Positions 1-64,000 of a stretch of DNA of 64,000 nucleotides are shown piece by piece. The notes beneath the pieces are model-generated. The model made no database searches and was not told the origin of the DNA. It saw nothing but the letters and a program-made list of their open reading frames with translations. Each line of letters begins with the position of its first letter. Position 1 is the first letter of the stretch. This DNA is from Lineus longissimus (Eukaryota; Nemertea; Pilidiophora; Heteronemertea; Lineidae), in contig NC_088325.1 of the NCBI RefSeq assembly GCF_910592395.1, forward strand, positions 8,188,109-8,252,108. The letters are read 5' to 3'. A program made the position numbers and the translations under genes.

Positions 1-659
1 CGAGTTGAATGGAAACAACCAATTTGGGACCAAAAACTACTGTCCTTATTAAAGAGGTTGTCCTCAATAGAAAGGTGTCCACAAAAAGTAGGTCCACTGT
101 ATATGAATGTACAAACCCTGGTACATGTAGTGACATCATCTACTCCTCGATGTGGACACCTGCAAATGCAGCGACAATGTCACATCAGTTATTTAATTCA
201 TCGTCCTTTGTGCAGATGGCACCACCCATCAAGCATGTTGGTGACGAATAGTGTCGCCGCATTTTGTCACCGAGCTTACACGAAAATGCACTGTCATTCA
301 TTCAGCCATGAGTGTAAGACTGCTATTCAACAATGAACGTCCACCGACAATCCCACTTGACGAATATAAATATCGATTCATATCGTATATCTTAAAACGC
401 TTTTATTTCATTTTAAAAAGAGTTATCGAGTAAACAATGAAATCCTACCGTACCCTCGAAATAAACTGCCAAAATGACCACAAAAACACATTTTTAGAAA
501 AAACCAGCGATTTTTACGAAATAAATGTCATCAGAGACGAAACTAGACACTAATTTAGCTAGGTATGCACAGTAATAGTACCTGAAGTGATAGATTTCTA
601 GGAGAAAATACACTGAAAACAAATTTTTAGGAACAGAAATCAGATCACATTGTGAATAA
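1..659. other. Non-satellite flank, no gene seen
   Basis: This A+T-rich stretch precedes the first satellite block, which begins near 660 with the satellite phrase aatttagaaagggagat. Three short overlapping open frames (9-433) have no recognisable motif and shift frame into each other. I see no splice-bounded exon, repeat or transposon end here. Confidence 0.5.
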
Positions 660-1598
660 CAATTTAGAAAGGGAGATATAGTGTAATCCCTATTGCCCCT
701 TTAAGAGTCACTACAGTGTGGTGCTGCCACCTTCATGTCAACGGGTTAACAGTGTAATTGCTTCTTTTATCAAACTTGCATTGTTTACATCTGTCTTATT
801 CAAGTGAACCGTACCCCCAATCCAGCAAAGGACAATACTTCCACATAATAGTCTGGTAAAGCATACATCACATGCTACAATATAAGATGTTATATGATTG
901 GCTCACTAAGGCAAAGGAGGCGGCGCCTGCAAGCACGTGGCTCAGGAACAACATATTTATGGTACAATAAATTAATCAAAATTAATCAAAGAATGATCTT
1001 TTATAAACATTGGAAGGAAATTTATGGTACAATAAATGAATCAAAATTAAAATAGAGTTTAAAATTAAAACAGAGTTTTCCATCTCCTTGACTAGTTGCC
1101 GGCCAAGGCTGAGGAGGCCAGTTTCCCCCGGAGAACTTTCTCCACTGCCCAAGGTGACTAGTCACTTGTGTGTCAGGTCGCCTGGGTGTCTAGTTTCCAC
1201 GAGGCTATGTTAGTGGAGAACTAGATGGCCGTTGGCTCTAGATGAGCTAATCCGCTCTGGGTGACTAGTCACCCACCTGAGACAGGTAGCACTGGCTTAC
1301 AGGTTACCAGTGGCAGGTAGCTAACCTGACCTGACATTAAATCAAAGAATGATCTTCTATAAACATTGGAAGGAAATTTATGGTACAATAAATTAATCAA
1401 AATTAATCAAAGAATGATCTTTTATAAACATTGGAAGGAAGTAGGGATAAATTATATTTCAGATTTACTAAGACCAGACAAAACAGTGATACCTTTTGAA
1501 TCACTGGGACTAAAAGCAACCAAATGGTTCAAATGGAGAGGGTTTATGGATGTTATTATAAATAAGATTTGGGGTTATAATTTTAACACTGATAACAA
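660..1598 (+). repeat. Satellite block 1 (L1-derived ~1 kb monomer)
   Basis: One partial monomer of the roughly 1 kb satellite that dominates the window. It carries the diagnostic phrases gagtcactacag, acatcacatgctacaata, attaatcaaagaatgatctt and ggggttataattttaacactg. A reading frame at 1366-1598 gives the LINE-like motif FYKHWKEVGINYISDLLRP. The monomer is interrupted at 1071-1338 by a fragment of LINE 5' sequence and cut off at 1598 by the next insertion. Confidence 0.9.
1071..1338 (-). mobile_element. 5'-end fragment of the RNase H LINE, locus 1
   Basis: This piece (cagagttttccatctcc to ctgacctgacatt) matches the outer 5' region of the minus-strand LINE at 18315-18584. It ends at exactly the same place in the satellite: the right flank aaatcaaagaatgatcttct is identical to the right flank of the full-length LINE. 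Its left junction is shared with a second partial copy at 7603-7825. The simplest reading is that it is an internally deleted descendant of the same insertion, spread by satellite amplification. Confidence 0.75.
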
Positions 1599-4500
1599 CA
1601 AGAGGCCCAAGGGCCTGGCGCTCAGCTGGATGACCTAATAACATAGGACTGAGGGTATAAAGTAGTAAATATCGGCTTTATACTACTGTTTGAAGGTCAA
1701 GAGAACACGTTATACCACTAAAATTTCCAATGCAGAGCTGCCAGCTGGATGAAATATGATTGAACTAATCAGCCATGGTATGTAAATATTACAGGAGGCA
1801 ACGGAAGATATCCCTAGTTCAGTATGTTGTATCAGTAGCTTTACAGAAAAAAAGTGTCAGAGAGGATGAGACTTCTCCATGGACAACTGTGGTATGTCCA
1901 GGCTGGGTTGTACAGCACAAGGATACAAAATGCTGTCTGTAATTGAGAGGTATCCTGATTTAACAGAGGTCAAAATAAATAGAAATTACCAGTTTGGGAC
2001 TAGCACCACTTTCTTTTTTTTTAATAAGGTAGAGATTACAGGAGTAAACAAAATTAATTTTATTGAGAGAAATTGACCTGTCCTGCAGGTGATTGGAATT
2101 TACAATACAAAGAGTCGTTTTTCATGACATTGTGCTCTACTGCGTATTCCTAGTCATAGTGAGTCGATCTGGAACCAATCTATCCTTGGCGCAGACAGGT
2201 TCAAATTGGCTATATCTTGAATAGATCGAATTGCGATGAAAATCTAATGCAATAAAGGAGCAATATCGAAGAGACAAATTAATCAAACCAATTGTCCACA
2301 GACTCGGACCCTGAAATGGCACGATGTATGCGTGCATATAAAAGTATATCAATTGGTCCCATAGAGATGATGAGGCAATGTCAATATGCCTTGTTCCTTA
2401 GTCAGCAATATGCCCCTTTTTATACGGAGAAGAAGGAGAACCCAGATAGGCCTTCACATGTCGGCTTTCAAATGGCTCGAACCAACTGTACTATCACTAC
2501 TATAACTTTAAAATGCGTGCTCCTCCTAGTCCTACATGTAGCAATGTCTCAGCCAAAAAAGCAAAGTGAGCAGCTCCTTGGTAAGGCCATGTCAGGTTCC
2601 GCGCGCCTCTTCAGATACATCAAGTATTGAAAGCTGTGGTGAGCTGAGCACATAAATAACCATGGTCACCTTAATTTGAAAATCCCTTCATAATAAAGGG
2701 CTACCTCTTACTAAAACAGCACAATAGACCACCAATTTGATCCAGCTCCTAACTGCGGGAAAACCCAAGTCCAGCAACCAAAAGTACCAAAAATACATCT
2801 TTGTTTACATTTGAACTGCACACATGCGTTTGTTTACAATTTCATTTCCCGCGAAATCTCGAAAATCAGGTGACCTGCAATCGTGGATTGAAAATAACAT
2901 TAACCTGGGTTCAGCAGGTCAGCAGGTATACCGGCTGTTCCAATCATCCCCCTACAGCCAGCTGTTCAAACGGTAATGTTATTCACCCCACAGGGAGTGC
3001 AAGTAATTGATTAAGCCCCTGCATAACTTAACAGCAATGGCTTGGCTTCTGTGAGTGGTAAGGAGAATTGACAGTTTTTTTATGGGAGTAACATTATTGT
3101 GTTGCTTAAAACATCTACTTTTTACTCATGTAAGAATCGTAGTACTAATAATAACTTCAACTTATTTTCCAGTTATGATAACACAACACGCATCTTCATG
3201 ATCATGATCTTTCTCAAACTAACTGAATGACCTAATCGCCTTGGATGCACAACCTAACCACATATCAATCCGCCCCGACGATCGACACATCCATTCGATT
3301 CTATAACCCTCGATAAAGTTTGATAAATAAACTAGAACTGAGATTTCACAGGAGCACCTGTGAATTCATGACTCCAGGGTTGTTTTGAGGGCGATATTGT
3401 AAGAGTTGGTCTTGAGTATGGGGACGTGAAGGTCCGTGTGAGGCACCTGGGGAGAGAAGACTAGTTGAACGATGGGATCTGACACGGACACTACTATTGA
3501 TCTCATTATATGAATACCATTTAATTACAAAAAAGTGAAAACAGATCATATCATATTCCTTGGCATAAATTAAAATAGGAGTGCGGGAACAAGGTTTTTT
3601 AGCAGGAGGAAAGCGAGAACATTTTGCGCCGTCGTATTCCGATTTGGCTGGTTAGTGGTGAAATCTGCTTTCAATTTTGCAAATTAACATATTCGTTTTT
3701 CTAGTTCTAACGTTGTCTGAATTAAAGATGCTTTCTCAATGCTTGACTGGTCTGGCAAGAGACATTGCCAGGAAAACGTGACGTCATTTTGGCCATTCTT
3801 CTTACCGCACGCCCTCTCTCTCCGTAAAAGTTCCTGACATGCTGTGAAGTGGGAGGGCGCACAATGGGAACCACACTGCCGCGATGTTAATAGTTTCTAT
3901 TTATAGAATTCAGCGGCAGAGATTTTAGGCACGGAAAAAGTAGATTAACTCGGCTAATCTCAATGGATTTTACCCAGGAATGTTTTCAAGGTGAGAGAAA
4001 CATCTGATTTAAGTACTGCGCTTATTAGATTTCATGTTCATGCCGAAGATTGGCCTAAAACGTGGACGAAAAGAGTGCATTATCGAGTGTTTGAGAGGTC
4101 ACATGATTGGACGAGAAACCTGAACAAAGTTTTCGTGCTTTTAGCTGTCAACATCAATGGCTATAATATACTCCTGCAGAATAGTAGAACTAATAGAACT
4201 AATTTCGGAAGTTTCCAATAGTTTGAACACAAATCAGAACATCACCCATCAGCTGGACTCAGATCTGCATAAACTACGATAAATAACGAGGTCGTCGCTT
4301 CAATTTCGCAAAGAAAGTTGACTCCATTCGAAGGTTGTTTTGACCAAATTCTGTTGAACTCATCGTTATGAGGGCATTTGAACACATTCTCGTTGATCAT
4401 TTCTATAAACGTGTGAAGTTTCGTACCAAAATACGTTTCCGTAAAGGCTTAAAAAAGAAAATTTGTCACTTACAAAATCATCGCTCGGTAGAAATAAAAA

Positions 4501-4960
4501 GGTCACCGCCATTTTCTTGATGATAGTACTCCAGGTAACCTCGGCGGGAAATTTAAAGCGGGGTCAAACAACAGTTTTACTCACTACCGCCAACTGGTGA
4601 TATGAATCGACACTAATCTATTTTATATCAAAACTTCTGTATCATGAAGACCTTTTCAACTTTATTTCATGCTTTTATCTGCTGGAATAGAGCGTCAAAA
4701 AATTGTTTTTTCATTTACGCATTTTGCCCCCTGGGGAGCTGAATTTGAGTCGAATTGCCCAAATTTTTTTCCATAAGCAACATTTTCTGCGGTGTTTATA
4801 AGCAAGACTAGATTTGAAGTGCCTCGGTTGTATGATTACAAAATGCCCAACTTTGTCTACAGATGGCTAGATGGAAGGATGGCAGGATTGATGGAAGGAA
4901 GGACGGACACCAATCGAATAGCTATTTGACTAGCTCCGCTGACTTTGTCAGCTGAGCTAA
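1599..4960. mobile_element. 3.36 kb insertion of unknown class in satellite
   Basis: The satellite reads gataacaa up to 1598 and resumes taatgtaagatctacg at 4961, so 3362 bp were inserted without visible target duplication. The left end holds a short hairpin, AGGCCC-AA-GGGCCT. The right end holds a 12-bp stem, AGCTCCGCTGAC and GTCAGCTGAGCT with one mismatch, directly before CTAA followed by T. Inside, 4861-4915 is a degenerate GATGGAAGGA-like simple repeat. Several small open frames (for example 2292-2630 and 3991-4221) have no family signature. A hairpin followed by CTRR then T is what non-autonomous Helitron-like elements show, but the left end does not begin with TC, so the class is open. 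Confidence 0.55.
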
Positions 4961-5254
4961 TAATGTAAGATCTACGCAGAAACCGTAGAAGTCTAAGAGA
5001 CAATCATGCCCAACGGTATAAATCAGCCTCAAGTGACTGATGCCTACCTGTAATCAGCTACAGGTGACCGATAGCGACATAAGGAGATCAACCGGACTGG
5101 TTAAACCAGTAGATCGCTTGGATTTATAAACTGCGAAGGCATCTTAAAGCCTTTGACGCTATATTTCCATCAACCAAATTTCAGGTTGCGCAGCGTTATG
5201 TAACCTCTATGACGCATGTCCAGGTTATGTCCTAAATTTAGTATTTCTGGTTTA
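4961..5254 (+). repeat. Satellite block 2 (partial monomer)
   Basis: The continuation of the monomer interrupted at 1598. It runs from taatgtaagatctacgcag to gtatttctggttta and ends at the TTA duplicated by the next insertion. It includes the four short stem-loops typical of this half of the monomer. Confidence 0.9.
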
Positions 5255-6708
5255 GGTCTCACTAGCCAGTGGTGATCAGGTCAACATTGGTCCCCCTTAA
5301 AAAAAAAGTTCTTCAATCTCAGGCGATTACTATGGATACAGATGAGCCTATCATATCGCTATTGCTGCATGTTCAAATGTCGGTGTCCTGGGTATTTTGT
5401 GAAGAGGTAGCTCTGACGATTATTTGAGGAAAATATCAGCTTCTTCTGTGCACGTCCGCAGTGACCAGGCCTCGCATGCTATGTATAGCTCAATCGGATG
5501 TTGACATGAACTGGTTCCTGTCAGAGTGCACATGTTCTCAAGGTGAGACTTCGCGGTCAAAATGCTCAAAGAAAAGCCGCAACAGCACCCTATTTTGGTA
5601 TCAAAATTTAAAATTGTTATTATTTGGCTTTCTCAAGGTAATAAGTAGAAGTTTATAAAAATATTATTTCACCATCCATGTTAATTGTCAAGTTATAAGG
5701 CGGCAAGGTGAAATTTTCAAAATTTTCATCTATGTACAGGGTGTCTCATGTATTGTGCTGCACCCATGTTCTCATGACTGAATTACTTGATAACAATGAA
5801 AGCTGGCCAGCTGTATTCTAGAAGCGACAAGCTATTCAGAAATGTATAGGTTTATGTGTGAGAGTGCTATACTGCAAGGTCGACAGCCACTTGAACAGGG
5901 GTATGCATGAAATGACGTCGCGCCATTTGTGGAGCCAGGTAGGCCCGGCCATTGCACTGGCTAGTGGAGCCAGGTAGGCCCGGCCATTGCACTGGCTAGT
6001 GAGACCTGCAATGGCCGGGCCTACCTGGCTCCACAAATGGCGCGACTTCATTTCATACATACCCCTGTTCAAGTGGCTGTCGACCTTGCAGTATATCACT
6101 CTCACACATAAACCTATACATTTCTGAATAGCTTGTCGCTTCTAGAATACATCTGGCCAGCTTTCATTGTTATCAAGTAATTCAGTCATGAGAACATGGG
6201 GGCAGCACAATACATGAGACACCCTGTACATCGATGAAAATTTTGAAAATTTCACCTTGCCGCCTTATAACTTGACAATTAACACGGATGGTGAAATAAT
6301 ATTTTTATAAACTTCTACTTATCACCTTGAGAAAGCCAAATAATAACAATTTTAAATTTTGATACCAAAATAGGGTGCTGTTGCGGCTTTTCTTTGAGCA
6401 TTTTGACCGCGAAGTCTCACCTTGAGAACATGTGCACTCTGACAGGAACCAGTTCATGTCAACATCCGATTGAGCTATACATAGCATGCGAGGCCTGGTC
6501 ACTGCGGACGTGCACAGAAGAAGCTGATATTTTCCTCAAATAATCATCAGAGCTACCTCTTCACAAAATACCCAGGACACCGACATTTGAACATGCAGCA
6601 ATAGCGATATGATAGGCTCATCTGTATCCATGGTAATCGCCTGAAATTGAAGAACTTTTTTTTTAAGGGGGACCAATGTTGACCTGATCACCACTGGCTA
6701 GTGAGACC
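5255..6708. mobile_element. 1454-bp palindromic foldback element, TTA target duplication
   Basis: Positions 5255 and 6708 are mirror positions about an axis near 5981.5. The arms are about 700 bp long and nearly identical in inverted order. Both outer ends read GGTCTCACTAGCCAGTG in inverted orientation and are flanked by TTA (5252-5254 and 6709-6711). The same 17-bp end occurs again at 5990-6006, so 5255-6006 alone looks like a complete 752-bp terminal-inverted-repeat element followed by an inverted copy lacking its inner terminus. A 3-bp TTA duplication fits PIF/Harbinger-type non-autonomous elements. A 65-codon open frame is present once in each arm (5461-5658 plus, 6305-6502 minus) because of the symmetry, and resembles nothing I know. 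Confidence 0.85.
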
Positions 6709-7060
6709 TTAATGGTAACATGCAGTCTCATATTTCCCCTTTTTACTACAAAATATGAAAATCTGGATTGATACAAACATTTTGGTGTCCTACATGACAG
6801 GTCCAACAAGAATAGCTTCCAGTGGTGATCCATTCAAAATCATAGGCAAACTCAGCACTTCACCCATTTTCAAATTCGTTCAGAAAGCGGAATTCAGAGG
6901 GAATTCGAGTAACAGCACACCTCAGCTGTGGAGGCCTTTTTGGTCCATGAACTGAGATGAAAGCATCTTTATCCACCCGAATGCATTCGATGAAGTCAAA
7001 TGATGTTCAAAATGACATTTATTATCATATTTTATGATTTCACTTTTTTTGGTATTTTGA
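6709..7060. other. Unassigned 350 bp between palindrome and satellite
   Basis: After the palindrome the sequence does not return to the satellite at once. It does so only at 7061 (ttaaactaaaagtatgg). The 350 bp between match nothing else in the window. An open frame at 6755-6955 has no recognisable motif. It may be part of an older insertion that received the palindrome. Confidence 0.4.
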
Positions 7061-9450
7061 TTAAACTAAAAGTATGGACTTTCATGTATCTTGTTCAGAT
7101 GTCTAAGATAAGTCAGACTTTTCTTTTCAACGTGTTTCAAGCCACATCAAAGTGCACGAACGTTCAGTTCTCAGTTCAGAAATAACATAGACAATTTAGA
7201 AAGGGAGATGTAGTGTAATCCCTATTGCCCCTTTAAGAGTCACTACAGTATGGTGCTGCCACCTTCATGTCAACGGGTTAACAGTGTAATTGCTTCTTTT
7301 ATCAAACTTGCATTGTTTACATCTGTCTTATTCAAGTGAACCTTACCCCCAATCCAGCAAAGGACAATACTTCCACATAATAATCTGGTAAAACATACAT
7401 CACATGCTACAATATAAGATGTTATTCAATTGGCTCACTAAGGCAAAGGAGGCGGCGCCTGCAAGCACGTGGCTCAGGACAAACATATTTATGGTACAAT
7501 AAATTAATCAAAATTAATCAAAGAACAATCTTTTATAAACATCGGAAGGAAATTTATGGTACAATAAATTAATCATAGTTAAAACAGAGTTTAAAATTAA
7601 GACAGAGTTTTCCATCTCCTAGACTAGTTGCCGGCCAAGGCTAAGGAGGCCAGTCTCCCCCGGAGAACTTTCTCCACTGCCCAAGGTGACTAGTCACTTG
7701 TGTGTCAGGTCGCCTGGGTGTCTAGTTTCATGAGGCTATGCTAGTGGAAAACTAGTCACCCACCTGAGACAGGTGGCACTGGCTTACAGATTACCAGTGG
7801 CAGGTAGCTAACCTGACCTGACATTAAATCAAAGAATGATCTTCTATAAACATTGGAAGGAAATGTATGGTACAATAAAATAATCAAATTTAATCAAAGA
7901 ATGATCCTTTATAAACATTGGAAGGAAGTAGGGATAAATTATATTTCAGATTTACTAAGACCAGACAAAACAGTGATACCTTTTGAATCACTGGGACTAA
8001 AAGCAACCGAATGGTTCAAATGGAGAGGGTTAATGGGTGTTATTATAAATAAGATTTGGGGTTATAATTTTAACACTGATAACAATAATGTAAGATCTAC
8101 GCAGAAACCGTAGAAGTCTAAGAGACAATCATGCCCAAAGGTATAAATCAGCCTCAAGTGACTGCTGCCTACCTGTAATCAGCTACAGGTGACCGATAGC
8201 GACATTAGGAGATCAACAGGACTGGTGAAACAAGTAGATCGCTTGGATTTATAAACTGCGAAGGCAGTTTAAAGCCTTTGACGCTATATTTCCATCAACC
8301 AAATTTCAGGTTGTGCAGCGTTATGTAACCTCTATGACGCATGTCCAGGTTATGTCCTAAATTTAGTATTTCTGGTTTAAACTAAAAGTATGGACTTTCA
8401 TGTATCATGTTCAGATGTCCAAGATAAGTCAGACTTTTTTTTTCAACCTGTTTCAAGCCACATCAAAGTGCACGAACGTTCAGTTCCAAGTTAAGAAATA
8501 ACATAGACAATTTAGAAAGGGAGATGTAGTGTAATCCCTATTGCCCCTTTAAGAGTCACTACAGTATGGTGCTGCCACCTTCATGTCAACGGGTTAACAG
8601 TGTAATTGCTTCTTTTATCAAACTTGCATTGACTACATCTGTCTTATTCAAGTGAACGGTACCCCCAATCCAGCAAAGGACAATACTTCCACATAATAGT
8701 CTGGTAAAACATACATCTCATGCTACAATATAAGATCTTATATGATTGGCTCACTAAGGCAAAGGAGGCGGCGCCTGCAAGCACGTGGCTCGGGAAAAAC
8801 ATATTTATGGTACAATGAATTAATCAAAATTAATCAAAGCATGATCTTTTATAAACATTGGAAGGAAATTTATGGTACAATAAATTAATCAAAATTAATC
8901 AAATAATGATCTTTCAAAAACATTGGAAGGAAATTTATGGTACAATGAATTAATCAAAATTAATCAAAGAATGATCTTTTATAAACATTGGAAGGAAGTA
9001 GGGATAAATTATATTTCAGATTTACTAAGACCAGACAAAACAGTGATACCTTTTGAATCACTGGGACTAAAAGCAGTTCAAATGGAGAGGGTTAATGGAT
9101 GTTATTATAAATAAGATTTGGGGTTATAATTTTAACACTGAAAAAGTGATAACAATAATGTAAGATCTACGCAGAAACCGTAGAAGTCTAAGAGACAATC
9201 ATGCCAAACGGTATAAATCAGCCTCAAGTGACTGATGCCTACCTGTAATCAGCTACAGGCGACCAATAGCGACATTAGGAGATCAACCGGACTGGTGAAA
9301 CCAGTAGATCGCTTGGATTTATAAACTGCGAAGGCATCTTAAAGCCTTTGACGCTATATTTCCATCAACCAAATTTCAGTTTGCGCAGCGTTATGTAACC
9401 TCTATGACGCATGTCCAGGTTATGTCCTAAATTTAGTATTTCTGGTTTAA
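7061..9450 (+). repeat. Satellite block 3 (two monomers and part of a third)
   Basis: Two near-complete monomers plus the end of the next. LINE-like frames lie at 7853-8113 and 8923-9114; the second is damaged by a small deletion after LGLKA. The block ends at the TTAA (9447-9450) used by the piggyBac element. The monomer at 7061 carries the LINE 5' fragment at 7603-7825. Confidence 0.92.
7603..7825 (-). mobile_element. 5'-end fragment of the RNase H LINE, locus 2
   Basis: It has the same left junction (cagagttttccatctcc after an A-rich stretch) and the same right junction (ctgacctgacattaaatc) as locus 1 at 1071-1338. It lacks about 40 bp in the middle that the other copies retain. The shared junctions show that both copies descend from one event. 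Confidence 0.75.
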
Positions 9451-9460
9451 CCCTTTGCAG

Positions 9461-9488
9461 CCTGATCGCCTAAATTTAGGCGATCAGG
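9461..9488. repeat. 28-bp perfect palindrome at piggyBac left end
   Basis: The stretch starting cctgatcgcctaaa is identical to its own reverse complement over 28 bases. It overlaps the inner edge of the left terminal repeat. piggyBac elements often carry subterminal repeats that bind transposase; whether this one does is inference. Confidence 0.9.
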
Positions 9489-9597
9489 CAGTACGCATTT
9501 GAAATTGGCGCCACAACTACACCATTAAGCGCAGAGCGGCGCCACCAGTCTTATCTTGCAGCTACGATCGCGGGCTTCAATTTGATGACTTGATGAC

Positions 9598-10455
9598 TTG
9601 ATAAACCACTTGAAAACAGAATTTCTTCTCCTGCGATCATCGTACCAGAACGAGCATTGTCCAAGTGATGTACCGATTAAAATAGGTGATGCTGCTGTCA
9701 GCCCCAGTGTGTCTGCAAGAAATCTAGGAGTAATTTTTGACAATCAACTTTCATTTCATAACCATATTTCAAAGGTAGTCTCAGCTGGCTTTTACCACCT
9801 CCGCAACATTGCATCAGTTAAAAAGTATCTTCCAGTTTAACTTCTCACCAGTCTTGTCCATGCATTTATAACATCACGTCTAGACTTCTGCAACTCTTTA
9901 TTTTATGGTCTACCTTCATACGAAATCAGTCAGTTGCAGAAACTGCAAAATCAGGCAGCAAGACTTAATACCAACACTAAAAATTATGATCACATTACTC
10001 CGGTTCTCAAACATCATCACTGGCTGCCAGTTGCACAAAGAATTCATTTTAAGGTGCTAATTTTTGCTTTCAGAGCCGTGCACGGCACAGGCCCCGACTA
10101 TCTTTCGCTCCAAGGCCAGGGTTACCAGATACACACAAGGGCATCTGCTGCCCCGACCCCGGCTTGGCAATTTGCAAAGAAAAAGACAGCGGGAGATAGA
10201 GCTTTCGGGATCTGTGCCACACGTCTCTGGAATGCCCTTCCAACTTTTATCCGTAACATTCAATGTTTTAAATCTTTTAAATCTGCCCTCGAGACCCACC
10301 TTTTTAGTGAGGCGTATGTTTTAACTTAATTTCCTGTATGCAAATATGTTTTAATAAGTATGTTTTATTGTGTAAATGCACTTCACTGTACAGCGCCACT
10401 GACAATTAATTTTGAAGTGGCGCTATATAAATAAATAAATTATTATTAAATTATA
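9598..10455 (+). pseudogene. 5'-truncated CR1/L2-type LINE, RT C-terminal part
   Basis: Frames at 9598-9840 and 9934-10329 give the end of a LINE ORF2. NLGVIFDNQLSFHNHI is the post-RT motif typical of CR1/L2-like elements, and it is followed by [29 protein letters not shown] and [13 protein letters not shown] stop at 9838-9840 splits the frame. The sequence ends tggcgctatataaataaataaattattattaaa, the kind of short-repeat 3' tail seen on L2-like elements. It lies inside the piggyBac element, upstream of the transposase, so it inserted there after or during piggyBac evolution. Only the 3' part of the LINE is present, so it is not functional. Confidence 0.85.
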
Positions 10456-10514
10456 TGGGTCATTTTTCATATTTGGACTAATTTTTCGATTTTTATCGAT
10501 GTTCAAAGGTCAGT

Positions 10515-13039
10515 ATGGCTTCTGGAAGGGCACACATGTCTTTAGGAGAGGTTCTGGCACAGATGGATGCTGATACCTGGGACTTAGACGAGCCAGAGGG
10601 GGATGAATTTACAGTGATGATTCTGACAATGCATTTAATGAAAACGAAAGAGCAGGCGGTATTGCTGCATACACTACACAGTCTCTGGGTATACCGGGGC
10701 ATGATACAGGGTTTCACAATAGTGATTTGGATTTCTTGGATGATCCCCAACCTGGTCCTAGTGGTGAACAAGCTACCCCCAACTCCCTTTCAAACTATGC
10801 AAGTAGTGATAATGATGTCCATAGTGGAGGGGAGGCACCCTGCTCAAAGGACTATGACCCTGCCCCTCAGCCAGTCCGTCGCGGACGAGAACGTGGTCGC
10901 GGACGAGGACGCGGTCGGGGACAAGGAAGAGGACAGCGTCGACAAGCTACCCCCAGCCCCAATTCAAACTATGCAAGTAGTGATAATGATATCAATAGTG
11001 GAGGGGATGCAATGGGCAGTGACTCTGGTGGTGGTAGTGAAGGGTCTGGGCCTCCTGTTGACCCTGTCCCTCAGCCAGTCCGTTACGGACGAGAACGTGG
11101 TCGCGGACGCGGTCGGGGACGAGGAAGAAGACAGCGTCGACAAGCTACCCCCAGCCCCAATTCAAGCTATGCAAGTAGTGATAATGATACCGGTATCAAT
11201 AGTGGAGGGGATGCAATTGGCAGTGACTCTAGTGGTGGTAGTGAAGGGTCTGGGCCTCCTGTTGTCCCTGTCCCTCTGCCAGTCGGTCGTGGACGTGGAC
11301 GTGGTCGTGGGCGTGGACGTGGTCGTGGTCGTGGGCGAGGTAGAGGAAGGGGTCAAAGGGTCATACCAATAGGCCCTGTGGCTCCAAATTATGATGCATT
11401 GGCAAACCTAGATGCCAATGGGTGGAATCAAGCATATAATCCAATGGCACACATGATCTGGGACTATGCTGGGACCCCTGAGCCTACAAGATACATGACT
11501 GAAGATGAAGTGAAGGGGGCCAAGGCCAAGCAATACTTTCAACTGTTTTTCACTCCTGATGTCATGCAGCACATTCTTGATGAAACTAATGGTTATGCCA
11601 ATAGACAAAGGGTACAGAATCCACAGAAGCATAGGTCCAAATGGTATGATGTATCTATGCCGGAGCTAGAAATTTTCCTTGGTATGACATTGCTGATGGG
11701 CATCATTCGTCTTCCTACTTACCACATGTACTTTCAAACAGAACATAAGTTACTTGCTACCAACATTGCAGATCCTATGGCCAGGGGCAGATTTCTTCAG
11801 ATCAAACGCTATCTCCATGTTGCTGATGAGACTGTAGCTGACCCAGATGACAAACTGAGAAAGGTGAGACCATTATTGGATTTGGTCACCCCTCATTTCG
11901 CTGAAGAATATGTGATGGATCAGGAGACGGCAATTGATGAGGCGATGATTCCTTACAAGGGGAGACTGAACATCAAACAATACATGTCTGCCAAACCAAC
12001 AAAATGGGGAATCAAGGTATGGTGCTTGAATGAGGATAGGACTGGATATGGTTGGCGACTTCAGGTTTACACTGGGGCAGGGGCGGATGGCGTACCAGAG
12101 ACAAATCAAGCCACAAGGGTTGTCCTTGACCTGATGTTTGGTTTAGGTGATCAAGGCTATCATCTGTATACAGACAATTTGTACACCAGCCCCATACTTG
12201 CTTCTATCCTACAGCAGAATCATATCTGCACTTGTGGCACAATCAGGGTATACCCACACCCCAGGCGATACTTCCAAAGAGAAATCGTTGTCACAAAGAA
12301 TGAGGCGAAACGGCTGGACCGTGGCAACTATGTCTGGAGAACCAATGGTCCCCAAGTTGCCATGAGGTGGATGGATAAAAAACCAGTCTATCTGCTCTCA
12401 ACCATTCAACCTCCACATCTTGGTAATGATCAGTTGCCAAATGTGAGAAGATTTGCCAGGGATGGAGAGGCCCAACTTATCCCTGCTCCTCCTGCTGAAG
12501 TCGAGTACGTCACCAACATGAGAGGGGTCGATCGCGCTGATCAGAAGATACAGCTCTACAATGCAGTTAGAAAAAGTGTGAAATGGTGGAAAAGGGTCTT
12601 CTACTATCTGATTGAAGTGTCCATCAACAATGGCCATATCATTGAAACCAAACAGAGGCAGAAATATGATATCAAGACAAGGTCGATTCTTGATTTCAAA
12701 GTTTCACTTGCTGAGGAGCTTATTGATGGGAGGTCTGTGAGAAAGAAAAAGGGAAGGTTCTCAGGGGATGATGTGAATGAAGCAAGGCTTGATAACACTG
12801 GACACATGCCAGTACACAGTGGGGATCAACATGACTGCAAAGTCTGCAACAGCAAAAAAATTGCAACCCAGCATCATGGAGATGTGCGTCCAAAGAACTC
12901 AGGACCTGGCTGCACATACTTTACTGAACGTCACAGGACACAAGTCCGCTGTGAGAAGTGTGATGTAGCTCTCTGTATGTCAAAGGACAGGAACTGTTTC
13001 AGGCTGTATCATATTTACACTAGGTACTGGGAACATTAG
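10515..13039 (+). CDS. piggyBac transposase with RG-rich N-terminal repeats
   Basis: The protein cuts and pastes the element at TTAA sites. The uninterrupted frame 10727-13039 codes 770 residues. Residues about 20-215 form three imperfect repeats of an SNYASSDND segment followed by (RG)n runs such as RGRGRGRGRG. The DDE_Tnp_1_7 core follows, with the three aspartates in AIDEAMIPYKGR, YTDNLYTSP and MRGVDRADQ. The C-terminus is a cysteine-rich zinc-binding domain (CKVC, CEKC, ending RYWEH). The likely true start is 10515 (MASGRAHMSLGEVLAQMDAD). That frame joins the main one only across a one-base shift near 10608, in a T run, where DEF should continue into SDDSDNAFNENE. So either the N-terminus is frameshifted or the 10727 methionine is used. 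Apart from this the gene looks intact. Confidence 0.9.
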
Positions 13040-13691
13040 TTAGATTCTTGATAAAACAATTTGCTTCAAAAGACAGTGACTAACAAGCAAGAATTTTTTT
13101 GGATAGCTAACGTTTATTCAAAAACTGCAGCAAATTGGTTCTTTGATACAAATTTCAGTGAAGGAACAAAGCATGCCAGTTATATATATATGTGTTTTCA
13201 ATGTGTTACATTCATATTACATTCTTATAAGGATATAACATGAGGATATACAATATAAACTGTAAATACGTTCAAGTTATCATTGGGAGTAATCGGGCCT
13301 AATATTCAAATCGTACAGCATCATCAAAGTCAAGAACAAAAGTAAACATTTCTGGTGAGTTACTTTTTTATTTCATTTTTCTTTGTTTTGCCCTTGCTTT
13401 TCAGGTATTTTTCACCAAAATTTGACAGTTTTTGACCCACAAAAAAAATTTGGGGGGAGAAAATGACGAAAATATATGATTTTTCAGGTTTTGGCGGCCA
13501 TCTTGGATTTTTCAGGTAACCATGGTAACACCAATTTTGGCAAAAACAATAGGAAAATAAAGTATACACCTGATGACAGCTGCAAAAAAAAATTAGACCT
13601 CTAGGTGTACCAGAAGTATTTTAAAATGATTTTTGAAAAAAATACTATCAAAAATGGGTAATTTGCAAAAAGCAATTCAGGCTGCAAAGGG
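13040..13691. other. piggyBac 3' untranslated region
   Basis: A+T-rich sequence between the transposase stop and the right terminal repeat. It contains AATAAA-like and poly-A-rich stretches but no coding signal. Open frames here (13061-13243, 13360-13569 minus) have low-complexity composition and no motif. Confidence 0.6.
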
Positions 13692-14222
13692 TTAAACTAA
13701 AAGTATGGCCTTTCATGTATCATGTTCAGATGTCTAAGATCAGTCACACTTTTCTTTTCAACGTGTTTCAAGCCACATCAAAGTGCACGAACGTTCAGTT
13801 CTCAGTTCAGAAATAACATAGACAATTTAGAAAGGGAGATGTAGTGTAATCCCTATTGCCCCTTTAAGAGTCACTACAGTATGGTGCTGCCACCTTCACG
13901 TCAACGGGTTAACATTGTAATTGCTTCTTTTATCAAACTTGCATTGTTTACATCTGTCTTATTCAAGTGAACCGTACCCCCAATCCAGCAAAGGACAATA
14001 CTTCCACATAATAGTCTGGTAAAACATACATCACATGCTACAATATAAGATGTTATATGATTGGCTCACTAAGGCAAAGAAGGCGGTGCCTGCAAGCACG
14101 TGGCTCTGGAAAAACATATTTATGGTACAATAAATTAATCAAAATTAATCAAAGCATGATCTTTTATAAACATTGGAAGGAAATTTATGGTACAATAAAT
14201 TAATCAAAATTAATCAAAGAAT
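13692..14222 (+). repeat. Satellite block 4 (half monomer)
   Basis: The satellite resumes exactly at the piggyBac right TTAA and runs to aatcaaagaat (14212-14222). That 11-bp string is repeated at 18585-18595 as the target duplication of the following LINE. Confidence 0.93.
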
Positions 14223-17200
14223 TTCTTCTTCTTCTTCTGCGTTCAGATTTTCATAACCATTATAACCTCAAGTCGTGCGCTGCGACAAAATCGGCTGTTT
14301 GTTGCAGGTCTTCAGCTGTTCCCCATAGCTTAGTCTTCAGTGACAATGGCTCCGGGCAAAATTCCTGTCTTCTTTTCATCAAGGGACAGTCCTGCAGAAT
14401 GTGCCTTGGCGTTTGGTTGCCGAGTCCACATTCGCAGGAAGCAGTTGGATGGAGCCCAAGTCTCTTCAGGTGCTGGTGGAGTTTGCAGTGCCCTGTACGG
14501 AGTCGATAGATGGAAACTTGGCCTTTTCGGTCAAGTTGGTGGATGCTGTCTTTCCATGGCTGGTACCCGTCAGTGTCGTCTCTCCATTGGTTTTTCAGCT
14601 TCGTCTTGAGTAATGTTTTTGATTCCCGGTAGGTCATTCTGGTTTTTGTTTGGTACTGCTTGCTACCTTCCTTCGCCAATTGATCTGCTCGTTCATTTCC
14701 TGGTACTCCTACATGAGCTGGTATCCATTGGAGGACTACTCTTCTGTCTTGAAGAAGACTACTTACGTTCTTCAGTAGATTCTCCGTCAGTTGGTCTGGT
14801 GTTGCAGCCATAAGGGCCTGTAATGCGGACAGTCGGTCAGCAGGACGAGATTGTCTCCTACATCTTCTTGGGTGGTGATCAGATAGTCAGTGGCTGAGGT
14901 TAGGGCTTGCATCTCAGCTCTGTAGTTTGAGCAGAGAATGCTGGATGTTACGGATATGGAGTGGGAGCTTCTGTCTTGAAGTTTGATAAAAACACCACTT
15001 CCTCCATTGCTAACTGCATTCTGAGATGAGCCATCTGTATAGACGTTTGTCCAGGTACTATGGGGATACTTTCTGTCTATCATCTCGAGGGTGAGTGCCT
15101 TCTGGCCTTGCGGATCCTTTTTTGCTCGAGGCTTGGAACATGGAGCTCTATCTCTGGAAGATTACGTTCCCTTGACCAGTTGGAAATTGTGAGGTCTTCG
15201 CATAGATCAGGTTCGCTTTCCAGTATGTCCTGGTGTTCCTTTTGCAGGGCCTTTGTGATGGTGTTGATGCTCTTGCGCTTCAGCCTCGTCATCGGTACTT
15301 TTCGGAGCACGTGGTGTAGGGGATGGGTCTTCAACCGATTACTTTTTTCTCCCTGTGTTACTTTTTTCTCCCCGTCTTGTATTCTTTTCTTAACTCTAGG
15401 GGTTGAATGGCAGCTGTTTTCTCCATGTCCCGAATTGGTGTGCTTCGCATTCCTCCAAGGATGATTCTAAAGCCCATATTTTGAACTTTGTCCAGCTTTG
15501 CTTTGGTAGTGTCAGATGCAGTTACCCATGTGGTAGAGGCGTACTCCATGATTGGTCTTACTGCCCCTATATATACTTGTCTGAGGATTTTGGTCAAGGC
15601 TCCCCAAGTCGTTCCTGCCAGCTTTTTCATCAGTGATAATTTCTTGATAGCCTTTTCCTGGATTGCTTGGATGTGTGGGTTCCATGTCAGGCGCTTGTCT
15701 ATGGTTCCTCCTAGGAAGACAGTTGATTCCACTTGGGGTATTGGTTGTGTTCCGATGTGAAGGTTGATTTCTTCCTTCTTCGTTGATAATGAGAAAAGGA
15801 TGCTGGCCATCTTAGCAATGTTGACATCAACGAACGACTTTTTCGCCAGAGTTTCACTTGGTTTACCATGGTCTGAGATCTCTTCATGGCTGTTGATACA
15901 TATCGGCAGGCAGTCCAAGCTGCAAGGTCGTCTGCATGGAGTGTGTTGCCAATGTGTTCTTCAAAGGATTCTGTGATGGTATCGATGTACACCAAAAAGA
16001 GGGTGGGTGAGATACCTCCTCCTTGTGGAACGCCTTCTCTCAAATTCACGAGGTTGCTGGTGGTACCATCAATTTTCACTCTTGCGCTGCGGTTGTGAAG
16101 GAAGTTTTGTAGCCAGTTGTGCATTTCCCCTTGGATTCCTATCTCGAGTAACTTCAGGAGAAGCCCTTCCTTCCAGACCTGGTCAAAAGCCTTCGAAAGA
16201 TCGAAGAAGACAGCAATGACATGTTTCTTCTCCTGGAAGGCATTTTTGATGTCTTGTGCTAGGTAGGCGAGCTGGTCTTCAGTGCTTCTGTGTTGCCTGT
16301 ATCCAGACTGGGTGTGGTTAAGGAGTGATTTGCTCTCTAGATACCAAATAAATCTTTTGTTGACGATTCGCTCCATCAGCTTACCGACACAACTAAGTAG
16401 GCTTATAGGTCTGTAGCTCTTCGGGCTTTTCTTGTCTTTGCCTTTCTTGTGTATAGGAGTGATGTTGGCCGCTTTCCATTTGGTTGGTACTCGACCAGTC
16501 TTCCAGCTGTGATTGAATATCTGGAGGAGTACGTTCTTGGCTCCAGATCCGAGGTTTTTTAGCATCTCATTGGTAATCTCATCAGGGCCTGGGGCTTTCT
16601 TCATCTTTAGTTTTCCTAGGGCTGATTCCAGTTCTTGGAGGGAAATGGATTCAGTCATGCATGCGTCTGGCTTAGATGTTGTTTTCCCTTTGATTTCTTC
16701 CATTTTCTCTCTCACCTCTTTTGTTCTCTCCCTGGTGACTTTGGTTTCACTCTCCTGTTGATAGCTGTGAGCGAGGGCGTTTGCAACTGCTTTACCAGTC
16801 ACAAGGCCTCGCTCAGTTTGTAGAGTGATTTTGGCTCTTTTCCAGCTGTCATCGTTCAGAGTTTTGGTTAGTTGCCAAAGTTTTGTGAGTCTTTCTCCAT
16901 GTTTAGGGAAGCAGTTTTCTCACTCCAGCTAGTGCGCATTTGCTGCAACATTTCCCGGTTGAAAAGTGCTTTAGCTTGGTTATGTTTGGCGACATTTTGG
17001 TCTGATGGGTGATTCTCCATTATCTCCAATACAGCTTGTAGTCCTTACGTCTCCCTCGTGGTATTGAAAGCTTTGCTGCTTCAAGTGTGGCGGAGTTAAA
17101 GACAGCTGCATTTCTGTCAACGTTTCGCTTTGAGAGTATGAGAGACTGTGTTGTCCTGTTGGTCAGTGTTTTGAAGAGAGGCCAGTTGGCCTTCTTGTAG

Positions 17201-18584
17201 TTCCAGCTGGGCGGCAGATACTGGTCTTCTGGCTTTGCTTGTTTGCCTATGGTCAAGATGATAGGTTTGTGATCGCTACCACCTAACTGCTCGCAGACTT
17301 CCCTTTGGTTGATTTTCTGTATCTTGTCTGTCGCTATGGCTAGGTCAGGGCTGCTAGTCTATCTCCAGGCTCTGGAGTAGAAGGTCGGTTCATCGTCTGG
17401 CTGGTTTATGAGGACCAGCTGGTTGTCTGTTATCCACTGTTCTACCTCCTCACCCTTTGAGTCTAGGTCCTGGTATCCCCAACTTGGTGAGTGGCTATTG
17501 AAGTCTCCGACAGTGATCCAGTCCTCTGAGTCTGGTGATATGTCGTTCAGCATTGCTTTGTCAGTTGGTGAGTAAAGATTACATACTGTAAAGTTGTCCT
17601 TTGGTAGGATTAGACTTACAGTCAGCGACTCGGTTTCTGCTGTTCCTGATCTTCTTGTTTCTGCTGACACGATGTTGTTTCTCAAAAGTGTAAGCACCCC
17701 TCTCTTTGGGCGATTTTCTCTGTCCTGTCTGTAGGATTCATATCCTCTGATAGAGAACCAGTGTGCACTGTTGAGAAATGTTTTTTTGGATGCAGCATAC
17801 ATCGACTTCGTGGGCCTTGAGGAAGTGTTGGAGTTCGCTTTTCTTACGTCGTACTCCTTCTGCATTCCATTGCATAATTTTCATCTTGTGACTAGTAGCT
17901 TAACTCTGCCCTCCCCAAGTCACATTGGGAGGTACAGAGGTGCCAGTAGCTGGTGCTTGGCCCCCCTGAGACTGGAGGCCCAGCATCGTCGTTACCTGGC
18001 ATTTACCCATAATGACGACACCACATCGATCTAAGGTTTGTTGCATGGTTATCATCTGCTACGCGTGGACACACGATTTCTCCCAAGCCGTGTCGGCTAG
18101 TGTCCTCCGTCTTCGGTGGTTAGGCTTTGTATGGGGTTCCTCTACCCTTAGGTGGACTGCCTGTCAGGGCTCTCGGGCTCCACCTGTCTGCTTTAGATTC
18201 TTGCCTGCCAAGGCTAACGAGTGACATCTCCCCGGGTTTGTTTTTTGGAGTGTTCCTTCTCCTAGATGCCTTGCCAGCCAAGGCTGTTCAAGCGGTATCT
18301 GCCCGGGTTTTATATCAGAGTTTTCCATCTCCTAGACTAGTTGCCGGCCAAGGCTAAGGAGGCCAGTCTCCCCTGGAGAACTTTCTCCACTGCCCAAGGT
18401 GACTAGTCACTTGTGTGTCTGGTCGCCTGGGTGTCTAGTTTCCACTAGGCTATGCTAGTGGAGAACTAGATGGCCGTTGGCTCTAGATAAGCTCATCCGC
18501 CCTTGGTGACTAGTCACCAGCCTGAGACAGGTGGCACTGGCTTACAGGTTACCAGTGGCAGGTAGCTAACCTGACCTGACATTA
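14223..18584 (-). mobile_element. Full-length LINE with RNase H, 11-bp target duplication
   Basis: The element lies on the minus strand. Its 3' end is an (AGA)n tail at 14223-14237 and its 5' end is at 18584. It is flanked by aatcaaagaat on both sides (14212-14222 and 18585-18595), which is a target-site duplication inside the satellite. The order 5' region, AP-type endonuclease, reverse transcriptase, RNase H places it in the RNase H-bearing LINE groups (I, Nimb and relatives). About 700 bp of 5' leader (17885-18584) contains three diverged copies of a module with GCCAAGGCT near 18200, 18270 and 18345. The 5' end looks complete. Confidence 0.9.
14260..17884 (-). pseudogene. LINE ORF2: endonuclease, reverse transcriptase, RNase H
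   Basis: ORF2 makes the target nick and copies the element RNA into DNA. The start at 17884 gives MKIMQWNAEGVRRKKSE, the classic opening of an AP endonuclease. ITVGDFNSHSPSWG (about 17500) and FYSRAWR are endonuclease motifs. The reverse transcriptase (16802-15711) shows KAPGPDEITNEMLK, SYRPISLLS, FFDLSKAFDQVW, GVPQGGGISPTLF and the catalytic box as LHADDLA. RNase H (15083-14260) has YTDGSSQN, NYRAEMQAL, VLLTDC and QWIPAHVGVPGNERAD. The frame changes after the endonuclease N-terminus, near 17360, after the RT, and inside RNase H (about 14815), with a probable missing base there. This copy cannot make a full protein. CCHC-type ORF1 was not found. Confidence 0.88.
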
Positions 18585-19354
18585 AATCAAAGAATGATCT
18601 TCTATAAACATTGGAAGAAAATTTATGGTACAATAAATTAATCAAAATTAATCAAAGAATGATCTTTTATAAACATTGGAAGGAAGTAGGGATAAATTAT
18701 ATTTCAGGTTTACTAAGACCAGACAAAACAGTCATACCTTTTGAATCACTAGGACTAAAAGCAACCGAATAGTTCAAATGGAGAGGGTTAATGGATGTTA
18801 TTATAAATAAGATTTGGGTTTATAATTTTAACACTGGTAACAATAATGTAAGATCTACGCAGAAACCGTAGAAGTCTAAGAGACAATCATGCCCAACGGT
18901 ATAAATCAGCCTCAAGTGACTGATGCCTACCTGAATTCAGCTACAGGTGACCGATAGCGACATTAGGAGATCAACCAGATTGGTGAAGCCAGTAGATCGC
19001 TTGGATTTGTAAACTGCGAAAGCATCTTAAAGCCTTAGACGCTATATTTCAATCAACCAAATTTCAGTTTGCAAAGCGTTATGTAACCTCTATGATGCAT
19101 GTCCAGGTTGAGTCCTTAATTCAGTATTTCTGGTTTAAACTAAAAGTATGGACTTTCATATATCATGTTCAGATGTCTAATATAAGTCAGACTTTTCTTT
19201 GCAACGTGTTTCAAGCCACATCAAAGTGCACGAACGTTCAGTTCTAAGTTCGGAAATAACATAGACAATTTAGAAAGGGAGATGTAGTGTAATCCCTATT
19301 GCCCCTTTAAGAGTCACTACAGTATGGTGCTGCCACCTTCATGTCAACGGGTTA
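18585..19354 (+). repeat. Satellite block 5
   Basis: The monomer interrupted by the LINE continues here. Its LINE-like frame has a stop at the position of the tryptophan in the EWFKW motif (tagttcaaatgg near 18770). The block breaks off at cgggttaa (19354), where the satellite would continue cagtgtaattgc. Confidence 0.9.
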
Positions 19355-19700
19355 AGGGGCCTTGTCCAAATTATTCGCCGAAATTCACCGGCGAATTTCT
19401 GGCGAATTTACGGCGAATTTTTACAAGTTCGCCAAAATTCGCCAAAACCTCCTCAAAAATCGTCAAAAATTCGCCAGAAATCGCCTAGAATTCGCCATAA
19501 AATCGCCATTAATTCGCCGAGAATTCGCCATAAAATCGCCACAAATTTGCCGGAAAATCGCCACAAATTCGCCGGAAATTCGCCAAAATTTCGCCGAGAA
19601 ATCGCCGCTGGTATTTCAATGAACTTCGCCGAAATTCGCCGATCGAAATATATCTGGCTCAAATTCGCCACAAATCGCTACAATCTGGCGAAAATCACCT
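19355..19700. repeat. ATTCGCC-rich short-period array, copy 1
   Basis: About 340 bp of degenerate units of 9-12 bases built on aaattcgccg / aaaatcgcca. It begins with ggggccttgtccaaatt directly after satellite TTAA, which resembles the G-rich start of a Harbinger-type terminal repeat. Translated frames through it are only period artefacts (KFAIKSP, REFAIKSP). Confidence 0.75.
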
Positions 19701-20274
19701 CCTCGCCGGTTCCTCGTTGCAATGTCGTAAAAATAGAAGATCTGTAGCTACCTTGTGTTGGATTATAAAAAATATTGGCCAAAAATAGTACATCCACTGT
19801 CAATGTAGAACTGACTGTTCAATGCACGTCTACAGAGCAAAAACATTATAATTATTACTATAGTCCAGGTAACCTCGACCGCCGGGGCTGCGTCGATTCA
19901 CTAGGAATAAAGCCCAAAATGTACAGCCAATGTACAGAGCACTGAGAAATACTGAACGCTCCGGTATTCAGTAGGCACGAGGATACCTGGGAATCCCCAG
20001 CCTAATACCATTAGTCCCCACGGTGGCGCTGAAGTCGCTGCCTTGGGATCTCACTTATGTTCGTTTATCTGGTCGCGCCGTGTATCGTAGAATAGGAATA
20101 AGTAAATAACCACATTAACGAGGCAAAAAACACTAACTGGTAATTTTTCATTTAGTCATCCAAATCTATTTTCAGTTATTCAAGAAATAGCTAATGTTTT
20201 GTGCTGGCTATAATTTAATCATTTTTTTGAAACGAAAGCCTCGTTCGAAGCTGGCTCTGTACAACTATCCAAGA
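19701..20274. other. Spacer between the ATTCGCC arrays
   Basis: About 570 bp with no open frame of note and no similarity to other parts of the window. Confidence 0.4.
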
Positions 20275-20465
20275 TTTTCACTTCGCCTCTCCTCGTCGAA
20301 ATTTGCCTGATATAAATTTCGCCAACGTTCAATCGTCGAAAAATCGTCGGGAATTCGCCGAAAGTTCGCCTGAAATTCGCCTGAAATTCGCCATAAAATC
20401 GCCGCTAATTCGCCACAAATTCGCCGAAATTCGCCTTCAAAATCGCCCAAACTTCGCCAAACAGC
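20275..20465. repeat. ATTCGCC-rich short-period array, copy 2
   Basis: The same kind of units as at 19355-19700 (ttcgccgaaagttcgcctg, aaattcgccataaaatcgcc), over about 190 bp. It lies immediately left of the decayed Harbinger genes. Confidence 0.75.
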
Positions 20466-20662
20466 GTTTCTGCAGCACATGTTTATTGGCTGACATTCGT
20501 TTTCTCTCTGTGTTGCTGGTAAGATGTCGGAATCTGATTCATCCATCGACACTGTGGGGGATACTGCGGTTGTCGACCTTTAAATGACTTTTGTCTCAAT
20601 CTTGAGATTGTTCCCACAGTCCTTTTGAGCAAATCTCAACTCCCAAAAACAAAAGAAAAGAA

Positions 20663-21293
20663 AAAAAGTTGCGCTAAAGGAATTCTTGGAGAAATACAAA
20701 GAGGCAGTTGGACAAGAAATGACTGAGAAGCAATTGCAGAAAAAGTTAACAAACATGAAGACAGATGTCAAGCACAAGGCCGATGAAAGAAGAACGGGCA
20801 ATAAAGCGATCATGCTGAAAAAGTGGGAGCAGATGCTGCTGTCTCTGATGCAGGCAGACACTAATCCAACTATCAATGTGTGAAAGGTAAGTTGAAATTC
20901 AAAATGAAATGTCGTTATACATACAAATGTCTGAAGTTTATACATGTACTTCAAATATCACTATGTCCAGGTGGCATGTACGTTGGGATATTTAAAATGT
21001 GTTGCTTAAAATGACATTAATTTGTTTCCAGGTGACATGTCCATTGGTATAGCTAAAAAGCACACTGCTTCTGCTGCAGTGGGTTCTGCCACGTATCTCG
21101 TGGATAAGGCTGACACGTCCTAAAGAACCGATTTTCCGCCTTCCGAAAATACTAGGAAAAATGTTGCCGTCATCCCCCCAAGGCCTGAAAAGAAGCAGAA
21201 ACGTTTATCAGCAGAAACTCAAGAAACGGAAAACCTAACGAAGACCGAACTGCAACGGTTAGTTCTGCTGGAGCAACTACAAGTGGCCCGATA
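20663..21293 (+). pseudogene. Harbinger Myb/SANT-like accessory protein, fragments
   Basis: Two coding pieces run opposite to the transposase, as the accessory gene of Harbinger elements commonly does. The first (about 20670-20883) reads KEFLEKYKEAVGQ, then KKLTNMKTDVKHKADERRTG and LKKWEQMLLSLMQ, a helical basic segment of Myb/SANT-like type. The second (about 21164-21293) reads VAVIPPRPEKKQKRLSAETQ, then LTKTELQRLVLLEQLQVAR and a stop, a typical coiled C-terminal tail. A splice-donor-like AAAGGTAAGT at about 20884-20893 lies just after a stop, so the first exon may be damaged. The N-terminus was not found. The family assignment rests on layout and composition only. Confidence 0.55.
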
Positions 21294-21543
21294 ACAGAAA
21301 GAAAAGCTGAAGTCGAATTCGGGAATCGATGAATATGAATTGTTAGGCCTATAATTCAGAAATCCATAACTGTATTTTTCTAAGGTTGTAATGAGCATCA
21401 TAGTGTCATCATTAAAGAACATTAATCAAGATAGCAAACATTTCTTATTATTCCAAATGACAATGATGTTATGTAAGCTATTCCTTTGGCGGCGGCACAA
21501 ATCATACTAAGGTGATAAACGAAGCTTTACCTGTAGCCCAGCT

Positions 21544-21615
21544 TTATTCCAGGAGTTGCGCGATTGTGCGGCGTTTGTCCAGGCCTCGTTGCCTCACCCT
21601 AGGGTCAACCACTTT

Positions 21616-21657
<42 letters not shown>

Positions 21658-22520
21658 TGACTCGTCGTCTTCACTGTCACTGTCTTCTGGCACATCTGGG
21701 AAGTCCTCGTGTGCATCATTCAAATACTTGGCAATGTTGTGCAGAATAAAGCAAGCTACGATGACGCTGGGAACCTTCGCCAAAGGAAGCCTTACACGGC
21801 CGGCGAGGATTGGGAATCTGCGTTTTACTTGCCCAAAGCATCTCTCAATTACAACCCGTTCATGTGCATGAATACGGTTGAATCTGTTTTCTTCTGGTGC
21901 AACAGGATTGGCATACGGAGTGAGCAACCAGGGTGCAATTCCGTAACCCTGGTCTCCGAGGAGAACTGCACCTCGGCCATGATGAGGAGAGTTTATCATA
22001 AATCTTCCAATGTCGGAGTTTTTCCATATCCTACTGTCGTGCACGGAACCTGGCCATTGCGCATCGATGCTCGTAAATTGTTCGGCAGCATCACATGTCG
22101 CCTGAACTTTGATGGAGGGAGCGCCTTTTCTGTTGATGTACTCATCTCCATGCCCTCGGGTCCACCTGGTTTAAGAATTTTCACATGCGTACAATCTAAC
22201 GCGCCGACAGTACCTGGAATCTGGTAATTCCGCTTTCAGACCTGCTGCGCCTGCCATATTTCTATCAAAGTGGTTGGGAATTTAATCCAAAGACCGGCCT
22301 TTGCTGTCACCTGAGGAAGCACCTTCGCAAATGTCTTGGAAACGGTACTTTGGTGGATGCCTTTGTCCTCCGCCACCCCAGACTGAAACCCGGGGTCACC
22401 CAAATAACGCAGAAACACCTCCATTTGGTTCCTTGCATTTAAACGCCCACCACGAGTTTCCTCCGAATTCAACAGTAAATGCCCTGCCATCCACTCGACG
22501 TGGTCCTCGTCAAACCTTTA
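21544..22520 (-). pseudogene. PIF/Harbinger transposase, broken copy
   Basis: This is a DDE_Tnp_4-type nuclease as in HARBI1. Reading leftward from about 22520: a helix-turn-helix segment (QMEVFLRYLGDPGFQ, IHQSTVSKTFAKVLP), then VGALDCTHVKILKPGG with the first catalytic D, VHDSRIWKNSDIGR, LLGDQGYGIAPWLLTPY with the second D, and VIERCFGQVKRRFPIL with the catalytic E. An acidic tail of consecutive aspartates is coded by an (ATC)n run at 21613-21660. A TGA stop interrupts the frame near 22240 (after QAQQV, where W would fit), and a one-base shift near 22150 separates GGPEG from DEYINRKGAPS. The gene is therefore inactive. Confidence 0.88.
21613..21660. repeat. (ATC)n microsatellite coding poly-Asp
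   Basis: About 14 consecutive atc triplets on the plus strand. They read as aspartate codons in the transposase C-terminal tail on the minus strand. Confidence 0.9.
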
Positions 22521-22886
22521 AAGTGAACGATATGACCCCGCATGACTACATGCCTTTCGTGGCAAGTAAATTTTTTCCTGGCGAACATGCAAAAAAGCAG
22601 CCATAGCGAACACCGACTATCTACTTCAATTCTCAAGTCTGGTCTGAGACAACCTTTAAAAATTGAAGCTTTTCCTATCAAGTAAAGAGCATGAACTAGA
22701 CTTTGCTTCGAAACCAAGTAATTGCTTGTCTTCATATGAATAACGTCTAGAAGCTAAATAGTGTTTGCTAATACGTGGAGCAAAATCTTCTTTTTCCTAG
22801 TATTTGCTCTGGTTTTATTCATACGAGTACAAGCAAATGCTTCAAAATCGGTAGAGAAAGCAATTGCTAGTTTTTATTCATATGGC
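22521..22886. other. Right end of the decayed Harbinger element
   Basis: Non-coding sequence ending tttttattcatatggccc, next to satellite sequence that resumes at aatagtctggtaaaac. Read inward the end is GGGCCATATGAATAAAAACT. An inner copy of the TATGAATAAAA motif lies near 22815. No matching left end was found between 19.7 and 20.7 kb, and about 110 bp of satellite is missing across the whole 19355-22886 insertion, so the left side has been rearranged. Confidence 0.6.
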
Positions 22887-25590
22887 CCAATAGTCTGGTA
22901 AAACATACATCACATGCTACAATATAAGATGTTATATGATTGGCTCACTAAGGCAAAGAAGGCGGCGCCTGCAAGCACGTGGCTCGGGAAACACATATTT
23001 ATGGTACAATAAGTCAAAATTAATCAAAGAATGATCTTTTATAAACATTGGAAGGAAATTTATGGTACAATAAATTAATCAAAATTAATCAAGGAATGAT
23101 CATTTATAAACATTGGAAGGAAGAAGGGATAAATTATATTTCAGATTTACTAAGACCAGACAAAACAGTGATACCTTTTGAATCACTGGGACTAAAATCA
23201 ACCGAATGGTTCAAATGGAGAGGGTTAATGGATGTTATTATAAATAAGATTTGGGGTTATAATTTTAAAACTGATAACAATAATGTAAGATCTACCAGAA
23301 ACCGTAGAAGTCTAAGAGACAATCATGCCCAACGGTATAAATCAGCCTCAAGTGACTGATGCCTACCTGTAATCAGCTACAGGTGACCGATAGCGACATT
23401 AGGAGATCAACCGGAATGGTGATACCAATAGATCGCTTGCATACATCAACTGCGAAGGCATCTTAAAGCCTTGGACGCTATATTTCCATCAACCAAATTT
23501 CAGGTTGCGCAGCGTTATGTAACCTCTATGACGCATGTCCAGGTTATGTCCTAAATTTAGTATTTCTGGTTTAAACTTAAAGTATGGACTTTCATGTACC
23601 ATGTTCACATGTCTAAGATAAGTCAGACTTTTCTTTTCAACGTGTTTCAAGCCACATCAAAGTGCACGAACGTTCAGTTCTAAGTTCGGAAATAACATCG
23701 ACAATTTAGAAAGGGAGATGTAGTGTAATCCCTATTGGTCCTTTAAGAGTCATTACAGTAGGGTGCTGCCACCTTCATGTCAACGGGTTAACAGTGTAAT
23801 TGCTTCTTTTATCAAACTTGCATTGTTTACATCTCTCTTATTCAAGTGAACCGTACCCCCAATCCAGCAAAGGACAATACTTCCACATAAAAGTCTGGGA
23901 AAACATTCATCACATGCTACAATATAAGATGTTATATGATTGGCTCACTAAGGCAAAGAAGGCGGCGCCTGGAAGCACATTCCTCGGGAAACACATATTT
24001 ATGGTAAAATAAATTAAAATTAATCAAAGAATGATCTTTTATAAACATTGGAAGGAAATTTATGGTACAATACATTAATCAAAATTAATCAAAGAATGAT
24101 CTTCTACAAACATTGGAAGGAAGTAGGGATAAATTATATTTCAGATTTACTAAGACCAGACAAAACAGTGATACCTTTTGAATCACTGGGACTAAAAGCA
24201 ACCGAATGGTTCAAATGGAGAGGGTTAATGGATGTTATTATAAATAAGATTTGGGGTTACAATTTTAACACTGATAACAATAATGTAAGATCTACGCAGA
24301 AACCGTAGAAGTCTAAGAGACAATCATGCCCAACGCTATAAATCAGCCTCAAGTGACTGATGCCTACCTGTAATCAGCTACAGGTGACCGATTGCGACAT
24401 TAGGAAATCAACCGGACTGGTGAAACCAGTAGATCGCTTGGATTTATAAACGGCGAAGGCATCTTAAAGCCTTAGACGCTACATTTCCATCAACCAAATT
24501 TCAGGTTGCGCAGCGTTATGTAACCTCTATGACGCATGTCCAGGTTATGTCCTAAATTTAGTATTTCTGGTTTAAACTTAAAGTATGGACTTTCATGTAT
24601 CATGTTCAGATGTCTAAGATAAGTCAGACTTTCCTTTTCAACGTGTTTCAAGCCACATCAAAGTGCACGAACGTTCAGTTCTAAGTTCGGAAATAACATA
24701 GACAATTTAGAAAGGGAGATGTAGTGTAATCCCTATTGCCCCTTTAAGAGTCACTACAGTATGGTGCTGCCACCTTCATGTCAACGGGTTAACAGTGTAA
24801 TTGCTTCTTTAATCAAACTTGCATTGTTTACATCTGACTTATTCAAAAAAATCGTACCCCAAATCCAGCAAAGGAAAATACTACCACATAATAGTCTGGT
24901 AAAACATACATCACATGCTACAATATAAGATGTTATATGATTGGCTCACTAAGGCAAAGAAGGCGGCGCCTGCAAGCACGTGGCTTTGGACACACATATT
25001 TATGGTACAATAAATTAATCAAAATTAATCAAAGAATGATCTTTTATAAACATTGGAAGGACATTTATGGTACAATAAATTAATCAAAATTAATCAAAGA
25101 ATGATCTTCTACAAACATTGGAAGGAAGTAGGGATAAATTATATTTCAGATTTACTAAGACCAGACAAAACAGTGATACCTTTTGAATCACTGTGACTAA
25201 AATCAACCGAATGGTTCAAATGGAGAGGGTTAATGGATGTTATTATAAATAAGATTTGGGGTTATAATTTTAACACTGATAACAATAATGTAAGACCTAC
25301 GTAGAAACCGTAGAAGTCTAAGAGACAATCATGCCCAACGCTATAAATCAGCCTCAAGTGACTGATTCCTACCGGAAATCAGCTACAGGTGACCGATAGC
25401 GACATTAGGAGATCAACCCGAATGGTGAAACCAGGAGATCGCTTGAATTTATAAACTGCGAAGGCATCTTAAAGCCTTGGACGCTATATTTCCATCAACC
25501 AAATTTCAGGTTGCGCAGCGTTATGTAACCTCTATGATGCATGTCCAGGTTATGTCCTAAATTTAGTATTATCTAGGTTTGAAACATGCT
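22887..25590 (+). repeat. Satellite block 6 (almost three monomers)
   Basis: The period is close to 1000 bp: the LINE-like frames start at 23048 and 24048, with a third near 25060 broken by a TGA. The monomers differ by point changes and small indels. The third carries the ttcctaccggaaatc variant also seen at about 30806, 31810 and 38829. Confidence 0.95.
24048..24308 (+). pseudogene. L1/Tx1-type LINE ORF2 C-terminal fragment (representative monomer)
   Basis: An 86-codon frame typical of the satellite. LWYN.LIKINQRMIFYKHW and GINYISDLLRPDKTVIPFES match the pattern found near the C-terminus of L1/Tx1-type LINE ORF2 proteins (W-N-x-I, IFYKxWxxxGI, I-x-DLL). There is no reverse transcriptase or endonuclease core, so on its own it has no known enzymatic role. 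Comparable frames start at 1366, 7853, 8923, 23048, 29554, 30507, 31497, 32503, 36547, 37533, 38581, 39597, 52211, 54183 and 56155. Stops break it near 18770, 25195, 53370, 55344 and 57314. The upstream 65 bp (atttatggtacaataaatta to cattggaagg) are duplicated inside most monomers. I read it as a LINE relic carried by the satellite, not a gene. Confidence 0.7.
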
Positions 25591-25795
25591 TGATACTCAT
25601 GAAATATGTTGAGGGTTAAAAAAACAAGATCCCAGACTTTGAAAAAATTCTAATAATAAAGTCACTTTTTAGTTATTTCAATTTTCAATTTTAAACTATT
25701 TGAATTTCCCACCACACACAACTTTAGATTAGTTCCACATGTGGCCGCTAGGGATTTGTTGATGACGTAGATCAGGCTATTAAGAACAAAGCAAG

Positions 25796-25963
25796 ATGGC
25801 TTCCGCATACAGTTCAGAGAGTGAGAGCAGTGAATTTGAGGATGTTTTGGTCTATACAGAAGGATATTTAAACATTGAGCCGTACATGTTCGAGCCATTA
25901 ATATCACTAGATCATAATGAGAGTGATCATTCGGACGAAAGTGATGAGGAAGTGATATTTTGA
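25796..25963 (+). CDS. Short acidic ORF with IEPYMFEPL motif
   Basis: A 55-residue frame starts MASAYSSESESSEFEDV, continues GYLNIEPYMFEPLIS and ends DHSDESDEEVIF. An AATAAA signal follows at about 25975. The pattern G-x-x-PYxFEP in an acidic, serine-rich context recurs at the N-terminus of several uncharacterised invertebrate proteins, often linked to zinc-binding C-terminal modules. That link is from memory and weak. It could be a complete short gene or a first exon whose partner exons are missing. The start is the first ATG after a stop-rich leader, in context gcaagATGG. Confidence 0.4.
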   Translation: MASAYSSESESSEFEDVLVYTEGYLNIEPYMFEPLISLDHNESDHSDESDEEVIF

Positions 25964-26091
25964 TTTATTTTGAACAATAAATATTTTGTATTTATAGGAT
26001 GTCCTGTTTGTTTTTGGTGACACAAGATCATCTCCATGAAATATCTCTGGAAATGGAAATGGTTTTCACAGTCAAGTGGAACCTCTCTAAA

Positions 26092-26333
26092 GGGACCATC
26101 TCAAAATTGACTGATGCCAGAAGAACAGTGTTAGTCTCTCTGTGAACATCCTCCCCCCTCCCCTCTAAAAGACTAACAAAGACCTCACTTTGGCATCAAA
26201 CTTTTGGACTTTCAGGGTTTTCTTACCTTTGATGCCAATAGTGATATTTAAGACGAACTGAGCACCTAGAAAACTCCCCCCAGACAAACACTGTTCCTCT
26301 TTATTGGCATCAGTAAATTTTGAGATGGTCCCT
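26092..26333. repeat. Imperfect inverted repeat, ~60-bp arms
   Basis: gggaccatctcaaaattgac (26095-26114) and its inverted partner ending gagatggtccc (to 26332) form the outer stem. The pairing continues weakly through gatgcca and aacagtgtt / aacactgtt. The loop holds a second pair around tttggcatcaaa and tttgatgccaa. It could be a small MITE or a structured transcript region. Confidence 0.6.
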
Positions 26334-26642
26334 AAGGACACCCATGGGACTGACAAGTGCTCTCCTTAATAGAGTACATTCCCACCACAGTGGTATGTCC
26401 CGCCCCTGGTTTCATATACCGTGCCAACCACTGCTAGGCGAGAGTCTTTATCAGCGGCTAGGAAGACGACTGCAACAACACTACTTTGGCACTCTGCCAA
26501 GCAATCGGATGTTGTCACCCTTTCTATATAATTATGGCCATTTTCAAGGAGCATCCTCAACCTACATGTATGATATAGAAGAACTTTTTTGAAAAGGTTC
26601 CTACCATAAGTCACTGGTACTTTCACTTCCCTTGCCACAGGT

Positions 26643-28621
26643 TCACCCTTCTTTGCCTTCGGATAGGAGACTGACCATCGCTTCGTCCCATCTTTGTTCA
26701 CTGCTTGGGCACGGTTGGAATTCTAATTGAAGTGCAATGCAGCTAGGAAGAGCCTGGAACAAATCGCAAAACCATAGTTAAAATACATGTAGGTTGTCAG
26801 CTATTGCAATGCATTATTAAGTTCAATCCCATAGATCCGGCCTATAGTCCCTCTTTTAACTGCAGTTTTTACTTCTTTAATTTTAGATTAGAATTTAAAA
26901 CAAGACTCGTCAGGGTCTTGATTGTGATACCTAGCACTGAGTTCCACTCTGTTTCAAAGAATAGATGAAAAAGAACTTGCCTTGCTTTCATATCCTTCAT
27001 ATCCGTAAACTTGATTACGATCGGGCATTGTGTTCCCGTGGTTAGCATTTCCTGAAGCGACAGTTTCAAAACAAGATATAAGATTCAAATTCAGAATACA
27101 TCACATCACAATTCACATATTTTTAAAAATAATGTTTATTTGATTTTTAGTTGATAAAGCCATGCCAAAAAAATATTTCTGAACAATATTGTTGCATTGC
27201 AGGGTTTCACATCACATATTTTTTTAAATAACGTTTATTTGATTTTTAGTTGATAAAGCCATGCTAAATAAATATTCCTGAACAATATTGTTACAGGGTT
27301 TCAATGTCTAGCATTGTTTCATGGTTTCTTTAGGTGTATCAACAATGCAATCCATAACTCCTGAAACACTGTACTGATGTAGGCCATATTTGTATATGGT
27401 TTCTTTACCACACAAAACAATGAAACATTCAATAAGCCTGATTTTTGTTTCATGGTTTCTATTATAAACTTTTAACAGATAAACCAGTCTACAGACATGG
27501 CAGATGAAAAGATGAAAATAAATATCACCTTTTCAACAACTGCAGGTTGCCGTCTGTCTGGTTCAACTTCTGTGGAAGCCTCAGGGAATGCAGCATCAAT
27601 CCCCACATCAAAATGATCATCATCATCTTCAGGTGCAGTGGCAGGGAGGTCACTGGCTGCATCTACATGGACTTTGGGTTGCTGTAGGCCTAAACGAGGG
27701 TCTTGGACGGCAGCTCGGAGTGCCTGAAAGTCAAAAGTTAATAAATTAGAATTTGTGGTTAATCAATTTGCATGGCAGACCTGCCGATATAGCAAAGAAG
27801 ACATTGATAGACGGTTGCAGATGCATAACATGTATTATTTTTGAACAGACTAACGTTGCACAATATTGTTTCGCCTCGTCTGTGTTGTATTGCCAGTTAT
27901 GTCATGACGCTGAACTACTATTGAAAAGTGACGGTATTATGCACAATCATCTTGACGTGACGATATAATGCCGTGCAACGTTAGATGTCAGATGACAATA
28001 ATCTGTCATTGACAGTGGCTGTCACTGACACTGACCTGTGTCGCTGTCACCTTGCTATGGCTGGAACACAAGAAGACACTATGCGGTATCACAGGCCCCA
28101 ATAGGGCCTACACATTATGTATAACAACCGACCTCAGCAGCCTCGGGCATTAAATGCAATTGACATGGTTGTGTAGCCACTGTACAGTGGATGACATGTG
28201 CCATTTGGGTAGTATGAGTGTTGTGTGCATCAGCAGTGTATAAATCATGAAATAGTGTTCAACTCACTTCTTGATGTTTACGTTTTTTGGCTAACGAACG
28301 TTCCTTTGGAGGCTGTCGCTTGTAAGTGGGGTTGGTCAAATCGAATACAGATGGAACAGCTGTTTTTAACAAGTGGCATTTAATATTCAGTTGGATGCAG
28401 ATATCCGGCTTCATGTGATAATCCGTATCGAGAAAGTGATCACTGCAAAGTTTGGCCGAAGGCCCAGGCTTCCAACACTCCAAACGTTTGCACTTCCGAA
28501 TCCACAGCTTCCTCCTCTCTCGTTCAACTGGCTTTGGAAATTCATGAAAATGGGTCCCATCCGTCATTCGATTGTTCTTTGTGCTATCCTTGACACAATT
28601 CGGAGCCACACAATACACCAT
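26643..28621 (-). CDS. THAP-domain protein, four exons
   Basis: THAP domains are C2CH zinc modules that bind DNA in transcription regulators and in P-element-like transposases. Proposed exons are 28621-28268, 27723-27529, 27051-26931 and 26722-26643. The donors are GTGAGT, GTGATA and GTATCA, and the acceptors end CAG, CAG and TAG. Phases are compatible throughout and the joined frame is 249 residues. Exon 1 holds the domain: MVYCVAPNCVKDS (first two cysteines), WIRKCKRLECW, then LCSDHF (C-x2-H) and AVPSVF, the THAP end motif. Exon 2 is acidic (APEDDDDHFDVGID). Exons 3 and 4 end in SEQRWDEAMVSLLSEGKEG; they are the least certain. No DDE nuclease follows, so it looks like a regulator rather than a transposase. 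Confidence 0.7.
27105..27302. repeat. Tandem duplication, two ~97-bp copies
   Basis: Two adjacent copies share acatatttttt, aaataa.gtttatttgattt, gttgataaagccatgc and gaacaatattgtt. They lie in the second intron of the THAP gene and differ at a few positions. Confidence 0.8.
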
Positions 28622-28925
28622 AGTGAATGAAACACATTACTTCGAGGTGTGCATAATTAATTAAGGCCACGACTCCTGCTTTTATGATTGCATGACATGT
28701 ACAGATAGCATCATCTACATCACAACTTTTGCTGAACCCGCCGCCAGGCTCTAACAAGCCAGTTGCTAGCCTGATTAGGTAATCAAGTTGTCAAACACAT
28801 AAATGGCTATATCTTCAAAATTGATGGAGCTGATTGCATTGGGTTTTCTGTATTGTATAAAGTGTTAGGTACACTTTTGAAATCGTCTTACAGCAGAAAA
28901 TGGCAAAATACCTGGAGTTATGGCC

Positions 28926-31900
28926 TTTAAACTAAAAGTATGGACTTTCATGTATCATGTTCAGATGTCTAAGATAAGTCAGACTTTCCTTTTCAACGTG
29001 TTTCAAGCCACATCAAAGTGCACGAACGTTCAGTTCTAAGTTCGGAAATAACATAGACAATTTAGAAAGGGAGATGTAGTGTAATCCCTATTGCCCCTTT
29101 AAGAGTCAATACAGTATGGTGCTGCCACCTTCATGTTACCGGGGTTAACAGTGTAATTGCTTCTTTTATCAAACTTGCATTGTTTACATCTGTCTTATTC
29201 AAGTGAACCGTACCCCCAATCCAGCAAAGGACAATACTTCCACATAAAAGTCTGGGAAAACATACATCACATGCTACAATATAAGATGTTATATGATTGG
29301 CTCACTAAGGCAAAGAAGGCGGCGCCTGCAAGCACGTGGCTCGGGAAACACATATTTATGGTACAATAAATTAAAATTAATCAAAGAATGATCTTTTATA
29401 AACATTGGAAGGAAATTTATGGTACAATAAATTAATCAAAATTTTAATTTTGACATGGTTGTGTAGCCACTGTACAGTGGATGACATGTTTTTTTACAGT
29501 GGATGACAAATTTTAATTTTTATAAAAGATCATTCTTTGATTAAAATCAAAGAATGATCTTTTATAAACATTGGAAGGAAGTAGGGATAAATTATATTTC
29601 AGGTTTACTAAGACCAGACAAAACAGTGATACCTTTTGAATCACTGGGACTAAAAGCAACCGAATGGTTCAAATGGAGAGGGTTAATGGATGTTATTATA
29701 AATAAGATTTGGGGTTATAATTTTAACACTGATAACAATAATGTAAGATCTACGCAGAAACCGTAGAAGTCTAAGTGACAATCATGCCCAACGCTATAAA
29801 TCAGCCTCAAGTGACTGATGCCTAACTGTAATCAGCTACAGGTGACCGATAGCGACATCAGGAGATCAAGCGGACTGGTGAAACCAGTAGATCGCTTGGA
29901 TTTATAAACTGCGAAGGCATCTTAAAGCCTTAGACGCTACATTTCCATCAACCAAATTTCAGGTTGCGCAGCGTTATGTAACCTCTATGACACATGTCCA
30001 GGTTATGTCCTAAATTTAGTATTTCTTGTTTCAACTAAAAGTATGGACTTTCATGTATCATGTTCAGATGTCTAAGATAAGTCAGACTTTCTTTTTCAAC
30101 GTGTTTCAAGCCACATCAAAGTGCACGAACGTTCAGTTCTAAGTTCGGAAATAACATAGACAATTTAGAAAGGGAGATGTAGTGTAATCCCTATTGCCCC
30201 TTTAAGAGTCACTACAGTATGGTGCTGCCACCTTCATGTCAACGGGTTAACAGTGTAATTGCTTCTTTTATCAAACTTGCATTGTTTACATCTGTCTTAT
30301 TCAAGTGAACCGTACCCCCAATCCAGCAAAGGACAATACTTCCACATAAAAGTCTGGGAAAACATACATCACATGCTACAATATAAGATGTTATATGATT
30401 GGCTCACTAAGGCAAAGAAGGCGGCGCCTGCAAGCACGTGGCTCGGGAAACACATATTTATGGTACAATAAATTAAAATTAATCAAAGAATGATCTTTTA
30501 TAAACATTGGAAGGAAATTTATGGTACAATAAATTAATCAAAATTAATCAAAGAATGATCTTTTATAAACATTGGAAGGAAGTAGGGATAAATTATATTT
30601 CAGACAAAACAGTGAGACCTTTTGAATCACTGGGACTAAAAGCAATCGAATGGTTCAAATGGAGAGGGTTAATGGATGTTATTATAAATAAGATTTGGGG
30701 TTATAATTTTAACACTGATAACAATAATGTAAGATCTACGCAGAAACCGTAGAAGTCTAAGAGACAATCATGCCCAACGCTATAAATCAGCCTCAAGTGA
30801 CTGATTCCTACCGGAAATCAGCTACAGGTGACCGAAAGCGACATTAGGAGATCAAGCAGACTGGTGAAACCAGTAGATCGCTTGGATTTATAAACTGCGA
30901 AGGCATCTTAAAGCCTTAGATGCTACATTTCCATCAACCAAATTTCAGGTTGCGCAGCGTTATGTAACCTCTATGACACATGTCCAGGTTATGTCCTAAA
31001 TTTAGTATTTCTTGTTTCAACTAAAAGTATGGACTTTCATGTATCATGTTCAGATGTCTAAGATAAGTCAGACTTTCTTTTTCAACGTGTTTCAAGCCAC
31101 ATCAAAGTGCACGAACGTTCAGTTCTAAGTTCGGAAATAACATAGACAATTTAGAAAGGGAGATGTAGTGTAATCCCTATTGCCCCTTTAAGAGTCACTA
31201 CAGTATGGTGCTGCCACCTTCATGTCAACGGGTTAACAGTGTAATTGCTTCTTTTATCAAACTTGCATTGTTTACATCTGTCTTATTTAAGTGAACCGTA
31301 CCCCCAATCCAGCAAAGGACAATACTTCCACATAATAGTCTGGTAAAACATACATCACATGCTACAATATAAGATGTTATATGATTGGCTCACGAAGGCA
31401 GAGAAGGCGGCGCCTGCAAGAACGTGGCTTGGGAAAAAACATATTTATGATACAATAAATTAATCAAAATTAATGAAAGAATGATCTTTTATAAACATGA
31501 AAGGAAATTTATGGTACAATAAATTAATCAAAATTAATCAAAGAATGATCTTTTATAAACATTGGAAGGAAGTAGGGATAAATTATATTTCAGATTTACT
31601 AAGACCAGAAAAAACAGTGATACCTTTTGAATCACTGGGACTAAAAGCAACCGAATGGTTCAAATGGAGAGGGTTAATGGATGTTATTATAAATAAGATT
31701 TGGGGTTATAATTTTAACACTGATAACAATAATGTAAGATCTACGCAGAAACCGTAGAAGTCTAAGAGACAATCATGCCCAACGCTATAAATCAGCCTCA
31801 AGTGACTGATTCCTACCGGAAATCAGCTACAGGTGACCAATAGCGACATTAGGTGATCAAGCGGACTGGTGAAACCAGTAGATCGCTTTGATTTATAAAC

Positions 31901-32929
31901 TGCGAAGGCATCTTAAAGCCTTAGACGCTACATTTCCATCAACCAAATTTCAGGTTGCACAGCGTTATGTAACCTCTATGACGCATGTCCAGGTTATGTC
32001 CTAAATTTAGTATTTCTTGTTTCAACTAAAAGTATGGACTTTCATGTATCATGTTCAGATGTCTAAGATAAGTCAGACTTTCCTTTTCAACGTGTTTCAA
32101 GCCACATCAAAGTGCACGAACGTTCAGTTCTAAGTTCGGAAATAACATAGACAATTTAGAAAGGGAGATGTAGTGTAATCCCTATTGCCCCTTTAAGAGT
32201 CACTACAGTATGGTGCTGCCACCTTCATGTCAACGGGTTAACAGTGTAATTGCTTCTTTTACCAAACTTGCATTGTTTACATCTGTCTTATTCAAGTGAA
32301 CCGTACCCCTAAACCAGCAAAGGACAATACTTCCACATTAAAGTCTGGGAAAACATACATCACATGCTACAATATAAGATGTTATATGATTGGCTCACTA
32401 AGGCAAAGGAGGCGGCGCCTGCAAGAACGTGGCTTGGGAAAAAACATATTTATGATACAATAAATTAATCAAAATTTATGAAAGAATGATCTTTTATAAA
32501 CATTGAAAGGAAATTTATGGTACAATAAATTAATCAAAATTAATCAAAGAATGATCTTTTATAAACATTGGAAGGAAGTAGGGATAAATTATATTTCAGA
32601 TTTACTAAGACCAGACAAAACAGTGATACCTTTTGAATCACTGGGACTAAAAGCAACCGAATGGTTCAAATGGAGAGGGTTAATGGATGTTATTATAAAT
32701 AAGATTTGGGGCTATAATTTTAACACTGATAACAATAATGTAAGATCTACGCAGAAACCGTAGAAGTCTAAGAGACAATCATGCCCAACGGTATAAATCA
32801 GCCTCAAGTGACTGATGCCTACCTGTAATCAGCTACAGGTGACCGATAGCAACATTAGGAGATCAACCGGACTGGTGAAACCAATAGATCGCTTGGATTT
32901 ATAAACTGCGAAGGCATCTTCAAGCCTTA
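28926..32929 (+). repeat. Satellite block 7 (four monomers)
   Basis: LINE-like frames start at 29554, 30507, 31497 and 32503, about 1 kb apart. The 30507 monomer lacks 15 bp (tttactaagaccaga) in frame. The first monomer was patched at 29440-29550 with foreign sequence. The block ends at the TTA (32927-32929) duplicated by the second Harbinger element. Confidence 0.95.
29440..29550. repeat. Patch copied from the THAP island inside a monomer
   Basis: gacatggttgtgtagccact and the following gtacagtggatgacatg (29449-29488) are identical to 28163-28200 in the THAP island, about 1.3 kb upstream. A second partial copy (acagtggatgaca) follows. Then comes an inverted repeat, tataaaagatcattctttg facing caaagaatgatcttttata. 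This looks like filler copied from nearby templates during break repair. Confidence 0.8.
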
Positions 32930-33320
32930 TGCCCGAGCCACACGGTAAAATATAATTTGACCAAAAAAGTTTGACCAAAATGTTTTACCGTCTGGCACGG
33001 GGAAAATCCACAAATTTGACCAACCAGATTTCCAAATCCAAAATTGTTTTGGATAGAACCCGTCCTATTTTTATCCAAGGATTTGACCAAATAATACAAG
33101 AATCCTACCGTGTGGCGCGGGGAAATATTTTTATTGTTCGATTAACGCTTTGAACCCAGTGACCAGGCCTTTTGTTATGGATAGCTATGTCCTCATATAT
33201 GTCATTTTCTTGGTGTTGAGGCCTATTTTGAATGGTTATGTCACCTACACTGTGCATTTCCTTCACTATATAAACAGATAAGGGTATCTCGTCAGCACAT
33301 AAGGCCCAAAAACTGCTGGT

Positions 33321-35244
33321 ATGTGGACACAAGAACTCACAGACATTTTGATCGAGGAGTACAGGGCCCGCCCTGTACTCTACGACACAAAGAATCCCAT
33401 GTACCATAATAGGGTCAAGAAAGAAACTGCCTACCAAGGTATCGTGGACAAACTTTCCCCAAAATGTGAAGGTTGCACAGTTGAAGCAGTTAAAAGGAAG
33501 CTGAATGGACTTCGAAGTCATTTGTCCAGAGAATTCGACAAGATGAAGAAGAAGAACAAAAGTGGAGCAGGGGCCAACGACATGTATCAACCAAAAGTAT
33601 GGTGGTTTCAGAAGATGCTGTTCTTAAAGGACCATCTAGAGCCGAGATGCAGTACATCTACCATGGCCGATGAACATGACGATCAAATGTACAAGGTGAA
33701 TAGACAGTTAATATGTTTATTTTATATCAACACATTCATGTACATTGCACATCGAAGTATTTCTACTGTCAGGCTTAGCTGCAAAATCTGTCCTGCCATG
33801 CTACTCGTCCGATGCCATTCACATAGCCGCGCAGAGCATCTCTTTGTGATTGTGCATCATTGGCATAACGGTTTCCAGACTGATGTTCAATACCTTGGAA
33901 AGCCTCCTCAGCTTTCTTAACTGATCTCCAATCCCCCTTAGCTACAACACCGCGGTTTAATTGTTCCCTATCTACTGCCCTGGGAGGGAAGTACTTGGCC
34001 GAATTATGGACCCTCAGGAAGTTGTGCAGTGCACAAGCAGCCAGAATGATCATCTGCACTTTCTCAGGGGATAGCAGAATAGGAGCAAGAAACACGCGAA
34101 ATCTGTTAGCTAATATCCCAAATGCATTTTCAACCACACGCCTAGCCCGACTCAGGCGGTAGTTGAAAACACGTTTGTCTTTATCAAGATTTCTAAATGG
34201 ATACGGCTTCATGATGTCAGTTTGTAAAGGAAAAGCATCATCTGCTACGAAAAAATAGGGCATGGTGGCATCGCAATCGTGTAAGGGTTTTGCCTCAGGA
34301 AAATGTATAGTCCCATCCGCCATAGCGTTATTGAGATCGCTCTTCCTGAAAACACCTCCATCTCCGACACGACCGTTGGTTCCAGCATCAATCATCAAGA
34401 ACTTGTAGTCGGCATCAACCAATGCAAACAGAACAATACTATGGGTGCCTTTATAGTTGTAGAAATAGGAGCCATAGCGCAATGGTGGGCGGAAAACAAC
34501 GTGTTTTCCGTCCATTGCACCCAAACAGTGGGGAAGGTTCCACTTTGTTTCAAATTCCTCTGCAACCTTGAGCCATTCTTGTTCGTTCGACGGCACCTGA
34601 AAAGATAGACATTTATTTCACGAATGAGTGACCACATGATATCTTTGTTTTTTCAGGATCTGTCTGATGACGACGAAGTATCCGAGGATGAATCGGACAA
34701 AGTGATACATGTAGATACGCAACCATCGACCTCCAAGATCGCTGCTAAGGTGTCTTCATGGAATCCGAAAAGGAAATCATCAAAATCGGTTTCAGCGGAA
34801 GTGTCAATGTTTCAGACGGCCACCAACACTCTGGCGGAATTAAAAGATGCTGCACTCGCATCAAATAGGCCTCCGCCAACAGAAGCGAATGATGTATATG
34901 ATGTGTTTGGGAAGTATGTAGCCTCAGAGATTCGTGCAATCGAATCTCCAGATGTACGACAGAATGTAAAAAGAAAGATCACCTTAGCTTTGCTTGACGG
35001 ACAGGAGGCTGATTTGAACACCAAGAGGAATTATGTTAATGTGAAAAATCGCAGCTATCAGGCACAGCCTCCGTCTGAAACTTTCTTTCCACTGTCTGTT
35101 GAGAATGCAGTTCGACCTTCCTGTCAATTTCGTAATGAAATGGTCACTCCCCGGTTTTCCACAGTTCCACTCGGCCAAAATACAGGTTCAGGTACAAGTG
35201 ATATTGTAAGTCAGGCTATGTATGAAGCATTCTCGAATCATTAG
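33321..35244 (+). CDS. MADF-BESS (Myb/SANT-like) Harbinger accessory protein
   Basis: Harbinger accessory proteins bind the element ends and help bring the transposase into the nucleus. Exon 1 is 33321-33695 and exon 2 is 34657-35244, joined across a GTGAAT donor and a tttttcag acceptor in phase 0, giving 320 residues. Residues 1-90 form the MADF domain (MWTQELTDILIEEYRARPVL, ETAYQGIVDKL, VKRKLNGLRSHLSREF, WWFQKMLFLKDHL). An acidic linker (DLSDDDEVSEDESDK) follows. Residues about 220-255 (VFGKYVASEIRAI, VKRKITLALLDGQ) match a BESS motif. Both exons are open and undamaged. The intron contains the whole second exon of the opposite transposase gene, and exon 2 lies inside that gene's intron. Confidence 0.85.
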
Positions 35245-35850
35245 AATGTTGTACACTTGTAGTCAACAACATACATAAGAAAATAATACATGATCTTCCT
35301 ACAATTTCCTTCGTTTGTATTTCAATTCCAGAAAATGTGACAAATGAAAATCTGATTATCTCGAAAGAGATAGTTTGGACGTACCTTGATATAATCCATC
35401 TTTAAGGTTTCGTAGATTGCACAGCACGTTTCTGGTATTATTGCACCGATTGTTGAGCGACAGCCGTGTTGAAAACTGAAGACTCTGGAAAGTTTCCCCA
35501 GTGGCTAGGAACCTTAGAGTAACCGCCAGACGTTCTGCTGGAGTAATTGCCTCGCGCATGTTGGTGTCTTCCCTTGCCACGTAAGGCGTCACCAGTTGAA
35601 CTAGGTGCTCAAACGTCTCCTCATCCATCCTCAAATAATTCTTGTATGATCCTGGATCCTCTAGTCGCAACTCATCTACTAGCATGGCATACGATCCCCT
35701 TGTTTTTCTCCTCTGGATCCATTTTCTGACCCATACAGTTCTTTTAGTACGGCGACGCTTCATCTTGTGGTATGCCACAGCTGCAGCCATTGCAGCAACA
35801 GCTGAACCAGCTGCCAGAGCAAATAGAAGTCTTGACTGGACGGGTGCCAT
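33775..35850 (-). CDS. PIF/Harbinger transposase (HARBI1-like), two exons
   Basis: The DDE_Tnp_4 nuclease that moves this element. Exon 1 is 35850-35385 (MAPVQSRLLFALAAG start; RTVWVRKWIQRR, MDEETFEHLVQLV, ITPAERLAVTLRFLATGETF). Exon 2 is 34596-33775. The donor is AAG/GTACGT and the acceptor is ttttcag. Catalytic residues are visible in CLGAMDGKHVVF (D), FFVADDAFPL (D) and RRVVENAFGILANRF (E). Exon 1 is 466 nt, one base too long. The frame before SLQF and the frame giving RSTIGAIIPETCCAIYETLK differ by one base in a TTTT run near 35460, so one T is extra. Without it the protein would be about 428 residues, the usual size. The copy is inactive unless that base is a sequencing error. Confidence 0.88.
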
Positions 35851-35969
35851 ATTCGAAAAGGTTGACCAAATAAATCCACCGTGTGGCATGAGTGGGCAGA
35901 ATGGAAAAATTTGACGAAAAAGTTTGATGAAAAAGTTTGACCAAATAATTTGATAGTGTGGCTTGGGCA

Positions 35970-38900
35970 TTAGACGCTATATTTCCATCAACCAAATTTC
36001 AGGTTGCGCAGCGTTATGTAACCTCTATGACGCATGTCCAGGTTATGTCCTAAATTTAGTATTTCTGGTTTAAACTAAAAGTATGGACTTTTATGTATCA
36101 TGTTCAGATGTCTAAGATAAGTCAGACTTTTCTTTTCAACGTGTTTCAAGCCACATCAAAGTGCACGAACGTTCAGTTCTAAGTTCGGAAATAACATAGA
36201 CAATTTAGAAAGGGAGATGTAGTGTAATCCCTATTGCCCCTTTAAGAGTCACTACAGTATGGTGCTGCCACCTTCACGTCAACGGGTTAACAGTGTAATT
36301 GCTTCTTTTATCAAACTTGCATTGTTTACATCTGTCTTATTCCAGTGAACCGTACCCGCAATCCAGCAAAGGACAATACTTCCACATAATAGTCTGGTAA
36401 AACATACATCACATGCTACAATATAAGATGTTATATGATTGGCTCACTAAGGCAAAGGAGGCGGCGCCTGCAAGCACGTGGCTCTGGAAACACATATTTA
36501 TGGTACAATAAATTAAACTTAATCAAAGAATGATCTTTTATAAACATTGGAAGGAAATTTATGGTACAATAAATTAATCAAAATTAATCAAAGAATGATC
36601 TTTTATAAATATTGGAAGGAAGTAGGGATAAATTATATTTCAGATTTACTAAGACCAGACAAAACAGTGATACCTTTTGAATCACTGGGACTAAAAGCAA
36701 CCGAATGGTTCAAATGGAGAGGGTTAATGGATGTTATTATAAATAAGATTTGGGGTTATAATTTTAACACTGATAACAATAATGTTAGATCTACGCAGAA
36801 ACCGTAGAAGTCTAAGAGACAATCATGCCCAACGGTATAAATCAGCCTCAAGTGACTGATGCCTACCTGTAATCAGCTACAGGTGACCGATAGCGACATT
36901 AGGAGATCAACCGGACTGGTGAAACCAATAGATCGCTTGAATTTATAAACTGCGAAGGCATCTTCAAGCCTTAGACGCTATATTTCCATCAACCAAAGTT
37001 CAGGTTGCGCAGCGTTATGTAGCCTCTATGACGCATGTCCAGGTTATGTCCTAAATTTAGTATTTCTGGTTTAAACTAAAAGTATGGACTTTCATGTATC
37101 ATGTTCAGATGTCTAAGATCAGTCAGACTTTCTTTTTCAACGTGTTTCAAGCCACATCAAAGTGCACGAACGTTCAGTTCTAAGTTCGGAAATAACATAG
37201 ACAATTTAGAAAGGGAGATGTAGTGTAATCCCTATTGCCCCTTTAAGAGTCACTACAGTATGGTGCTGCCACCTTCATGTCAACGGGTTAACAGTGTAAT
37301 TGCTTCTTTTATCAAACTTGCATTGTTTACATCTGTCTTATTCAAGTGAACCGTACCCCCAATCCAGCAAAGGACAATACTTCCACATAATAGTCTGGTA
37401 AAACATACATCACATGCTACGATATAAGATGTTATATGATTGGCTCACGAAGGCAAAGGAGGTGGCGCCTGCAAGCACGTGGCTCGGGAAACACATATTT
37501 AATATTAATCAAAGGATGATCTTTTATAAACATTGGAAGGAAATTTATGGTACAATAAATTAATCAAAATTAATCACAGAATGATCTTTTATAAACATTG
37601 GAAGGAAGTAGGGATAAATTATATTTCAGATTTTCTAAGACCAGACAAAAAAGTGATACCTTTTGAATCACTGGGACTAAAAGCAACCGAATGGTTCAAA
37701 TGGAGAGGGTTAATGGATGTTATTATAAATAAGATTTGGGGTTATAATTGATAACTGATAACAATAATGTAAGATCTACGCAGAAACCGTAGAAGTCTAA
37801 GAGAAAATCATGCCTAACGGTATAAATCAGCCTCAAGTGACTGATGCCTACCTGTAATCAGCTACAGGTGACCGATAGCGACATTAGGAGATCAACCGGA
37901 CTGGTGAAACCAATAGATCGTTTGAATTTATAAACTGCGAAGGCATCTTCAAGCCTTAGACGCTATATTTCCATCAACCAAAGTTCAGGTTGCGCAGCGT
38001 TATGTAGCCTCTATGACGCGTGTCCAGGTTATGTCCTAAATTTAGTATTTCTGGTTTAAACTAAAAGTATGGACTTTCATGTATCATGTTCAGATGTCTA
38101 AGATCAGTCAGACTTTCTTTTTCAACGTGTTTCAAGCCACATCAAAGTGCACGAATGTTCAGTTCTAAGTTCGGAAATAACATAGACAATTTAGAAAGGG
38201 AGATGTAGTGTAATCCCTATTGCCCCTTTAAGAGTCACTACAGTATGGTGCTGCCACCTTCACGTCAACGGGTTAACAGTGTAATTGCTTCTTTTATCAA
38301 ACTTGCATTGTTTACATCTGTCTTATTCAAGTGAACCATACCTCATATCCAGCAAAGGACAATACTTCCACATAATAGTCTGGTAAAACATACATCACAT
38401 GCTACAATATAAGATGTTATATGATTGGCTCACTAAGGCAAAGGAGGCGGCGCCTGCAAGCACGTGGCTCAGGAAAAACATAGTTATGGTACAATAAATT
38501 AAAATTAATCAAAGAATGATCTTTTATAAACATTGGAAGGAAATTTATGGTACAATAAATAAATCAAAATAAATCAAAGAATGATCTTTTATAAACATTG
38601 GAAGGAAGTAGGGATAAATTATATTTCAGACAAAACAGTGAGACCTTTTGAATCACTGGGACTAAAAGCAACCGAATGGTTCAAATGGAGAGGGTTAATG
38701 GATGTTATTATAAATAAGATTTGGGGTTATAATTTTAACACTGATAACAATAATGTTAGATCTACGCAGAAACCGTAGAAGTCTAAGAACAATCATGCCC
38801 AACTGTATAAATCAGCCTCAAATGACTGATTCCTACCGGAAATCAGCTACAGGTGACCAACAGCGACATTAGGACATCAACCGGACTGGTGATACCAATA

Positions 38901-40030
38901 GATCGCTTGGATACATCAACTGCGAAGGCATCTTAAAGCCTTGGATGCTATATTTCCATCAACAAAATTTCAGGTTGCGCAGCGTTATGTAACCTCTATG
39001 ACGCATGTCCAGGTTATGTCCTAAATTTAGTATTTCTGGTTTAAACTAAAAGTATGGACTTTCATGTATCATGTTCACATGTCTAAGATAAGTCAGACTT
39101 TTCTTTTCAACGTGTTTCAAGCCACATCAAAGTGCACGAACGTTCAGTTCTAAGTTCGGAAATAACATAGACAATTTAGAAAGGAGATGTAGTGTAATCC
39201 CTATTGGTCCTTTAAGAGTCACTACAGTACGGTACTGCCACCTTCATGTCAACGGGTTAACAGTGTAATTGCTTCTTTAAACAAACTTGCATTGTTTACA
39301 TCTGTCTTATTCAAGTGAACCGTACCCCTAATCCAGCAAAGGACAATACTTCCACATAATAGTCTGGTAAAACATACATCACATGCTACAATATAAGATG
39401 TTATATGATTGGCTCACTAAGGCAAAGGAGGCGGCGCCTGCAAGAATGTGGCTTGGGAAAAAACATATTTATGGTAAAATAAATTAATCAAAATTAATCA
39501 AAGAATGATCTCTTATAAACATTGGAAGGAAATTTATGGTACAATAAATTATTCAAAATTAATCAAAGAATGATCATTTATTAACATTGGAAGGAAGTGG
39601 GGATAAATTATATTTCAGATTTACTAAGAATAGACAAAACAGTGATACCTTTTGAATCACTGGGATCAAAAGCAACCGAATGGTTCAAATGGAGAGGGTT
39701 AATGAATGTTATTGTAAATAAGATTTGGGGTTATAATTTTAACACTGATAACAATAATGTAAGATCTACGCAGAAACCGTAGAAGTCTAAGAGACAATCA
39801 TGCCCAACGGTATAAATCAGCCTCAAGTGACTGATGCCTACCTGTAATCAGCTACAGGTGACCGATAGCGACATTAGGAGATCAACCGGACTAGTGAAAC
39901 CAGTAGATCGCTTGGATTTATAAACTGCGAAGGCATCTTAAAGCCTTAGACGCTATATTTCCATCAACCAAATTTCAGGTTGCGCAGCGTTATGTAACCT
40001 CTATGACGCATGTCCAGGTGATGTCCTAAA
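35970..40030 (+). repeat. Satellite block 8 (four monomers)
   Basis: LINE-like frames start at 36547, 37533, 38581 and 39597. The 38581 monomer has the same 15-bp deletion and the gtgagacc change found in the 30507 monomer. The block ends at ccaggtgatgtcctaaa. Confidence 0.95.
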
Positions 40031-40837
40031 AGCATTGACACTATCCAGATTAGATGACATTGGTTTTACCAAGTAATTTTTGAACTACTTGGATGAGGTT
40101 TATAATGATAAAGATGGATGTGGATGGTAGAATATAGCCAATAGAACATTATAGGACATTAAAAAAATACATGTTTTCTAATTAGGATGCTTTTATTGGA
40201 GAAACGATAGCAGAAATATAACATGTTGAAATCGTACCAAAAAATGCAAATTGAATTTTAAAAAATAGCTAGGCCTATAGAATACCACCAGTAAAGTTGA
40301 TCTACATAAAAACATCGTCAAAAATCACCCTTTTTCACGTCAAAATAATGAAAACGTAAGAAAATTCATGTAAGAGGAAGGGAGAACACATTGCAGAAGA
40401 GCCTCTATTTTCTGAATGACTATTATGTCCTGACATTTTATATGGTTCTTATGTCATGCTTGATTTACTCCTTAGAAGTGACCCTCCTTTCAATTTCTCA
40501 CTTATTGTCAACCTACACAACACAGTTAAAAATACCATTGACTCATACAAAATCAAGTTTTAGCTGGTTTTTTACCAAGAGTTGTTTTTAATGAATTAGT
40601 CAAACTGCAAGAATGGGGTCTTCAAGGAGCACTCTTTCTTACTTGATAATTGAATGTTTTCTTACCTTTAAAAGCAATATTGATTGTCCAAATGAGAGCA
40701 TTACTTGTTGCTTGTATCCTCAACAATATTGTTACATAACGGCACTAGCAGTTCCAGTCAGGTATCCTTACAGGAATCAAACTAAATACTCCATTGAAGG
40801 CACTTATCCCAATTCCATTCCATTCCATTCCAAGTTT
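40031..40837. other. A+T-rich sequence left of the transposase-USP gene
   Basis: About 800 bp with no gene signature. A ccatt repeat lies at 40808-40832. If the adjacent gene belongs to a transposon, its 3' flank and one terminus should be here, but I found no inverted repeat partner on the other side. Confidence 0.4.
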
Positions 40838-41756
40838 TCATCGAAATAACACAATGTTGATTGTCAGCTGGTCCCCTTGACTGTCCCATGGGGAAGCCAG
40901 CACTGACGGGCGACTGTCATCAAGTTTCCACCACTGGTTAGGTAGCAAATCCAGTGGCCAATATCACAATTGGGGCCTATATGACAGACTACTGCAAGGA
41001 TGGATTGGCCAGGAAAGATGTCTCTTTCGGATGGAAGGATCTTGGTTGTTGTCTTTTCCGTTGTAGCCAAAGTTAGACGCCTGTTCAGCTCGATGATGGT
41101 GACTTGTCCTTGACAACACATTTGAAACCCGCTCCCCTGTTGTCCACAAATTATATTCCTAGCTTTACTCTTGCATCGGAGAGGCTCCAAATCCTGAAAG
41201 TATTTCTCATATAAAGCTAGAAGGGAGACTGCCCCAGAATGAGGTATATTCAGACATAGCGTTTTCAACTTAACCCAACAATCTCCTGATTGCAGTGTCC
41301 CTGAGGGCAGACCATCTCCACTGGCCATGTTGTCACGTATCCTGGAGGCGTGTCGAGTTTAGCAACAAGGGTTGACAGGAATTCGCTTGCATCGTGGAAA
41401 AGAGGCATTGCGTACCCCGCTCCCTGAATAGTACTGTTCACAGCATTTATCAAAGGCATGACTGAAAATGGTCGTCCAGGCATGTTGCGGCACATCCTCA
41501 AGAACACTGTTGTGACTGCATCTTCTGATGGAAGAATGTGCGTATCAAAACTGATTTGCTTTAAACACTGCAAGACAGAAATGCAGTAGCAAGCATTGGC
41601 GTCATTGTCCAGTCCCCTGTATGGACACTGCTGAGAGGAAGTCAGGCGAACAGTTCCTGGTCTCTGTCTTTCTGTGCGTGCTCCTTGCTCATCAGTTCTG
41701 GTTCTGGTTGGTGGTGGTTCAGTTCTGGTAAGTGGTGTTGTACATCTAGTACTGCT

Positions 41757-42105
41757 CTGCTCATCTGGGGACGTCGTTGTAGCACTAGGGAGTTCAGAGT
41801 TCTGACCATCAGGTAAAGTCGTGTGACTGCTCTGCTCATCTGGGGATGTCATTGTAGCACTAGGGAGTTGCGAGTTCTGACCATCAGGTATAGTCGTGTG
41901 ACTGCTCTGCTAATCTGGGGACGTAGTTGTAGCACTAGGGAGTTGAGAGTTCTGACCATAAGGTATAGTCGTGTGACTGCTCTGCTCATCTGGGGACGTC
42001 GTTGTAGCACTAGGGAGTTCAGAGTTCTGACCATAAGGTATAGTCGTGTGACTGCTCTGCTCATCTGGGGACGTCGTTGTAGCACTAGGGGGCGAAGAGT
42101 TCTGA
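41757..42105 (-). repeat. 75-bp coding minisatellite in the USP linker
   Basis: Repeat starts (gttgtagcactaggg) fall at 41776, 41851, 41926, 42001 and 42076, exactly 75 bp apart. Each unit codes 25 residues (PSATTTSPDEQSSHTTIPYG plus five more). One unit has taatctgg in place of tcatctgg, which makes the TAG stop at 41910-41912. Confidence 0.95.
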
Positions 42106-44102
42106 CTGCTCACTGGTGGTCCTTGCTCATCAAGTGTAGTTATAGCCGTCAGAGGGATTGTAGGCCTACTTGCAGTAGTTGTACTTGTAGGACACCTCAG
42201 CCCATCCGGTGACGTGATAGGAATTGGAGGGGGTAGTTGAGAGCCCAATCGTGGCTGCAGTCGTATGGGTAGTTTTGGGTCACATAAATGGCTTCTTCTG
42301 ATGACTGGATGATGATGATCCCTTACGCAACAAAGTAGCAAGAGAAGGGCAAGAACATGAGCATCTGCCCCAAGCATTTGGCTGCCCAAATCTTTTGAGT
42401 CATGTGTGCCACACTTCCAACCGCATAACTTATTCAGAGGTGGTGTAAATCTCAAGTAGTCCACTCCGTTTACTGCAAAGACCAACATAGGCTTTTTGAA
42501 GTTCATCTGATTTTGGTTGCTCCTTGTTGGCAGATGGCATTTTCATCGTGATGACACTCAGACCTGCGCTGGGCCATTGAAAATACTTGACTGGATCCCA
42601 TCCTTCCGGTTCATTTGCTATTGTTGTGCAATACATCCTCGTTGTATCTGGTACCTCACCAATAGCATCCCAGTACTCCTCAATGGTTGTGATGAGATTC
42701 ATCTGATTCTCATCGCTTACTTCCACATTGCGCAAGTGACAGAGGTATGAAAAGGCTCTTATTACTAAATATGGCCCAAGGCACATTTCCTTCATCAACC
42801 CGACATCAATGACTGGAATGTCCAGCAATCTCCATAGATAGCCAACCCTTGAGACTGGGACATGTTGCCAGACCGTACTAGTACTGTTCGAGCGTGGAAA
42901 GTCGTTCAAGTTCACAGTGAAAGTGATATCGAGATCGCACAAAAAGTTTGTCATGTTCAGTCTATGTTTGACAATGCTTGCAAATCTGACTTGGGTCGGA
43001 GTGTCAGCAAACTCCAGTTTGAACTATGGGTGGTACCGATTGTAGATTGTTATACCAGCGAGCCAGATCAGTGTAATCCTGGGATTGTTTTTGCAATCTA
43101 GAGGTATACCATATATTTGGCAAAACTCATCACCCAATGGCTGCATGTACTGGTATGGCACATCACGAAGAATTTTATCTTGGTTGATTGCACCATGAAA
43201 TTGTTCCACCCTGTTTTCCAACAATAGCACTACTGTTTTTCGTCAATAAGGAGCACCCGTTAGAAGTGACCATCACGAACTTGTCATTCTGAACCTGCAC
43301 AATTTCATCATCATCAGAAGAAGGCCAAATAATGAAACAGCCATTTTGCTGGCACCAATTTTTCACATTTTCGATATTTTGTTGACTGGCATTGCAGGGA
43401 ACAAAGATATATCCCTTATCCACAGCCAAGACAACAAAGTAGGCGCTGGATCCACGTAAAAGTGTTCTCATTCCATTTGGAACATGCTCTGCCTCTTCGA
43501 CTCTCATCAGCTCCAACCCACTCAGTTGGCTATCACCACATCTAGGAGTGGCTGCAGCCCCCAGTGGCAGAGTTGCAGCTACGTATCCTGTTGTGTCTAC
43601 CAGCACAGTTGCTGTAAAGCAATGTCCTCCTTTTTTCGGATAGTACGCATCCTTTTGGGCCTCATAGTCCATTGAATTTTGTGTCATGAATTTTTTGGAG
43701 TCCATTGACAGTCCGACAGCCTCCCTGTCCTGACCAGTAGGATCTTTGAAATAGGATAGCAGCTCTTTGTGAAAAGGTGACTCTCCTTCTTTAATGCTTC
43801 TGTAGACCGCATCCATATCTTGAGGTGTTGGGGAAAAGAACACATTTGGAATTTTGCAGTGATGAAAGACATGGTATGTCAGCTGTTTCCAGAATATGCT
43901 GATTGCAGTTGTTTTGGCTATTTGAAAAATAGCTGACAAGTCAATGAAATCCGGATTCCTTCTCATCTTATATCTGTACAACAGTACACGGGCAGAAATA
44001 TCTTATCCCCCTTGTTGAACTACTGTCCCTCTTTGGAGCCAAACTAGTTCCCAGAAATTCCTAACAGATAATCCAGTGGAATTCGTGATTTGTAGTTCGG
44101 AC

Positions 44103-44425
44103 ATTTTCCATGGCTGAATAAAACTGTTACATGACCGGGTGAGGTTTGTAGGCCAGTTATGACACGGATATCTCCTATCATAATCCTTATCTGTGGTGGC
44201 ATAAATATAGTGTTCCTCATCGGTAGGAGGCTGTTGACTATCCGAAGTGGCTGTATTCGTTGCAGCGGTTGTGCCCTGTCTCGGAGCTGGTGGACTGTCA
44301 GAAGAACTATCAGTATCCATTGCAATATCGGTTGCAGCGATTGTGGCCTCCTGTATCGGAGCTGGTGGACTATCCAAAGAACAAGATGTATCCATTGCAT
44401 TATCCGTTGCAGCGGTTCTATCCAA
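44103..44425 (-). repeat. Ser/Pro-rich coding repeat at the transposase N-terminus
   Basis: Two to three diverged units read roughly ATDIAMDTDSSSDSPPAP, seen also as ATDNAMDTSCSLDSPPAP. A further weak copy, KENEIAMEPAA, precedes them in the other frame. Confidence 0.75.
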
Positions 44426-44611
44426 CCAGTTGAATGTCATACAAACTAGCGGTTGCTTCATCCCGTACCGCAGCTGGTTCCATTGCAATTTCATTTTCTT
44501 TCGCATTTGAAACTGATGCCTGAATGAAAGAATATGAGTCTTAGTATCGCTAATGATGACCTTAAAAATACAAAGTCGGACTTCCTTGCGCTTTCTAATT
44601 ATAATGATTAA

Positions 44612-47600
44612 GTGTCAGTCCATGATACCACCATGCAGGATCATGCAAATGGTGGCAAGGTGGGGGGTCAACAGATCTAGTTGTAATTTCTACCACAGAC
44701 CTGTCCTAGGGTACTATGAAGGCTGGTGGATTGGTTTCGAAAATAACCCCACAGTTTTGGGGTACGGCTGTTAACCATTTCCTACTCATTTTCCTTTTAA
44801 AAAAACATGCATTATCCCTCAAAATAGGCTAAGTCTTTTGTCAATTTTCGTGCATCAAACAGAATTATCACTAAACACCGCCTATTGAAATTGAAAGTAC
44901 ATGATCTGAGCTACCTTTTCATGCCTTTTGTTTTGCCCCAGGTACATTTTAATGACAGGTACAGTACGTCCCAAAAACAATGCAATCTCAAATTTCAGTA
45001 AAAAGGCAATTTTTACTCTCCTTTAGCTCCAACACTGCAGTTTTTTAGGTGATGCCACTTCCAGGTAAGGAAGTCAGAATGCTGTTTTTTAATTTGCAAA
45101 AGAAACATATCCGGCCGCCCTTACGGTTTTCCGGTGAGGGGGTCGAGTCGCGCCCTTCTCACTGGTGCCCATTTTTTGCCCATTCCCTCAGATAACTGAC
45201 GAAATACACATGCTTTCCAAATAAAATTACATTTTTTGATGTTAGTGAACCCCCCCACTCCCTTGCCCCTCCCACACACTCCCTCAAACAACCTAGAGGC
45301 CTTTATTACCCCTGTGGAGGCTTAGCGGTCTAGCAAGGACCGAACACCAGCAACGACAACAACAACAACAGTTACAGTTACAATGCATTGTGTACATGCA
45401 CGTGTACATTGTGTGATAGTCTATTAAAAATGGAACCTGAAAATGGAACCTGAAAAATCACAGTTGAAATGTGGATTTGCTGTCATATCCAAGGATATCG
45501 AGTGTGGTACTGACGCTTCATACCCCAATGACAAGAGTGTGATCCCCTTGAAACAATGTAAGAAGGACGTGCACTCCCATTTGATGCGTTGGATGTCCTC
45601 CAGGAAAGCCAGTCAAGTCAAAAGTGAATGGGAGCTCATAGCACTTCGTGCTGGCGTGTTTGATATGAGTTCTCCATCATGACTGGGCAGAATTAGCCCA
45701 GTGAAAGTTGTCAGCTACACATCAAGAATTCTTGATTTAGAATGAAAGGGTACGACTTTATTGGATGTACATTCATCAGGCTTGACCTGAGATTTTCCAC
45801 GCCATTGATTGCAAATGCATTGTTCGCATTCTACAATACATCTCTCTTTTTCTAAAAAAAATACATGGTGAATTTCCTAAAACTGTTACATGCTGTGTTT
45901 TTGTCTCCCTTGACTAACATAACCTGCAATATGAAGGACATCCAGATTTGATGTTCTAGTATATCTAGCGGATGGTTCATCAGGTAAAATGCGGGGCTTG
46001 GTTAAAAAATGATTTTATAGCGATATCTTGGGATAAATTTGAACTTTGGCTTTCAGTAAACATTGTAAATGCCAAGATAGATTTTTAATGTCAGTATACT
46101 TAGTAGCGCTAATGTCAGTTTTGAACAACCAAGCCTGCTACTGGAAAGTGGGACTCTCTCCTGATACTATCCTGCACTTTGGCCTGACATGTAGTACCGT
46201 AAATGAGGTGTTACTAGTATTGGTCCCTCCCTAGTAGTGGTTAGTAGTGGTTTGGCTATTGTCTGCAAAATAGCCTTTTTTCTATGTATCATTATATTAG
46301 CTTGTAAATAAATCACCCATTTGTAAAAAAAAAGTGTCCCTGCTTCTTAGGTGGCAGCACTGTCCTCTGCAGACAGGTACAAGTGTAGCATGTGGAAAGT
46401 TGTGATCTCTCCTAAGGGACTGGACAGTACCGTAACTCAGTTCATGAAAAACTTCTCCATTCCAGTACATGTTTATGTACAATTTAGCCAATGCTAGAGC
46501 AACTCCAGGAGAACATTTCACCGCCAACCAAGGAGCTAAAAACTTCCAATAGCATTACTCTGACGGTACAGCCAACTGCAGGGTTGTCCTCATCAAACAG
46601 TAGTTACAGTAGGAACTGCACCTTTGGTCAATTGGCTCCTTAGCAATGGAAGGTGTTACTAGTATGTGAAATGAGCACTTCTGCAAGGTTCTTAGGAACA
46701 GGATGATCCCTGCATGGGTTGATAAAGATGTATTAGTAGGTCATACCACATGCCCTTCAGGTGCCTTAGCCATGGGGGGGGGGGGTCTTACCCTTACAAC
46801 ATGCTCTGGCAACATGACGCAGGCTAATGAATGGGTCAACATTAGCATCCTCACCAACTGGGGGGTTTCTTTAGGTTTTCGGACTGTAAGAAGGCCTACA
46901 TGTAGCTTATTCAATTACGTTGCCATCAGGTAGGCCAAGGCCGAAATGTTATTTGAAATTCAAATCAGCATTTCAGGACCTATGGGGCCCAATTCCCCAA
47001 AGGGCTTTCATCAAGGGCAAATTTGTAGTGATGAGCTTGTTCTTTTTTGGGGGGAAAAATGCAAGTGGAGTTATTTACCGGTAGGCCAACTTAAAATAGG
47101 TTAGTAGGCCTAGGCATGGGGGGGGGGGGGGGTGATCATGGTGGTTGACAGTAACTACCAATCCTCATGGGCAGCACCAAGCATAAATTATGTGTTCATT
47201 ATGCATTTATTTTATAATTCATCAAGTGTACACAAGGTGGCAGCACTAGCCAATGAGTGTCATTTTGGTGGAAAATAGCACTTTTTCCTTGGTTTATCCT
47301 GGGAAAACAGTAAAAGCGGCCGGAAATTTTATTTCTGATTTTGAAAGTAGGTATCATTACCTTTATCATGTGCAATCCACAGCATTCAAAGACCTGCAGT
47401 GTTGGAGATATGAGCGTCGATAGAGAGCTCTTCCTAAGCACTGCCCCTAGGTATGCATAATTACTAGGCCTAGCACGACCAAAGTATGAAGTGTTACTCA
47501 ACGACCTGTTGCAGAATGGAAGATCTCATCAAATACTTCCATCATACAAAGGGGGGAAATCCAGCTATTTTTTTTAGTCTCTGCAGGAGTGCCCAACATT

Positions 47601-47809
47601 GACCCAAAAATACACAAAAAATAGGGGGAAAAAAGCTAAAACAAGCCCCCTAACTAGGCCTGCCCCTAACTCGGTTGCTAGTGATTTTTGAGAGTCATCA
47701 ATTGCTGTGTAATGATGTGTTAGTGGAAGGATCTTGCATACCTAATCTCGTTAAAAACGGTTGACCCCCACCTTGCCACCCTCTGCATGGTGGTATCATG
47801 GACTGACAC
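44612..47809. mobile_element. 3.2 kb TTAA-flanked element inside the intron
   Basis: Inverted termini begin GTGTCAGTCCATGATACCAC, match perfectly for 27 bp, then continue after a small indel with GGTGGCAAGGTGGGG. Each is flanked by TTAA (44608-44611 and 47810-47813). It sits inside the single intron of the transposase-USP gene; without it that intron would be about 520 bp. No transposase was recognised inside. The open frames 45443-45682 (plus), 46297-46527 and 47199-47501 (minus) have no motif. TTAA duplication occurs in piggyBac and Kolobok elements; the class is not resolved. Confidence 0.85.
45443..45682 (+). CDS. Unrecognised 79-codon ORF
   Basis: The frame runs MEPEKSQLKCGFAVISKDIE to GVFDMSSPS with balanced, protein-like composition (VHSHLMRWMSSRKASQVKSE). 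It starts at an ATG preceded by a near-duplicate ATGGAACCTGAAA. It lies inside the TTAA-flanked element. No family was recognised. It may be a remnant of the element's own gene. Confidence 0.25.
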   Translation: MEPEKSQLKCGFAVISKDIECGTDASYPNDKSVIPLKQCKKDVHSHLMRWMSSRKASQVKSEWELIALRAGVFDMSSPS

Positions 47810-48037
47810 TTAATAGTTTTTGTTCTCTAAACTCTCTAATCTTTTATGGTTATACTTGGGGAAAATGTCAGGTAAAAAGACAATGGTAAAATTGACAACA
47901 GAAGAAATAACAAGTACTAGACAACGGTGAAAAAGTAAATGGAAAAGAGGCAAAAGCAAGACAATCTTTTTAGGCCTACTTTGTAGTAGATGCTGGTCTT
48001 TTTTCCTAATCAGAAAAAAGATAACCCATCTTGGCCT

Positions 48038-48157
48038 AACTGCAGAATAGCCGGGACAGTAGTAGCTCTGTACATTATGTACACTCTGTCCCTCTGTACA
48101 TTATGTACACATTCCTATCATTTAGCACAGAGTGTCCCGGCTATTCTGCAGTTGCTC
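48038..48157. repeat. 19-bp perfect stem with tandem TGTACATTATGTACA loop
   Basis: ctgcagaatagccgggaca and tgtcccggctattctgcag form a perfect 19-bp stem. The roughly 75-base loop holds two direct copies of tctgtacattatgtacac, each itself palindromic. It lies in the intron of the transposase-USP gene, outside the TTAA element and before exon 1. Confidence 0.8.
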
Positions 48158-48732
48158 CCATATCTTTTTAATTTTTTGTTCTTCTGTTGTCTATTCTGCC
48201 GTTGTCTTTTTTACCAAGATTTGTCACAACTTACCACTTGTGCTGCAGATCTAGAGATTGTTACATTACTACTGTTGATGCTGCAGCTAAAGTCGCCAGC
48301 CAATGGAGTTGTCCATGGTGGCGCAAGGTTGTACTCCATTTGCGTGTTCTCATCATATAATACATAATATCCTCGGTAGGAAAATGTCCCATATTCATTT
48401 AGCAGTAGGTCTATTTCTTTGTAAGGGTCCACAATTCCAATATCTTGAAGGGTCCTCTGTGCTGTGGTATTGAGTGTCAATCCCCCAGTGAAAAAGAAAG
48501 GCCAAATGTCTGGTATGGCCAGGTTCCCAGCTTTACACACTATATATCGTTCTATGACAGTATTTGACTGGAGGGCTCCTTTTACATCATCTACGTTGTC
48601 CGGCTTTCGAAGTCTTATCCTTTGACAAAGGTTGTGTGGCCTGAATGGACACCGATGTGTCAGAAGATGCAGGTGTCTTGCAAATCTGTGTAAGCAGTAA
48701 GTGCACTGCAAGTCGGGTCGTATGTCAGCCAT

Positions 48733-49576
48733 GGTGAACACACAGTGCCAAGACACACCGTTCGTCTACCACCATGTCCAAGAGTACAACTGTGTATGAA
48801 GAAGTTCTGTGTATCACAGTGCCCCCGTTTAATACATCATCCAATCTTTGGGGTTTGTGTCATAATAGGCCTATTCCTAGATCATTCAAACTATTACTTT
48901 GGCATTGTGAGTACAATCAAAACCATAACAACAATTTTAAAGAGACAAACCTGAAACATAAATCTATTAGTATTATGTAATAAAACCATTGGGTTCAATG
49001 ATGTTTAAGTGGCAGGTCTTGTTTCTCAAAAAATGACAAGTTTGCTATGTTAAAAGTCACAACAACATTTCGCTACAAACATGTACCACAGCTGTTTCAG
49101 CCAAGCCTAAACATGACATCGAAATAAACCATTCTGCCTACTAGCCTGCTGCCCAACGATTGGTCCATGCGAAAAGCCTGTTAACCGCTACGTAAACATT
49201 GTCGCCAATACACATCTCACACATTATCGCAATACCCATTCAGCCAAAGGGTTAATGCATTGGCATCGTTCAAACATCAGCGCGCTTCTGTACACGTGCT
49301 TGAATTAGATACGACGGTTTTCATTGGCTCATAAGTTGTGTCACATGACCATTCACCCGGCTTGAAAATTTCATGAAATTTGGACCAAAATTAACGAAAC
49401 AGTGGCGATTTTTCGACAAGTTACAGATTTCGGAATTCTTCAAGACTAGATAGCCAGGTAGGCATAATATCATATATCATAAATACCCCGGCTGTTTTGC
49501 ATAACTCATTTCAGTTTCGTACAGAATCATGCGTTTATTCTGAAATTTCTCAAACTTTGATCTGCTCAAATTCAAA
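48733..49576. other. Upstream of the transposase-USP gene
   Basis: No coding signal. This should contain the promoter and the other terminus of the element, if there is one. No inverted repeat partner of 40031-40837 was recognised. Confidence 0.35.
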
Positions 49577-49699
49577 ATGGCCGACTTGCAGACGGAGATT
49601 GAGATGGGGTGCCAAGTTCATCGTACAACATCGAATTCCCTTGATCATTATTTAGCAAAACGAGTTACTTCCAGTATTCATTTAAATCTTTACTTTTAA
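49577..49699 (+). CDS. Short ORF, possible first exon
   Basis: A 40-residue frame MADLQTEIEMGCQVHRTTSN continues to IHLNLYF and a stop. The start context attcaaaATGGCC is good. No family was recognised. It could be the first exon of a gene ending in the cysteine-rich exon at 50372-50635, but no clear donor was found before its stop. Confidence 0.25.
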   Translation: MADLQTEIEMGCQVHRTTSNSLDHYLAKRVTSSIHLNLYF

Positions 49700-50371
49700 A
49701 ATATACATCTATTTTATGTTAGTTTGCTGTATATTCATGCAGAAAATGCATTTGAAAAACAAATGTCTAAAAATAGTTGAGTTTGAAGTTCGATGGTCGG
49801 GTCTATTTTGGTGAAAGGGGTACAGCATGGGTAATAGTACAATAATAAGCCATGATCGTGCTTATGAACAAGCCATGAGTTAGCATATACCATAGTTTAT
49901 GTTGAAAATATATTTACAGATGTAATTGATAAATATAGTCTTAAGAATTCGCCAAATATGGAAAAGTTCTTGGTATATTATCCACCTGTTAGCAAAATGA
50001 ACTCGCCCATTGACCCACATTCCAGTTTGTTGTGGTATTTTTGTACAGGGTGATGCCAAAATAGTGCCTTTTGTTGACTGGTAAACATTCCTTCCTTTTT
50101 CTTTAATTTCAGCTGGTTGCATGGTGTGTACTGCAGATAATTTCTCGACTTAATCCGACTGATGTGATGCTTTAGTTGATTCGAGAGGCTACATGTATAT
50201 AGGCCCAGTACGTCGACATCATTGATCCGGCAGTGAACAAGATAAGTGGTAAGTTAAGCGATGTTTCCCTTCATCTATGTATTCACAAACAGATGATTGA
50301 AATCATTATACTGTATTCCCGTAGGCTTTGTATGCATGTATTCTATTCTAATAAATTACTCTTTATTTCAG

Positions 50372-50635
50372 GTTCAGCCTCCAAGATGTGTCACCAGAAA
50401 TGCATACAAGAGGACATATGCCTGTGTCAGGGATTCTGAACTTCAGATGAAGTTGTTGTATTCCAATCATGCCCTTCGCACTACTGCGAATCTAGGCAAT
50501 TTGAAGAAGAGCGAGAGAACTTGCAAGAAAGTCTTGGAAACTGGCAAGGAATGTCCTGGTCGTCTAAAAAAGTGTCCTGCTAACAACAATGAAAGGATGT
50601 GTCAGAGCTGCTTCAAGCATTTGTTCACCAAGTAA
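50372..50635 (+). CDS. Cysteine-rich terminal exon
   Basis: After a clear acceptor (ctctttatttcag) the frame reads VQPPRCVTRNAYKRTYACVR, then YSNHALRTTANLGNLKKSE, TCKKVLETGKECPGRLKKC and MCQSCFKHLFTK, with stop TAA. Eight cysteines in 87 residues, with CPGRLKKCP and MCQSC, suggest a disulfide or zinc-bound module. Sequence after the stop is A+T-rich with TTTAATAAATTG at about 50750, a likely polyadenylation signal. The gene's earlier exons are not identified. I do not recognise the family. Confidence 0.45.
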   Translation, partial: VQPPRCVTRNAYKRTYACVRDSELQMKLLYSNHALRTTANLGNLKKSERTCKKVLETGKECPGRLKKCPANNNERMCQSCFKHLFTK

Positions 50636-51035
50636 ACTCCCCTTGCTTTAGTTAGGAGTACTGCGCATGATTTTCGACTCTGACTGACTCTGGCTTTTGT
50701 TTGATTATTTACTGTAGATTTAGTTTCTAGTCTAATCCTGAACTGTGATTTTAATAAATTGAGCTTACAGTTCCACAATTTGACAACAATATTTGTGTAT
50801 ACTTTTAGTAAGAAGAATTGTTCATGGGTCTGTCACTTTTATTAAAAGAAAGTTAAAGTTGAAACTTCTATAGCAAGGAATATGAAGATGTGAACTTTGT
50901 ATTATTATTTTTTGAATGTATGAGTCTATTGAATGTAAATTAAATGTATATTGTGAATAATTAATAATAATAGTATTGTGTACATTGAAATCATGACTTT
51001 TTCATTTTTGTGTACTGGTACTGCCTTGATATGTT

Positions 51036-51640
51036 GTCCTCTGTGACTGTTGTCTCATCTCTCGGAATAACAAGACCCCAAGCTGGATGAGACACCTACA
51101 TCCCCTGCATATAAAAGATAGGTTGTGACATAATGTCCTCTGTGACTGTTGTCTCATCTCTCTTAATAACAAGGCCTCAAGCGGGATGAGACAACTACAT
51201 CCCTTGCCTATTATAATAAAGGTTGTAACATATAATGTCCTCTGTGACTGTTGTCTCATCTCTCGGAATAACAAGGCCTCAAGCTGGATGAGACAACTAC
51301 ATCCCTTGCCTATGATAATAAAGGTTGTAACATATAATGTCCTCTGTGACTGTTGTCTCATCTCTCGGAATAACAAGGCCTCAAGCGGGATGAGACAACT
51401 ACATCCATTGCCTATGATAATAAAGGTTGTGACATGTCCTTGGTTACTGTTGTCTCAACTTCACTTCCGGAATTACAAGACCCCAAGCTGGATGAGACAC
51501 CCGTTGTCCTGCCTATGATATCATTGGTTGTGACCTGTCGATTTTTGCAACTAACTGTCTCATCTTGGTAGGCCTACAATAGGACACATTTGTCCTGCCT
51601 ATATATACTATAGGTTAAGACCTGTTTTTGCGACTATTTG
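51036..51640. repeat. ~100-bp minisatellite with internal hairpins
   Basis: Units start near 51036, 51135, 51237, 51339, 51436, 51533 and 51620. The central units are most alike. Each holds gttgtctcatc and its exact inverse gatgagacaac about 25 bp apart, so every unit can form an 11-bp stem. Open frames through it are repeat artefacts. Confidence 0.85.
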
Positions 51641-51897
51641 TCTCATTTGTGTACAACAGGGCACCAATCTTTCATACCACAACATAAGTAATGGGCATGG
51701 CATTTTCAAATGACGACCATTCTTCACAACGAATAACGAAGCAGGCCCTTTTAAAATGCCTTTTATTTGTCTTTGCCTGAGTGTAAACCTAATCTAATCA
51801 CAGCCATACAAAGCTATGTTATATGCAGAATATTAAAATGCTTTTTACAGAAGAATTGGTGTCTGGGCTGAAACATAATAGAGGTGCAAACAATCAT
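51641..51897. other. Unique sequence before the last satellite block
   Basis: No gene or repeat recognised. The satellite resumes at ccctttaagagtcactacag (51898) in a phase about 190 bp beyond where block 8 stopped, so the 40031-51897 segment is not a clean single insertion. Confidence 0.5.
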
Positions 51898-54800
51898 CCC
51901 TTTAAGAGTCACTACAGTATGGTGCTGCCACCTTCATGTCAATGGGTTAACAGTGTAATTGCCTCTTTTATCAAACTTGCATTGTTTACATCTGTCTTAT
52001 TCAAGTGAACCGTACCCCCAATCCAGCAAAGGACAATACTTCCACATAATAGTCTGGTAAAACATACATCACAAGCTACAATATAAGATGTTATATGATT
52101 GGCTCACTAAGGCAAAGGAGGCGGCGCCTGCAAGAACGTGGCTCGGGAAAAACATATTTATGGCACAATAAATTAATCAAAATTAATCAAAGAATGATCT
52201 TTTATAAACATTGGAAGGAAATTTAAATTTATGGTACAATAAATTAATCAAAATTAATCAAAGAATGATCTTTTATAAACATTGGAAGGAAGTAGGGATA
52301 AATTATATTTCAGATTTACTAAGACCAGACAAAACAGTGATACCTTTTGAATCACTCGGACTAAAAGCAACCGAATGGTTCAAATGGAGAGGGTTAATGG
52401 ATGTTATTATAAATAAGATTTGGGGTTATAATTTTAACACTGATAACAATAATGTAAGATCTATGCAGAAACCGTAGAAGTCTAAGTGACAATCATGCCC
52501 AACGCTATAAATCAGCCTCAAGTGACTGATGCCTAACTGTAATCAGCTACAGGTGACCGATTAATACATCAGGAGATCAACCGGACTGGTGAAACCAGTA
52601 GATCGCTTGGATTTATAAACTGCGAAGGCATCTTCAAGCCTTAGACACTATATTTCCATCAACCAAATTTCAGGTTGCGCAGCGTTATGTAACCTCTATG
52701 ACGCATGTCCAGGTTATGTCCTAAATTTAGTATTTCTGGTTTAAACTAAAAGTATGGACTTTCATGTCTAAGATAAGTCAGATTTTTCTTTTCAACTTGT
52801 TTCAAGCCACATCAAAGTGCACGAACATTCAGTTCTAAGTTCAGAAATAACATAGACAATTTAGAAAGGGAGATGTAGTGTAATCCCTATTGCCCCTTTA
52901 AGAGTCACTACAGTATGGTGCTGCCACCTTCATGTCAACGGGTTAACAGTGTAATTGCTTCTTTTATCAAACTTGCATTGTTTACATCTGTCTTATTTAA
53001 GTGAACAATACCCCCAATCCAGCAAAGGACAATACTTCCACATAATAGTCTGGTAAAACATACATCACAAGCTACAATATAAGATGTTATATGATTGGCT
53101 CACTAAGGCAAAGGAGGCGTGGCTCGGGAAAAACATATTTATGGTACAATAAATTAATCAAAATTAATCAAAGAATATGATCTTTTATAAACATTGGAAG
53201 GAAATTTATGGTACAATAAATTAATCAAAATTAATCAAAGAATGATCTTTTATAAACATTGGAAGGAAGTAGGGATAAATTGTATTTCAGATTTACTAAG
53301 ACCAGACAAAACAGTGATACCTTTTGAATCACTGGGACTAAAAGCAACCGAATGGTTCAAATGGAGAGGGTAAATGGATGTTATTATAAATAAGATTTGG
53401 GGTTATAATTGATAACTGATAACAATAATGTAAGATCTACGCAGAAACCGTAGAAGTCTAAGAGACAATCATGCCCAACGCTATAAATCAGCCTCAAGTG
53501 ACTGATGCCTAACTGTGATCAGCTACAGGTGACCGATTAATACATCAGGAGATCAACCGGACTGGTGAAACCAGTAGATCGCTTGGATTTATAAACTGCG
53601 AAGGCATCTTCAAGCCTTAGACACTATATTTCCATCAACCAAATTTCAGGTTGCGCAGCGTTATGTAACCTCTATGACGCATGTCCAGGTTATGTCCTAA
53701 ATTTAGTATTTCTGGTTTAAACTAAAAGTATGGACTTTCATGTCTAAGATAAGTCAGACTTTTCTTTTCAACCTGTTTCAAGCCACATCAAAGTGCACGA
53801 ACGTTCAGTTCTAAGTTCAGAAATAACATAGACAATTTAGAAAGGGAGATGTAGTGTAATCCCTGTTGCCCCTTTAAGAGTCACTACAGTATGGTGCTGC
53901 CACCTTCATGTCAATGGGTTAACAGTGTAATTGCCTCTTTTATCAAACTTGCATTGTTTACATCTGTCTTATTCAAGTGAACCGTACCCCCAATCCAGCA
54001 AAGGACAATACTTCCACATAATAGTCTGGTAAAACATACATCACAAGCTACAATATAAGATGTTATATGATTGGCTCACTAAGGCAAAGGAGGCGGCGCC
54101 TGCAAGAACGTGGCTCGGGAAAAACATATTTATGGCACAATAAATCAATCAAAATTAATCAAAGAATGATCTTTTATAAACATTGGAAGGAAATTTAAAT
54201 TTATGGTATAATAAATTAATCAAAATTAATCCAAGAATGATCTTTTATAAACATTGGAAGGAAGTAGGGATAAATTATATTTCAGATTTACTAAGACCAG
54301 ACAAAACAGTGATACCTTTTGAATCACTCGGACTAAAAGCAACCGAATGGTTCAAATGGAGAGGGTTAATGGATGTTATTATAAATAAGATTTGGGGTTA
54401 TAATTTTAACACTGATAACAATAATGTAAGATCTACGCAGAAACCGTAGAAGTCTAAGAGACAATCATGCCCAACGCTATAAATCAGCCTCAAGTGACTG
54501 ATGCCTAACTGTGATCAGCTACAGGTGACCGATTAATACATCAGGAGATCAACCGGACTGGTGAAACCAGTAGATCGCTTGGATTTATAAACTGCGAAGG
54601 CATCTTCAAGCCTTAGACACTATATTTCCATCAACCAAATTTCAGGTTGCGCAGCGTTATGTAACCTCTATGACGCATGTCCAGGTTATGTCCTAAATTT
54701 AGTATTTCTGGTTTAAACTAAAAGTATGGACTTTCATGTCTAAGATAAGTCAGACTTTTCTTTTCAACTTGTTTCAAGCCACATCAAAGTGCACGAACAT

Positions 54801-57800
54801 TCAGTTCTAAGTTCAGAAATAACATAGACAATTTAGAAAGGGAGATGTAGTGTAATCCCTATTGCCCCTTTAAGAGTCACTACAGTATGGTGCTGCCACC
54901 TTCATGTCAACGGGTTAACAGTGTAATTGCTTCTTTTATCAAACTTGCATTGTTTACATCTGTCTTATTCAAGTGAACAATACCCCCAATCCAGCAAAGG
55001 ACAATACTTCCACATAATAGTCTGGTAAAACATACATCACAAGCTACAATATAAGATGTTATATGATTGGCTCACTAAGGCAAAGGAGGCGTGGCTCGGG
55101 AAAAACATATTTATGGTACAATAAATTAATCAAAATTAATCAAAGAATATGATCTTTTATAAACATTGGAAGGAAATTTATGGTACAATAAATTAATCAA
55201 AATTAATCAAAGAATGATCTTTTATAAACATTGGAAGGAAGTAGGGATAAATTGTATTTCAGATTTACTAAGACCAGACAAAACAGTGATACCTTTTGAA
55301 TCACTGGGACTAAAAGCAACCGAATGGTTCAAATGGAGAGGGTAAATGGATGTTATTATAAATAAGATTTGGGGCTATAATTGATAACTGATAACAATAA
55401 TGTAAGATCTACGCAGAAACCGTAGAAGTCTAAGAGACAATCATGCCCAACGCTATAAATCAGCCTCAAGTGACTGATGCCTAACTGTAATCAGCTACAG
55501 GTGACCGATTAATACATCAGGAGATCAACCGGACTGGTGAAACCAGTAGATCGCTTGGATTTATAAACTGCGAAGGCATCTTCAAGCCTTAGACACTATA
55601 TTTCCATCAACCAAATTTCAGGTTGCGCAGCGTTATGTAACCTCTATGACGCATGTCCAGGTTATGTCCTAAATTTAGTATTTCTGGTTTAAACTAAAAG
55701 TATGGACTTTCATGTCTAAGATAAGTCAGACTTTTCTTTTCAACCTGTTTCAAGCCACATCAAAGTGCACGAACGTTCAGTTCTAAGTTCAGAAATAACA
55801 TAGACAATTTAGAAAGGGAGATGTAGTGTAATCCCTGTTGCCCCTTTAAGAGTCACTACAGTATGGTGCTGCCACCTTCATGTCAATGGGTTAACAGTGT
55901 AATTGCCTCTTTTATCAAACTTGCATTGTTTACATCTGTCTTATTCAAGTGAACCGTACCCCCAATCCAGCAAAGGACAATACTTCCACATAATAGTCTG
56001 GTAAAACATACATCACAAGCTACAATATAAGATGTTATATGATTGGCTCACTAAGGCAAAGGAGGCGGCGCCTGCAAGAACGTGGCTCGGGAAAAACATA
56101 TTTATGGCACAATAAATTAATCAAAATTAATCAAAGAATGATCTTTTATAAACATTGGAAGGAAATTTAAATTTATGGTACAATAAATTAATCAAAATTA
56201 ATCCAAGAATGATCTTTTATAAACATTGGAAGGAAGTAGGGATAAATTATATTTCAGATTTACTAAGACCAGACAAAACAGTGATACCTTTTGAATCACT
56301 CGGAGTAAAAGCAACCGAATGGTTCAAATGGAGAGGGTTAATGGATGTTATTATAAATAAGATTTGGGGTTATAATTTTAACACTGATAACAATAATGTA
56401 AGATCTACGCAGAAACCGTAGAAGTCTAAGAGACAATCATGCCCAACGCTATAAATCAGCCTCAAGTGACTGATGCCTAACTGTGATCAGCTACAGGTGA
56501 CCGATTAATACATCAGGAGATCAACCGGACTGGTGAAACCAGTAGATCGCTTGGATTTATAAACTGCGAAGGCATCTTCAAGCCTTAGACACTATATTTC
56601 CATCAACCAAATTTCAGGTTGCGCAGCGTTATGTAACCTCTATGACCTATGTCCAGGTTATGTCCTAAATTTAGTATTTCTGGTTTAAACTAAAAGTATG
56701 GACTTTCATGTCTAAGATAAGTCAGACTTTTCTTTTCAACTTGTTTCAAGCCACATCAAAGTGCACGAACATTCAGTTCTAAGTTCAGAAATAACAGACA
56801 ATTTAGAAAGGGAGATGTAGTGTAATCCCTATTGCCCCTTTAAGAGTCACTACAGTATGGTGCTGCCACCTTCATGTCAACGGGTTAACAGTGTAATTGC
56901 TTCTTTTATCAAACTTGCATTGTTTACATCTGTCTTATTCAAGTGAACAATACCCCCAATCCAGCAAAGGACAATACTTCCACATAATAGTCTGGTAAAA
57001 CATACATCACAAGCTACAATATAAGATGCTATATGATTGGCTCACTAAGGCAAAGGAGGCGTGGCTCGGGAAAAACATATTTATGGTACAATAAATTAAT
57101 CAAAATTAATCAAAGAATATGATCTTTTATAAACATTGGAAGGAAATTTATGGTACAATAAATTAATCAAAATTAATCAAAGAATGATCTTTTATAAACA
57201 TTGGAAGGAAGTAGGGATAAATTGTATTTCAGATTTACTAAGACCAGACAAAACAGTGATACCTTTTGAATCACTGGGACTAAAAGCAACCGAATGGTTC
57301 AAATGGAGATGGTAAATGGATGTTATTATAAATAAGATTTGGGGTTATAATTGATAACTGATAACAATAATGTAAGATCTACGCAGAAACCGTAGAAGTC
57401 TAAGAGACAATCATGCCCAACGGTATAAATCAGCCTCAAGTGACTGATGCCTAACTGTAATCAGCTACAGGTGACCAATTGAGACATTAGGAGATCAACC
57501 GGACTGGTGAAACCAGTAGATCGCTTGGATTTATAAACTGCGAAGGCATATAAAGCCTTAGACGCTATATTTCCATCAACCAAATTTCAGGTTGCGCAGT
57601 GTTATGTAACCTCTATGACGCATGTCCAGGTTATGTCCTAAATTTAGTATTTCTGGTTTAAACTAAAAGTATGGACTTTCATGTATCATGCTCAGATGTC
57701 TAAGATAAGTCAGACTTTTCTTTTCAAAGTGTTTCAAGCCACATCAAAGTGCACGAACGTTCAGTTCCAAGTTCAGAAATAACATAGACTATTTAGAAAG

Positions 57801-58004
57801 GGAGATGTAGTGTAATCCCTATTCCCCAAAGGACAATACTTCCACATAATAGTCTGGTAAAACATACATCACATGCTACAATATAAGATGTTATATGATT
57901 GGCTCACTAAGGGAAAGGAGGCGGCGCTTGCAAGTATGTGGCTCGGGAAAAACATATTTGTGGTACAATAAATTAATCAAAATTAATCAAAGAATGATCT
58001 TTTA
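51898..58004 (+). repeat. Satellite block 9: 1972-bp higher-order repeat
   Basis: Six monomers alternate between type A and type B. Type A has the frame at 52211, 54183 and 56155 with an extra aaattt and tcactcgg. Type B has lost the ggcgcctgcaagaac segment, reads agaatatgatc, and has gggtaaatgg, which breaks the frame, and ttgataactgat. A-to-A spacing is exactly 1972 bp twice. The B phrase aagaatatga recurs at 53171 and 55143, also 1972 apart, then at 57113, two bases short because of a small deletion. The last partial monomer has lost about 155 bp near 57828. The block ends at gatctttta where the Helitron begins. Confidence 0.95.
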
Positions 58005-58734
58005 TCTATACTATTAAAGCAACAGACTGGCACTCACAGCTGGTGACTGCCGGAATCTATGATCCTCAAACCTGTGCCCATATGTAGCTCATGGTCCAGT
58101 GTGCTGTACCTCCCTCTGTCGATCGAAAAAAATTCTGATAAAGATGCTTTTGATGGAGAAATGACCTTCGGCTTTCAGTTTTGGTTCATTCCGAGTACTT
58201 CCGATGTTTGCCGATCGATCAGCAGCGTACAGCCACAATTCTTTTTTTTTTTGGTTCAGGCTGTGTGCGAGACCACTTCCATTCCCGCCGTTTTGCCCCA
58301 TTTCCAGCCTCGGCCACGACCGCTAACGGCGGCAGCAAAGATTTATGTCCGCATACTGTACGAAAGGTCATAATAAAGGTTATAAGGTTATAAACGTAGT
58401 AATTTACTGATTCGTCATCTGACAGGAGAAGTAGACTCGGCGTCTTCGCAATGACAATCGGCGTCTCTGCTTCCGCCCGGCTGCTGCGGAAATGGTCAAC
58501 ACAGATTACAAAAAAAAGTATCGGCAAAAGATTTTCAGCGCGGCCTGTTCACAATTGGCGTGTTGTTTTCACGATTTCCACTGAGATTTTTACAGCGCAG
58601 GTGAATATATATGCTTCAACAACACAGGCACTTTCTGCTTATATTATTGCCAGTTACAAGGAAGCATTTCAAAGCACAAAACAAAGAGCTACAAAGCCGA
58701 TACGGCCTACAACATGTACAAATTTTGTCCGGTA

Positions 58735-58895
58735 ATAAGAAGTACGTCCCCATTTCCGGACATCCATTTCGACCCGGCTCTACTTCTACACCACCAACGG
58801 TGTACACTCCATGTAATTATGCCTTTCCATGTTTCACCAACAGCAACACTCATAATTACGGCAGCTAGGCCCATATTCTCTCTGGAAATTTTTTT
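58735..58895. repeat. Helitron internal repeat, copy 1
   Basis: Carries cgtccccatttccggacatc, cccggctctacttct and ccaacggtgtacactccatg. Two more copies follow at 60345-60505 and 60592-60750. A short piece (cgtccccaaattac) recurs at 63955. Confidence 0.8.
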
Positions 58896-58910
58896 TTTTT
58901 TTGAAACAGG

Positions 58911-60330
58911 CCTACATGCAAGATTCTTGAACACATCATACATAGTACAATAATGGGTCACATGGAGTGCAATAACATCCTACACGACAGCCAGCACGGT
59001 TTCAGGAAGCGTAGATCCTGCGAATCGCAATTGATCATAATAATCCACGAGATCGCGAAGAGGATGACAAAATCAGCCCAAGTGGATATCATCCTTCTGG
59101 ATTTCGCCAAGGCCTTTGATAAAGTCCCGCACCGTCGGCTTCTCAACAAGCATCATAGGTAATACTCTCCTCTGGATCAAGTCTTTCCTCAACAACAGAT
59201 CTCAGTGTGTAGTAGTCGACGGCCAGCAATCAAGCCAAGGAGCAGTTACCTCCGGAGTCCCCCAGGGAACGGTTCTCGGGCCTCTACTCCTCCTCGCCTT
59301 CATCAACGACCTGCCAGACAACATCACATCCTCAGAAGCAAGACTATTCGCAGATGACTGCTTGATGTTCACGCTGATAAAGACCTTGGCTGATGCAGAG
59401 GCATTACAAAAAGACCTGACCGAATTGGAACTATGGGAGCAGAAATGGCAGATGGCCTTTAATCCAACTAAGTGCTCTGTCATCCGCATCCGTACCAACA
59501 AGCGCCAGAAGGTAATTAACTTCCCCTACAAACTACACGGCCACATCCTTGACGAAGAAGAACACAGCAAGTATCTGGGGGTCACGATCAGCAACGACCT
59601 CACCTGGACTACACATGTTAACACAGTGGTAGCCAAGGGTCACCGGACACTAGGCTTTCTAAGAAGGAACTTCTGGAAATGCAACACCCACTTCAAAACA
59701 TCAATGTACACAACACTCCTGAGGCCAACACTTGAATACGCAGCCCCAGTATGGGACCCAAACCTCCAAAAAGACATTGCGGCAGTCGAAAAGATCAGCG
59801 TAGTGCAGCCCGTTTTGTAACTAATACATCGCCAAAGAACACCCGGCACAGTAACTACCATCCTAAAGGACCTAAACTGGAACTCCCTAGAACAAAGAAG
59901 AAAACAAGCATCCTTGATAGCCCTCTTTAGAATTACCAACAACCTAGTAGACATCTCCCCATCATACCTGAATACAGGCGACACAAGAACAAGAGGGACG
60001 AACAAATTTTTCCAAGAGCGATGTGACACCTGCCAAGAGCGCCAATCCTTCTTCCACCGAACCAGCCCTATGTGGAATCGTCTCCCAGAAGACATGAGGA
60101 CGCTGGATAACTTTGAGGCCTTCAAGTCCCAGCTATCCGCCTTTCCGAGACTTTAGAGAATTCAGATGATTGTACATAGTTTTTAAACCGCACCGACTAG
60201 ACGTTTTATTGCTCCGCATGCACACAGCACCATATGATCAATTACGTCCCGAAAGGAACCTGATCATTATAAGGATGAAGATGAAGATGAAGATGAAGAT
60301 GAAGATGAAGATGAAGATGAAGATGAAGAA
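58911..60330 (+). pseudogene. 5'-truncated Jockey/CR1-like LINE, RT part
   Basis: The sequence starts inside the reverse transcriptase: KILEHIIHSTIMGHME, then LHDSQHGFRKRRSCESQL and DIILLDFAKAFDKVPHRRLL. A frameshift near 59157 precedes SFLNNRSQCVVVDG, GVPQGTVLGPLLLLAFINDL and RLFADDCLMF (the FADD catalytic box), then KYLGVTISNDLTWTTH and RPTLEYAAPVWDP. The stop at 59818 is followed by the rest of the C-terminus in other frames, ending FFHRTSPMWNRLPEDM. The 3' end is a (GATGAA)n tail at 60274-60330. It lies between copies 1 and 2 of the Helitron internal repeat, so it probably inserted into the Helitron. It is inactive. Confidence 0.88.
60274..60330. repeat. (GATGAA)n LINE tail
   Basis: Nine to ten consecutive gatgaa units end the LINE at its 3' side. 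Short tandem tails of this kind are usual for LINEs of this group. Confidence 0.9.
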
Positions 60331-60344
60331 ATATTAGAAAGCAG

Positions 60345-60505
60345 CCTACGTCCCAAATTACCGGACATCCATTTCGACCCGGCTCTACTTCGACGCCACC
60401 AACGGTGTACGCTCCATGTAATTACCGTATGACTTTCCATGTTTCGGCAACAACAGCAACAATCGTAATTACGGCAGCCAGGCCAATATTTTGTCTGGGA
60501 AATAG
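60345..60505. repeat. Helitron internal repeat, copy 2
   Basis: Reads cgtcccaaattaccggacat, cccggctctacttcg and ccaacggtgtacgctccatg. It resembles copy 1 with point changes. Confidence 0.8.
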
Positions 60506-60591
60506 GCCTACTACAAAGCCAATACGGCCTACAAAGCCGATACGGCCTACAAATCCTACTACATAACAATTACTTCGTCAGCTAATAGAAC

Positions 60592-60750
60592 GCACGTCCC
60601 CATTATTTCCGGACATCCACTTCCACTCGGCTCTACTTCTACTCCACCAACGGTGTACACTCCATGTCATTATGCCTTTCCATGTTTGAACAACAGCAAC
60701 AATCATAATTACGTCAGCTGCCAACATTCTGTCTGGCAAACAGGCCTCAG
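60592..60750. repeat. Helitron internal repeat, copy 3
   Basis: Reads cgtccccattatttccggac, ctcggctctacttctactcc and ccaacggtgtacactccatg, followed by tcataattacgtcagc. Confidence 0.8.
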
Positions 60751-60762
60751 TTATTAAATGTT

Positions 60763-61795
60763 CACTCATCATCATCCACATGTTCAAATGATGGGGGGGG
60801 GGTCTGTCCTGTCTTAAAAAGAATTGTGAAGACAATCCACGACGATGCACATCTTTCGCATCGTGCACATCACTATTTCACTAACATATCCATATTTATT
60901 TTCCAGCACATACCATCCTACAACTACCTTACTCGACCATACTCATCAACAGAACAGTAAACAGTCAACCAAAATTAGGTAAGCAAAATTTAACACCAGA
61001 CAATGCACTTGCGGTCTCTGAGCCTGCTCTACAGATACTCATAAAATAGTTTCCCTTGCCGGTAGGCCACAACTATGGCAAAAGGTTGCACTCCACACAC
61101 ACTCTTCCTTTACACGGAGCGCATGCAAAAACATTGTAAATGACACCCCCTGAAGTGTTCTTTCACACCATAAATCAATCGCAACTCACCCCAACAAGCC
61201 TAAATTGACACCTGAGGTGAAACTAATTTTCTCCAGCAAATGTACTTCATTTCTTCACTCATCATCATCCCCATGTTCAAATGATGGGGGGGGGTCTGTC
61301 CTGCCCTAAAACGAATTGTGAAGACAATCCACGACGATGCACATCATTCGCATCGTACACATCACTATTTCACTAACATATCCATATTTATTTTCCAGAA
61401 CTTACCATATCCTACAACTACCTCACTCGACCATACTCATCAACAGAACAGTAAACAGTCATCCAAAATTAGGTGAGCAAAATTTAACTCCACACAATGT
61501 ACTTGCTGCGGTCTCTGAGCCTGCTCTACAGATACTCGTACAAAAGTTTCCGTTGCCGGTAGGCCACAACTATGGCAAAAGGTTGCACTCCACACACACT
61601 GTTCCTTTACACGGAGCGCATGCAAAAACATTGTGCCAAAAATAGCCAAAACAAAAATTATTTCAGAGGTAAATGACTCCCCCTGAAGTGTTCTTTCACA
61701 CCATAAATCAATCGCAACTCACCCCAAGTGGCCTAAATTGACACCTGCAGTGAAACTAATTTCCTCTAGCAAATGTACTTCATTTCTACCTGCAA
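60763..61795. repeat. ~494-bp tandem duplication with exon-like modules
   Basis: Two copies begin cactcatcatcatcc (about 60764 and 61256) and both end near cagcaaatgtacttcatttct. Each holds an acceptor (tttattttccag), about 74 bases of A/C-rich sequence and a donor (TTAG/GTAAGC at about 60979, TTAG/GTGAGC at about 61473). A related exon-like piece lies at about 61981-62040 (ttccag ... TTTTAAG/GTGAGC). The downstream parts (ctgagcctgctctacagata) are nearly identical. Copy 2 has the longer open frame (61337-61645), without recognised motifs. Confidence 0.75.
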
Positions 61796-62166
61796 AAACG
61801 ACACGAAGTCTGCCCAAACTAAGGCTGAAAAGAACCACAAATTAGGTTTTGAAATATAGAGGGTGTAGCAAGATCACAGCAATCGAAAGGCCTGCTAGCG
61901 TGCCAAACCTCTGCCTCCAGCATTCCTCTCTGTTCCATACCTTCATACGAACTAAATATTCTTTCCATTCTTTTTCCAGCACACACCATTTTCAAGAACG
62001 TCCAGACCTACAACACATTCCTTTCACAAGCACTTTTAAGGTGAGCACACTATCTAAACTGTTTCACCACATCACCCTTCATAAAACCTTCAACAACTAC
62101 AACCATTAATCGGCCAAAAACATCCCAACCACAATTGAAAACATCATCCCCCCCAAAAAACATCAC

Positions 62167-62294
62167 TCACCCTTTGTAACCATAATCACGTACATTACTC
62201 ACCCTTTGTAACCATCATCATGTACATTACTCACCCTTTGTAACCATAATCATGTACATTACTCACCCTCTGTAACCATAATCATGTCAGATTT
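62167..62294. repeat. 32-bp minisatellite, four units
   Basis: Units start tcaccctttgtaaccat at 62167, 62199, 62231 and 62263, exactly 32 bp apart, and contain catgtacattac. Confidence 0.9.
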
Positions 62295-62352
62295 GTTCAA
62301 TTATTGCATCTCACAATTCTCACACTTTACCTTCCAGATGACTGCACCATAA

Positions 62353-63015
62353 ATCCCTCCGCACACAATTGCGGCAAACTTAGAAGACGACGTCAAAGCC
62401 CTCAAAACCCAATTACAGAAAGACCTCGCCCTCTTGCAGGTAAACCTCTTAGAAGGCGATATTGTCAATGCCAAGAACGATATCCCACAGATACGAAAAG
62501 ACACCAACAAAAAAGTCAAAAGGTTGTACTCCACACTTGGCAAAGTCCAAGTTTGCAAGAGGGAATTGATCTTCCAAGACAAAGCCAGGCAAAAGGCACT
62601 GCAGAGAAGAGAATCCTCAAGCCCCTCCTGCAAAACCCCTCTCCGCTACCTCTCGCCACCACCAATGTCACCTGCAAAATATTCACCACAACAACCATCC
62701 CCTTATAAGCAAGCACCAATGACACCATCGCCAACTTCGTTCAGGCCTGTCACACGCCATCTAAACGCTCCTCGCCCCAAAATACCAAAACTCAGCTTAG
62801 AACTCTTCCAAGACGACGACATGGACGACGCCACCCTATCCGAAGCCACTGAGCCTGAAGGACCGGCAAACAAAGTTGCCACCCCTACCCTAACCAAAGC
62901 CACTGACCCTGAAGTACCACCAAACAAAGTTGCCGCTGACGCAAAGAGGCCACCACTACCACAGTTGCCACCACCACCACTTCCAGTCACAACAAAGAAA
63001 CCACTCAACCTATAG
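62353..63015 (+). CDS. Coiled-coil and proline-rich ORF, possible captured exon
   Basis: The frame is open from just after a TAA (62350-62352) to a TAG at 63013-63015. The first 80 residues are helical and charged (NLEDDVKALKTQLQKDLALL, VNAKNDIPQIRKDTNKKVKR), a probable coiled coil. Then comes a Pro/Ser region (YLSPPPMSPAKYSPQQPSP), two repeats around EATEPEGPANKVATPT and KATDPEVPPNKVAA, and PPLPQLPPPPLPVTTKKP. AATAAA follows near 63043. There is no early ATG. Acceptor-like sites exist at 62338 (accttccag) and 62439 (ctcttgcag), so the frame may be a last exon that begins at one of these. No family was recognised. Its place inside a Helitron suggests capture, which is inference. Confidence 0.5.
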   Translation: MPPHTIAANLEDDVKALKTQLQKDLALLQVNLLEGDIVNAKNDIPQIRKDTNKKVKRLYSTLGKVQVCKRELIFQDKARQKALQRRESSSPSCKTPLRYLSPPPMSPAKYSPQQPSPYKQAPMTPSPTSFRPVTRHLNAPRPKIPKLSLELFQDDDMDDATLSEATEPEGPANKVATPTLTKATDPEVPPNKVAADAKRPPLPQLPPPPLPVTTKKPLNL

Positions 63016-63327
63016 TGACAGAGGAACCACCCAAGAAAATGCAATAAACATGACGTCACACTTGAACTTTAACTCAAGTCACACTCCTCAACTCATACTG
63101 CTGAATTCCCAAACTCTACATTATTTCATACTGCTGACTTACGGCAATAGGCAGCATCAGCTGACATGCTCAAGACTTATGCTGCTTATTCTGCTGACAT
63201 CCAAAGTTACTGCTGAATTCTCAAACCACACCATTATGTACAATCAAAGTTAAATAAATTTTATTTTCCAGAAATAAAGTCTTCTTTCCTTCACTCGCGC
63301 ACATCACATCAGGCACAAGCACCAACC

Positions 63328-63835
63328 ATGCCATTGCCTGCTGGCCAAAAAAGGAAAAGCATCGAAACCCAAAGAAGATTAAAACGTCAAAGAGCTACAC
63401 AAGCCAATCGAACTCAACACCTCGCTCTTGGTAACATTGATGACTATAATGTCCAATGTGGCCGCCATCTACCTACACCCCATGACCTCGGCACAATGTC
63501 CAACAAGTGCACAATGTCCAACAAGTGCTCTCATGTGGAAAAACGAAACCCATTCTGGCAAATTAGGGCAAAACGCAAAGTTTTCTCTCTGCTGCAATCA
63601 AGGTCAAATTTCCCTTCCACAAATCAATGACCCACCAAATTAACTCCAAGCACTTCTCACCTCTAACACTAATGAAGCAAAACAATTTCGTACAAATATA
63701 CGTGCTTACAACTCCAGTCTTGCATTTACATCGCCCGGTGTACATGAGGAAAAACTCCCAAACAGAGGACCATACACTTTCCGTATTCAAGGCAACATGT
63801 ACCATCGCATCGGCCATCTTCTACCAGAAGACTGA
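63328..63835 (+). pseudogene. Helitron Rep/helicase protein, N-terminal region
   Basis: This is the start of the rolling-circle replication protein of Helitrons. MPLPAGQKRKSIETQRRLKR begins at 63328. A one-frame jump near 63530, beside an 18-bp duplication (acaatgtccaacaagtgc twice), leads to LMWKNETHSGKL and FSLCCNQGQISLPQINDPPN. A TAA at 63641-63643 is followed in the same frame by LQALLTSNTNEAKQFRTNIR, AYNSSLAFTSPGV and GPYTFRIQGNMYHRIGHLLP, with a TGA at 63833. FRxNIRxYNxxLAFTS and GPYTFRIQGxxYHRIG are hallmarks of the Helitron-like N-terminal domain. The HUH nuclease and helicase would follow outside or further right. This copy is broken by one shift and two stops. Confidence 0.85.
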
Positions 63836-64000
63836 GAAGAATAAAATATGCTTATGGATCATCATGGCCTTATAAGTTCCACTACATGTAGTATCCTGCA
63901 GAGTGTGCCATGTGCTCACAGTTGTAGCTGACGACAAATTAGTTTAAAAATCCGCGTCCCCAAATTACTAATATAGGGAGCCAAACATATACATATGCAC
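63836..64000. other. Helitron interior at the window edge
   Basis: No clear coding continuation after the Rep fragment. ccgcgtccccaaattac at about 63952-63968 repeats part of the internal repeat seen at 60345. The element continues beyond the window. Confidence 0.4.

Follow-up and report, generated by a model that had tools for sequence, protein, structure and literature searches.

A probable Spy-type DNA transposon of Lineus longissimus whose transposase is fused to a ubiquitin-specific protease domain

Results

We analysed a window of 64,000 nucleotides from the genome of Lineus longissimus (contig NC_088325.1, positions 8,188,109 to 8,252,108 of the forward strand); positions below are those of the window. 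Its minus strand holds a decayed transposon copy, assigned to a family here called W, in which helix-turn-helix (HTH) and DDE transposase motifs are followed by a ubiquitin-specific protease (USP, peptidase C19) domain. The features are:

40031..49086, minus strand: decayed family W DDE-USP transposon copy, delimited by DNA match to L083 and L084, right end at 40031/40030
48235..48732, minus strand: predicted exon 1 (ATG at 48732), encoding a C2H2-like finger; splice site judged by eye
48033..48160, no strand assigned: small intronic insertion of 128 bp with inverted ends, absent from L083 by comparison with that copy
44607..47814, no strand assigned: separate 3.2-kb intronic insertion with matching inverted ends, between exon 1 and the DDE exon
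40844..44519, minus strand: predicted exon 2; splice acceptor judged by eye
43175..44002, minus strand: open stretch encoding the HTH together with DDE blocks one and two (SMDSKKF, AVDKGYIF)
43026..43221, minus strand: third DDE block (ENRVEQFHG, near 43215-43190) in a shifted frame, aligned with intact relatives
41751..42106, minus strand: linker, a 75-bp tandem repeat of 4.7 copies with 25 residues each
40844..41639, minus strand: USP domain, frame-shifted twice
40031..40404, minus strand: right terminal inverted repeat, which matches the L083 left end in inverted orientation (91.6% over 381 columns)
40028..40030, minus strand: TTT half of the AAATTT target, where the flanking satellite begins

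The left (5') end of the window copy is missing beyond 49086, and the insertions at 48033-48160 and 44607-47814 interrupted it later. Exon 2 runs from an acidic N-terminal part through HTH, DDE core, post-DDE region and linker to the USP and, by reading of the translations, is broken by three in-frame stop codons and four changes of frame. With these defects and the two insertions the window copy is dead. An initial annotation made from the DNA letters had described a single exon of about 3.7 kb here; its motifs and repeat linker hold, an open exon in this copy does not. All motifs that it named were recovered on the minus strand: SMDSKKF, AVDKGYIF, ENRVEQFHG, the Cys box GLDNDANACYCISVLQCL (starting at 41615) and, near the 3' end of the copy, the His box GHWICYL and WWKLDDSRP (40933). 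Exon 1 is related to the exon-1 open reading frame of a second family, B (L041:3661-4377), for which the Pfam zf-C2H2 match is weak (E=0.042). The 3.2-kb insertion has TTAA at both ends; since the empty site in L083 reads CTATAAAATC, this duplication is inexact. Rfam gave 0 matches in the window, as did a search for the terminus of family A. A Harbinger-like transposase is also present in the window and scores 1e-28 against DDE_Tnp_4.

We searched the genome (391 Mb, 30 contigs) with the window DDE piece, and 56 matches were listed. Identity to this piece was 79-95% for the longer matches of family W, 55% for family A, 59% for B, 58-59% for C and 53-60% for single copies. The 5 loci of family W share 95.14-97.38% pairwise identity and have longest frames of 275-503 codons; the 9 loci of family A are 99.76-99.97% identical, the 10 of family B 99.66-99.97% and the 3 of family C 99.45-99.69%. 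These values point to family W as old and to families A, B and C as young. The element has multiplied recently.

Twenty-six copies were read as far as the USP end (A 10, B 10, C 3 and 3 single copies; fragments and W copies were excluded). In 16 of them (A 7, B 6, C 2 and the single copy L081), all three DDE motifs and the Cys, His and Asp/Asn motifs of the USP lie in the longest frame, and frames reach 1078-1129 codons in intact copies. Against the fusion count the other ten: L031, L036, L014 and L023 are cut short or frame-shifted, L079 and L080 are broken copies, the frame of L078 stops before the His box, and L034, L019 and L022 each have one motif that fails its pattern. That is, the USP is part of the transposase frame, as the initial annotation had suggested in preference to a neighbouring gene; it had also proposed a search for intact copies, and continuous frames exist in families A, B and C and in L081. 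Since a single frame holds both parts in the one-frame copies and a UCH match exists, the findings that the annotation had listed as speaking against a fusion do not apply to these copies. A protein search returned 2 proteins, P0001 without the USP end and P0002 with 45% identity over 90% of the family A protein of L040. An IMG/VR scan gave no match.

Family A elements measure about 7.82 kb and have terminal inverted repeats of about 21 bp, GGGCMTGTTCACTTTCGTTTT. AAA precedes 9 of the 9 left ends seen and TTT follows 8 of the 9 right ends (AAG in the exception, L040), and 7 of the 8 copies with two visible ends have both triplets; L031 and L036 each yielded a single end. Family B ends were read in L042 and L041. 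L042 (8.59 kb) has identical 356-bp terminal repeats starting GGGG and is flanked by AAA and TTT; in L041 the left flank reads AA, not AAA, and no right end was located. What looked like the left boundary of family B, at L042:3377, proved to mark where an extra 1.17 kb of L042, missing from L041, meets the rest. The terminal repeats of family W start GGGC, and its junctions were taken from different copies: the left end in L083 follows ACTAAA, and the right end in the window and in L084 precedes TTTAGGACAT. Empty sites were also seen for W: in the window, ACTAAATTTAGGACAT occurs unbroken, with AAATTT intact, in 19 satellite units, and of two further matches to the satellite site one is the occupied junction and the other a variant unit. 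The target AAATTT is split midway without duplication. Family W may have been duplicated as part of its satellite, and it is families A and B that carry the case for mobility. Two known groups were rejected as assignments, ISL2EU and PIF/Harbinger; neither the AT duplication of the former nor the TWA duplication of the latter was present at the A, B (L042) and W junctions.

The Cys-box piece alone matched Pfam UCH (PF00443) with E=4.9e-4 (20.2 bits, under the 23.9 cut-off). Read across its frame changes, the window USP reached 1.8e-8 (34.7 bits, above that cut-off), and intact relatives gave 3.5e-10 and 7.5e-9 (40.4 and 36.0 bits versus the curated 23.9). The profile match anticipated by the initial annotation is present, in other words, both in the window and in intact relatives. 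The Cys, His and Asp/Asn boxes align in families A, B and C, L081 and P0002; the third catalytic residue of USPs may be either Asp or Asn. Some copies have absent or altered catalytic motifs (L080, L019, L034), L080 lacking the Cys box. Structure prediction shows a USP fold, whose closest matches are a tie among many USPs; the VIA-align and Foldseek lists held no non-USP family of interest. The full-length AlphaFold model is poor (pLDDT 35).

For the DDE part, Asp276, Asp373 and Glu449 (L040 numbering) are invariant in 6 of 6 aligned proteins. HTH_Tnp_4 (best 5.9e-4) and DDE_Tnp_4 (best 0.01) were each seen in 4 of the 6, under the curated cut-off wherever bits are shown, so that the DDE_Tnp_4 profile named in the initial annotation yielded weak matches only. 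A profile comparison of the first-Asp block with the Harbinger-like transposase of the window was likewise weak (E=0.0024, probability 12%). Identity between the four families is 38-54% in the USP, 51-68% in the DDE core and 23-31% in the linker; divergence is faster in the USP than in the DDE core. The USP is under purifying selection (dN/dS = 0.17).

In a tree of 12 rows and 268 columns, the USPs of the families and of P0002 split from the other USPs of the genome with a support of 0.988. The latter comprised L002, L003 and L008 (putative host genes), a Helitron USP and a USP-Ulp1 sequence; the other deep branches are poorly supported. One USP capture before the families diverged would be the simplest reading.

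Discussion

We are nearly certain that a DDE transposase and a USP are fused in a mobile element. Termini, target and weak DDE similarity make it very probable that this element is a Spy-type cut-and-paste DNA transposon of the PHIS superfamily. A split AAATTT target without duplication is the hallmark that two papers report for Spy (PMC4482050, PMC11304231). According to them, Spy elements insert between AAA and TTT without target duplication, measure 1165-5910 bp, have terminal repeats of 5-691 bp and encode a transposase of about 700 residues with DNA-binding and DDE domains (PMC4482050, PMC11304231). Our element shares the AAA|TTT insertion without duplication, terminal inverted repeats that start with GG and vary in length (about 21 bp in A, 356 bp in B) and, by motif, an HTH plus DDE transposase. 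It differs from Spy in its added USP and in size: the elements of 7.82 and 8.59 kb and their frames of 1078-1129 codons are longer than described. Against a Spy-type DDE reading stand the weak Pfam support and the 12% probability in the Harbinger-like comparison.

ISL2EU and Harbinger have a related DDE superfamily and AT-rich targets in common with our element, and the first-Asp block weakly resembles the Harbinger-like protein of the window. As described in PMC4482050, ISL2EU makes an AT duplication and mostly encodes THAP and YqaJ proteins, and Harbinger makes a TWA duplication and mostly encodes a Myb/SANT protein; our element, in contrast, has no target duplication at the junctions read. 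The Pfam table of intact relatives held no THAP, YqaJ or Myb match. A YqaJ-like open reading frame noted in L040 lies outside the element by its coordinates.

Transposon proteins that bear proteases are already known. PMC2836005 lists Ginger1 with Ulp1 or OTU, Mutator with Ulp1 and Helitrons with OTU. They resemble our element in placing a cysteine protease of the ubiquitin/SUMO system on a transposon protein, C-terminally in Ginger1 transposases; unlike it, they belong to other transposase superfamilies, and the proteases given there are Ulp1 and OTU, not USP. The initial annotation was unaware of any DDE transposon described as carrying a USP domain, a statement corrected by the same source, which names the Trichomonas vaginalis protein XP_001314237.1 as Transposase_11 plus Peptidase C19 (PMC2836005). 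Compared by description, this protein also joins a DDE-type transposase domain to a USP-class protease; it is a single protist protein of the Transposase_11 kind. A small literature search found no Spy-type element with a USP in print.

With a probability of roughly 0.6, the whole is best explained by a Spy-type transposon with a tethered USP that acts locally, first on the transposase. One gene would encode HTH and DDE core, a variable linker and the C-terminal USP; in families B and W its exon 1 would carry a zinc finger. The DDE part would excise the element and insert it between AAA and TTT, and the tethered USP would strip ubiquitin from proteins near the transposase-DNA complex. Its first substrate would be the transposase itself, which would thereby escape the proteasome; further substrates might be found at the cut DNA ends, among histones or repair proteins. 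The USP is probably an active deubiquitinase, and the odds that it acts in cis to aid transposition appear even. The fusion suggests that the element edits host ubiquitin signals while it moves. Shielding of the transposase from degradation and interference with the ubiquitin signalling of the host had both been put forward in the initial annotation, and they stand as hypotheses.

Local action with self-protection, to which we give about half of the weight, is favoured over two other roles. The USP could mainly target chromatin or the DNA damage response, deubiquitinating histones or repair factors at donor or target sites, which would direct how the excision gap is repaired or make the target accessible. 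We regard this as rather unlikely: there is no sequence sign of a histone-specific USP, and the tie among fold matches singles none out. More doubtful is a USP that works in trans, as a diffusing or secreted antagonist would, and counters ubiquitin-based host silencing or defence at a distance from the transposase-DNA complex. Unrelated elements of the same genome also bear USPs, which fits such a role; its place in the transposase frame in 16 of the 26 copies favours a local one, barring processing of the protein. Capture of host exons by transposons is common, and the USP might be a fragment of this kind, carried as a functionless passenger, as its higher variability relative to the DDE core and the lost Cys box of L080 could indicate. 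This we consider very improbable, given the motifs kept across A, B, C, L081 and P0002 and a dN/dS of 0.17 next to a far more variable linker. That the initial annotation had joined a transposon to a host USP gene beside it deserves hardly any credence: the window copy alone is broken between both parts, and just 6 of 94 listed UCH matches lie directly downstream of a same-strand DDE match (88 do not, in an incomplete set with copies missing, from a scan that scored 149 of 184 candidates), but continuous frames rule out two separate genes for A, B, C and L081, and the families and P0002 form a single USP clade.

These families make testable why unrelated transposons repeatedly gain proteases of the ubiquitin/SUMO system. 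They offer near-identical copies with protease and transposase in one frame, and cgSpy, a member of the same transposon type, is reported to work in human cells (PMC11304231). The protected substrate would reveal how ubiquitin serves hosts in opposing or assisting transposons.

Other multicopy sequences of the genome carry USPs as well. It is perhaps an even bet that three or more unrelated kinds (Spy-type DDE, Helitron and a USP-Ulp1 element) took up USPs separately and that the Spy-type clade depends on its own deubiquitinase. If so, ubiquitination by the host would generally hinder DNA transposition in eukaryotes or serve it as a co-factor. Compared with the Spy-type USPs of A, B and P0002, the Helitron and USP-Ulp1 USPs show 21-25% identity. 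Three copies (L004-L006) and a broken fourth (L007) represent the USP-Ulp1 sequence, a 616-codon frame with USP (2.8e-25) and Ulp1 (1.4e-18) matches. The two Helitron copies, L090 and L091, lie on different chromosomes and are 99.67-99.89% identical in their main pieces. Their Helitron protein starts with the USP (UCH 2.3e-19, Helitron_like_N 3.3e-28), and a replication-protein-A-like open reading frame lies beside it.

USP domains in other multicopy sequences

Helitron copies in which a ubiquitin-specific protease (USP) domain was found lie on two different chromosomes of the same genome (C9:3977500-3986999, L090, and C4:2608000-2617499, L091), and the two copies are near-identical (n = 2). 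Here, the full-length USP domain forms the N-terminal start of the Helitron replication-helicase protein (UCH 2.3e-19), and the gene encoding this protein is adjoined by a replication-protein-A-like ORF.

A multicopy frame of 616 codons, observed at the loci L004, L005, L006 (C3) and L007 (C20), encodes a USP followed by a Ulp1 (C48) protease. The ORF upstream of this frame gave no Pfam match, and appears to resemble the end of a transposase.

Satellite and repeats around the DDE-USP element

The decayed, probably Spy-type transposon of the window (the DDE-USP element, family W), whose transposase carries a C-terminal USP, is accompanied by the following repeats and insertion:

about 5235-57641, satellite, many units of ~1 kb
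44607-47814, 3.2-kb insertion within the DDE-USP element's intron; its inverted ends are each about 60 bp long, and TTAA is present at either end
51035-51499, 102-bp tandem repeat, about 4.6 copies, between the lost 5' end of the DDE-USP element and the satellite

In 19 satellite units of the window the AAATTT site is uninterrupted, and it is this same site that the family W element entered. Family W copies sharing one satellite position may have spread together with the array.

Other features of the window

Further transposase and reverse-transcriptase sequences were detected:

10607-13039, piggyBac-type transposase, 810-codon open frame, apparently intact (DDE_Tnp_1_7 1e-76)
15711-16919, minus strand, reverse-transcriptase fragment (RVT_1 3.8e-30)
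33775-34617, minus strand, Harbinger-like transposase, 280-codon open frame (DDE_Tnp_4 1e-28)
59068-59820, plus strand, reverse-transcriptase fragment (RVT_1 1.6e-13)

Base skew is strong in the last 6 kb (58001-64000), where GC skew falls to -0.37 and AT skew rises to 0.22.
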